Both the position numbers and the translations under genes were made by a program. The notes beneath the pieces were generated by a model. It was not told the DNA's origin. It ran no database searches and worked only from the letters and a program-made list of their open reading frames with translations. DNA of 38,808 bases from a virus. Shown here one piece after another: positions 1-38,808 of the stretch (position 1 is its first letter; each line of letters begins with the position of its first letter). Location of the stretch: IMG/VR virus record IMGVR_UViG_3300020410_001521, positions 1-38,808 of that record. One strand, given 5' to 3'.

Positions 1-447
1 TCAAGTTCGATAGTTTAATAGAAATGAAGCAGGCATTTCAGCACCACATAAAACAATCCCGTTTGTCTCACCAGTCATGTAAATCACTACGGTTGGATGG
101 TAAGTTCCTCGAAGTAGATTCATTTTACCGAATCGAACTTTAAGTACGTCTCCTTCGACTACCACATGATCACCCGGGTAACTTAATATCTGGTCTCCTA
201 CGATTACGTCAATTTTAGCAATGTCATTATTGCTCGCTGAGAAATCTAAACACCCTGACTCAGATACAACTGTATCATTAGTTGGGGATTCAACACCAAA
301 CGCTAAGTTAACTAAATTATTGCGGCCACTATACGCAGTAACGGTGCTTTCTGAAGAGAGGGTGTATGTGTTGTCAGCTAGAGCATTAATGAAAGTCCAA
401 ACAGAAACAACTACATGCCCAAGTGGCCCAATTGCCCCTAATTTCAT
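1..447 (-). CDS. Hypothetical tail-region protein (148 aa)
   Basis: I do not recognise this 148-aa protein. It is the last gene of the tail-fibre cluster. Its ATG overlaps the stop of the esterase fibre gene in an ATGA arrangement (444-447), so it is translated in the same late operon. The N-terminus (about residues 8-25) is hydrophobic enough to be a weak signal or membrane segment. The rest is polar and beta-rich, with two cysteines (about residues 66 and 134). Position suggests a virion accessory protein such as a fibre chaperone or a small receptor-binding subunit, but no motif shows this. Its stop codon forms the first three bases of the window, so it is complete. Confidence 0.7.
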   Translation of the reverse strand: MKLGAIGPLGHVVVSVWTFINALADNTYTLSSESTVTAYSGRNNLVNLAFGVESPTNDTVVSESGCLDFSASNNDIAKIDVIVGDQILSYPGDHVVVEGDVLKVRFGKMNLLRGTYHPTVVIYMTGETNGIVLCGAEMPASFLLNYRT

Positions 448-2513
448 AAAGTCACCCCACGCAGCAAGCCCCCATCTTCAGCCAGTAAGACGCTAACCTC
501 GATATTTGTACCCACCGGCACATCATCAAAGGTAAAGGTTGTCGCGCCACTGGCATAGATTTTTTGTCCAAAGAAAATCAGCGCTTCATTATCTACATCA
601 ATGACGCGGGTGTCGTAGGTGCCGTTAGCAAGCCCGGTAAAGGTGGCAGTAAAGTCTGAGCTAACTTGCTGCTGAACAGCAGCAGCTACATTAATAGTGA
701 CAGTGTCTGTACTGGTTAACCCGTTGGCATCGGTCACGGTGAGCGTGAACGTTAAATTCTGTGCGCTGTTGGTGCTCGGTGCGGTAAAAGTCGGCGCGGT
801 GGGCGTGGAACTATCAACCGTTACGGTATCACCGCTATCCTGTGCCAAGGCATAACTTACAATGGCCGCATCCCCGGCTGTACTGCCGGTAAAATCTAGC
901 GTGACTGTTACCCCTGCCGCCACCGATTGGTCTGGTCCGGCGCTGGCGATTGGTCCCGTCGCTGCGGGCGCTAACTCAATGTCAAACAATGTTGAGTAGG
1001 AGTTATACACCACATCAGCAACCGCCTGTAATGCCGCATCGGTTTCAAAATGGATCCCATCTGTTAGCGATACCGGTATGCCGGTCAGCGGGTTTGTTAT
1101 CTCAGCGTTATTGTTATTTTGGGCAACCAGTATTTGCGCGGCGCGAATGGTGGCAACATCCGTTGGGTCATAGCCAGCCGCATCAATATCACCGAGTGGA
1201 ATGATTAATGTATCCAGACCAAAATCTGCTTTAATGTCATTAATGAGTGCGTTGTATAGGGCCTGATACTGCGCCGAACTCGTACCTGTACCAGCATCTA
1301 ATTCTCCCTGCTGGAAAAACACCATACGACAACCATGTGCAATACCAATGCGTCGCGTCATTGACTGATAGAGATTAATGCCGTTGTACGTAGTCGATGA
1401 TGTTTTTTGCCAGTCTGACTGAGACGTGCCGCCCAATGCACACATGATCATTGCAATCGGCACGTCATGCTCAGACAGCCAGTTATCACAAAATCGCATC
1501 ATCCACGAGCCGCCTGCGGCATCCCGACCTAACAACTCATCGTTTGATACCCCGTCAACCTGGTTTGTGTTGTCATCAATTGGGTCGCTGGCCTCCTTCC
1601 ACACATCATCGTTACCCAGTAATACCGCACGGGTGCCGTTTGTCGAGCGATTATACGTCTGGAAATTCTCGCCCTGTGAGCGCATCTGACTCTGACCTGC
1701 CAGCACAAACACATCGCCCACGGTAACATAGTCCAGTGTAACCAGTGTGCCTGTCACATCATTACTAAACCGATAGGCAATCGTGTGATGCCCCGTATCC
1801 AGCGTCAATGATTCGTTGTATGTGCCACTTGATGCTGGGGATGCAACGATGGTATCCCATGCCCCGCCATCCAATTGCCGTTCAATGGTTGTGGCCGACC
1901 CCTCATAATCAACATCAAATTCAACGAGCGCTTGGTCAGACTCGTTACGCTGCCACGTTTCGTAACTAGCAATAGACGGCGTGATAACACCTCGCGGAAT
2001 TGATAGATTATCAAAGCTTTTATTGACCGATGCATAGCGCAAGCCGTGCTGCGTAGCAGTTTCGTTAAACGCCGCTGTACGGGTTAGCGTGTTGGCATCG
2101 TTAACAGTGGCGACAATATCCTGGCCACTCATAACCACTTTTATCGTGTAATCTGTGGTCGTGCTAAAGCTAGGGATATTAATTTGCGTCAGCTTGTTAA
2201 AAGAGCCGCTTTGCGCGGCGTAAATTGCAAACTCACCTGTACTGGCGTTAATTCCAGCAATTAAGAAATTGGCGTTATCTGACAACCTGAAAACAACCCC
2301 CTCAAGCGATGCGCTACTATCGCCCTCTGCGTTGTAAGTTGCTTGTATAGTGGCATCTGCTGCGCTTTGCTGAGTTACCAGCCACCCAAGCCCGCCAGGA
2401 TTGCTACCAGTGGCAAAAAGTTTGTTGTTATTTATTTCAAATGTACCCGCTGCCGCCGTCAATCCGGCCGGTAACGGATCACCATTCGCCCCTGTAAAGT
2501 CGTATAATGCCAT
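444..2513 (-). CDS. Tail fibre/spike with SGNH (SASA-type) carbohydrate esterase domain
   Basis: A 689-aa receptor-binding protein that probably removes acetyl groups from host surface polysaccharide. Residues 1-175 look like a LamG/concanavalin-type beta-sandwich. A linker domain (about 180-262) leads into an SGNH hydrolase of the sialic-acid acetylesterase family. The GQSQM block carries nucleophile Ser275, followed by a glycine-rich ALGGTS block (359-364), a QQGELD block (401-406, matching the family WxQGExD), and TDGIHF with Asp485 and His488 completing the triad. An Ig/PKD-like repeat follows at about 525-615 and a small beta-rich C-terminal domain after it. It lies 4 bp downstream of the beta-helix spike gene and overlaps the next gene by 4 bp. 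Family and catalytic residues are seen; the substrate is inferred. Confidence 0.82.
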   Translation of the reverse strand: MALYDFTGANGDPLPAGLTAAAGTFEINNNKLFATGSNPGGLGWLVTQQSAADATIQATYNAEGDSSASLEGVVFRLSDNANFLIAGINASTGEFAIYAAQSGSFNKLTQINIPSFSTTTDYTIKVVMSGQDIVATVNDANTLTRTAAFNETATQHGLRYASVNKSFDNLSIPRGVITPSIASYETWQRNESDQALVEFDVDYEGSATTIERQLDGGAWDTIVASPASSGTYNESLTLDTGHHTIAYRFSNDVTGTLVTLDYVTVGDVFVLAGQSQMRSQGENFQTYNRSTNGTRAVLLGNDDVWKEASDPIDDNTNQVDGVSNDELLGRDAAGGSWMMRFCDNWLSEHDVPIAMIMCALGGTSQSDWQKTSSTTYNGINLYQSMTRRIGIAHGCRMVFFQQGELDAGTGTSSAQYQALYNALINDIKADFGLDTLIIPLGDIDAAGYDPTDVATIRAAQILVAQNNNNAEITNPLTGIPVSLTDGIHFETDAALQAVADVVYNSYSTLFDIELAPAATGPIASAGPDQSVAAGVTVTLDFTGSTAGDAAIVSYALAQDSGDTVTVDSSTPTAPTFTAPSTNSAQNLTFTLTVTDANGLTSTDTVTINVAAAVQQQVSSDFTATFTGLANGTYDTRVIDVDNEALIFFGQKIYASGATTFTFDDVPVGTNIEVSVLLAEDGGLLRGVTL

Positions 2514-2517
2514 TGTG

Positions 2518-5430
2518 TTAACTCACTGTAATTGATAAAGAGGATGACCACGCGCCAATATCGCCACCATTGCGACACCGGGCCCGTAATTGATAGCTGC
2601 CAGCGCTCAGACTGACGGTACGCTTAAAACTCCCCTGGACACCGGGCAAACCAACGTTATCCAAAGGTAAATTTGACCAACTGCTGCCGCCATTACTGGA
2701 ATATTCAAACTCCATATCGGTCATATTGCACCGGCCATAATCGTGGTGACTGGGGTAGGATTTCAGCACATGGATGGAGCGGTCACCGGCTGTCACACTG
2801 GCCCCCTCATAGTAGAAACTGTCGTCTTTCTTTTGCTCTCCCATCTGCGCCAACGTCACGCAACGGATCCCATCCACTGCCGTATTCCATAATTCAATAA
2901 TGGCGTGGGAATGAGTCACGGTCAGCGCTTCGCGGGTGCCGTATTCCTGGGTAAGTTGACTGTTTGAAAGCCGCACGGTGCCGACATTGTGTACCCGCAA
3001 ATTACGGTAACTGCCCAGCATTGAGGCGTAATTAACCTCTGTGTAAGCTTTGGTATCAATAATGGAGTCTGAGCCGTGTTTACCGTCCAGATTGGTGACG
3101 TAATTGGTTTTTTCATAAATAGGCTGGGTAGACTGGTAGCCACCATTGATCACAATAATGTCGCTGTTACCAAACTCGCTGGAATAGTTACCGTAACTGC
3201 TATCGAGCAATAAATCGGCATCAAGGCCATGAATTTGCGCAAGCATTGCAAACGGCCCGTCGTTTTGATCAATCACAATGGCGTTTTGCCATATTTGACT
3301 TTGGCCCGTATACCCACCGGTATATTTAAACCCGTTTACTTCAACACTGTCGCAGCCATAGAGCGATATACCTTTTCGCACCGCATTCGCTTCAACGTTA
3401 TCAAACCGGAAATTTTTGCCGGCGCTTGAGTAGTCTATGAATCCAGCGTGGGGGTCGTTATACATTAAGCCTGTTACGGTCACATCAGCTGTCACTGTAT
3501 CGCGGATACGTGCCGCCTGCACAACGTCCCACTTAACTTCTATCGTGCCATCGCCGTTGTCAGTAGCACTCACTGTCGGCGTGGGCACCGCACCACTGCA
3601 CAAGAGTTTTTTCACGTAAATCGCGCCAATCGTGCCGGTAAAGCCCGTTGGCACAATGTCAATCACTGACGCCGAAACCGGGGCGCGGATAAGCCACACT
3701 TCAAAGCCTGGGATGGTATGACTGTAATCATCATCACTGAGCACTCCACCAATGCGCGGTTTAATGCTGCCAGCGGTGATATCGGTCAGTTGAATTTGAA
3801 TTTGATAGACTTCATCGGCTTCAAAGGCATAGCTGGCTGATAACACATCATTCTGCGCGGTGGCGCTGTAAACCTGACCGTTTTGCGTCCAATTTGCACC
3901 GCTAAACCCATCAGGGGCCACCACACGCGGCCCTAAATTGGCTGGCGGGTGTATTTCGAACTGGTGTGTATAAATTTCGGTTTCAGTAGAGTAGCGAAAG
4001 TAATCGATCGCCGTTTCACCCGCATCCAAATGCAGCCAGGCATCACCCGGTAAATACTTCACGCTCCCTTGCTTCATGGGGGCAATTTTTGCCCCGCTGG
4101 GCAGGTCTATGACATTCTCAAAGGGTCGGTCGCTACCCTGTACCGATACCGCATCCCATAAATCCGGGATATGGTTATACGGCATGTGTAGCACTTGGTT
4201 AGCATACACCGGTAGTACATCGGTAGTGACCGCAGCCAGCGTTTCGCGCCAGCTTTGCCCCGGCGTTAGGTTCAGCGTTTCGGTAAACACATTACCGTTA
4301 ATTCGCACGTTGTCGAGATTGACGGTGCAGTTCCCCAGGGCAGTGACAAACGGTAACGGCAGGCGGGCGCGGTAGTCGCCGCCCGTAATCGTGACGGTGA
4401 CACCCTCTGTCGCCACAAAGACGCCAAGACCGCCCGTTTCATCCAGATTTGTGCCGCAATTGATAAACTCACAATCCGCCGCACAATAATAAGCGTAGCT
4501 GTCACCGGCTAACTGGCGCGTCCATGCTTGAAAGCAATCATAAAACACACTGCCCGCACCGCCCACATAAATACCCGCTCCGCAAAAGTAGCTATGCAGG
4601 GCGCGAGCCTTGACCGGACAATGAAATACATAGGCAGGCCCGGAAAAACCGTGGTATTCCTGATAACGCACAATCGCAGTGCTCCCCGCTGCCATGAATA
4701 GAGCGGTATACAGCGTGTCACTTTCAGAAAAGCCGTGGTCGTCATTGACGATTTTTCCGCTGATGATTTCAATGTCAGAGTGACCACTACCCACACTGAC
4801 GCCGATATTGCCGCGCCCCCGCGCATTAAACCGCTGCAAGGATACGCCGCTGGCATTGTCGTTCAGCGCAAGGACTGGCGTTACACTCTCCAGCACATGC
4901 CAGTTGCGCAATGTTGCATTGGTCAGCGTAAAGCCGTTTGCATCCAGCAACGTGGTATTGATAGTAACGGCACCATCTATGGTAATTCCGTCATTATCAG
5001 ACAATAGGCGAATGGCCGCGTCAAAGTCACGAATACGCAAACCGTAAAACCGGTGATAAGCCGCATCGAGTTCAATCAGCGTTTGCGTGCCATCCCCTAT
5101 AACATAGGGCGCGGGTTTATCGAGCGTCACATCAATATCACGGGAGCCAACGGCCACGCCAAAATAAAAACTGACCTCGCCACCATACACAGCATCAATA
5201 TCGAGTAGCCACGCGGGGCGCTTTAACCGCCAATCTTGTACCGCATCAGGCAGACTGCCAATGTAAAAGTTATCGCCGTTTTCAAGACGAAACCCGGCAT
5301 CTTCATCGGTCGTGTACTCACGCGCATAAATCGAGCGCAATAACTGCGCGGGGTTACAATCCGCCCAGGATTCCCCCTCAGTCCAGCCACTTGCGCGAGA
5401 CAGGTTAATATCAAAACAGCGATTAGTCAT
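2518..5430 (-). CDS. Tail spike, right-handed beta-helix type
   Basis: A 970-aa protein in the spike position of the tail cluster. Residues about 90-400 and 640-860 are dominated by short repeated beta-strand turns rich in N, D, G and V (for example blocks such as GITIDGAVTI and VEVNGFKYTGG). This is the signature of pectate-lyase-like parallel beta-helices in phage depolymerases. The C-terminal 70 residues resemble a small Ig/FnIII-like domain (ending SLSITVS). The N-terminus lacks the virion-anchoring motif of Podoviridae spikes, so attachment is probably through the upstream 446-aa protein. The start ATG overlaps the stop of that gene by 8 bp. Polysaccharide binding or cleavage is inferred from the fold. 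No catalytic acid pair could be assigned by eye. Confidence 0.75.
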   Translation of the reverse strand: MTNRCFDINLSRASGWTEGESWADCNPAQLLRSIYAREYTTDEDAGFRLENGDNFYIGSLPDAVQDWRLKRPAWLLDIDAVYGGEVSFYFGVAVGSRDIDVTLDKPAPYVIGDGTQTLIELDAAYHRFYGLRIRDFDAAIRLLSDNDGITIDGAVTINTTLLDANGFTLTNATLRNWHVLESVTPVLALNDNASGVSLQRFNARGRGNIGVSVGSGHSDIEIISGKIVNDDHGFSESDTLYTALFMAAGSTAIVRYQEYHGFSGPAYVFHCPVKARALHSYFCGAGIYVGGAGSVFYDCFQAWTRQLAGDSYAYYCAADCEFINCGTNLDETGGLGVFVATEGVTVTITGGDYRARLPLPFVTALGNCTVNLDNVRINGNVFTETLNLTPGQSWRETLAAVTTDVLPVYANQVLHMPYNHIPDLWDAVSVQGSDRPFENVIDLPSGAKIAPMKQGSVKYLPGDAWLHLDAGETAIDYFRYSTETEIYTHQFEIHPPANLGPRVVAPDGFSGANWTQNGQVYSATAQNDVLSASYAFEADEVYQIQIQLTDITAGSIKPRIGGVLSDDDYSHTIPGFEVWLIRAPVSASVIDIVPTGFTGTIGAIYVKKLLCSGAVPTPTVSATDNGDGTIEVKWDVVQAARIRDTVTADVTVTGLMYNDPHAGFIDYSSAGKNFRFDNVEANAVRKGISLYGCDSVEVNGFKYTGGYTGQSQIWQNAIVIDQNDGPFAMLAQIHGLDADLLLDSSYGNYSSEFGNSDIIVINGGYQSTQPIYEKTNYVTNLDGKHGSDSIIDTKAYTEVNYASMLGSYRNLRVHNVGTVRLSNSQLTQEYGTREALTVTHSHAIIELWNTAVDGIRCVTLAQMGEQKKDDSFYYEGASVTAGDRSIHVLKSYPSHHDYGRCNMTDMEFEYSSNGGSSWSNLPLDNVGLPGVQGSFKRTVSLSAGSYQLRARCRNGGDIGAWSSSLSITVS

Positions 5431-6763
5431 TAGGAAGCCTTAATTTTGCAGATTCAATGGTAAATGTTCCTGATACAGCGCCGCCTGCACGTTTAAAATA
5501 GATACGCTCTTTATCAATGATGAACTTATGCGGGCCGTCATAGTGCATGATGTTTGGCTCTGCATTATCAATGGTGGCGGCCATTGAGTTGGTTAAGTTA
5601 CTGGTCACAACAATTAGTTCTGTCTCATAGAGATCGTAAGTGTTGGACGCAAAGAGTTGTAATGCGTCAGTTTCATCGGTGGCGGCGGTCGCCGTATAGG
5701 TCAGCAATTCACCCGCTACCTGCTCCCAGCTTGCGCCAGCACTGTAAGCCGCTGCCGGGGTAATATCTTCGCCGTACCAGTAGCCATCACTGCGTAAATC
5801 AAATTGCTGGAATCGCGTTTGGGTTTGACTTCCAAATTGATAGTCCACAATCGCGCCAATACTGGGCAAGCTGGATTGATTGCTGCTAAGCTCAACCCAC
5901 TTTTCCTTTCCATCACTGGTGTTTTCCAGCCGCACCCAGTCAATAATGCCCTGAAAGCCATCCCCGGCATTATCATCCCAACCAAATTTATACAAACTGG
6001 CAACGCTCGCGCTGATTTCGTGCCACTGGTTATTCGCCAGCACCGGCGCACCGGGTAAAAACACACTGGTATCATCAATCGGGTATACCCGCGCCTTAAT
6101 GGTGCCGGTGTAGGCGCTGGTAAATCGCAGCATATAGCCCCGCGTACAGACAAAAAACAACCGGGAGCGAATGGTTTTTGGGACTTGAGCAAACCCGGTG
6201 GAGACCGGCAGGTAAATTTCCTCACGCACCGTATCAACCAGCACCGCCTGCCCGTCATTGGTGGCGGGCAAGCTTTCTATTTCGCGATAGCCGATATAGC
6301 GCTTCAGCAAGTAAGGTAGGGAATTTGGCGGAGAAACTGAATTACCCGGCGTAGTGGACAGACTTTCATCACGCACACTGGCAATCGCAGTCTCAAGCAT
6401 ATCAGTGAGCGCGGTGAGATCTGATTGCACCACACCGCCTGCATACACATACACAGATTCGTTATCAATATCGTCTTGAGCTGTTGCGCCGCTGGTATAG
6501 TCGGATAACACCAGGTACCAAGTAGTACCTGTTTGCCAAATGTCGTTGCGTTGGTAACTCACGCCTGTTTGCCAGGCTCCGCGAGAGTTAGTGGCCCCGT
6601 ATTGTAAAACTGCCTGTGTAATTGCCCTGGCTAAGCTGGGTTTCTCACCGCCAAGTCGGGTTTGCACGATTGTATCTGCGTCACCGTTCACAATTTTTTC
6701 GGCGTCTTTCATATCTCGCTGAAGATCATAAATCTCCTGCACAGATGGAAATTGCTGTGTCAT
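5423..6763 (-). CDS. Tail fibre / adaptor protein
   Basis: A 446-aa protein directly downstream of the J-like tail tip gene. The N-terminal 60 residues are helical and charged (QEIYDLQRDMKDAEKIVNG) and could form the trimeric stalk that docks on the tail tip. A GAWQTGVSYQRNDIW block (about 82-96) resembles the carbohydrate-binding-like segment seen in many phage fibres, ending in a YLVLSDYTSG motif. The remainder is beta-rich with no catalytic motif. Its stop overlaps the start of the beta-helix spike gene, which suggests both are made in fixed proportion. I infer a fibre base or adaptor carrying the two enzymatic spikes. Confidence 0.65.
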   Translation of the reverse strand: MTQQFPSVQEIYDLQRDMKDAEKIVNGDADTIVQTRLGGEKPSLARAITQAVLQYGATNSRGAWQTGVSYQRNDIWQTGTTWYLVLSDYTSGATAQDDIDNESVYVYAGGVVQSDLTALTDMLETAIASVRDESLSTTPGNSVSPPNSLPYLLKRYIGYREIESLPATNDGQAVLVDTVREEIYLPVSTGFAQVPKTIRSRLFFVCTRGYMLRFTSAYTGTIKARVYPIDDTSVFLPGAPVLANNQWHEISASVASLYKFGWDDNAGDGFQGIIDWVRLENTSDGKEKWVELSSNQSSLPSIGAIVDYQFGSQTQTRFQQFDLRSDGYWYGEDITPAAAYSAGASWEQVAGELLTYTATAATDETDALQLFASNTYDLYETELIVVTSNLTNSMAATIDNAEPNIMHYDGPHKFIIDKERIYFKRAGGAVSGTFTIESAKLRLPND

Positions 6764-6769
6764 GGTTAG

Positions 6770-9253
6770 TTACTCGGGATAGTTATTATCGTTTTGGAAA
6801 ATTTCGGGAATGTACTCTTCAGCGGTAACTTTTACTGTCTCAGTGCCGCTGGGTTGGATGTTACGAATAAAGACTCTTTGAACTAATTCATCTGCAGTGC
6901 CAATACAGCAAATAGTGGGTTCCATTTGCGGATCAGATACAATCTGAAAGTCCAGTGTATTGGGTGAAACCAGTTCAATTTGATTGTTAGACGCACCGGC
7001 CTGAATGCTGTAAACACCGGAGAACTGGCCATTTGGCTTTCTGAGAACGGCAATATACTGTTGGCCTGCTTCAAATTCTGGTTCGAAATCTAAGGTAAGT
7101 ACCGGCTGCGAGTAGTCTGTTACAAAGAATGACTGGTTCGCTTTTAATGGTGAAACCAATGCATCAGGGCTACCGTAATCACTGTTTAGTGCATCGGTGG
7201 CGGTACTGAAATTATATGTGGCCGGTTTGAAGGCTAATCGATAGCGCTCACGCCAACCTAAGCGCCAGGCTCTGGTTTTATCTGTCACGCCTTTCATTTG
7301 AATACGCTTTGCTTTGGCTTCGTGGTCGCCAGGTAAAAAACATTTTACCGTTTCATTGCTACTGGTAACCGGATCGAGATATTCAACAATGATTCCTTTT
7401 GGTTCACTTGCTTTGAAATGTGTGTCAGTGCGGGTAATGCCGCTATCGAGCATAATGTCTGGGGTGTAAAGGTTGTTGTAATCATCGGTTTCTGCAAAGC
7501 GAACAGGCGAAAAAAAACCCTCTTTAATGGAGGGTTCGCAGTAAGCTGGAATGAGCATTATTTTGAGTGCTTCCCAGAGTGTGGTTTGGTCGGAGAAGTC
7601 GGCGTTTAAGCTATCCCCCCGACTTTCCAATAATGTTTCAAGTTCCTCTAATACCGCCCAGTTAATGATGTCTTCGCCGCTAGCGTCATAAATTGACCAG
7701 GCAACAAAACGCATAATGGAACTGGTTGCGCTTACGCTGAGAGATTCACTGTTTTGTATATGATCTTTGAGGTTCTTTAACGTTGGTAGTTTTCGTTTAG
7801 CGCCACGGATGTTGATTTTATTTTCTGCGGTTTGGGCCAGTGCATTTGTACCTCTCAGCCTGATCTGGAGAGTCGTTACATCAGCATAGCTTGCGGGGCT
7901 TTCCAGTAAACTTCTTATTCGAACGCAATGAATGTCATTGACGGTAGATGTGGTTCCTGCATCGGCAGTGACTCGGCGAACGCGAACTTCTGGGCGCATT
8001 ACACCTGATAGCGTAATTGACTCGGTAAAGCCTAATTCATCAAGCGTGTTATTAGTATAACTGTAATCCAGCTCTGTCCATGTACTGGTACCCACTTCAC
8101 GGTAAGCCACTTTAACAGCGACTGTTAAACTCGATAAACTGCCGTCGTTTTCGGTACGGGCCAACCCACGCGGAAAACGAAAATCAACTTCGATGGTATC
8201 GGTGGTTTCTCCTTGTGGTAACACTTCGAATGGGCCTTCCCAGTTCACACCGCCAGAAACCGCACCCCAGTCCACCGACTCACCGGTAGTCGTGGTGAGT
8301 GTCGTGCTACTTGCATCCTCATACTCCGTTACATAACTGCCTTGTGAATACCGAGGGTCTTCTCCGTCACCATCCCAGTAACGAGTAACAATTTGTTCGA
8401 CAACAGTTGCTGTTTCACCGTTACTACCACTGACAGAGGCTACCCGGTACGTACCCGCATTGGTTGAGCCAGTTAATGTAAAACGTTCATCAATAGCAAA
8501 AGGGAAAGTAACCGCTGTGCCATTGTCATAGCTTGTCATTTGGTCACCAGATGCATCAATAGTCCAGGCGCCAGCTTCGCTATCTGCCGAGGTGACAAGT
8601 TTTAGATCACTAATCTCATCGGTGGTGTACCAATTTTCATAAGATGGATGACCAGTAACATCAGAGCCTGGCTGGCTAAACTGCGCTGAAATATCGCCAG
8701 CGTAGTTCAGTGATGGTGTTTCGGCTATGTAAAGATTATTCAAATCAACGTCGAGTTCACCCACACAAACACAGAGGTTCAAATACAGGTACTCAATATT
8801 GCTCTCATATTTACGCCGAACAGGGGAGATGAGGTCAGGGTATATGGGTACTGACCCTGCTATTTCTCTTATAATTCCATTTGGTTTAGCTGTATTGGCC
8901 CTTGCATTAGGTGAGTAGATGCTATTGCCGTCTGGTGTGGACTCCTGATAACCATTCGGTATTTTGCTGGACACATAATAGGAATAGCCAACGGAAAGAA
9001 GCGTGATAGCTACATAAACCCAGGTAGATGGATCTTGAGGTTCAATGGTTACATCAATTATGTCATCTGCAACTAAAGTTTGGGTATGCTTGTCATGTGG
9101 CCAGTCACTGCCATTTAACTTTGCTGAAAACGGGTGATGTGCAGCTTTTGCATAGCCTGGTACATTGTCTGTCAACCATAACGTTAAAGTGCTATCTACG
9201 TTATGGGATTCCAAAAAATTCCCTAATTTGTTGTATATATTTAGCCTTGCCAC
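6770..9253 (-). CDS. Tail tip / host-specificity protein J-like
   Basis: A protein of about 827 aa occupying the lambda J position, last of the tail-tip genes and before the fibres. The N-terminal 75 residues (MARLNIYNKLG...) look like the tail-assembly hub domain. A hydrophobic segment follows at about 79-95 (VYVAITLLSVGYSYYV), a common feature of J-like proteins, then a long beta-rich baseplate-hub region with FnIII-like parts. I chose the GTG at 9253 because AAGG lies 8 nt upstream and it overlaps the NlpC gene by only 13 bp. Another GTG at 9334 would add 27 residues buried in the NlpC gene. The protein binds the host receptor or forms the central tip. Family assignment rests on position, size and the N-terminal pattern. 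Confidence 0.8.
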   Translation of the reverse strand: MARLNIYNKLGNFLESHNVDSTLTLWLTDNVPGYAKAAHHPFSAKLNGSDWPHDKHTQTLVADDIIDVTIEPQDPSTWVYVAITLLSVGYSYYVSSKIPNGYQESTPDGNSIYSPNARANTAKPNGIIREIAGSVPIYPDLISPVRRKYESNIEYLYLNLCVCVGELDVDLNNLYIAETPSLNYAGDISAQFSQPGSDVTGHPSYENWYTTDEISDLKLVTSADSEAGAWTIDASGDQMTSYDNGTAVTFPFAIDERFTLTGSTNAGTYRVASVSGSNGETATVVEQIVTRYWDGDGEDPRYSQGSYVTEYEDASSTTLTTTTGESVDWGAVSGGVNWEGPFEVLPQGETTDTIEVDFRFPRGLARTENDGSLSSLTVAVKVAYREVGTSTWTELDYSYTNNTLDELGFTESITLSGVMRPEVRVRRVTADAGTTSTVNDIHCVRIRSLLESPASYADVTTLQIRLRGTNALAQTAENKINIRGAKRKLPTLKNLKDHIQNSESLSVSATSSIMRFVAWSIYDASGEDIINWAVLEELETLLESRGDSLNADFSDQTTLWEALKIMLIPAYCEPSIKEGFFSPVRFAETDDYNNLYTPDIMLDSGITRTDTHFKASEPKGIIVEYLDPVTSSNETVKCFLPGDHEAKAKRIQMKGVTDKTRAWRLGWRERYRLAFKPATYNFSTATDALNSDYGSPDALVSPLKANQSFFVTDYSQPVLTLDFEPEFEAGQQYIAVLRKPNGQFSGVYSIQAGASNNQIELVSPNTLDFQIVSDPQMEPTICCIGTADELVQRVFIRNIQPSGTETVKVTAEEYIPEIFQNDNNYPE

Positions 9254-9600
9254 TGGTAATACCTTGTTATAGCAAACTTTTCGAACACATTGAAAGGGTC
9301 GACACTCAGTCCTCTTGAACGACTGGCGTGCCACACTTTTTGATTTCTTACTATCCCAACATGAATCAGCACTTCATCTGAAAAATGGCAGGCAACAGCA
9401 CCGTCTTTTGGGGCAGTAATTCTATGGAACCGCTTTTTAACGTTTCTAAACTCCCGGGTCATGGCGGCTTTGTCGTCTGGGCAAATACCGAATTTGGGAA
9501 TGAATTCAGCGGGAACGTTAAATTCTTTGTGTAATACCTCTCTCACAAAATCCCAGCAGTTATTGTCATCGCGATATTGCCAGAAACGCCAATCAAACAT
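9241..9600 (-). CDS. NlpC/P60-family tail tip peptidase (lambda K-like)
   Basis: A 119-aa protein of the NlpC/P60 cysteine peptidase superfamily found at phage tail tips, where it opens peptidoglycan cross-links during DNA entry. The motif DDNNCWDFVREVL carries the probable nucleophile Cys (about residue 15). LIHVGIV carries the probable catalytic His, and a basic WHASRSRG block follows. The start at ATG 9600 overlaps the stop of the upstream gene as ATGTTTGA, an 8-bp overlap. A TTG at 9666 would extend it by 22 residues but looks less likely. Gene order L-like, K-like, J-like matches lambda. Confidence 0.85.
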   Translation of the reverse strand: MFDWRFWQYRDDNNCWDFVREVLHKEFNVPAEFIPKFGICPDDKAAMTREFRNVKKRFHRITAPKDGAVACHFSDEVLIHVGIVRNQKVWHASRSRGLSVDPFNVFEKFAITRYYQWQG

Positions 9601-10108
9601 ATTTGGTACCGGGGAAAAACTCAGGGTAGTAACGTCTTTTTGGCCATTCGGTGTTGGCCAGCTCAAGAAATGATGCTCTGAGACTGACTTTTCTTAAGTT
9701 AACAACGGTGTCTTGTACAATCATTCTTACCAACGCTCTTGGAACCGATAAATCTGAAGCGACAAATATGCGTAGTTCAAGATAGATTTTCGTAGGCTCC
9801 CGGCCTTCTCTTACTTCCTGCCGATTATAGTTTTTTACCCAGTCAATTTCTCTGGCTGCTTCTAGTGACACATTGGACAGAGCAAACGATATGTCTTGTT
9901 TCCCCATGCCTGATTTCTCGGGCAATGAAAGTTCCATGCCCGTTGATTGATAAGTAACGGGGCTTCCGTCTTCCAGGGTGGTTTCAAGATCTTCATGCAT
10001 GCCAATAAAGGCGCGGCTTTTGTTAGTTAGCCCAGCGTGGACTAACCGTATTGCATAGATAGGGTCGTCACTTAAACTGGCATAGGCTTGTTTTAATGCT
10101 TCACTCAT
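9593..10108 (-). CDS. DUF1833-type tail tip protein (lambda L-like position)
   Basis: A 171-aa protein that resembles the DUF1833 family of siphophage tail proteins. It has the family's opening, an acidic N-terminus followed by a short strand and a HAGL turn. The middle carries NVSLEAAREIDWV, and the C-terminus ends with the paired arginines and FFPGTKYV block. Its position between the M-like and NlpC/P60 genes equals lambda gpL. Lambda gpL binds an iron-sulphur cluster, but no cysteine motif is seen here, so that feature is not expected. The ATG overlaps the stop of the previous gene in an ATGA arrangement. Confidence 0.75.
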   Translation of the reverse strand: MSEALKQAYASLSDDPIYAIRLVHAGLTNKSRAFIGMHEDLETTLEDGSPVTYQSTGMELSLPEKSGMGKQDISFALSNVSLEAAREIDWVKNYNRQEVREGREPTKIYLELRIFVASDLSVPRALVRMIVQDTVVNLRKVSLRASFLELANTEWPKRRYYPEFFPGTKYV

Positions 10109-10551
10109 GGATTACTGTTCACTGTGTTAGCCAGGATATTCGCCATTTTTCCGAGGTCGTAAGGATCGATTTCCTCGAAAAGTGCATAGAGTTCTTCGCC
10201 AATTGCATGCTGGCGATTTATCACTTCAATCGTAAAGGTCACACGCCACTTTGAACCCACTTCAATACTGGCTTTGATAGAACCATCAACAATTCGCAAT
10301 TCACCAGATTGCTTTACGTCACAATCAAAGTAGGTACCCAGAAAGACATCAGGGTTATTCTTGGCAAAAGTGATCAGTTCTTCATAATCAGATTCTTCAA
10401 CAAACACAGACACGCTGAATTTATCGTTTCTATTAACCTGTACAAGCCGCTGTCTTACGTGTTGGCTTAATGATGTTGTTCGAGATACTAAGGGCTCAGA
10501 GCTGTATGAGTAATCGCCTTTAAATGTGATATGTGCCGGCCATTGGTTCAT
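10105..10551 (-). CDS. Minor tail protein, unknown family
   Basis: A 148-aa protein without a recognised motif. It opens MNQWPAHITFKGDYSYSSEP, contains paired acidic blocks (EESDYEEL), and ends with a beta-strand block WRVTFTIEVINR and an acidic helix. The pattern and genome position (between the tape-measure-proximal M-like gene and the L-like gene) fit a structural part of the distal tail tip. Start and stop overlap both neighbours by 4 bp, so translation is coupled through the whole tip cluster. Confidence 0.65.
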   Translation of the reverse strand: MNQWPAHITFKGDYSYSSEPLVSRTTSLSQHVRQRLVQVNRNDKFSVSVFVEESDYEELITFAKNNPDVFLGTYFDCDVKQSGELRIVDGSIKASIEVGSKWRVTFTIEVINRQHAIGEELYALFEEIDPYDLGKMANILANTVNSNP

Positions 10552-10898
10552 TGTGCAATCTCAACTGAAAACGAAACAACGTAATCCATACTTTCTGTAA
10601 AGCTTACTGAGTAAGCCCCGTTTACTATTCTCATTTTTTGGTGTGTTGGGCCTGTTTTAGAAATGCTTTTACCATAAAACCAGTCAACGCCTTCGTTGTG
10701 TAAATCTCTGACAAAGTATTCAAATACCGGCAGCTGGGCGCCGAAGAGTTTTAACTGCACTGCTCTGATGGTAGATGCTCGTTTACTGCCTAAGCGCTGT
10801 ACTGAGTCACCAGGCATTCCGCTCGTAATGGTATTTAACTGAGTATCCTGCTGGGCAGAAAGGGTGCATGCAGGTAAATACGATGGATAATAAAGCAT
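10548..10898 (-). CDS. Distal tail / minor tail protein (lambda M-like position)
   Basis: A 116-aa protein placed immediately after the tape measure gene, the position of lambda gpM. It is beta-rich and ends in a strand pattern YSVSFTESMDYVVSFSVEIAQ. An internal WFYGKSISKTGP block precedes it. The ATG overlaps the tape measure stop (TAATG), showing translational coupling. The function is inferred from synteny: it would join the tail tube to the tip complex. No catalytic or metal-binding motif is visible. Confidence 0.65.
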   Translation of the reverse strand: MLYYPSYLPACTLSAQQDTQLNTITSGMPGDSVQRLGSKRASTIRAVQLKLFGAQLPVFEYFVRDLHNEGVDWFYGKSISKTGPTHQKMRIVNGAYSVSFTESMDYVVSFSVEIAQ

Positions 10899-13168
10899 TA
10901 ATACGCCGCAACCGGTTTTACATTTGATGATGAATGGAGGGCTTCACGGCTTTGGCTTGTGCTGTCTCGCATTTCACCAACAATAAGATGTAGTGCGCCG
11001 TCTCTGGTTAAGAATCGCGAACCCTCGCCAGAATAATTGTGTAAATGCACGTTGAAAACTGGCTGGGCATGTTGTGCTAACCCTTGATTCTTACCTGATG
11101 CAGTGGAATCAAGCTGCGACGTGTTGAATACTGCGCCGCCGTTACCGCCAAGTAAGAAGTTTCGACCACCCCATGACAGAACCTCTGGCTTGTTTCGTTC
11201 GCCTACCTCGACAATTGACTGGTTGCCAATCATACCGCCTTGTTCGAAACCAGCTACCCCAGATGCTTTTGCGGCATACAACGTACCTGCTGTAATAACA
11301 ACACCAGCTGCTGCTGCGCCAAGGAATGGGCCGGTAGGACCTAACCCAGCCAATGCGTTATACGCTTTCATTGCAGTATCGTATGTGTTTGTCCAAATGC
11401 TCTCGATTGAATTGCGCTTTTCTTCATCCAGTAGTGTTTGGCCTAAACTAATTGCAACCCTGGCATAACCCGCTTTTTTGCCTTCCATGCCATCGAAATA
11501 ACTGCCCATTACGCCTAACAATTCACTATAACCTTGCTTAATCTCTCGGTTACGTTGGTTCTCGATTTCAGCAAGTCGGGCATTGTGTTGAATAGTTAGC
11601 TGCTCATCAGCAAGTCTATATTCATTTTCAAGCTCACTCATTTGCTCAAGTTCTAACTTGAGAGCATAGAGCTTTGATGATTCGCTGTTTTCCGCCCAGG
11701 TTATAGCGCCATCTCCACCAGTTTCTTTTAGCGAAGATTTTTCGGCCTCTATTTTTTTCTTTAGATCAGTTACTGAGCCATAATGTTTTTCTAGTTCCAA
11801 AAATTCCTTTTCTAGTGCACTTTTTTGTCTTTCGAAGGCTCTGTTCTCTAATTCAGCTTCTTTCCCTTCTAACTCTAACTGAGCTTCGTAAATCTGCTGA
11901 TATTGGTTACGAGCACTGGTAACTAATGATTGTCCTTTAGCGGCAAACTCTTGTGCTTCTTGGGCGGCATTCTCTCTGGCTTTTTTTTCATCATCGATTA
12001 GCAGATCTTCTAAGCTAAGTCGGTTCTTTTTGGTTTGCTCTTCAGCTGCAACCTGAAACTTTTGTTGTACATCATCAATCCAGGTTTTTATCTTCTCTGA
12101 TGGCATGGGCTCATCGAGAAGATTTTGTAATTCCTGTCCGAGCTGATCAGTTGTGGCGTTAAATGAGTCTGCAAATGACTGTAAATTCTTAGCACCGGAT
12201 ACATCCAGGCCCAGCTTTTCAAGGAACCCTGCGCCCCACTGGCCAACGCTATTGAATAACTGAATCTGTGCATTCCATACTTCAGCCACCGCCTGGCGAA
12301 CAAGCATGAAGACAACTTGCAGGCCACGGCCCATATCAGATAGAAAGCCAATACCCTTAGCTACACCGACAACTACGTTTTGTGCAACTTGCCCAAAGCC
12401 GCCTGCTTCTTTAGCTGATTCTGTCCACATGTCTGATAGTGCGGCAATGATAGGGGCTGTTTCTGTGGCTAAGGCCTGCCCAAAACTATGCGTCGATTTT
12501 TGGGCGCGGTCAAAAGCATCGTTTGCCATTTCTACTTTGGCCGCATCGACTCTGTTAATGGCAAAGCCGAGTGCTTCGGCTTCGTCCATCATAGCTTTAA
12601 TGCCATCAGCGCCAAGGTTGAGTGTATTTAGGAGCTTTACACCCTCAGAATCGAAGAGTTTTTGAGTAAGGAATACTTTTTGCCCCTGGCTGCTGACATC
12701 CGCCATTTTCTCAGCAATTAATGCAAACTGCTCATCCGGGCTTTTGCTCTTAATTTCATCAATGGATATGCCCAGCTGGTCCAGCGCAACTTTAGCTTCA
12801 CCAGAGCCTGTTGCTGCCACTTGCCCAATCCGGCGCGTCATCCGTTGCAAGCCCATGTTCAGGGATTCTGTACTTGCGCCTGTTTGTTCTGCCGCGTGAT
12901 GCAGGCCGCTTAATGCCTGAGTGGTTAAGCCCAATCGGTCAGCCGTTTTTGCCTGCTGGTCTATAAATTGCGCGTTCTTAGTGTAAATGGCGGTAAACGC
13001 AGCAACACCGGCTACACCAAAACCGGCCATCACTTTAGCGGAAGAATTCACCATTTTCCGGGTTTTATTTGCCCAGTGTTCAGTATTCTTGTTCGCTTTT
13101 CGTAGCTCAGCAGTCAGCTTTGCACTTTTACCGATCAAGTCGATAGTGAGTGTTGCTATTGTCGCCAT
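10898..13168 (-). CDS. Tail tape measure protein
   Basis: A 756-aa tape measure protein that sets tail length and is extruded during DNA injection. The first 60 residues are helical with a KTRKMVNSSAKVMAGFGVAG segment leading into a hydrophobic stretch (about 47-62). The central 390-560 region is strongly coiled-coil, rich in E, Q, K and L. A hydrophobic glycine-alanine segment (about 618-645) is followed by the family's GFEQGGMIGNQSIVEVGERNKPEVL-type C-terminal block (about 652 onwards). It follows the tail chaperone fusion with a TAAATG junction. At 756 residues it predicts a tail somewhat shorter than lambda's 853-residue gpH would give. Confidence 0.93.
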   Translation of the reverse strand: MATIATLTIDLIGKSAKLTAELRKANKNTEHWANKTRKMVNSSAKVMAGFGVAGVAAFTAIYTKNAQFIDQQAKTADRLGLTTQALSGLHHAAEQTGASTESLNMGLQRMTRRIGQVAATGSGEAKVALDQLGISIDEIKSKSPDEQFALIAEKMADVSSQGQKVFLTQKLFDSEGVKLLNTLNLGADGIKAMMDEAEALGFAINRVDAAKVEMANDAFDRAQKSTHSFGQALATETAPIIAALSDMWTESAKEAGGFGQVAQNVVVGVAKGIGFLSDMGRGLQVVFMLVRQAVAEVWNAQIQLFNSVGQWGAGFLEKLGLDVSGAKNLQSFADSFNATTDQLGQELQNLLDEPMPSEKIKTWIDDVQQKFQVAAEEQTKKNRLSLEDLLIDDEKKARENAAQEAQEFAAKGQSLVTSARNQYQQIYEAQLELEGKEAELENRAFERQKSALEKEFLELEKHYGSVTDLKKKIEAEKSSLKETGGDGAITWAENSESSKLYALKLELEQMSELENEYRLADEQLTIQHNARLAEIENQRNREIKQGYSELLGVMGSYFDGMEGKKAGYARVAISLGQTLLDEEKRNSIESIWTNTYDTAMKAYNALAGLGPTGPFLGAAAAGVVITAGTLYAAKASGVAGFEQGGMIGNQSIVEVGERNKPEVLSWGGRNFLLGGNGGAVFNTSQLDSTASGKNQGLAQHAQPVFNVHLHNYSGEGSRFLTRDGALHLIVGEMRDSTSQSREALHSSSNVKPVAAY

Positions 13169-13746
13169 TTACGTTGGTCTCTTATTTTTCCGCCATGGGC
13201 AGGTGTTTAAGAATGCTTCGGTGTCGCGCCGCTTTTGCTCTTTCTCGATTTCTCGTTGCCTGCTTCTGTCAAAGGTCAGGCCCATTTTCAGCCCTTGGTG
13301 GACTAATCGAAGTTCGAGTTCTTCAGCCGGTAAGCGTTGCCGCAGGTCGTAGAGTGAGCAACCCAAGTTATCTGCCAGATTGCAGAGTGCGGCTAACTCG
13401 GGCTGCTCTTTTAGTTTTTTTCAATAGCTTCGAGGTTGTCTTGCTTTAGGTCGATAAAGAACAACCCGGTACTATAAATCATGGCAAGTTGATGGGTATC
13501 AAGCAGGTTGGGTAACTTCGCTGCTTCTTTATCATTAAACTCACCGTGTAGCATGTAATAGATATTCCGCTGTGCAACTTTTTCCAATTTTTTAAAGTCG
13601 GCCTGGTCTTCGCTGAACAGCTCTTTGGCTCTGGCTTCATCAACTGCCGGTAAACGGTGAAGTTTCATTTTACCAATGCCGGGAATATCAAATTCGCGCG
13701 AGGAAGTGGCTAACTCCCCCGCCATAATTTGCGCTGCTGTGATCAT
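13169..13746 (-). CDS. Tail assembly chaperone, GT-like product of -1 frameshift
   Basis: The frameshift product of about 192 aa: 111 residues of the G-like frame followed by 81 residues of the -1 frame (13414 down to 13169). After slippage on A-AAA-AAC the frame reads on without a stop through LKEQPELAALCNLADNL into the basic helical domain (RSRQREIEKEQKRRD) and ends at TAA 13169-13171, immediately before the tape measure ATG. The downstream frame has no convincing start of its own, since the only candidate is a TTG at 13366. A cysteine at the start of the T-like part and the CPWRKNKRP tail are notable. In lambda the T domain recruits tube subunits to the tape measure. Confidence 0.8.
13411..13746 (-). 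CDS. Tail assembly chaperone, G-like short product
   Basis: The zero-frame product of 111 aa (ATG 13746; AAGGT 8 nt upstream; a TTG 6 nt further up is less likely). It is the equivalent of lambda gpG, a soluble chaperone that coats the tape measure during tail assembly and is absent from the virion. It is acidic and helical (ARAKELFSEDQADFKKLEKV). The gene stops at TAA 13411-13413 directly after the slippery heptamer A-AAA-AAC, so a fraction of ribosomes should continue in the -1 frame. The location between tube and tape measure genes is the standard one. Confidence 0.82.
   Translation of the reverse strand: MITAAQIMAGELATSSREFDIPGIGKMKLHRLPAVDEARAKELFSEDQADFKKLEKVAQRNIYYMLHGEFNDKEAAKLPNLLDTHQLAMIYSTGLFFIDLKQDNLEAIEKN
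13414..13420 (-). promoter_or_regulatory. Programmed -1 frameshift site A-AAA-AAC
   Basis: On the minus strand the codons read ATT GAA AAA AAC TAA. The heptamer A AAA AAC is in the correct phase (X XXY YYZ) and is followed at once by the zero-frame stop. A possible stimulatory hairpin starts 7 nt downstream: GCA pairs with TGC, a bulge follows, then GAGT pairs with ACTC around a 7-nt loop. The -1 frame is open from here to 13169. The site, its phase and the open frame are seen directly; the efficiency is unknown. Confidence 0.85.
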
Positions 13747-13757
13747 CAACAATTACC

Positions 13758-14219
13758 TTATGCTGCTGGTAGGGTAGAGAACGCAACTTGTTGTAGCTTG
13801 CCGATACAGCCGAACATCTGTTTACCCGATTCCTTGCCAGATTCACCACTGAAGTGATCTTGCGGTAAAAAGACGACATCCTGAACTTCACCACTGGCTC
13901 GAATTACTTTAATGGTGATGGAATCGCGAGCTTTCACCAATGTTGTAAATGCGGCCTGGCTTGCATCGCCCGGTTTATGACGAAATGCAAGCTCAAAGTC
14001 CTGGTCTTCAGGTAATGCACGTTTGTGGTAGCTGCGATTGGCAGCGGCTATGTCGGTGTCATCTTCGTATTGGTCACCAGAGTTGATTTGTGGGATAACA
14101 TCCAAACCAGGCAAAAATGTATCAACGGTACCAATGCCGCTTGAGCAAAATTGCAATGTGGAAAGGTGTGAATCAACGGTATCAGCTGCTGGGCCTGTTA
14201 CTGGAGTTGGATCTGGCAT
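13758..14219 (-). CDS. Major tail tube protein
   Basis: A 153-aa protein in the tail tube position, between the tail terminator gene and the chaperone genes. It has the family layout: a short Pro-rich N-terminus, a conserved LPGLDVIPQI turn, a DYEDDTDIAA-like acidic loop, an RSYHKRALPEDQDFEL strand-turn-strand and a C-terminal FSGESGKESGKQMFG loop preceding the last strand. It forms hexameric rings around the tape measure protein. The assignment rests on size, beta-rich composition and synteny. Confidence 0.8.
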   Translation of the reverse strand: MPDPTPVTGPAADTVDSHLSTLQFCSSGIGTVDTFLPGLDVIPQINSGDQYEDDTDIAAANRSYHKRALPEDQDFELAFRHKPGDASQAAFTTLVKARDSITIKVIRASGEVQDVVFLPQDHFSGESGKESGKQMFGCIGKLQQVAFSTLPAA

Positions 14220-14222
14220 GGT

Positions 14223-14609
14223 TTATACCTCTTTATAGTAAAAAACATAATCTAATGACTCACGGTATAAACCAGAGTCGGTTTCAAAATCGGGTAAACG
14301 GCTTTCTTTTTTTGCGAACTGCACTTTTATTGATGTGTCAGCAAAGCCTTTTTTGTTAAAGATATTATCTATCGCTTTTGCTATGGCCTGTGCAGTTGGC
14401 GGGTTTTGGCTGTAGCAATCAAACTGAATTGCCGCTTCACTTTGATTATTTTCGAGTTGCACTTCTATTGGCGTTTCGTCACTGATGACTCGCAGTAACA
14501 CATAGTTGTCTTGAGAGTTGTGCTTAGTTGTTAAGTGAAATTTACTACCAATTAGAGCCCTTAATTCGTTTGAATTAAGGGCATGTTCTCGAATGCTGTT
14601 TTCTATCAT
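14223..14609 (-). CDS. Tail terminator / completion protein (DUF3168-like)
   Basis: A 128-aa protein placed between the HK97 gp10-like gene and the tube gene, the site of the tail terminator (lambda gpU-like, often DUF3168). It begins with a helix (MIENSIREHALNSNELRALIG) and continues with strands and a QFDCYSQNPPTAQAIAKAID block that matches the family strand-loop-helix. It caps the finished tail so it can join the head. Its ATG overlaps the stop of the upstream gene by 4 bp. Confidence 0.7.
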   Translation of the reverse strand: MIENSIREHALNSNELRALIGSKFHLTTKHNSQDNYVLLRVISDETPIEVQLENNQSEAAIQFDCYSQNPPTAQAIAKAIDNIFNKKGFADTSIKVQFAKKESRLPDFETDSGLYRESLDYVFYYKEV

Positions 14610-15112
14610 TTGGATTGGTACTTTTTCGCAATGCGGTTTTGGGCCAATTTGATTTTCCTGGCCAACCGGCGATTGATAACGGTGACTGAAGCCTGTTTTT
14701 TCTTTCGAAATGAATTGCGAATAAACGGTTTTTGTTTAGTTCGTGATGTGCCGTACTCTACTTGCACTATGTAGGGCACTTTAAACACACCGGCTTTGAC
14801 CAGCGAAACAACATTCTTACCAAACTTTCGTGTGACATTAGCCTTTCTGTTTGTGCTGGCTCTAACTTTAATACGTGATTTCAAGAAACCAGGGCGGATT
14901 TCTACCTTTGAACCGCTTTTAGTTTTCACAATGCGGTTGAATTCTGATTCAGGTGCATCCTTACGCATTGTGTCTTCAAACTCTTTTGCGCCATCGCGCA
15001 GTGCACTGGTCATCATTCCGGTGGCTTTCTTTGCGCCAACTTCCTTTCCAATTTCGACCAAAGCCTTTTCCATGGCTTTTAATCCTTGAATATCAATACC
15101 AGTTTCAAGCAT
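14606..15112 (-). CDS. HK97 gp10-like tail completion protein
   Basis: A 168-aa basic protein of the HK97 gp10 / minor-tail type. It opens with a helix GLKAMEKALVEIGKEVG followed by ALRDGAKEFEDTMRKDAP. A strand pair is followed by the family's VEYGTSRTKQKPFIRNSF motif (about 130-147). The C-terminus is very lysine- and arginine-rich. It acts at the head-tail interface or in tail completion. It overlaps both neighbours by 4-8 bp inside the head-tail joining cluster. Confidence 0.83.
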   Translation of the reverse strand: MLETGIDIQGLKAMEKALVEIGKEVGAKKATGMMTSALRDGAKEFEDTMRKDAPESEFNRIVKTKSGSKVEIRPGFLKSRIKVRASTNRKANVTRKFGKNVVSLVKAGVFKVPYIVQVEYGTSRTKQKPFIRNSFRKKKQASVTVINRRLARKIKLAQNRIAKKYQSK

Positions 15113-15434
15113 CGGTAATTTCTCTTGCCTGTATTAGCGTTACCGTATTTGCAAAATCCACATTGAGGGGCTTACCAACAATTTCGTAAAACGTATTCTT
15201 ATGCTTTATGCGGTGTTTGGCGGTGATTCTCTGAGAAAAATGGCATTTTATTGTGTAGGTAATTTCACCTAAAACCCTGCCGCTGAGTTCAGTTTCATTA
15301 GATGTGCCAGTCTCAATACTTGCCCATTTGCTGAAGTCGTCTTTCCAGTTAATGACGTTATAGCCATCTTCGCTAATAACTTGTTTTTGAAACGTGACGC
15401 GGTTTCTAAGTTGCCCTGCTGGTAATTGCTTCAC
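15105..15434 (-). CDS. Head closure / head-tail adaptor protein
   Basis: A 109-aa protein of the phage head-tail joining family (SPP1 gp16-like; Pfam Phage_H_T_join). The family signature is present: MKQLPAGQLRNRVTFQK at the N-terminus, then a W-containing WASIETGTSN strand, then IKCHFSQRITAKHRIKHKN. The C-terminal FYEIVGKPLNVD is typical as well. It plugs the connector after packaging. The start is a GTG that overlaps the stop of the upstream gene (GTGA). Confidence 0.85.
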   Translation of the reverse strand: MKQLPAGQLRNRVTFQKQVISEDGYNVINWKDDFSKWASIETGTSNETELSGRVLGEITYTIKCHFSQRITAKHRIKHKNTFYEIVGKPLNVDFANTVTLIQAREITDA

Positions 15435-16039
15435 AATAATTCCACCGTTAGTTCTTCACAAATTGCTTTAAATGCATTTGGCACAGAATGCAGTTGCACT
15501 GGCGCGGTGTCTTCACGGTTGCGGAACCAGTCTGTTACTAACACTAAAATAGCCTGCTTAGCTAACTGGTAGCTGTCTGGGTCTATGATGTTGTCGTTAT
15601 CAATTTTGTTATCTGTTACTAAGGCGTGACCCATTACGCATTCGATTTGAATTGCGTCAGCTACCTTAAATCCCGGGGCAGGCCATGAACCACCAAGTTT
15701 TGGTGCAATCTTCGCTTTTAGGCCGTGGTGAATTACGCGGTATTCAGAGGCTGCTAACGTAACCAACTCACCTTGATTGTTGATGTACTTAATAGAATTG
15801 ATGCTCTGCAGAGGGGTGTACGGCAATTCAATTTCGCACGGAAACTTTGGTAAGGCGAACTGCCAGGTTTGTTGAACCAGAAAACGGCCAGTACGTTTTT
15901 CAAAGCGTTTACGGGCCCGGGCTATCATTGGCTTGATTACATCTGCATGATCATGGTCAGCATAAGCATGATCAAACACTTCCTGAAGTGTAACCGGTTC
16001 AACGGTGGGTGCATTAATAACTCTGCAGAGCATATTCAC
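15431..16039 (-). CDS. Head-tail connector (gp6-like adaptor)
   Basis: A 202-aa protein of the HK97 gp6 / SPP1 gp15 adaptor type. It contains an EPVTLQEVFDHAYADHDHAD helix, the KRFEKRTGRFLVQQTW block (about 46-61) and the downstream PYTPLQSINSIKYIN turn. The C-terminal helices follow (YQLAKQAILVLVTDWFRNRED). This is the shared order of connector proteins that bind under the portal. The start is GTG 16039 or ATG 16033; neither has a strong Shine-Dalgarno. Confidence 0.85.
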   Translation of the reverse strand: MNMLCRVINAPTVEPVTLQEVFDHAYADHDHADVIKPMIARARKRFEKRTGRFLVQQTWQFALPKFPCEIELPYTPLQSINSIKYINNQGELVTLAASEYRVIHHGLKAKIAPKLGGSWPAPGFKVADAIQIECVMGHALVTDNKIDNDNIIDPDSYQLAKQAILVLVTDWFRNREDTAPVQLHSVPNAFKAICEELTVELL

Positions 16040-16044
16040 AGTGA

Positions 16045-16302
16045 TTACTCGTCTTTACCTGTTGAGCCAGAGTCAGTGTCGTCACTGTCTTCTGAATCAG
16101 GCTTGTCCAGGTCAATTACTTCTTCTTTCAAGGTTTTTGTGCAGTAATCGATACCAGCTTTGTCAGACGAAAGCTGCCCAGCATCAACAAGCGGTTTTAA
16201 CAGCGCTTCGTCACCTTTAACCAGCTTGTTTGGTTGAATTTCCTGACCCGCGATAATGGTTGCCACGAGAACGCGGCAGAGAAGCTTTTTGGTTGTTGCC
16301 AT
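16045..16302 (-). CDS. Small hypothetical protein after the capsid gene
   Basis: An 85-aa protein with a basic N-terminal half and a very acidic C-terminus (LDKPDSEDSDDTDSGSTGKDE type). Such proteins often sit between capsid and connector genes in HK97-like phages, and their role is unknown. The middle part (QEIQPNKLVKGDEALLKPLVDAGQLS) resembles the small domain of head-accessory proteins. It starts just after the terminator that follows the capsid gene (16334-16362), so it may need antitermination or its own start to be transcribed. Confidence 0.65.
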   Translation of the reverse strand: MATTKKLLCRVLVATIIAGQEIQPNKLVKGDEALLKPLVDAGQLSSDKAGIDYCTKTLKEEVIDLDKPDSEDSDDTDSGSTGKDE

Positions 16303-16333
16303 GGTGGTTTGCTCTTAATGAATGAAGTTAAAC

Positions 16334-16362
16334 AAAAACACCCCGGTATAGGCCGAGGTGTT
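16334..16362 (-). terminator. Intrinsic terminator after the capsid gene
   Basis: On the minus strand a 10-bp stem (AACACCTCGG paired with CCGGGGTGTT, one G-T pair) closes a 6-nt loop and is followed by a short T tract (TTTTTG). It begins 20 bp after the capsid stop. It would reduce expression of the connector and tail genes relative to the capsid. Confidence 0.8.
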
Positions 16363-16381
16363 AGCCGTTTACAATGCGCTA

Positions 16382-17626
16382 TTAAGACGCGCTGTTTTGG
16401 TAGTATTTAACTGCGCCGCCTACATCAATAAAGCGACCACCAGAGCGCATCATTGCCAGGAAGCCAACCTGACCCTTACGAGCATAGGCTGAATCGGTAA
16501 ATCGGAAGAACAGGATTTGCATAACGTCACGGATTACGTATTTGCTCATGTCACCAAAGGCAATGGACTTAGCGTTTGCGGCCATTTGCGCCATATGTTG
16601 GTTAATAACGTACTGGTAGCCGTTGATAGTCGGTGGAGCACCAACGTCATGGCCAGGTAACCAGATAGGGCGGCCTTGACTGTCTTTCTTCTTCTTCAAT
16701 ACTTTCAGCGTACCGTCATGGAACATGAACGCGCAGTTGCCACTGGCACGATAAGCAGGATCAACGCTGTGCTCTAAATCAGTCAGGTCGTCAAAGTCCA
16801 CATCGGTTGTTTTACCTGTAACACCAACTTTACCACTTGAGATACCAGCAATCAGGCCGTGTGGTTGGCTGGTACCGGTACCATTAATAAAATAGTTCTC
16901 GGTAGAACGTCCCAGACGTTGACCAATGCGGTCATTAACATAGCCTTCCAGATCAAACAGACTGTCCTGCAGTAATTCAAATGGTACCGCAATAACTTTC
17001 GAGCTGAACTTGTAGGTGTCGATGGCCAGTGTGCCGAATGAAGTATCTTCATCAGCTGCTGTGCTATTTTCGCCAAGAATTTCGCCAGCTTCACTGGTTG
17101 CATCTGCGGTAGGAAAGTTCATAGATGAACCGGTAGCAGACTGAATAACCGTGGCAACATTGCGCATGCCGCCATAGGCTTTCATTGCCTGAGAAATGCC
17201 CGGAGCCATTTCAGTTTCAGTTAAATAGCCACCTTCTGAGCCCGTTCCTGTACTCATGGTGTTGCGTGGGCTATTCACTTTAGCGGCCATGATTGCGCGT
17301 TGTTCTTCAGTCATGGCTGAAGGGCCACCCACTAACCAGGCTTTGAATGCATCTTTTTCCTGAGTCGTTAAAGCGGTTGCTTCATCAATACTGATACCTT
17401 CCTGGTCAGCTCGTTGTTGATTACTCAGTGCATTGGATGCCTGAATATCCAATACTTTTTGCTCTCGCTCTAAGTCAGCATCCAATTTAGCGATATCATT
17501 GACCATATTTTCATATTTGGTCTGATGCTCTGGGGTCCACTCCTGATCCTTGGGGTGGTCTGAAACTAATGCTTTTAACTCTGCAGCGAGTTTATTACGC
17601 TGCTGGCGCTTTGCTTGAAATGACAT
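16382..17626 (-). CDS. Major capsid protein, HK97 fold
   Basis: A 414-aa HK97-fold capsid protein. Residues 1-90 form a charged helical scaffold-like delta domain (EHQTKYENMVNDIAKLDADLEREQKVL). The capsid body begins near a STGTGSEGGYLTETEM block (about 126-141), the usual start of the mature protein after protease cleavage. The SSKVIAVPFELLQDSLFDLEGYV-type E-loop/spine block and the RPIWLPGH...INGYQYVI P-domain follow. I chose ATG 17626 because TAAAGGAAATAACT precedes it; the frame continues 7 codons upstream without a better start. It is flanked on both sides by terminators. Confidence 0.93.
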   Translation of the reverse strand: MSFQAKRQQRNKLAAELKALVSDHPKDQEWTPEHQTKYENMVNDIAKLDADLEREQKVLDIQASNALSNQQRADQEGISIDEATALTTQEKDAFKAWLVGGPSAMTEEQRAIMAAKVNSPRNTMSTGTGSEGGYLTETEMAPGISQAMKAYGGMRNVATVIQSATGSSMNFPTADATSEAGEILGENSTAADEDTSFGTLAIDTYKFSSKVIAVPFELLQDSLFDLEGYVNDRIGQRLGRSTENYFINGTGTSQPHGLIAGISSGKVGVTGKTTDVDFDDLTDLEHSVDPAYRASGNCAFMFHDGTLKVLKKKKDSQGRPIWLPGHDVGAPPTINGYQYVINQHMAQMAANAKSIAFGDMSKYVIRDVMQILFFRFTDSAYARKGQVGFLAMMRSGGRFIDVGGAVKYYQNSAS

Positions 17627-17645
17627 AGTTATTTCCTTTAGGTAC

Positions 17646-17665
17646 AAAAAAGCCCCTTTCGGGGC
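17646..17665 (-). terminator. Terminator-like hairpin just upstream of the capsid gene
   Basis: On the minus strand GCCCC-GAAA-GGGGC is followed by six T residues, a textbook intrinsic terminator with a GNRA-type tetraloop. It lies between the protease stop (17685) and the capsid start (17626), leaving only about 20 bp before the capsid ATG. No promoter fits in that gap. Confidence 0.85.
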
Positions 17666-17684
17666 GGTGTGTTAGCCAGCAGGG

Positions 17685-18437
17685 CTAGCCAGTAATTTGC
17701 AGCATGTTGGCAAATCGCTCTAGCCGTTCACGCTGCGGAAAGGTTTCTTCTGGTTCTGGGGCTCGCGGGGCATTCTTATACACGGAGAGATCCCACGCTT
17801 TATTGGTGAATTTGTTTTCAGTGCTGCTGTTGCTGCGTTGAATAATGCCGTCTACAAAGCCGTGCTCTACTGCCTCTTGTGCTGTAAACCAAGTCTCTGC
17901 TTGCATCCAGTCTCGAATCTGTTGCTCCTCTGCCTGTGTTTTGTTGGCGTAATCAGCAACAATGGTATTGTCTACCTTGTCCAGCATATTCGCCGTTTTA
18001 CGAATCTCAGAGGCGTTACCTAATGCCAGAGTCCAGGCATAGTGGATCATGTACATGCCAGACTCAGCAATATTGATAGTATCGCCAGCCATGGCAATGC
18101 GCGTTGCTGCACTCGCTGCCCAACCATCAATGTGAACATGAATGTTCGCCGGGTGAGTGATCAGGCTGGTATGAATAGCGGTGGCTTCGAATACATCACC
18201 ACCGGGGCTATTAATGTAAAGGTCGATGTCGGTTGCATCCGGCATAGCGAGCAGGGCAGACTTCACCATTTCAGCAGATACACCCCACCAGGCATCAATC
18301 ACATCATAAATCAGAATGGCCGGGCGGTTTTCATCAGCACTGGCCAGCGGCGAACGGTCTAGCACTTTAAAGTCTGGGGTGTTGTTCGAACTGCAGTTGG
18401 CTTTCACTAACTGCATTAACTTACGATGATTTCTCAT
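17685..18437 (-). CDS. ClpP-like head maturation protease
   Basis: A 250-aa serine protease of the ClpP/phage prohead protease type. The motif YINSPGGDVFEA (74-85) forms the oxyanion-binding strand. DGWAASAAT (104-112) carries nucleophile Ser109 and MYMIHYAW (129-135) carries His132. The acid is probably within LDKVDNTIVADY. The N-terminus has about 35 extra residues and the C-terminus a proline-rich charged tail that may guide prohead binding. It cleaves the delta domain of the capsid protein during maturation. The order portal, protease, capsid is standard for HK97-like heads. Confidence 0.92.
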   Translation of the reverse strand: MRNHRKLMQLVKANCSSNNTPDFKVLDRSPLASADENRPAILIYDVIDAWWGVSAEMVKSALLAMPDATDIDLYINSPGGDVFEATAIHTSLITHPANIHVHIDGWAASAATRIAMAGDTINIAESGMYMIHYAWTLALGNASEIRKTANMLDKVDNTIVADYANKTQAEEQQIRDWMQAETWFTAQEAVEHGFVDGIIQRSNSSTENKFTNKAWDLSVYKNAPRAPEPEETFPQRERLERFANMLQITG

Positions 18438-18440
18438 AGT

Positions 18441-19694
18441 TTATTCCACGGTTGTATTTTGGCTGGCAGTGTTCGGGTCGTAAGGCTTGTCGTACCGTTC
18501 GTCATTGATAGGCGGCATGTTTTCGAGTTTTCTTACCTCGTTTACCGTCATCCAACCCGGCCCTTGTGAGCCGCCGATAGCCTGACGGTAGGCTTCATTA
18601 CGATCTTTAAGCGTTAGGCGCATTAAGTTTGCAGAGATAAATTCTGCAAAGTTGTCGTCATATAAAAACAGCTTGCGATTAATCTCTTGCTGGAAACGAT
18701 TCAGGTGTGGGCCTAATGTATAACGCAGGAAAGAAAGCCCGATTTCACCAATGCCACTACCCCAGCTGGTTGTCTTTTGTTCCTGGTTAACCATAAAGCT
18801 GGGTAATCCAAACGCCCGGGCAATGTCGGTGATTTGAAATTCGCGGGACTCTAGCAGCTGGGAATCTTTGGCAGAGACGCTTAGCGTTTTAACATCGGTG
18901 CTGTTATCTAAAACAAGTGGATATTTGCTGTTTTCAACGCCACCGTAAGTTTTAACCCATGCATTCCTGAAGGATTCTTTTTGTTCTTCGGCCCATTTCC
19001 CTTGCTTAACTACCGCAACACGTTGGGTTGAGCCAGACTTGAAGAACTCACCGCTATGCTGTTCCATCGCGATTTCTAAACCAATGCTGTTCAGTGCGCC
19101 CCATTGAATGACAGACATAGAGCGCAAGCCGTTAAAACCAAAGCCGGGGAAATGCAGAATGTCATCCTGATCAAAACCCCGGGGTTCACCATCTAATGTA
19201 AAGAAATAGACTAACCGGCCATTTCGCTTTTCTACCACCATGCCAACTGGGCTAATAGGTAACAGCTCTTCCGGTTCGCCAGCTCGGTTGCGAAGGATAA
19301 CGACAAACCCGTCTCCATGAAGCAACATGCTCGATACGATGAATTCCCAGGCAGTTGCTGCACTCCAGATGGGAGTGAATTGCAGATTAAATAGTGTTTC
19401 CAGTGTATGGTTTATGCGTTTTCGAGAGCCATCAGAGGTCTTTTCGAAAATATGCACCGGCATTTGAGAGATAGCACCGGCAATTAAGCGAACACACGCA
19501 AAAACAATAGAGACTTTCATTGACGTTTTAGGTGTGACTGATGGACCCGCAACAGACGGAACTACCCCAAATAAGTCAAACAATCGGCCAATATCCGTAG
19601 ATAATATGCCTTCCTGATCAGCTGCGTTGCTTACTTGCGTACTTTCAGCTGCTGCTTCTTCCGACTTACGGCTAAAAAAGGGTAGTTTAAACAT
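18441..19694 (-). CDS. Portal protein, HK97 family
   Basis: A 417-aa portal protein of the HK97 family (Pfam Phage_portal). Family marks include SMKVSIVFACVRLIAGAI near the N-terminus and HTLETLFN. A WEFIVSSMLLHGDGFVVILRN helix-strand and the LHFPGFGFNGLRSMSVI loop (about residues 178-194) follow. GLPSFMVNQEQKTTSWGSGIG and the C-terminal MTVNEVRKLENMPPI block complete the pattern. Twelve copies form the ring through which the terminase packages DNA. The ATG overlaps the terminase stop (TAATG), coupling their translation. Confidence 0.93.
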   Translation of the reverse strand: MFKLPFFSRKSEEAAAESTQVSNAADQEGILSTDIGRLFDLFGVVPSVAGPSVTPKTSMKVSIVFACVRLIAGAISQMPVHIFEKTSDGSRKRINHTLETLFNLQFTPIWSAATAWEFIVSSMLLHGDGFVVILRNRAGEPEELLPISPVGMVVEKRNGRLVYFFTLDGEPRGFDQDDILHFPGFGFNGLRSMSVIQWGALNSIGLEIAMEQHSGEFFKSGSTQRVAVVKQGKWAEEQKESFRNAWVKTYGGVENSKYPLVLDNSTDVKTLSVSAKDSQLLESREFQITDIARAFGLPSFMVNQEQKTTSWGSGIGEIGLSFLRYTLGPHLNRFQQEINRKLFLYDDNFAEFISANLMRLTLKDRNEAYRQAIGGSQGPGWMTVNEVRKLENMPPINDERYDKPYDPNTASQNTTVE

Positions 19695-21403
19695 TAGAGT
19701 TCCAAAAATTCTTGGTTTGACCCGTCTTCTTCATCAGGTGTCCAGGCACCGATAAACGACTGAAGCATAGCTACAGCGGTGTCTATCTTGTTGTCTTTGT
19801 GTTCTTTCACCGGGCGAATGTACTTACCGTCCATCGTCTCTTTGGCAATGACGTTACCTAAACACCAGGTAAGCACCGGGCATCCTGTATGGTGTATGCG
19901 CCCCTGACCTAACAGGTTTCCAAATTCACGCATGGCCGGTGAGAAGTTTGTGTAGTTCTGCGCCACTTTTATTGGCTCTATGGCTGTTTTGTTATGAACA
20001 CGCTGAGCAATAGGCGCTGCGCCTGCAGGGTCGTAAAACAGGCCGGTAACAAAGTGTTCTTCATTATCATGCTCTATGGCGTTTTCTACTTCGTCATAGT
20101 CAATGCTGGAGCCTTCACACATGATCAATGCATCTTGATCTATCCAGTCGCGGTAGATATCTATCTCTTCCGCTTTCTTCTCGGTGACATAAGTTCGTGG
20201 GAAGAAGTAATAGTGAGTCTTACCGGCGATTTCTTTGGTAAAGCAGCTTACATCTGCAGTTAAGTCATCAGACTCTGATAAGTCCACACCTTTGGTGCAC
20301 TCTTCGCCTATGAACTGTTCTATGCTCAGTTCAGGGTCTGCCCAACGTTTCCAATCCTCAAGGTTTAGCCACGACTCCCTGGCACCAACCCATAGATTAA
20401 GGTGTTTCGTTTTAAAGGCGTTTTGCTTCCGCGCTGATTGTTTGGCCTTACCCAGCTGGTTAAGAAGAAACTCTTTTTCTACTGAAACACCATAATTGGG
20501 GTTCGCTTTAATGAGCGCTGCTTCTGTTTGCCAGTCATCGTCTTTGTCGATGGTGTAGATCATGGCAAACACAGTTTCGTCAGTACGGGTGCCTTCAAGA
20601 ATTTCCTGACACTCTTTTTGATACTGACCGCACGGCCCAAACCAATTAGCACCGGCAGTGGATATTATCCATTCCAGAGGTTGTTCCCTTGCCCCCATGC
20701 CGGTGATCATGGTGTCACGTTGATCATCATCATCGTGTTCGTGATACTCATCGCAGAGGTAACAGCTTGGCGAGCCACCGTCGCCCGGGTTACCAATCAG
20801 CCTTTCAAACCTACCACCATCTGTCGTTCGCTCTATCTGCTGAGCAAAGAGTTCTATGCTGAAACGGCGTCTAAAGATAGGCTGCTTTGTGGCCATCTTT
20901 TTTGCTGGCGAGAACACCTCGTTAGCTTGTTTCTGGGTTGTAGCACCACAAAATACTTCAGCTGCTGGTTCATCGTCATTAGCCAACATGTATAGGCCAA
21001 TGGGGGCTACCCAGGTAGATTTACCGTTCTTGCGCGGTACCAGAGTAAATGCTGTTCTGAAGCGGCGGCGTTTGGTGGTGATATGCTTCCAACCAAATAC
21101 CTGAGCGGTGATCCACTTTTGCCAAGGGCTGAGCGCTATTAACGATTCTTGCCCTTTCGCCCGGGCCCATTTCCCTTTAACGTGATTAAAGGTCTCGATG
21201 AAACGAATTACTTTGTTTACCGCTTCAACATCGAAGTAGTAAGGAAACTCCGGTGTGCCAGCTCGTTCTAAATCTCTGCTTTCACGCTCAACAGCCAGCC
21301 GTTCGTATTTGTTTGCTGGCCTCTTACCACTTAGAACATCAGCAGCATACTGCTCAATATCCTTGAGGTGATCTTTCTGAAATGTTGGATAAGTATTTCG
21401 CAT
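19694..21403 (-). CDS. terL: Terminase large subunit
   Basis: A 569-aa DNA packaging motor of the HK97-type terminase family. The ATPase has a Walker A-like loop PRKNGKST (123-130) and a Walker B CYLCDEYHEH (214-223) with the catalytic Glu219 next to the Asp. ISTAGANWFGP follows as the coupling motif. The nuclease domain begins near KGVDLSESDDLTA (about 371-383, first metal-binding Asp) and ends with KIDTAVAMLQS near the C-terminus, supplying another conserved Asp. It translocates DNA into the prohead and cuts it, together with TerS and the HNH protein. The start ATG follows the TerS stop directly (TAAATG). Confidence 0.95.
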   Translation of the reverse strand: MRNTYPTFQKDHLKDIEQYAADVLSGKRPANKYERLAVERESRDLERAGTPEFPYYFDVEAVNKVIRFIETFNHVKGKWARAKGQESLIALSPWQKWITAQVFGWKHITTKRRRFRTAFTLVPRKNGKSTWVAPIGLYMLANDDEPAAEVFCGATTQKQANEVFSPAKKMATKQPIFRRRFSIELFAQQIERTTDGGRFERLIGNPGDGGSPSCYLCDEYHEHDDDDQRDTMITGMGAREQPLEWIISTAGANWFGPCGQYQKECQEILEGTRTDETVFAMIYTIDKDDDWQTEAALIKANPNYGVSVEKEFLLNQLGKAKQSARKQNAFKTKHLNLWVGARESWLNLEDWKRWADPELSIEQFIGEECTKGVDLSESDDLTADVSCFTKEIAGKTHYYFFPRTYVTEKKAEEIDIYRDWIDQDALIMCEGSSIDYDEVENAIEHDNEEHFVTGLFYDPAGAAPIAQRVHNKTAIEPIKVAQNYTNFSPAMREFGNLLGQGRIHHTGCPVLTWCLGNVIAKETMDGKYIRPVKEHKDNKIDTAVAMLQSFIGAWTPDEEDGSNQEFLEL

Positions 21404-21859
21404 TTAGTAAATGTCATCGAACAGCCCAGGTTGCAGATTATTAAACCGCTGATCAGTAGCAGGGCTACCACCAATTTGGTTGAGTAAGCTATTTAGCTTG
21501 CGCCAGTCATCGTTGTACTGTGATGCTTCAGGCCGTGTTTTGTGCTGAACACCATTCCGGCCAACGGTGGTGTACTTCCACTCGTGCTTATCCAGAAACG
21601 CGCGGTTCTCTTCCATCCGCGCAATCACGGCACAATACTCTTTATAAAATCGAATGAAGTGCGGCTTGAACCGACTAATCTTCACGTACTCGGGTATGTC
21701 AGTTTCCCACACTTTTTGTTCGGCTTTAGACATCCCACGCGGACGCGATTTGATCGCGATATCTCGCGCCTCGTCATCGCTCATTTCCTTGTTTTCGGTA
21801 CCAGGAAACTGGACTATTTTGTCCTGATCCTCTGCTACCTGTGGATATCTGCCAGCCAT
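21404..21859 (-). CDS. terS: Terminase small subunit (P27-like)
   Basis: A 151-aa protein placed directly upstream of TerL. It resembles P27-family small terminases: a disordered start, then ARDIAIKSRPRGMSKAEQKVWE. Helices IPEYVKISRFKPHFIRFYKEYCAVIARMEE follow, with a basic GRNGVQHKTRPEASQYNDDWRKLNSLLNQIG block at about 100-130. It would recognise the packaging site. The candidate cos gap lies right in front of it. Confidence 0.85.
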   Translation of the reverse strand: MAGRYPQVAEDQDKIVQFPGTENKEMSDDEARDIAIKSRPRGMSKAEQKVWETDIPEYVKISRFKPHFIRFYKEYCAVIARMEENRAFLDKHEWKYTTVGRNGVQHKTRPEASQYNDDWRKLNSLLNQIGGSPATDQRFNNLQPGLFDDIY

Positions 21860-21867
21860 AATGGGTA

Positions 21868-21997
21868 ATTATTCATTCTCAAGTGGGTTTTTCGGATTCA
21901 TTTTCGGGTCGCGTAAATTCCTTTCTAGGGCGGCGGTGTTCTGGGCCAGCCTCTAAACTTTTGGCACCCCCGGGTCCGCTTAGGGTGTCAGGATTCT
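21868..21997. other. Candidate cos region between HNH and TerS genes
   Basis: A 130-bp non-coding gap in front of TerS. It contains a GC-rich core at 21963-21979 (GGCACCCCCGGGTCCGC) flanked by imperfect inverted arms (ggcaccc at 21963 and gggtgtc at 21983). HNH-TerS-TerL phages of the HK97 type usually cut here and leave 3-prime overhangs. Placement is from synteny; the exact nick positions cannot be read from this prophage sequence. Confidence 0.45.
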
Positions 21998-22381
21998 TTA
22001 CAGTTTGGTTTGATTTGCACTGTGTTGGTGCGGTGCGTGGGCTTCCTGCGCGGTCTTCTCTTTGTCGCAGGCCTGGCAAATGGTTTGAAGGTTCTCGTGC
22101 CCATTGCCGCCACCCTGAGAGAGCGGAATGATATGGTCGCACACACCATGATTAGCGCCGTGAAGTTCTACTGATACCAGTTCACCTTTGCGAAGATGTA
22201 TCTGACACAGGAAACGATCACGGGTAAAGATATACTCTCGTGTTCTCTGCCAGGCTTTACCACCACGGCCAGAGTGTTTAGTGTTTGAACGCTTACGTTC
22301 GAACGGCTTACGGTGTGGGCACTGTTCGTCCCGGTGTACCTTACGGCACTTGCTACACCATGAGCCGGGCTTAACAGGCAC
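21998..22381 (-). CDS. HNH endonuclease for cos cleavage
   Basis: A 127-aa HNH nuclease. The core is CDHIIPLSQGGGNGHENLQTIC (about 92-113), with the catalytic His of CDHI, the Asn of HENL and a final CxxC zinc knuckle (CQAC). A second zinc site is formed by CSKC and EQCPH near the N-terminus. In HK97-type phages such HNH proteins act with TerL to make the specific nick at cos. The start is a GTG that overlaps the holin stop (TAGTG). The long gap between this gene and TerS is the probable cutting site. Confidence 0.87.
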   Translation of the reverse strand: MPVKPGSWCSKCRKVHRDEQCPHRKPFERKRSNTKHSGRGGKAWQRTREYIFTRDRFLCQIHLRKGELVSVELHGANHGVCDHIIPLSQGGGNGHENLQTICQACDKEKTAQEAHAPHQHSANQTKL

Positions 22382-22596
22382 TACGCTATATCCTGCTCAG
22401 TGTTAACCGTAATATCATGCTCCAGCCTCAGCTGGTCGCGCTTATCCTGACGATACTTGAAGTACAGGTTCATCCAGAACGTGAGGATGCCAAGGCATAC
22501 ACCAACCAACATACCTATCTCTTGTACTGTGAGTAAACCAAACAGCGCAGTAAGCCCGTTTGATACGTAACTCATCAGGCTGGTTCTATCAGACAT
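22381..22596 (-). CDS. Holin, S21/HP1 pinholin-like family
   Basis: A 71-aa small membrane protein. Hydrophobic segments lie at about 10-27 (VSNGLTALFGLLTVQEIG) and 29-45 (LVGVCLGILTFWMNLYF). The second is followed by a basic YFKYRQDKR end that closely resembles LTNLYFKIREDRR of the phage 21 pinholin S21. The first segment is amphipathic, as in the S21 family, where it leaves the membrane on triggering. The start ATG has an AAGGGAT Shine-Dalgarno. It is the last gene of the lysis block and shares TAGTG with the HNH gene. Confidence 0.8.
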   Translation of the reverse strand: MSDRTSLMSYVSNGLTALFGLLTVQEIGMLVGVCLGILTFWMNLYFKYRQDKRDQLRLEHDITVNTEQDIA

Positions 22597-22605
22597 TCTA
22601 ATCCC

Positions 22606-22773
22606 TTACTGCTGTAACGCTTTTTCTACTTCTTCGACCAGCTTGTCGTCGAGGGTATTGGTACTCTTTTGAGCCAGGTATTTAACAATGTGAAGCGTTA
22701 ACGCAATCAGCACTTTCTCTGATACCAACTTAATGGCAACAGTTTTTAATATCCCTAACAAAACGGCTTGCAT
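22606..22773 (-). CDS. Small membrane protein in the lysis cassette
   Basis: A 55-aa protein with one hydrophobic helix (about residues 2-33, including VLLGILKTVAIKLV and VLIALTLHIVKYLA) and a charged tail (LDDKLVEEVEKALQQ). I chose ATG 22773 because GGGG lies 9 nt upstream; a TTG at 22803 would add 10 residues inside the endolysin gene. It sits between endolysin and holin, so it may be a second holin, an antiholin or a regulator. It does not look like a spanin, since it has neither a lipobox nor a periplasmic coiled coil. Confidence 0.6.
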   Translation of the reverse strand: MQAVLLGILKTVAIKLVSEKVLIALTLHIVKYLAQKSTNTLDDKLVEEVEKALQQ

Positions 22774-22787
22774 TGGTGTGGCCCCTA

Positions 22788-23153
22788 TTAATACAACCAG
22801 CAAACAGTAGCTGGTTTACTTGAATCGATATCAACGTGAATGAAAGACCTGGCGATACCGATGCGATCAAAGCCAGCGCTAATCAGAGCGCTTAGTATCT
22901 TCTGACGGGCCTGAGAGCTATCGGCTTTAATGTCTACAGCCAATCCCTTTAAATGTGAGCTACTGGGTAAACCACCCTCGTTGCGGTTGTGCACTGGGCA
23001 GCGCAAAGCAGATGTAACCGTAAACCCTATTCCTGCTTGCTCTCTGGCAATCTGCAGCATAGAGACTAATGATCTGTTGATGTTGTTAAGCCCACAGCCA
23101 CACTTACACGCAAACTCATCTGCGAAGAAGTTCTCTGTTAATTTAAGGCGCAT
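22788..23153 (-). CDS. Endolysin, M15 (VanY-type) peptidase
   Basis: A 121-aa single-domain M15 peptidase that cuts peptidoglycan peptides. The zinc site is SSSHLKGLAVDI (64-75; His67, Asp74) with the third ligand His106 in FIHVDID. The N-terminal CKCGCG block is typical of phage M15_3 endolysins, and VTSALRCPVHN carries the conserved Arg. No signal or SAR segment is present, so the protein should be cytoplasmic and need a membrane hole to reach its substrate. It begins right after two tandem terminators and is the first late gene. Confidence 0.9.
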   Translation of the reverse strand: MRLKLTENFFADEFACKCGCGLNNINRSLVSMLQIAREQAGIGFTVTSALRCPVHNRNEGGLPSSSHLKGLAVDIKADSSQARQKILSALISAGFDRIGIARSFIHVDIDSSKPATVCWLY

Positions 23154-23162
23154 TGCAGTTTC

Positions 23163-23191
23163 TCAAAAAAAAGCCCCGGCAAATGCCAGGG
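23163..23191 (-). terminator. Terminator 2 upstream of the lysis genes
   Basis: On the minus strand GCCCTGGC pairs with GCCGGGGC (one G-T pair) around an ATTT loop, followed by eight T residues. It lies 10 bp before the endolysin ATG, so late transcription must pass it. With the terminator at 23240 it forms a tandem pair after the late promoter candidate. Confidence 0.85.
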
Positions 23192-23239
23192 CAAGGTTGG
23201 TAACAACAGGAATACACAATCATTGTTCTACGGAAACAA

Positions 23240-23267
23240 AAAAGCCCAAGGGGTTAACCTCGGGCTT
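23240..23267 (-). terminator. Terminator 1 after the late promoter (bidirectional)
   Basis: On the minus strand AAAGCCCGAGG pairs with CCTTGGGCTTT-type sequence (11 bp, one G-T pair) around TTAACC, followed by a T tract. The opposite strand also ends in T residues, so it could stop transcription in both directions. It is about 30-50 nt beyond the expected start of the late transcript. Confidence 0.8.
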
Positions 23268-23299
23268 TTGAGTGTAGCTTTGCTAAGCTTACCTGACGT

Positions 23300-23327
23300 A
23301 GCATACTTTATCCGCGCGGAAATGCAA
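23300..23327 (-). promoter_or_regulatory. Candidate late promoter (PR-prime-like)
   Basis: On the minus strand TTGCAT (23327-23322) and TATGCT (23305-23300) are separated by 16 bp. The spacer contains the palindrome CCGCGCGG. It lies just after the Q-like gene and just before two terminators, the arrangement that Q antiterminators act on. The promoter is predicted by eye only. Confidence 0.5.
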
Positions 23328-23333
23328 AGTTTT

Positions 23334-23714
23334 TTAAGCAGCGTTTTTAATCTTCTCTCTATACGCATCCAGGAAGCCATCTATCCAGTCATGGCCAGAT
23401 ACTACAAAGCTACGAGCTTTAGTCTCACCAACGTTCAGTCGAAGCCCAATCTCTTTGTAGCTCAGCTCATTTCTGTAATACAACATGACGGCCAAGCGCT
23501 GGAGCTTTCTGCCACGGTTCTTCTTTTCACAGCGATACTTCTCAACACCCAATTGAGCAACGGCCCGATCAACCATGAGTGCAGTATCGTCGTCAATCTT
23601 AACCAACCGAACGTCAATCTCTACTGAGTCTAATGTTAGCCCCAATCCTGAAACGCCCCATCTGCCCCATTCTATAAGCAGTTCTTCTGTCGTCATCGTA
23701 TTAAGAAAAATCAT
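23334..23714 (-). CDS. Q-like late antiterminator
   Basis: A 126-aa protein resembling antitermination Q family proteins. It has an N-terminal EWGRWG block, a conserved acidic middle and then the sigma region 4-like helix-turn-helix LQRLAVMLYYRNELSYKEIGLRLNVGETKARSFV (about 70-103). ATG 23714 is supported by a consensus AGGAGG 5 nt upstream. A second ATG at 23696 is possible. It should bind near the late promoter and let RNA polymerase pass the two terminators in front of the lysis genes. It is the last gene of the leftward early operon. Confidence 0.78.
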   Translation of the reverse strand: MIFLNTMTTEELLIEWGRWGVSGLGLTLDSVEIDVRLVKIDDDTALMVDRAVAQLGVEKYRCEKKNRGRKLQRLAVMLYYRNELSYKEIGLRLNVGETKARSFVVSGHDWIDGFLDAYREKIKNAA

Positions 23715-24021
23715 TAGCGCCTCCTGCTATTTTGGAGTGGTCACCCTGTTTTTTACTGTGACCACCCACCGTGACCGCTGAAACCCTTGCTATTACTACT
23801 CTGGTCATACTGGTCATAGTGGTCATAGTGTTTTTATATACGTTAGGAAGTGTTACTAGGTAGTTGATAGGATTGATGCGTGGCCGCTCGTGCGCGCGCG
23901 TGTACGTGTGTGTGTGCAAATTACCGTGACCACCGTGACCACCGTGACCAAGCCAGTATAAACGTAGCCTGTAGCGGTCATTGTTAATGGTCATGGTCAT
24001 ACTAAATAAGCTATTTATCAT
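23701..24021 (-). CDS. Doubtful ORF across the GGTCAY repeat array
   Basis: An open frame of 106 codons fills the gap between the helicase and Q genes. Its ATG overlaps the helicase stop (ATGATAAATAG) and its own stop overlaps the Q start, as a coupled gene would. However, the product is low-complexity and derives from DNA repeats (MTMT, GHGGHGGHG, TMTTMTSMT, THTYTRAH). I think the DNA sequence itself is what is selected here, but a short coupled peptide cannot be excluded. Confidence 0.25.
   Translation of the reverse strand: MINSLFSMTMTINNDRYRLRLYWLGHGGHGGHGNLHTHTYTRAHERPRINPINYLVTLPNVYKNTMTTMTSMTRVVIARVSAVTVGGHSKKQGDHSKIAGGANDFS
23739..24000. repeat. Array of twelve GGTCAY motifs (candidate origin iterons)
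   Basis: GGTCAC/T occurs on the plus strand at 23739, 23803, 23812, 23821, 23976, 23989 and 23995. The reverse complement GTGACC occurs at 23758, 23771, 23926, 23935 and 23944. Two triplets have an exact 9-bp period (23803-23826 and 23926-23949) and face each other. The array lies directly after the primase-helicase genes, where replication proteins of satellite and temperate phages often bind. The repeats are seen; the origin role is inferred. Confidence 0.75.
23889..23918. other. 30-bp alternating purine-pyrimidine tract
   Basis: Perfect alternation of pyrimidine and purine runs over 30 bp: (CG)TGCGCGCGCG, then TGTACG, then (TG)n and CA. It sits in the middle of the GGTCAY array, between the two opposing triplets. 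Such DNA can adopt the Z form or melt under supercoiling. The tract is seen; any function is inferred. Confidence 0.7.
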
Positions 24022-25372
24022 GCCAAAAGCCCTCCGGTGGTACATAAAAAGCCGGGCGCTTACCATCAACACGCTTCTTCTTTTTCTCAAACCCAAACCT
24101 GTGCATTATTAAACCAACCCGTTTTTGCTCGGGTGGTCGCATGGCTTGTGGGTCCATATCCAGCGCTTCGGCCATGATATCACCCATTGAGTAATCTACT
24201 CGCATGTTTCGTTTTAGCCAGTCATAGATGATGGGTTCCCAAACATCAGAGTCGAACCTGTCTTCCTGTTGCACCTCGAACAAGTGCTTATAGTCGTCGT
24301 CTGGCCACCATTTCATACCATCTTTGTACATCTTAAGCGCTTCGGCCCAGAGCTGGTCTCTGTCCTGCTTAATTGCAGCCTGACAAATCTTCGTACACGT
24401 TACCGGCCAGTAACGCCGGTTACCGGTTGAGTCTTTAAGATATCTATCCTGATTGGTGGTACCTACAAACACACATTGCCTGGGGAACTCCTGCACCATG
24501 CGCCCGTAACTGGGGCGGTAACGGTCTGTTTGAGAACCAAAGAACTGTTTAGCCCTTGTATTCTCTGCTTTATTAAAAGAGTCCAGCTCGGCTAATTCTA
24601 TACACCACATGCCCTGCATTTGTTGAAAGCTGTCTTTGTTACCAAGCTCCATTGGTGTATCGGTAAACCATTTACCAAACAGGTTGTGTAACATGCTGGA
24701 TTTCCCCAACCCCTGCAGGCCTTCCAAAATTAATACCGAGTCCACCTTAACCGGTGGTCGCATCACCCTTGCTATAGCTGAGACTAAAAAGAAAGCACCA
24801 ACCAGCGCTGCATAATCTGAATCTTCTACTCCTAAATAGTCATGCAACCAACTGAGCACCCTATGCTTACCATCCCATTCCAAAGTAGCCAGGTAGTCTT
24901 TAACAGGATGAAAGGCGTTTTCTTCTGAGTGAACTAATATGGCGCCCATGACATCGCTGGGCTTGGGAGTAAAGCCGTATAATTCAGAAAGGTAGATCCT
25001 TAGACGTTCTGTGTCGGTGTCTGTCCATTCTCCAACCGTGCCCATTTTAAAGGGCGGGGCATTGCGCTTCATAATGCGGTAACTAAAGCTGCAGTAACCC
25101 AGCACACCTTTAAAAGACGGGTCGTACTCGAGCACCAACTTGGTATTACTGATGTTTGCCAGGCGATTACCGTTATTGGTAGTTTGAAAGCGAGCCGTCC
25201 AAGGTTGCTCATCCCCCATTAAAGGCTGCGCCGCGCCAGCGGTTGGCGGCGGGGGAGGGGGTGAGTCATTCGCTGCTGGTTGTTTAATAGCAGCCATTAG
25301 CTGAGACTTAACAACATCCAGCCCAGCATTAACGTGCAGATCATTCCAGTCTGTTAAAGAACAAGAGGCCAC
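24011..25372 (-). CDS. VirE/VapE-type replicative helicase
   Basis: A 453-aa P-loop ATPase of the virulence-associated protein E family. It has Walker A EGLQGLGKSS (about 217-226), a Walker B-like IELAELDSF (about 257-265), a sensor block FVGTTNQDRYL and the signature DSTGNRRYWPV. The first 25 residues (SLTDWNDLHVNAGLDVVKSQL) match the end motif of TOPRIM primases, and a proline run PPPPPP follows at about 38-44. The start is a GTG that overlaps the primase stop (TAGTG) with AAGGAGG 7 nt upstream. It probably unwinds DNA at the origin together with the primase. Confidence 0.88.
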   Translation of the reverse strand: MASCSLTDWNDLHVNAGLDVVKSQLMAAIKQPAANDSPPPPPPTAGAAQPLMGDEQPWTARFQTTNNGNRLANISNTKLVLEYDPSFKGVLGYCSFSYRIMKRNAPPFKMGTVGEWTDTDTERLRIYLSELYGFTPKPSDVMGAILVHSEENAFHPVKDYLATLEWDGKHRVLSWLHDYLGVEDSDYAALVGAFFLVSAIARVMRPPVKVDSVLILEGLQGLGKSSMLHNLFGKWFTDTPMELGNKDSFQQMQGMWCIELAELDSFNKAENTRAKQFFGSQTDRYRPSYGRMVQEFPRQCVFVGTTNQDRYLKDSTGNRRYWPVTCTKICQAAIKQDRDQLWAEALKMYKDGMKWWPDDDYKHLFEVQQEDRFDSDVWEPIIYDWLKRNMRVDYSMGDIMAEALDMDPQAMRPPEQKRVGLIMHRFGFEKKKKRVDGKRPAFYVPPEGFWHDK

Positions 25373-26418
25373 TATGCAGCCTCCTTATTTGCAATACACG
25401 AAAAGTCAGGCGCAACCATTACGCCATCTACGGCCTTAGCGGCTTCGGTTGCTTTAGTGACTCCCGGGTTCCCTTTTGTTTCCTGGTCATTGTCGGCGCA
25501 TAACACAAACTTTTTGGCCGGCAACTTTTCTTTTAACTGTTTTGATACCGACAGCAAGTTACCCGCATCCAACGCTACCGCGCAAGGCCAGTTCGTTGCC
25601 ATGTGAATTGTCGCCCCGGTTGCATAGCCTTCTGCCACGGCCACTACATCAGAGTTGGCTGCTTTACCAATAAAATGAAAGCAGCCCGATTTACGGCCAT
25701 ACTTCAAAAACAACTTCGAGCCTGTTTCATTAATGATTTGCAGGTTCCAAAGTTTTTTGTCGATATCAATCAGGGGAATTACCAGGTCGTTTTGGTGAAT
25801 GTGTAGGAATGAGAAGTCACGATCATCTTTTGGGGGCAGTTGTTTAAAGAAGTCATTTATCTGTGGCCCGTTCGTAACTATCTCAGCTACGAAATTCGCC
25901 CGAAATACCACTATAAGGGCTTTGGAAAACCGATGGCACCCAAAGCTTTTAACCCCTTTTTTCTTGAGATACTTGTTGTTTTTGCAGGGCTGAGTAAATT
26001 CTTTAAGCAGCTGCTCGGCAAACACCGCTATAACTTCGTGCCACTTCTCGCGATCCGCTGCTGCTTGTGCTTCCTGCTTTTCACGCTCAGCTGCAATTCT
26101 GGCAAATTCCTGTTGACGCTTTTTGTGTTCCTCCGGCGATAGAGGCTCTTTATTGTGTGTATACCCGTTGTCGCTGGCCCATTTGAATACTGTAGCGATG
26201 GTAACGCCGCCACCAACACTAATACTGTTCCATGCTGACTTAGCATCTGCGGGTTTATAGCTGCTGCCAGCCATACTCCAGTTGTCAAACGTATCAAAGC
26301 CAGCATCACCAAATTCGTTTTTAATACCCATGGCCACTTTAACCCAATCATCCCTGGGTAATTCCGGGCTAATGAACTCCAGCGCATCCTGAATATCTTG
26401 CAAGCTTGGTTGCTGCAT
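25372..26418 (-). CDS. Primase with PriCT-2 and TOPRIM domains
   Basis: A 348-aa replication primase. Residues 8-85 match the PriCT-2 domain (RDDWVKVAMGIKNEFG, FDNWS, SAWNSI). A charged Q/E/K/R linker (90-130) precedes the catalytic half. The TOPRIM domain (about 257-340) has VVAVAEGYATGATIH with Glu263 and LCADNDQ with Asp309 and Asp311. The protein ends early: the DFND-type motif that usually closes this domain is on the next ORF. AGGAAG precedes the ATG. This upstream region belongs to a 99-bp element present twice. Confidence 0.9.
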   Translation of the reverse strand: MQQPSLQDIQDALEFISPELPRDDWVKVAMGIKNEFGDAGFDTFDNWSMAGSSYKPADAKSAWNSISVGGGVTIATVFKWASDNGYTHNKEPLSPEEHKKRQQEFARIAAEREKQEAQAAADREKWHEVIAVFAEQLLKEFTQPCKNNKYLKKKGVKSFGCHRFSKALIVVFRANFVAEIVTNGPQINDFFKQLPPKDDRDFSFLHIHQNDLVIPLIDIDKKLWNLQIINETGSKLFLKYGRKSGCFHFIGKAANSDVVAVAEGYATGATIHMATNWPCAVALDAGNLLSVSKQLKEKLPAKKFVLCADNDQETKGNPGVTKATEAAKAVDGVMVAPDFSCIANKEAA

Positions 26419-26504
26419 TGCTGTTCTTCCTGTTTAAATTGTGTAGCGCTTCCTTAAGTTGGTATGCTGAATTTGCATGAAACGACACACCAAAATAAGG
26501 AAGC
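26406..26504. repeat. 99-bp repeat, copy A (with SD-bearing hairpin)
   Basis: It aligns without gaps to 26936-27034 with 88 of 99 identical bases. It runs from the first codons of the primase gene to just before the plus-strand ATG at 26507. Its core is an inverted repeat of 18-bp arms (26449-26466 and 26486-26503, 15 of 18 paired) around a 19-nt loop. The right arm holds the TAAGGAAG Shine-Dalgarno of the plus-strand ORF. The left arm gives the same sequence to the minus strand. Confidence 0.9.
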
Positions 26505-26506
26505 TA

Positions 26507-26932
26507 ATGAACTCAATTAATGAGATAGCGATTGCATGGCTAGATGAAGCCAACAAAATCTCTGTCGAACTCTCCAAAACACTAATGACCGTTTCGGCAA
26601 CGTTACTTATGTTTTCTACTGCTATTGTTGCGCTGCCAGATATAAACACTAACAATCCCCTTTGGATGTATCGGATCCCGTGGATTCTGATGATGTTGAG
26701 CCTGATGTCTGGTGTGTGTCTTCATCTATTAAAAAGCCGGCGGCTTCGAGCTCTCGCCACTGGTCTTCTGTCAGGGCGCTTTTATCTATCCGAGCTACAA
26801 CAACTCCAGGCTCTGCAAGGGGGTGTAAATCTCCGTAGTCGCCCATCAAATGGCGAACAAATGTGCATAATTTTGCAACCCATGTTTTTATTACTCGGTT
26901 TAACATCAACAGGTATCTCCGTGCTCTGGTAA
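26507..26932 (+). CDS. Possible membrane protein, antisense ORF 1
   Basis: An ORF of 141 aa whose ATG is preceded by AAGGAAG in the repeat hairpin. It has a polar start (MNSINEIAIAWLDEANKIS) and then hydrophobic segments at about 31-45 (TVSATLLMFSTAIVA) and 53-75 (WMYRIPWILMMLSLMSGVCLHLL), with another near the C-terminus. From 26649 on it overlaps the 99-aa minus-strand ORF in the opposite direction, so both can hardly be fully conserved. The N-terminal 47 codons have no competing gene and look protein-like. It could be a small membrane protein, a toxin-like peptide or the remnant of a gene cut by the duplication. Not recognised. Confidence 0.4.
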   Translation: MNSINEIAIAWLDEANKISVELSKTLMTVSATLLMFSTAIVALPDINTNNPLWMYRIPWILMMLSLMSGVCLHLLKSRRLRALATGLLSGRFYLSELQQLQALQGGVNLRSRPSNGEQMCIILQPMFLLLGLTSTGISVLW

Positions 26933-26948
26933 AAATTGGTTGCTGCAT
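26649..26948 (-). CDS. Hypothetical early protein, 99 aa
   Basis: A 99-aa protein in the leftward early operon between the cro-proximal gene and the primase. It starts MQQP like the primase because the shared 99-bp repeat covers both starts, and has the same AGGAAG Shine-Dalgarno. The first 33 residues are basic and hydrophobic (ARRYLLMLNRVIKTWVAKLC). The middle reads ALTEDQWRELEAAGFLIDED, typical of a folded protein, and the tail is rich in S, T, D and G. It is not recognised. The opposing plus-strand ORF is the rival reading of the same DNA. Confidence 0.55.
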   Translation of the reverse strand: MQQPIFTRARRYLLMLNRVIKTWVAKLCTFVRHLMGDYGDLHPLAEPGVVVARIDKSALTEDQWRELEAAGFLIDEDTHQTSGSTSSESTGSDTSKGDC

Positions 26949-27034
26949 TGCTGTTCTTCCTGTTGTTTCTGTTAGGCACTTCCTTAAATTGGTATGCTGA
27001 ATTTGCATGAAACGACATACCAAAATAAGGAAGC
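26936..27034. repeat. 99-bp repeat, copy B (with SD-bearing hairpin)
   Basis: The second copy of the element at 26406-26504, 530 bp away. Its inverted repeat (26979-26996 and 27016-27033) pairs 16 of 18 bases around a 19-nt loop and ends in TAAGGAAG, 7 nt before the GTG at 27041. The differences between copies cluster in the 20-bp stretch left of the palindrome. The palindrome and the gene-start part are nearly unchanged. Confidence 0.9.
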
Positions 27035-27040
27035 AAAACT

Positions 27041-27268
27041 GTGAAATCCAACAACCCAATTGACAACCACTTAGAACTTTATAGAAACACCATCCCAGAA
27101 GAGGTGTCTAAGGTTATCCGAGAGGTCACCGACAATATGGAAATCGCTAAGAAAATATGCGACTCCATTTTTGAAGATGATTCAACGCCAGAGCGAGCCA
27201 TCCAGATTTACGACAGGCTGGCTCAGGCACTTGCCCAAACCTCGCCCGATAAAAATCATCATAGTTAA
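27041..27268 (+). CDS. Possible small helical protein, antisense ORF 2
   Basis: A 75-aa ORF with a GTG start and the AAGGAAG Shine-Dalgarno in repeat copy B. The product is helical and acidic (EEVSKVIREVTDNMEIAKKICDSIFEDD), followed by ERAIQIYDRLAQALAQ, and it looks like a real soluble protein. Its last 40 codons overlap the 68-aa minus-strand ORF at 27147-27353 in the opposite sense. The family is unknown. Confidence 0.45.
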   Translation: MKSNNPIDNHLELYRNTIPEEVSKVIREVTDNMEIAKKICDSIFEDDSTPERAIQIYDRLAQALAQTSPDKNHHS

Positions 27269-27353
27269 CCATTTCATTAGCGTAAGAGGGGCGAAACTTT
27301 TTGCCTCTCATACTCTCTTGGTAAACATCTGAAAAAAGAGCTTCTTTATCCAT
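27147..27353 (-). CDS. Hypothetical early protein, 68 aa
   Basis: A 68-aa protein encoded just downstream of the cro-like gene, in the position of a lambda cII-like or early accessory gene. It starts at an ATG with AGGA 8-9 nt upstream. The sequence MDKEALFSDVYQESMRGKKF then SYANEMVNYDDFYRARFGQ is charged and aromatic-rich, with no HTH seen. Its 3-prime half overlaps the plus-strand ORF at 27041-27268. The first 28 codons are free of that overlap and support a real gene. Confidence 0.5.
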   Translation of the reverse strand: MDKEALFSDVYQESMRGKKFRPSYANEMVNYDDFYRARFGQVPEPACRKSGWLALALNHLQKWSRIFS

Positions 27354-27404
27354 AGTATTATCCTGTTGTTGCTGTACAAAAAAACACCTGCTTGATGTAG
27401 GGCG

Positions 27405-27451
27405 ACTCTCTTTTAAACCGAGCTATAGTAATTATGAATTTAAAGGAGAGT
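27405..27451. repeat. Third SD-bearing inverted repeat
   Basis: The arms ACTCTCTTTTAAA (27405-27417) and TTTAAAGGAGAGT (27439-27451) pair over 13 bp with a single G-T pair around a 21-nt loop. The right arm contains GGAGAG, 5 nt before the ATG at 27456. It has the architecture of the hairpins in the 99-bp repeats but a different sequence. Confidence 0.75.
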
Positions 27452-27455
27452 AACG

Positions 27456-27752
27456 ATGCATACACAAACTAGGCTGCACGCTTTTGTTGAATCACTGCCG
27501 CGAGTGCCTGGTATTCTTCAGGTGGATACAAGTCTGGTCTCAACTCATGACGAGGCACGCCAGTTACTTGTTCTATTTTTAAAACCATGTCAGCTGGGGC
27601 TTTTTTATCTCGAGTTAACCATACAGATACATGGGCCTGTGACTTACCTATCTTTAATCCGAGATTCGCTTGGTTGCCGCATATTTTTATGGCTTTTTTT
27701 AATGCCTCTACGCTCATTGGAATTGTCTCATGTTAATAACTTAGGTTGTTAA
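27456..27752 (+). CDS. Doubtful ORF antisense to the cro-like gene
   Basis: A 98-codon ORF with a strong AAAGGAGAG Shine-Dalgarno, lying entirely over the cro-like gene and running into the operators. The product has no recognisable motif and is probably only a shadow of cro. I list it because its start signal matches the pattern of the two other antisense ORFs in this region. A leader-peptide role or an antisense transcript is the likelier meaning. Confidence 0.2.
   Translation: MHTQTRLHAFVESLPRVPGILQVDTSLVSTHDEARQLLVLFLKPCQLGLFYLELTIQIHGPVTYLSLIRDSLGCRIFLWLFLMPLRSLELSHVNNLGC
27469..27717 (-). CDS. Cro-like repressor, YdaS family
   Basis: An 82-aa DNA-binding protein of the YdaS/Cro type. 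The helix-turn-helix is LGLKIGKSQAHVSVWLTRDKK (about 19-39), followed by ADMVLKIEQVTG and the family signature PRHELRPDLYPPEE. It is the first gene of the leftward operon and faces CI across the operators. It should repress the CI promoter and tune early expression. The promoter (TTGAAA, 16 bp, TATTTT) overlaps operators OR1 and OR2. Confidence 0.88.
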   Translation of the reverse strand: MSVEALKKAIKICGNQANLGLKIGKSQAHVSVWLTRDKKAPADMVLKIEQVTGVPRHELRPDLYPPEEYQALAAVIQQKRAA

Positions 27753-27818
27753 AATAGCATAACTCTAGTTATTTTCAACGAAAACCAATCTTGTTTGTAT
27801 TAAATAACGATAGTTATC
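27735..27818. promoter_or_regulatory. OR-like operators (three 16-bp sites)
   Basis: Three sites fit NATAAC-N4-GTTDTY: 27735-27750 (AATAACTTAGGTTGTT), 27758-27773 (CATAACTCTAGTTATT) and 27803-27818 (AATAACGATAGTTATC). They lie between the cro-like and CI starts. Sites 1 and 2 cover the leftward promoter, and site 3 covers the CI promoter region. CI and Cro are the expected ligands. Confidence 0.85.
27751..27778 (-). promoter_or_regulatory. Leftward early promoter for cro and replication genes
   Basis: On the minus strand TTGAAA (27778-27773) and TATTTT (27756-27751) are 16 bp apart, with operator 2 lying in the spacer. Transcription would start over operator 1. This is a close match to a sigma-70 promoter, placed where lambda has PR. 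Confidence 0.7.
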
Positions 27819-27829
27819 AAAATATAGGT

Positions 27830-28537
27830 ATGAAACTCGAACATAGATTTAAAGAATTACGCGAAAAGAAAGGGCTATCACAAAAAGCCCTAGGTGACCT
27901 TGTAGGTGTCTCCCAAGTAGCTGTAATGAAGATAGAGCAAGGTAAAACTCTGCGCCCAAGGAACCTGACTGATTTTGCTCGGGTTCTTGGCGTTTCTGCT
28001 GATTGGTTATTATATGGTGAAGAAGGGTATTCTGAAGGAAGAAATTCGCAGGAGCCTTCAAATGTAGCAGGCTTTTTGCCATTAGAAACATGGGATAGCA
28101 AAACACCTTTAGATGATGATGATGTGGAATTGCCTTTTTATATGGAAGTGGAACTATCAGCCGGAAATGGCTCAAGCATTCAATTAGAAACAAACGGACC
28201 TAAATTAAGATTTTCTAAATCGACCCTTAAACGCCAGGGCGTAAGCATTGATCATGCTGCTTGTGTAAAGGTATCCGGTAATTCAATGGAGCCTGTCATA
28301 CCAGATGGCGCTACTGTTGGAGTAGACACAGCGTTTACCAATATCGTAGATGGCGAAATGTACGCTATCAACTGGGCTGGGGAGTTGTACGTTAAAGTGC
28401 TTACACGCAAGCCAGGTGGCGGTCTACGTATTAGAAGTTTTAATGTAGATGAATACCCAGACGAAAATTTGTCTCCGGATGAAGCGCAATCCGTCAAGGT
28501 CATAGGTAGGGTATTCTGGTACTCCGTTTTACGTTGA
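27830..28537 (+). CDS. CI-like repressor with LexA/S24 autoprotease domain
   Basis: A 235-aa lysogeny repressor. The XRE helix-turn-helix lies at about 5-58 (LSQKALGDLVGVSQVAVMKIEQGK). A linker leads to a LexA-type S24 domain with a self-cleavage Ala111-Gly112 bond in ELSAGNG, nucleophile Ser152 in GNSMEP and general base Lys189 in ELYVKVL. It should be cleaved after RecA activation, so the prophage is probably SOS-inducible. I chose ATG 27830; a TTG at 27791 lies in the operator region. The end overlaps the convergent exonuclease gene by 9 bp. Confidence 0.93.
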   Translation: MKLEHRFKELREKKGLSQKALGDLVGVSQVAVMKIEQGKTLRPRNLTDFARVLGVSADWLLYGEEGYSEGRNSQEPSNVAGFLPLETWDSKTPLDDDDVELPFYMEVELSAGNGSSIQLETNGPKLRFSKSTLKRQGVSIDHAACVKVSGNSMEPVIPDGATVGVDTAFTNIVDGEMYAINWAGELYVKVLTRKPGGGLRIRSFNVDEYPDENLSPDEAQSVKVIGRVFWYSVLR

Positions 28538-29410
28538 TACCAACTTCATAAATTCAGACTCTTTCAATATTGTTATAACCTGGCCTTTTTCTATTAAATC
28601 TTCAGCCTTGCGATGCTTCCTGCTTTTCTCATGACCAGCAAGAACTGATAAATCCTGATCACCAACAACCAGCATAGTTGTTTTTTTAGTAACACCTTTA
28701 CCCACATCACAACCCGCTTTTGCCGCCAACTCTGCGGCATCAGCTCTTGATAGGGTTAGGTTTCCAGTAAACACAATAATGTTCCCGGCCAGTTCGCCAG
28801 TTGGATCACCTTTCAGTGCTTCAACTTTTAGCTGCTCGAATTTGGATAACTGATAATTACTTTTACTCAGCTCTGATTGCCAATCAGAAACTGACCGGTT
28901 TGTTTTCTTACATGCTTCTACAAATACTTTCCCGCATGCAATGGCATCTTCTAAAGCGTCATGGTGGTCGAAGTGTATACCTAAATGCTTACATATGTTT
29001 GCAAGCCCATATCCCCTGTCAGAAAATTGTGTCCACGCCCTTCTGGTTACTCTCGCCGAATCTAACCATTGAACATTATTCACCTGCTTTAATCGATAAT
29101 ACTCAGTTGCTTTAGTGATCGCCGTTCTATCGTAAGCTGTGTGTGTAACTAGAACATCACTACCGATAAACGCCCAAAAATCTTCTACAAAGTCTGCGAG
29201 GGTTTGTTTTCCAGAGACTTGGCGGGGCCCAATGCCGTGAATATCGATGTTAGTTTGACTAAATTCTTGCAATGGGTCGATAAGCGTCATCAATTCGTCC
29301 ACTAACTCACCGTCAATAAATCTGGCAAGCCCTATCTGACAAATTGAGCTGTGGTCTTCATTGGCGGTTTCGACATCAAGCGCTACAAAGTTGAGTCCGT
29401 TCATTGGCAT
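28529..29410 (-). CDS. DnaQ-like exonuclease with C-terminal BRCT domain
   Basis: A 293-aa protein with a DEDDh 3-prime exonuclease domain (about 5-170) and a BRCT domain (about 208-290). Exonuclease motifs are VALDVETAN (Asp12, Glu14), VTHTAYDRTAI (Asp near 95) and HDALEDA (His and Asp near 150-155). The BRCT part has IIVFTGNLTLSR, AAKAGCDVGKGVTKKTTMLVVG and DLIEKGQVITI, as in NAD-dependent ligases. It lies between CI and the OL-like operators and runs convergent to CI. AAGGAAAAGG precedes the ATG. It may be a repair or DNA-end protein, or a lysogenic-conversion gene; the function is not proven. Confidence 0.88.
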   Translation of the reverse strand: MPMNGLNFVALDVETANEDHSSICQIGLARFIDGELVDELMTLIDPLQEFSQTNIDIHGIGPRQVSGKQTLADFVEDFWAFIGSDVLVTHTAYDRTAITKATEYYRLKQVNNVQWLDSARVTRRAWTQFSDRGYGLANICKHLGIHFDHHDALEDAIACGKVFVEACKKTNRSVSDWQSELSKSNYQLSKFEQLKVEALKGDPTGELAGNIIVFTGNLTLSRADAAELAAKAGCDVGKGVTKKTTMLVVGDQDLSVLAGHEKSRKHRKAEDLIEKGQVITILKESEFMKLVST

Positions 29411-29491
29411 TCCTTTTCCTTATGCGTTCATGCCTTTCAATTTAAATACAGCTGATAAAAATTGCAAAAAAAATAATAATAAAAACATAAC

Positions 29492-29574
29492 CATAACCTT
29501 AGTTTTTAAGTTTGTTATAACTTTGGTTGTTTACAAGTGTCGTTTTTATGTCATTATTAATAACATAAGTTTTT
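29492..29574. promoter_or_regulatory. OL-like operators (three 16-bp sites)
   Basis: Three further copies of the CI/Cro operator: 29492-29507 (CATAACCTTAGTTTTT), 29516-29531 (TATAACTTTGGTTGTT) and 29559-29574 (AATAACATAAGTTTTT). They precede the rightward early operon. A weak promoter TTTACA (29530), 17 bp, ATTATT (29553) lies between sites 2 and 3. The spacing between sites allows cooperative repressor binding and a loop to the OR-like cluster. Confidence 0.8.
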
Positions 29575-29588
29575 AAGAGTGATGAGTA

Positions 29589-30005
29589 ATGAAAACAATC
29601 AGAACAACCACAGGTTACCAGCTGGAGAATATCCAGGTAGATGCTAAGCCGTATTCTAAGCTGCCCACGCAGCAAGCCAGAACGCTGTTATTTGTAGCGG
29701 CTGGTTTCCCCCAAAAGCGTATCGCTAACGAAATGGGCGTTAAAACGAGCACCATTAAACAGGCTTGTTCTGATTTAGCTTTTCGCTTCAACACCTATTC
29801 CATGCGTGAAACCGTGCACAAGGCCATTCAGCAGGGGGTTTTGCGTTACATGCTTTGCTTCATGCTGTGCCTGGTCAGTTCGGTTAACGAAGATGTTGAA
29901 CGCAGTTACCGCACAACAACACGCCTCATGAGAACCAATCGAACTATTCGCGCTACACGGTTAAACCGATTGCGTGAACTGCAAATCAATCTATTAACTG
30001 CCTAG
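29589..30005 (+). CDS. LuxR-type HTH regulator, first rightward early gene
   Basis: A 138-aa protein with a GerE/LuxR-type helix-turn-helix: LPTQQARTLLFVAAGFPQKRIANEMGVKTSTIKQACSDL (about 26-64). It has no receiver or ligand-binding domain; the C-terminus is arginine-rich and helical. As first gene behind the OL-like operators it occupies the place of an early activator or antiterminator. It may switch on the following small genes. The target is unknown. Confidence 0.8.
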   Translation: MKTIRTTTGYQLENIQVDAKPYSKLPTQQARTLLFVAAGFPQKRIANEMGVKTSTIKQACSDLAFRFNTYSMRETVHKAIQQGVLRYMLCFMLCLVSSVNEDVERSYRTTTRLMRTNRTIRATRLNRLRELQINLLTA

Positions 30006-30014
30006 GAGATAGCA

Positions 30015-30170
30015 ATGACTAAAGTGTTTTTACTGCCTGCTAAAAATGGCACTCACCCCTTGCGCTTACTGCGAGAGATTAAAGAGGCTTCGAAAGCCAG
30101 TCCTTTGCAGTTGGTTTTCCCTAAAACAACGTCGATTGACCCACCGCCAGAACCACCAATGGCGGCGTGA
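30015..30170 (+). CDS. Small hypothetical protein (51 aa)
   Basis: A 51-codon ORF beginning MTKVFLLPAKNGTHPLRL and ending in a proline-rich DPPPEPPMAA tail. AGGAGA lies 7 nt upstream of the ATG, a strong signal. It follows the HTH gene by 9 bp in the same operon. The proline-rich tail and basic helix suggest a binding peptide. No family is recognised. Confidence 0.7.
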   Translation: MTKVFLLPAKNGTHPLRLLREIKEASKASPLQLVFPKTTSIDPPPEPPMAA

Positions 30171-30241
30171 TGGGCTTATACCCCTAAAAACGCTTCGCGC
30201 CCTGGGGGAAATTGTACGGATTGAGAACAAAAGGAAAGACC

Positions 30242-30508
30242 ATGTTTAAACAAGTCAATTTATTAGAAATCGCCACATTAAAACTGCGCTGCGCCATCCT
30301 CAATAACAAGCTGGTTGGTGAAGAGCTGGAAGTATGGGAAAGCGGAACTCCGTGGTGCGTGGTTGTGCTGATTAATTCATCTACGCGAAAGATGATTGGC
30401 TGCATGGGGCTCAACGCTTTGTCTTCTCGTGACCGGGGAATAACCAAAGGTTGGTTACGCCACATTCAATTAACTCGTGTGCCAAAGGCTGTAAAGCAAG
30501 CGGCATGA
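30242..30508 (+). CDS. Small hypothetical phage protein (88 aa)
   Basis: An 88-aa protein starting at ATG 30242 behind AAAGGAAAG. It has a compact alpha/beta pattern (LLEIATLKLRCAILNNKL, then WESGTPWCVVVLINSST, then GCMGLNALSSRD). It is not recognised. It overlaps the following 33-aa gene by 4 bp (ATGA), so the two are coupled. A longer reading from TTG 30212 lacks a ribosome binding site. Confidence 0.7.
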   Translation: MFKQVNLLEIATLKLRCAILNNKLVGEELEVWESGTPWCVVVLINSSTRKMIGCMGLNALSSRDRGITKGWLRHIQLTRVPKAVKQAA

Positions 30509-30606
30509 AACTCAAACCATTTAAAGAAATCATCCAGGCGTTACTGGGCATTCTGCTCTTTGTATTAGTGCTTGGCATCACAGAAGGAATAGATACATGG
30601 CTTTAA
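30505..30606 (+). CDS. Single-span membrane micropeptide (33 aa)
   Basis: A 33-codon ORF with a basic start (MKLKPFKEIIQ) and one transmembrane helix (ALLGILLFVLVLGI). Its ATG overlaps the previous stop, and its end overlaps the next ATG by 10 bp, so it fits exactly between two genes. The role is unknown; such peptides can modulate membrane proteins of host or phage. Confidence 0.55.
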   Translation: MKLKPFKEIIQALLGILLFVLVLGITEGIDTWL

Positions 30607-30896
30607 TCTTAACAATCGGCTTCGGCATTCAGTACAAAGTGGAGAGCATGCAGGATGCTCAGATGTTGATGGACATCTTTGGTCGGGCAACTCCAGTGGA
30701 TTCTGTTAGCCACAAACACAGCGATAAGTTTCGCGAGAAATACGGCAATAGCTTTTTTGCCTGCCCCGCTGTTCGAAATGAGATCGAGATAAAAATGGTC
30801 AATGGCGAACCGGCCACAGAGAAAGAATACCAGAAGCTGATGGAGCAGCTGGAAGCCGAAGCTGAAGTACAAGAGGTTCAACAGGAAGCAGCTTAG
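30597..30896 (+). CDS. Hypothetical phage protein (99 aa)
   Basis: A 99-aa protein with a beta-strand start (LILTIGFGIQYKV), a basic middle (HKHSDKFREKYGNSFF) and a glutamate-rich helical C-terminus (EYQKLMEQLEAEAEVQEVQQE). The ATG has GAAGGAA upstream. It is encoded just before the DUF2303 pair and travels with it. No known fold was recognised. Confidence 0.7.
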   Translation: MALILTIGFGIQYKVESMQDAQMLMDIFGRATPVDSVSHKHSDKFREKYGNSFFACPAVRNEIEIKMVNGEPATEKEYQKLMEQLEAEAEVQEVQQEAA

Positions 30897-30936
30897 CTGG
30901 CTGCTTTTCATTTAACACAACGCTGAGGAAGCAATC

Positions 30937-31299
30937 ATGAGTGATAAAAACATTACCCCATTTAGCGAAACACTCTCCTACCTTGAAAAAGGTAGCCTTA
31001 ATGCTGAGCTAACAGAACAGTTAGCGGAGGTTATTAAGGGGGTTCGTGAAACTGGCAAGCAAGGCACTGTTACCTTGCAGTTAAAGGTGTCTTTAATGAA
31101 GGGCACCGAAGACACGGTAACGCTGCAAAGTAACGTTAACAACAAGGTTCCACAGCTGGACCGTGCGCAAACCATTATGTGGTCTACCTATGAGGGTGAC
31201 CTTATCCGTAACGATCCAAACCAACGGACTTTTGACTTAAAGACCGTTAACCAATCCACAGAACAGGCCGAGCTTAAACAAGCATCTGGCCAGAACTAA
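30937..31299 (+). CDS. Hypothetical protein paired with DUF2303
   Basis: A 120-aa protein 15 bp upstream of the DUF2303 gene. It has an acidic helix (LNAELTEQLAEVIKGVRETG) and a beta-rich centre (KQGTVTLQLKVSLMKGTEDTVTLQSNV). Gene pairs of this type are common in temperate phages of gammaproteobacteria. A role in recombination or in binding a nucleic acid has been suggested by location only. GAGGAAG precedes the start. Confidence 0.75.
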   Translation: MSDKNITPFSETLSYLEKGSLNAELTEQLAEVIKGVRETGKQGTVTLQLKVSLMKGTEDTVTLQSNVNNKVPQLDRAQTIMWSTYEGDLIRNDPNQRTFDLKTVNQSTEQAELKQASGQN

Positions 31300-31313
31300 G
31301 AGAGAGCTTATTA

Positions 31314-32102
31314 ATGAGTGAAGAACAAAACTTTGTCGAAACCCAGTTCTTAAATGCAGCTGCTACGCATTTACATCAATACCCTGGATGTACACCGTTT
31401 GTTGCTGTGCCTCGTGGCCACCAATTGGAAAGCATTGAAGCGTTTCAGGATAGCCCAAACCGAATTCGTAAGGCACTAAAGGTGCAAACACCAGAGTCGT
31501 TTATTCTCTATTTCAACAAATTCTGTAATGACGACAGCATGGTGGTGCTTAATGACGATAGCCAGTCGGTTACTGGCCTATTGGATTATCACGGCGTTGC
31601 TGAGCCATCTTGGTGTGAGCATGAAGTTAAATATGCCTGCCCTAAGTCGCGCGAGTGGGATACCTGGACACGTTTCAATAAACACAAATTCGATCAGCTG
31701 GCGTTCGCAGAGTTTATTGAAGAAAACATCAAAGACTTTGCAGAACCCTCTGGTGGTGAGCTGCTGGAAATCGCTACCAAGTTCAGCGTTATCCGTACAG
31801 CTGTATTTAATAGCGGTGTAAAGCTTCAGTCTGGTGAATTTGAATTTCAGTTTAGTGAGCAAAACAACAGCAAAGGTACTGTAACGGTACCCGAGAAAAT
31901 TGCGATTGGCATTGCTCCGTTCCACAACGGCACTAAGTACCGCATTTCAGCCCGTTTACGTTATCGCCTACGCGATGGTGAACTGAAAATCTGGTTTGAA
32001 TTAATTGAGCCAGAAAAGGTGCTGGAAGACGCTTTCAATGAAGTTAAAACCGTTATTCGTAACGGCATTGACAAAGTAATGATGATTGAAGCGGCCGCTT
32101 AA
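31314..32102 (+). CDS. DUF2303 family protein (YfdQ-like)
   Basis: A 262-aa protein matching the DUF2303/YfdQ family by size and motifs. These are FVAVPRGHQLESIEAF near residue 30, KVQTPESFILYFNKF, HGVAEPSWCEHEVKY and the C-terminal YRISARLRYRLRDGELKIWFELIEPE. The family is common in phage recombination regions but its function is unknown. It forms a pair with the preceding gene. Confidence 0.85.
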   Translation: MSEEQNFVETQFLNAAATHLHQYPGCTPFVAVPRGHQLESIEAFQDSPNRIRKALKVQTPESFILYFNKFCNDDSMVVLNDDSQSVTGLLDYHGVAEPSWCEHEVKYACPKSREWDTWTRFNKHKFDQLAFAEFIEENIKDFAEPSGGELLEIATKFSVIRTAVFNSGVKLQSGEFEFQFSEQNNSKGTVTVPEKIAIGIAPFHNGTKYRISARLRYRLRDGELKIWFELIEPEKVLEDAFNEVKTVIRNGIDKVMMIEAAA

Positions 32103-32174
32103 TCCCCAGCAGTAATTACTGACAGCTCATTCATTGAGTGGGCTGAATTGTAGGTACTGCCATAGGAAATTCAG

Positions 32175-32366
32175 ATGGAACAAGAAGAAGCTGTATTTTT
32201 TACACATGCAGAGCTAACCCAGCTTAACCGCATATTCAACATCATTGGTGAAGAAACCTTACGCGCTAACTATTTCACTAAGTCAGATATTGAAGATGTG
32301 TATTCGGTACTGGAGAAAGTACGGACAGCGAAAGAAGACTTGGAGTTAGCCAGAGCCCATGCATAA
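32175..32366 (+). CDS. Small hypothetical protein (63 aa)
   Basis: A 63-aa acidic helical protein (MEQEEAVFFTHAELTQLNR, EETLRANYFTKSDIEDVYSVLEKV). AGGAAA lies upstream of the ATG. It ends by overlapping the next gene by 8 bp. No known family is recognised; it is probably cytoplasmic. Confidence 0.7.
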   Translation: MEQEEAVFFTHAELTQLNRIFNIIGEETLRANYFTKSDIEDVYSVLEKVRTAKEDLELARAHA

Positions 32367-32601
32367 ACAAAGTAAAGTAGATTCAGCATTGGAAGCGCTG
32401 ACCAATATCTTAATTGGTGCCGGCGTAGCTCTGCTATCACAGATTATCTGGTTTCCGTTAATTGGTAAGCACTTTACGTTTACCGAGAACCTGGCTACTA
32501 CCGCATTTTTCACATTCGTTAGTTTTACCCGCAGTTATGGCATTCGCCGGGCATTTAATGGCCGCAGCGTTTACCAGTTAATTAAAGGTAAGTGGCTATG
32601 A
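32359..32601 (+). CDS. Small membrane protein (DUF7220-like)
   Basis: An 80-aa protein with two predicted transmembrane helices (about 14-32, NILIGAGVALLSQIIWFPL, and 44-58, ATTAFFTFVSFTRSY). A basic C-terminus carries GIRRAF and YQLIKGKWL. It resembles the DUF7220 group of phage membrane proteins, with the shared S-ALEALTNILIG start. Function unknown. The stop overlaps the methyltransferase start (ATGA). Confidence 0.75.
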   Translation: MHKQSKVDSALEALTNILIGAGVALLSQIIWFPLIGKHFTFTENLATTAFFTFVSFTRSYGIRRAFNGRSVYQLIKGKWL

Positions 32602-33203
32602 AGAACCGGAGCCAGCAAATAAACCAAAGCAGCTTAAATGTGGAGTTATACACACCGCCAGAAATTATCCAAACGGCCAGGGCTGTATTGGGTGAAATAG
32701 ATCTAGACCCAGCATCCAGTGAAGTGGCAAACCAACGTGTTAAAGCTAAGCGCATATTCACAAAGGCTGATGACGGTCTTCTGCAGAACTGGGCAGGTAA
32801 TGTCTGGATGAATCACCCTTGGGGAGCAAGGGAAACAGCATGCAAGAAAAACTGCAAAAAGAAGTCATGCATAAAGCGTGGCCACCATCTTGATAAAGAG
32901 TTACCTGGTAATGCTGCTTGGATTAATAAATTGGTCAGCGAATACGAACGAGGAAATGTAGACCAGGCTCTTTGTATTACGTATGCGAGCACTGGGGAAG
33001 CATGGTTCAAACCGTTGAAACGTTACCCATTGTGTTTGCTGGATGGACGAACCAGTTTTTACACGCCAGAAGGCATAAAGCTTAGCCAAAACACTAAGGG
33101 GTGTTCGGTTGCTTATCTCGGTAAAAACATTAGTGCGTTCTACAGGTGCTTTTCATCATTTGGTGGCGTGATGCTACCAGCAACTATGTTAGGGAGTCTA
33201 TGA
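32598..33203 (+). CDS. Phage DNA N6-adenine methyltransferase (Dam-like)
   Basis: A 201-aa protein of the phage N6-adenine methyltransferase family. YTPPEIIQTA opens the AdoMet domain. IDLDPAS (34-40) is the family's motif I-like block and VWMNHPWGA (69-77) is in the place of the usual NPPY catalytic loop. Next to it lies a cysteine-histidine cluster (CKKNCKKKSCIKRGHH, 82-97) that could bind zinc. The product may protect phage DNA from restriction. The changed catalytic loop leaves activity uncertain. Start ATG 32598 overlaps the previous stop. Confidence 0.8.
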   Translation: MKNRSQQINQSSLNVELYTPPEIIQTARAVLGEIDLDPASSEVANQRVKAKRIFTKADDGLLQNWAGNVWMNHPWGARETACKKNCKKKSCIKRGHHLDKELPGNAAWINKLVSEYERGNVDQALCITYASTGEAWFKPLKRYPLCLLDGRTSFYTPEGIKLSQNTKGCSVAYLGKNISAFYRCFSSFGGVMLPATMLGSL

Positions 33204-33356
33204 ATGGGTGAATGTGAAGACTGTGGCGCACCTGCCAAACATGATATTTGCGGCCACTTGATGTGTGATGAATGCGAAGAGTTCGAAAGAACCTTTGATA
33301 TCGACGCTTACGAAGAAGAAAAGCGCCAGCGAATTGCTGAAGAGAACGAGTATTAA
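33204..33356 (+). CDS. Small zinc-finger protein (50 aa)
   Basis: A 50-codon ORF one base after the methyltransferase stop. It has a four-ligand cysteine/histidine knuckle: CEDC near the start, then DICGHLMCDEC. The remaining half is acidic and helical (EEFERTFDIDAYEEEKRQRIAEE). It probably binds a metal and a partner protein or DNA. AGGGAG lies upstream. Family unknown. Confidence 0.7.
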   Translation: MGECEDCGAPAKHDICGHLMCDECEEFERTFDIDAYEEEKRQRIAEENEY

Positions 33357-33376
33357 CAATTAGAAGGGAAGGTTAA

Positions 33377-34201
33377 ATGAAAAAGCTATGTATTTATCAC
33401 GGTAACTGCGCTGATGGTTTCGGCGCTGCCTGGGCAGTTCGTCATGCGCTGGGCGATGATGTTGAATTTCACGCTGGCCACTATGGGCATGAGGCACCAG
33501 AAGTCACCGGGCGCGATGTCATCATGGTTGATTTTAGTTATAAGCGTGATGTGTTGGTAAAAATGGCGATGGCTGCGAACAGCGTTACCATACTTGATCA
33601 CCATAAATCAGCAGAGTCTGATTTGGTGGACTTACCCGGGAACGTAACCGCCATTTTCGATATGAACCGCAGTGGCGCAATGATGGCTTGGGAATACTTT
33701 AATAAAGGTGAGGCGCCTTGGCTTATCAAACATATTGAAGACCGCGACTTATGGCGTTTTAAGCTGGCAGGCACCAAAGAAATTCAAGCGGCAGTGTTTA
33801 GCTACCCATACGACGTTGAAGTGTGGGACCAGCTAATTTTAGAACGAACCACCGAATCTCTTTTTGAGGAAGGCGTAGCGATACTGCGCAAGCACATGAA
33901 AGATGTAAACGAGCTTATTCGCGTTGCTGCGCACCGCACTGTCATTGCAGGCTACAACGTACCGGTGATGAATGCGCCTTACTTTTTCAGTAGTGAAGCT
34001 GGAAACATCATGAGTGAGAACGAGCCATTCGCTGCATGTTATTACGAAACCGAAAAGGGCAGGGTATACAGCCTGCGTTCTCAGGAGTACGGCGTTGACG
34101 TATCAGTAATAGCTACCTTATTTGGTGGAGGTGGCCATAAGAATGCTGCTGGCTTTCGAGTGGGTTTTGATGAAATACCTAGTCTAGCTGAGGTGGCGTG
34201 A
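33377..34201 (+). CDS. DHH/DHHA1 phosphoesterase
   Basis: A 274-aa metal-dependent phosphoesterase. Motifs are HGNCADGFGAAWA (8-20), VDFSYKRD (51-58) and LDHHKSA (73-79, the DHH triad), with EDRDLW (about 121) following. The DHHA1 C-terminus is GGGGHKNAAGF (about 251-261). Family members degrade nanoRNA, pAp and cyclic dinucleotides. In a phage it may recycle nucleotides or erase a host nucleotide alarm signal. It is flanked by unknown small genes and overlaps the next ATG (TGATG). Confidence 0.9.
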   Translation: MKKLCIYHGNCADGFGAAWAVRHALGDDVEFHAGHYGHEAPEVTGRDVIMVDFSYKRDVLVKMAMAANSVTILDHHKSAESDLVDLPGNVTAIFDMNRSGAMMAWEYFNKGEAPWLIKHIEDRDLWRFKLAGTKEIQAAVFSYPYDVEVWDQLILERTTESLFEEGVAILRKHMKDVNELIRVAAHRTVIAGYNVPVMNAPYFFSSEAGNIMSENEPFAACYYETEKGRVYSLRSQEYGVDVSVIATLFGGGGHKNAAGFRVGFDEIPSLAEVA

Positions 34202-34551
34202 TGGCAACACTTCTCTGGAAAACCAACAAAGAAACTCCACCGCCGTTCAATAACGTTGCTTACTTTGAGCGTTCGTGTGATCCATTTAACCCAAAGAAGC
34301 TGCAAGCCGCCCTGGATAAAAACGTTGATGCTTCAGATGTCCCTGAATCTGGGTGGATGGGTATTGACTGGGGAGAGAACCCAATCTGTTTTATTCCTGA
34401 TGGTACCGGGTTCACTCTGCCACAACCTGAATTTGAATTGACCAAGGGCTATTTCAAAGACGGACGCATGTTTGCATATCCAGTTGCTGAATACGCCGAA
34501 GAGCTTAAACAGCGCCATGCTGCAGAATTAGCAAAGCGGAAAGCAGCATGA
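34201..34551 (+). CDS. Hypothetical phage protein (116 aa)
   Basis: A 116-aa protein starting at the ATG that shares its A with the DHH stop. It is rich in proline and aromatic residues (FNNVAYFERSCDPFNP, ESGWMGIDWGENPICFIPDG) and ends in a charged helix (EYAEELKQRHAAELAKRKAA). It is not recognised. The pairing with the DHH gene suggests, but does not show, a shared role. Confidence 0.7.
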   Translation: MATLLWKTNKETPPPFNNVAYFERSCDPFNPKKLQAALDKNVDASDVPESGWMGIDWGENPICFIPDGTGFTLPQPEFELTKGYFKDGRMFAYPVAEYAEELKQRHAAELAKRKAA

Positions 34552-34802
34552 ATCTAACTTTGATAGCAGCTGAAGCAATGCTTGGTAATGGTTGGTATAC
34601 AGCTGCTTCACTTGGCGCCGAGATAGGCTTATCTGCAAAAAGAGCGTCAGGATTGTTGTTCAATATTCGCAGCTCAAAGAAATACCAAGTTGAGGTAACT
34701 GACCTGCCGAATAGACAAGTGAAGGTAATAGCTATTGATGGCAGAACTAAACGTAATTTTGACTTATGGCGAACTGCTATTTTTGGCTGCAAAGCGGCCT
34801 GA
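34548..34802 (+). CDS. Winged-helix-like small protein (84 aa)
   Basis: An 84-aa protein with a helix-turn-helix-like core: LIAAEAMLGNGWYTAASLGAEIGLSAKRASGLLFNIRSS (about 5-43). A basic wing-like hairpin follows (YQVEVTDLPNRQVKVIAIDGR). It is probably a DNA-binding accessory factor. It overlaps the preceding gene by 4 bp. Confidence 0.7.
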   Translation: MNLTLIAAEAMLGNGWYTAASLGAEIGLSAKRASGLLFNIRSSKKYQVEVTDLPNRQVKVIAIDGRTKRNFDLWRTAIFGCKAA

Positions 34803-34829
34803 ATAGGCTTTAACGAAAAGATCCTGGTT

Positions 34830-35114
34830 ATGGATATTGAAAAAATATTTGCAGAGCGATTTAAAACCGGAGTTACCCGGCGCTCAGATGAATTTAAAGC
34901 TGGGTACATGGCCAGCCTGAAATTTGAGTCTAATGGCGAAAGGATTATCAATCCATACCGGATTGGTACGGCGCAGGCTGATGCCTTTTGGGCCGGTGCG
35001 TTTGAACGCCGGTTTGTTGATTACCCAATCCATGGTGATTTACACAGCCTGTCTGACATGCAAATGATGGTCGATATGTACGAAAAATTGCAAGGAGCAC
35101 CCAATGAGGCATGA
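34830..35114 (+). CDS. Hypothetical phage protein (94 aa)
   Basis: A 94-aa protein of unknown function. It has RRSDEFKAGYMASLKFESNG and an aromatic IGTAQADAFWAGAFERRFVDYP block, a pattern found in phage proteins that carry a G-x2-AF-x-AG motif. It overlaps the following zinc-cluster gene by 11 bp. Confidence 0.7.
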   Translation: MDIEKIFAERFKTGVTRRSDEFKAGYMASLKFESNGERIINPYRIGTAQADAFWAGAFERRFVDYPIHGDLHSLSDMQMMVDMYEKLQGAPNEA

Positions 35115-35340
35115 CTCACTTAAGCCAGGCGACATATTTGGCCGATTAAAGGTTTGCGGTTATAGCCACACATCAAAAAGGAAGGATGGCCGCGCTGGTG
35201 AACGTGTTATGGATTGCGAATGTGCATGTGGCAACAAAATAAAAGTTAAAACATCAAACTTAAAAAGCGGCAACACGAAAAGTTGCGGGTGTCTGCATAG
35301 CGAGAGAACTGTGCAGTCAAACAAAAAACGTGCTGCATAA
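35104..35340 (+). CDS. Zinc-cluster DNA-binding protein (AP2/HNH-associated domain)
   Basis: A 78-aa basic protein. The opening LKPGDIFGRLKVCGYSHTSKRKDG and the cluster CECACGNKIKVKTSNLKSGNTKSCGC (about 39-64) match the zinc-binding domain that precedes AP2 or HNH domains in phage homing endonucleases. Here it stands alone, with no nuclease domain attached. It probably binds DNA or RNA. AAGGAG lies 6 nt upstream of the ATG. Confidence 0.72.
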   Translation: MRHDSLKPGDIFGRLKVCGYSHTSKRKDGRAGERVMDCECACGNKIKVKTSNLKSGNTKSCGCLHSERTVQSNKKRAA

Positions 35341-35369
35341 ATAACTTTCACGAAAAGGGAGATTAAAAG

Positions 35370-35501
35370 ATGGCCGAAGCGAGTTTAACTCTGAAGATAA
35401 CCTTAAAATGGTACGCAAAGCCCGTTCTGTATTTCTGTGTCTTTTTCAAGCTACCGATTCCTAAATGGGTGTTTAACATTCACCCTGTAAAGAACGGGTA
35501 A
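35370..35501 (+). CDS. Small hypothetical phage protein (43 aa)
   Basis: A 43-codon ORF with a strong AAGGGAG signal. The product (MAEASLTLKITLKWYAKPVL...) is basic, aromatic and contains a hydrophobic segment (VLYFCVFFKLPIP). Similar short proteins are common near the end of early operons in phages. No function is known. Confidence 0.65.
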   Translation: MAEASLTLKITLKWYAKPVLYFCVFFKLPIPKWVFNIHPVKNG

Positions 35502-35569
35502 AAATCGATAATGTTACTGAATTATGAGCTGTTTATGTTTACTTTCTGTGCCCCGGGGGACGCAATACA

Positions 35570-35824
35570 ATGAATACGGCATTACTACTGATGGCCCAGT
35601 TTGAAAAAACTACCGTACTATTGGAAGAGATCTGTGAAGACTATTTTGGTTGTGCCAGGCATACTGCTATACAAAAAGCCAAAGCCGGTACACTACCGGT
35701 TCCTGCATTCCAAATTGGTACCGGTCAGAAAGCCCCCTGGTTTGTGCATGTAAACGATCTCGCAGTATTGATAGATAAACAGCGAGAGCTTGCCAAGCAG
35801 GAGTGGATAGGAAAGGCTGCGTAA
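35570..35824 (+). CDS. PrtN-like pyocin activator family protein
   Basis: An 84-aa protein matching PrtN-family activators: the MNTALLLMAQFEKTTVLLEEICEDYFGCA start, then PAFQIGTGQKAPWFVHVNDLAVLID. In Pseudomonas PrtN turns on pyocin genes. Here it closes the rightward early operon and may act on phage or host promoters. The lambda-type Q antiterminator is encoded elsewhere, so this may be a second regulator. Confidence 0.82.
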   Translation: MNTALLLMAQFEKTTVLLEEICEDYFGCARHTAIQKAKAGTLPVPAFQIGTGQKAPWFVHVNDLAVLIDKQRELAKQEWIGKAA

Positions 35825-35918
35825 CTCACTTAAATCCAAAGTTCAATCTTATATTTATTGACTTATTTGCTCCTATCACTGATTATTAGTGAATGCAACA
35901 TATAAAAAATATGCTGCT

Positions 35919-35944
35919 TAAAACCCGTTTATTGCGGGTTTTTT
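35919..35944 (+). terminator. Terminator of the rightward early operon
   Basis: AAACCCG (35921-35927) pairs with CGGGTTT (35935-35941) around a 7-nt loop, followed by T residues to 35944. It lies about 95 bp after the PrtN-like stop and separates the early operon from the cargo unit. Confidence 0.8.
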
Positions 35945-35964
35945 GCCCTTTAAATTAACCTTTT

Positions 35965-36009
35965 CACTACATATGGTAATAATTAAAACAAAAATGACTA
36001 CATGTAGTG
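35965..36009. promoter_or_regulatory. Operator-like palindromes upstream of the cargo genes
   Basis: CACTACAT (35965-35972) and ATGTAGTG (36002-36009) are inverted copies. The second is part of the perfect 12-bp palindrome ACTACATGTAGT (35997-36008). Three copies of the half-site thus precede the 68-aa gene. They are unlike the CI/Cro operators, so a different regulator is expected. A TATAAA-like -10 lies at 36031. Confidence 0.6.
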
Positions 36010-36051
36010 TTTGTTGTTTGAAGTGGGATTTATAAAAACAGGATGGTGGCT

Positions 36052-36258
36052 ATGAACAAACTAAAACATGAATCGTTGAGTGAAATACAGGGAAGAATTT
36101 GCAATGGTGTTAGCGAGCCGTTAGTACGTTCGAGCGTAGAATTTAGTACCGTTGATAATGAAGATTTTTTCAAGGTAGAATACGTAAAAGCAACTATATC
36201 TAATTCTACAGTTTTAAAAGAAACCCCAACGATCGTTAATAGTACTTGCTTATTGTAG
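36052..36258 (+). CDS. Small hypothetical cargo protein (68 aa)
   Basis: A 68-aa protein starting at ATG 36052, preceded by AGGATGG; an in-frame ATG at 36043 is a weaker choice. It reads MNKLKHESLSEIQGRICNGV, then acidic SSVEFSTVDNEDFFKVEYVK and a serine/threonine-rich end. No family is recognised. It has its own operator region and is followed by a terminator, so it forms a separate unit from the phage early genes. Confidence 0.55.
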   Translation: MNKLKHESLSEIQGRICNGVSEPLVRSSVEFSTVDNEDFFKVEYVKATISNSTVLKETPTIVNSTCLL

Positions 36259-36282
36259 GCTATTTAAAATAGCAATAGATGC

Positions 36283-36309
36283 AGCCCGTCCTTTGGCGGG
36301 CTTTTCTTT
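36283..36309 (+). terminator. Terminator between the 68-aa gene and the protease gene
   Basis: AGCCCG (36283-36288) pairs with CGGGCT (36297-36302) around an 8-nt loop, followed by TTTCTTT. It would limit read-through into the protease gene 25 bp downstream. Confidence 0.75.
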
Positions 36310-36333
36310 AAATGGAATTTGAGAGGAACTGCT

Positions 36334-37242
36334 GTGCCCAGTTTAAATGAAGTATTACAGTCAATTACTGCACTTTCGGCGCAAGGTGTTCAGAGTGCAC
36401 CTGATATAATAAGGCATCAAAAGTTAGAGAACCTGGCACGCCACACTGATAGAAATGTTATCTGCTATTATTCTGGCTGGCTTAATGTCAATGGCAAGCA
36501 ACCACCAAATCTATCCATTGATGATTTAGATAAAAATGGCTTCATGAATACTGTAGAGGGTATGGATTGTGACAAAGGGCTAGACCTTGTTTTACATACT
36601 CCCGGTGGTTCAGTAACAGCAGCCGAATCGATAGTCTATTATCTCCGCAAGAAATTTGGAGAAAATATTCGCGCTATAATCCCACAAATGGCTATGTCAG
36701 CCGGTACTATGATTGCTTGTGGCACAAAAGAAATTATTATGGGTCATCAATCGTGCATTGGCCCATTTGATCCATCGATTAAGGGTGTTTCAACATTTGC
36801 TGTAATGGATGAATTTGCCAGGGCTTCTGAAGATATTAAAAAGAATCCTCATAACCTACCGCTTTGGCAACAAATGATATCGAAATACCCTCCCGGGTTT
36901 TTAGAAGAATGTGAAAGGGTTATTGAGCTCGCAACATCCATTGTGCCTAAGTGGCTGAAAGAAAATATGCTAAAGGCTCACGACCCAGAGGCTCAAGAGT
37001 TGATCACTAAGCAAATTATCAATCATCTTAATAATCCAACTGAGACAAAAGAACATAGTCGTCATGTTCATTTTGATAAAGCCAAAGAGTTGGGACTTGT
37101 AGTTACTCAACTAGAAGATGATCAGGTGTTGCAAGACTTAGTACTGACATTACATCATGCGTATATGTCCACTTTACTGTTAACCCAGACATCGAAGCTG
37201 ATTGAGTCTCATACTGGAAAGCGGTTTATTTTAAAGTACTAA
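36334..37242 (+). CDS. SppA/ClpP-like serine protease (SDH_sah type)
   Basis: A 302-aa protein of the ClpP/SppA clan. LVLHTPGGSV (85-94) matches the glycine-rich strand and IPQMAMSAGTMIACG (116-130) carries nucleophile Ser122. IGPFDPSI follows. The layout fits the SDH_sah family (serine dehydrogenase proteinase-like). There is no signal peptide, so it acts in the cytoplasm. The GTG at 36334 has AGAGGA 6 nt upstream; a TTG at 36319 is not supported. It differs from the head maturation protease at 17685 and looks like cargo, for example a defence or fitness gene. The substrate is unknown. Confidence 0.87.
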   Translation: MPSLNEVLQSITALSAQGVQSAPDIIRHQKLENLARHTDRNVICYYSGWLNVNGKQPPNLSIDDLDKNGFMNTVEGMDCDKGLDLVLHTPGGSVTAAESIVYYLRKKFGENIRAIIPQMAMSAGTMIACGTKEIIMGHQSCIGPFDPSIKGVSTFAVMDEFARASEDIKKNPHNLPLWQQMISKYPPGFLEECERVIELATSIVPKWLKENMLKAHDPEAQELITKQIINHLNNPTETKEHSRHVHFDKAKELGLVVTQLEDDQVLQDLVLTLHHAYMSTLLLTQTSKLIESHTGKRFILKY

Positions 37243-37691
37243 GCGATATAGGAGGCTATGGTAAACGTGCTATAGCCTTGTTTCAGTCATGTGGAATCTA
37301 CCCGTTCATCTATTTATCTGCCTATATCAAAATTACTAAGTCCTTAATGATTTTGATTTTTTTGTCAAGAAGTTTAAGTTTCCTATTTGGAAACCAATAA
37401 TTCGAGTCAAGCATAAAAACCTGTTGCGTTAGCCAAAAATATGATTAAGGTATCTTACCAGCTCAAGAAAATTCGCTGGTAAATCTTCCGCTACTTTTCT
37501 TTGGGTTGGAATTCATCCAGGCAGAGGAAAGGCTCTTACAAGCACTCATATCTTCCATTGAATTCCATCGTTCCCGATTTGTTGCGCGGTTTAAGGACCG
37601 TGATACGTTGATATTTCAGTTGCCGAATACGCCCGGCACTGAACATTAGCAAGTTGGGTAATTATTCAGACCATTAACGGAGTAAGTACGC
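37243..37691. other. Non-coding stretch with inverted repeats and a gene remnant
   Basis: About 450 bp without a convincing gene. A terminator-like hairpin after the protease lies at 37253-37278 (AGGCTAT/ATAGCCT). Perfect inverted repeats lie at 37378-37394 (GTTTCC/GGAAAC) and 37455-37482 (TTACCAGC/GCTGGTAA). An open frame without a good start runs 37449-37649 and ends in a plausible peptide (AEERLLQALISSIEFHRSRF), probably a gene remnant. The region is AT-rich in part. Confidence 0.5.
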
Positions 37692-37856
37692 ATGAGTACC
37701 ATTGGTAAAGACAGTGTTGCAGAGATTCAGAATACAGTAGAGGAAATTAAACGTTTAGCGGCGGAGGCCAAAAAAACCGGGCATCCATTTGCACCGGCAT
37801 TGGTTGTTCAGGTTGAGTTTTTAGCGGCTAACTTTGAACAGCTGAAAGCGGCATGA
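37692..37856 (+). CDS. Small coiled-coil protein (54 aa)
   Basis: A 54-codon ORF (MSTIGKDSVAEIQNTVEEIK...) preceded by GGAG 9 nt upstream. It is a short helical protein with two helices joined by GHPFAP. It ends 4 bp before the convergent stop of the integrase gene. It might be a small regulator or an excisionase-like protein, though no HTH is visible. Family unknown. Confidence 0.65.
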   Translation: MSTIGKDSVAEIQNTVEEIKRLAAEAKKTGHPFAPALVVQVEFLAANFEQLKAA

Positions 37857-37860
37857 AACA

Positions 37861-38808
37861 TCAAGCGTCTTTTTCATGCAACCGGTTAGGGAATAGCTCG
37901 GTATATACCTGCCATAAAGTATTGATGTTGCGATGCCCGGTTACCTGGGCAACCTCATCAATACTGTATCCCTTTTCAAATAATCGGCTGGCACCTTCAC
38001 GGCGTAAATCATGGTAACGAAGATCTTCAATACCCAATGCGTTACGCACTCGTTGGAACCCGGCCGTGACCGATTTTGCATTATAGGGAAATATGCGCTC
38101 TTGATCTCTTTGCTGGCTCTGGAGGATTTCCCACGAACCACCGAGCAGGGGAACTAACATGTGGTTACCGCTTTTCTTTCGCGGGTCTTTACGGTTTCGA
38201 ACTAACACAGCTTTCTGTGCTTCGTCTACATCAGACCATAAGATAGAACACACCTCTCCTATACGCATACAAGATAGAATAGAAAAGTCCAGAATATCAA
38301 GGTATGGGATTTTGCTCTCTCTGTGTGATTCTCGCGTTTTCAGGCCTTCTTTTAATTTTTCTATTTCTATGGAGGTAGGGCGGCGCGTTCGCCGGTTGCT
38401 CTTACCAATTAACTGCATGTCGTGCAAAACAGGGTAGGCATCAACTATACACTGATCGTTAATGTCATAACCCCAAGTTGGCTTCGCTATCTTTAGCACA
38501 CCACGTATATAACTTACATCATGGCTTATAGTAGCCTTGCCGGTACCTGATTCCTTTCGTTGCTTACAGTGCTCAATAATATGTTTAGACTGCAGTTCGA
38601 AAATATTAACTTTGGCTATGTCACAGTCGGTAAGCATTTCTAACACTTTAAGCTTGGTGCGTTTAAGCTCAATGTGCGGATCATCCAGGTACTGCTGGAT
38701 TAGTTTCCCCAGTGGTACATCAGTTTCCCCTGCCTGGTAGCCGTTAACTTCTATGTCATTTACTTTACGCTTTCCCCATTCTTTGGCGGTAGCCTGTTTG
38801 GAAAACAT
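37861..38808 (-). CDS. int: Tyrosine integrase
   Basis: A 315-aa tyrosine recombinase, readable up to the window edge. The N-terminal domain (about 25-130) is a SAM-like core-binding region. Catalytic residues are Arg182 (SCMRIGEVCSILW), Lys207 (NRKDPRKKSG), His266 and Arg269 (YHDLRREG), His292 (TGHRN) and Tyr302 (VYTEL). It inserts and excises the prophage. The ATG is the last triplet of the window. Family members often begin earlier with an arm-binding domain, so the true start may lie beyond 38808. No att core can be identified here. Confidence 0.93.
   Translation of the reverse strand: MFSKQATAKEWGKRKVNDIEVNGYQAGETDVPLGKLIQQYLDDPHIELKRTKLKVLEMLTDCDIAKVNIFELQSKHIIEHCKQRKESGTGKATISHDVSYIRGVLKIAKPTWGYDINDQCIVDAYPVLHDMQLIGKSNRRTRRPTSIEIEKLKEGLKTRESHRESKIPYLDILDFSILSCMRIGEVCSILWSDVDEAQKAVLVRNRKDPRKKSGNHMLVPLLGGSWEILQSQQRDQERIFPYNAKSVTAGFQRVRNALGIEDLRYHDLRREGASRLFEKGYSIDEVAQVTGHRNINTLWQVYTELFPNRLHEKDA

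Follow-up and report, generated by a model that had tools for sequence, protein, structure and literature searches.

In the analysed window, the 38,808-base record of a marine phage, ribosomes very probably undergo a programmed -1 frameshift like that of lambda G/GT ahead of the tape measure gene, as predicted by comparison with related loci. The analysis itself gives the sequence signal, its conservation, selection on the coding frame and RNA covariation, and from these we infer slippage, its rate and the roles of the products in tail assembly. Most ribosomes would synthesize the 111-aa zero-frame chaperone and halt at the TAA directly 3' of A_AAA_AAC, while the others, fewer in number, would be slowed at the 15-bp hairpin that begins 5 nt further on, step back by one nucleotide at the heptamer and translate 81 further codons, yielding a G-T-like fusion of ~192 aa. 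In lambda, as PMC5009743 recounts for G/GT, the tape measure protein is bound by the short product as well as by the less abundant -1 fusion, whose extension brings in the tail tube protein; G-T frameshifting is described there as broadly conserved among long-tailed phages. By analogy with lambda, both products may bind the tape measure protein here as well, and the extension may recruit the tail tube protein, after which both would leave.

The features of the locus are listed in Table 1. The zero-frame gene ends in ATT GAA AAA AAC TAA and has an alternative TTG start upstream at 13752, which would lengthen its product to 113 aa. A preceding reading made from the sequence only had placed A-AAA-AAC in the correct zero-frame phase directly next to the stop, and had described the -1 frame as open for 81 codons down to the base before the tape measure ATG. 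Both points were borne out, with the heptamer at 13420-13414 followed by TAA at 13413-13411, and with the -1 frame terminating in TAA at 13171-13169, without a gap to the tape measure ATG at 13168. The gene for the probable major tail (tube) protein lies directly 5' of the zero-frame gene, so that the two chaperone frames are flanked by it on one side and by the tape measure gene on the other. Since the -1 frame of the window contains a stop three codons 5' of the first post-shift codon, the shift must happen on the heptamer itself.

Table 1. Features of the putative frameshift locus and its neighbouring genes.
Feature	Position	Strand	Details
Window (virus record)	38,808 bases		structural genes on minus strand
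Zero-frame gene (G-like)	13411..13746	-	111 aa + TAA; ATG at 13746
Slippery heptamer A_AAA_AAC	13414..13420	-	canonical phase
Zero-frame stop TAA	13411..13413	-	immediately 3' of heptamer
-1 frame (T-like)	13169..13414	-	81 codons from last heptamer base + TAA
Tape measure protein, 756 aa	10898..13168	-	phrog_9483 tail length tape measure protein, E 2.5e-84
Probable major tail (tube) protein, 153 aa	13758..14219	-	phrog_158 major tail protein, E 5.4e-4
Putative stimulatory hairpin	13356..13408	-	15-bp lower + 5-bp upper helix, -30.8 kcal/mol
Hairpin lower helix, 15 bp	13408-13394 with 13370-13356	-	
Hairpin upper helix, 5 bp	13386-13382 with 13375-13371	-	

With 19 copies of AAAAAAC in the window (plus strand 8, minus strand 11), the heptamer by itself means little. 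The 21 minus-strand ORFs (7650 codons) contain 24 in-phase X_XXY_YYZ heptamers, a single one of which, the A_AAA_AAC described above, abuts its stop. When the 243 nt downstream were shuffled 20,000 times, 540 of the shuffled sequences still had an open -1 frame, and its openness alone is therefore weak-to-modest evidence. The case for the predicted signal rests on conservation, not on the single sequence.

Relatives were sought in scans of viral contigs, in a scan of genome contigs and in a genome search at family level, with matches in 6 of 395 genomes; an order-level genome search matched 2 of 394, namely G001 again and a weak match that was dropped, and neither was counted. Loci with both products numbered 28, from 23 viral contigs and 5 bacterial genomes, among the latter Pseudoalteromonas prydzensis DSM 14232 (L012, the same place as L051). 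Repeat contigs among L013-L021, L029-L039, L041-L047, L058 and L061-L078 were counted once. Two loci were left out: L056 (G028), a chance-like match within a 526-aa frame with no tblastn match to either product, and L057 (G683), in which 34 residues only were matched and the run is of the AAAAAAG type. Many of the relatives are duplicates, and together with the window they comprise 16 distinct 67-mers. At ~1200-1900 of L057 we noticed two frames accompanied by an A-rich run that ends in AAAAAAG; their -1 frame contains LGCTLGEL...SRELTLW, similar to the -1 product of the window over the 34 matched residues.

The sequence-only reading had proposed an alignment of homologous phages, and both the in-phase heptamer and the open -1 frame were present in 28 out of 28 relatives examined. 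The heptamer is AAAAAAC in 25 and AAAAAAA in 3 of them, A_AAA_AAG was seen in none, and the -1 frame is open for 77-82 codons throughout. The lower stem is likewise found in the same register in all 28, with 11-15 of its 15 pairs. The zero-frame stop follows the heptamer immediately in 24 relatives; in the remaining 4, which belong to two diverged lineages (L053/L079 and L054/L080), it comes 6 or 9 codons further on. Because the stop has moved in these lineages while the heptamer stayed, the heptamer is the conserved feature. It is kept over deep divergence, usually against the stop: identity to the window's zero-frame product ranges from 76% to 28% over 10 relatives, and the most diverged relative shares 28% (zero frame) and 34% (-1 frame) protein identity with the window.

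The -1 frame has a median dN/dS of 0.093 (36 pairs among 9 of the 29 sequences, after removal of duplicates and of the most diverged ones; of the 8 pairs that include the window, 4 in the zero frame and 1 in the -1 frame yielded no computable dS). Differences at the three codon positions number 451/166/1173, i.e. they are biased to the third position. By this sequence comparison the -1 frame is under purifying selection, and from the low dN/dS together with the third-position bias it follows that the -1 product would be a real protein segment. Its residues P5, E6 and L10 are invariant, and conserved residues reach up to the heptamer. Over codons 1-20 of the -1 frame synonymous differences amount to 165/652, versus 757/1656 in the remainder, synonymous change being lowered over the stem.

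A hairpin downstream of the heptamer had also been proposed, with a start 7 nt away. The hairpin is present (z -5.17; 0 of 200 shuffles as good), but in the window it begins after 5 nt; in most relatives the spacer is 6-7 nt, the first pair being lost there. Known signals generally have a hairpin onset 5-8 nt 3' of the heptamer, according to the part of PMC4066793 that deals with spacing. A downstream stimulatory structure is frequent in lambda G/GT-type signals but not indispensable to them. The hairpin is the strongest of 3482 60-nt folds over positions 10898-21403, the 10.5-kb structural gene block. For covariation, 17 sequences (15 distinct) were aligned without gaps, taken from the set of 29 formed by the window and its 28 relatives after near-duplicates had been set aside. 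In this alignment 92.0% of the stem cells are paired and double-sided changes affect 6 pairs in 10 cells; five measures of covariation were each equalled by 0-1 of 500 shuffles, and sliding the stem partner reduced pairing to 28-45%. With close relatives only, the double changes did not reach significance (1 pair, 261 of 500 shuffles), and they became significant once diverged relatives joined the alignment. L059/L060, found after the alignment was made and thus outside it, keep 12 of the 15 lower stem pairs. From the compensatory changes in the stem and the reduced synonymous change over it we conclude that the hairpin is constrained as RNA, as judged from the aligned sequences. Rfam gave no match at gathering score, and ARAGORN gave no tRNA. 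The hairpin was also considered as an intrinsic terminator of the operon and rejected as such; the overlapping terminator-like site sits on the opposite (plus) strand and has a 6-pair stem.

The same fusion could arise by transcriptional slippage, if RNA polymerase added an A in the run of 7 A (8 in some relatives) and the edited mRNA were translated conventionally. The run GAAAAAAAC is indeed a homopolymer, it is longer in 3 of the 28 relatives, and some IS elements use this route, as described in PMC5009743. However, 25 of the 28 relatives hold just 7 A followed by C, and the hairpin sits 3' of the run, 5-7 nt off, where it could act on a ribosome, whereas the polymerase case documented in PMC5009743 depends on a hairpin in the nascent RNA that lies 5' of where the polymerase slips. 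We therefore regard polymerase slippage as a very unlikely source of the fusion. A missing base that broke one intact gene, be it a sequencing error or a sign of degeneration, is a thought that the homopolymer invites, such runs being prone to indel errors, yet we consider it next to impossible: the identical split recurs in all 28 relatives, which come from different viral contigs and bacterial genomes (with the window, 16 non-identical sequences), heptamer and stem are retained while the proteins diverge to 28-34% identity, and one continuous frame was seen in none of the 28.

Termination and reinitiation, by which the -1 frame would be a separate gene translated without any frameshift, would suit the adjacency of the stop and the coupled gene order, both frequent in phage operons, and the -1 frame does contain a TTG at 13366. 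This TTG is the first possible start, as no ATG occurs in the -1 frame of the window before codon 44, but it falls within the hairpin stem, and initiation there would lose the residues conserved up to the heptamer, including the three invariant ones. In L053 and L054 the conservation of the -1 frame still starts at the heptamer even though the zero frame extends 6 or 9 codons beyond it, and reinitiation gives no role to a heptamer kept in exact phase in every one of the 28 relatives. With conservation setting in at the heptamer and the earliest potential start codon located in the stem, we hold reinitiation to be extremely improbable.

Phage lambda G/G-T uses G_GGA_AAG as its slippery sequence, and the IS1-family transposase frameshifts at A_AAA_AAC. 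Here, in contrast to lambda, the heptamer is A_AAA_AAC with an adjoining stop, and no family-level sequence match was found. The lambda G/GT layout proposed from the sequence is supported by gene order, phase, the adjoining stop, the hairpin, conservation in 28 of 28 relatives, purifying selection and a modest match of the zero-frame model to the HK97 chaperone fold. The slippery sequence does differ from that of lambda, as had been pointed out, but it is nothing special: AAAAAAC had already been proposed for the same gene in Caulobacter phage phiCbK gp93/gp94 and relatives (PMC3556154), 'possibly' in that of Paenibacillus phage Dragolir (PMC6003738), and in that of the haloarchaeal virus HCTV-2 (PMC5009743), as far as the relevant passages of these papers go. 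Likened by their published descriptions, these cases share gene and heptamer with the window and differ in phage and host. The kind of signal is thus already known, and slippery sequences vary among phages. IS elements also use the A_AAA_AAC motif for -1 frameshifting in bacteria (PMC4066793), there in a transposase gene, and the section of that source on the proven A_AAA_AAC IS cluster names no established stimulator, whereas a 15-bp hairpin is present here.

In the E. coli reporter tests covered in PMC4066793, A_AAA_AAC ranked among the inefficient heptamers, so the frameshift rate may be low. One could imagine that an inefficient heptamer and an unusually strong hairpin were selected together to set a fusion ratio specific to Alteromonadales, which may act for example through the tRNA-Asn of these hosts, or to combine ribosomal with transcriptional slippage; we consider this rather unlikely. 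The relatives offer a natural series in which the influence of heptamer and hairpin on the ratio could be measured, with AAAAAAC or AAAAAAA, the stop adjacent or 6-9 codons on, and 11-15 stem pairs.

The designation of the two frames as tail chaperones stands in so far as position and a modest match to the HK97 fold favour it, but no family model backs it above cut-off. PHROGs and Pfam gave no tail-chaperone family match above cut-off for either product; Pfam Phage_TAC_11 (PF11836) scored 14.8 bits against a curated cut-off of 27.8, below membership. A PDB sequence search returned chance-level matches only, and tblastn with the zero-frame protein found nothing in the phages collection. The AlphaFold2 model of the zero-frame product (mean pLDDT 74.1) shows a beta hairpin followed by helices. 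Among the 201 PDB matches that Foldseek listed (E up to 10), 2ob9, the tail assembly chaperone of HK97, came out on top, with E 0.15, which is weak, probability 0.92 and TM 0.53, and the HK97 chaperone was also ranked second (E 0.30, probability 0.77). A VIA comparison with 2ob9 gave Z 8.3 over 97 aligned residues (rmsd 4.9), followed by YqbN with Z 6.1; 2ob9 is the closest structural match of the model, but has only 12% identity. The fold match is supportive, although near the noise level stated for the tool. The model of the -1 frame is all helical (mean pLDDT 78.0, pTM 0.47) and had no confident structural match in BFVD.

At this locus gene callers would give either the 111-aa product by itself or two short ORFs treated as unrelated. 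The sequence-only reading had warned that annotation by ORF calling would split or miss the second protein. In Alteromonas phage PB15 (L049, KX982260.1), which has a related tape measure, both pieces are annotated as separate hypothetical proteins. The two PB15 genes (2888-3495) precede the tape measure gene and overlap via an in-phase C_CCA_AAG located 40 nt before the end of the first gene, and from there the -1 frame continues without a stop into the second gene; by its sequence the pair is likely an unannotated G/GT-type frameshift. Vibrio phage K303 (L050, 2895-3490) also carries a related tape measure preceded by two short genes, the second of which can be read in the -1 frame. Its junction contains no in-phase X_XXY_YYZ heptamer, so not all related phages use such a signal. 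No paper on this signal in Pseudoalteromonas phages was found among the open-licence papers searched, and the locus adds a clean, covariation-supported candidate -1 signal in a probable tail-chaperone family missed by Pfam and PHROGs at their cut-offs.

Further features were noted elsewhere in the window. An integrase ORF on the minus strand (37861-38808) runs to the window end and a CI-like repressor lies at 27791-28537, and given these two the window is a temperate phage. Primase and helicase are encoded on the minus strand (24011-26418) by two consecutive ORFs meeting at 25372; the first third of phrog_2249, a DNA primase family of 802 positions, matches one of them and the rest matches the other. 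The plus strand encodes a sigma-factor-like protein (phrog_3282, 29589-30005) and a DHH phosphoesterase (phrog_4771, 33377-34201), neither within the structural block. A phrog_11747 protein on the plus strand (36319-37242) weakly matches a family of head maturation proteases and is distinct from the maturation protease at 17685-18437.
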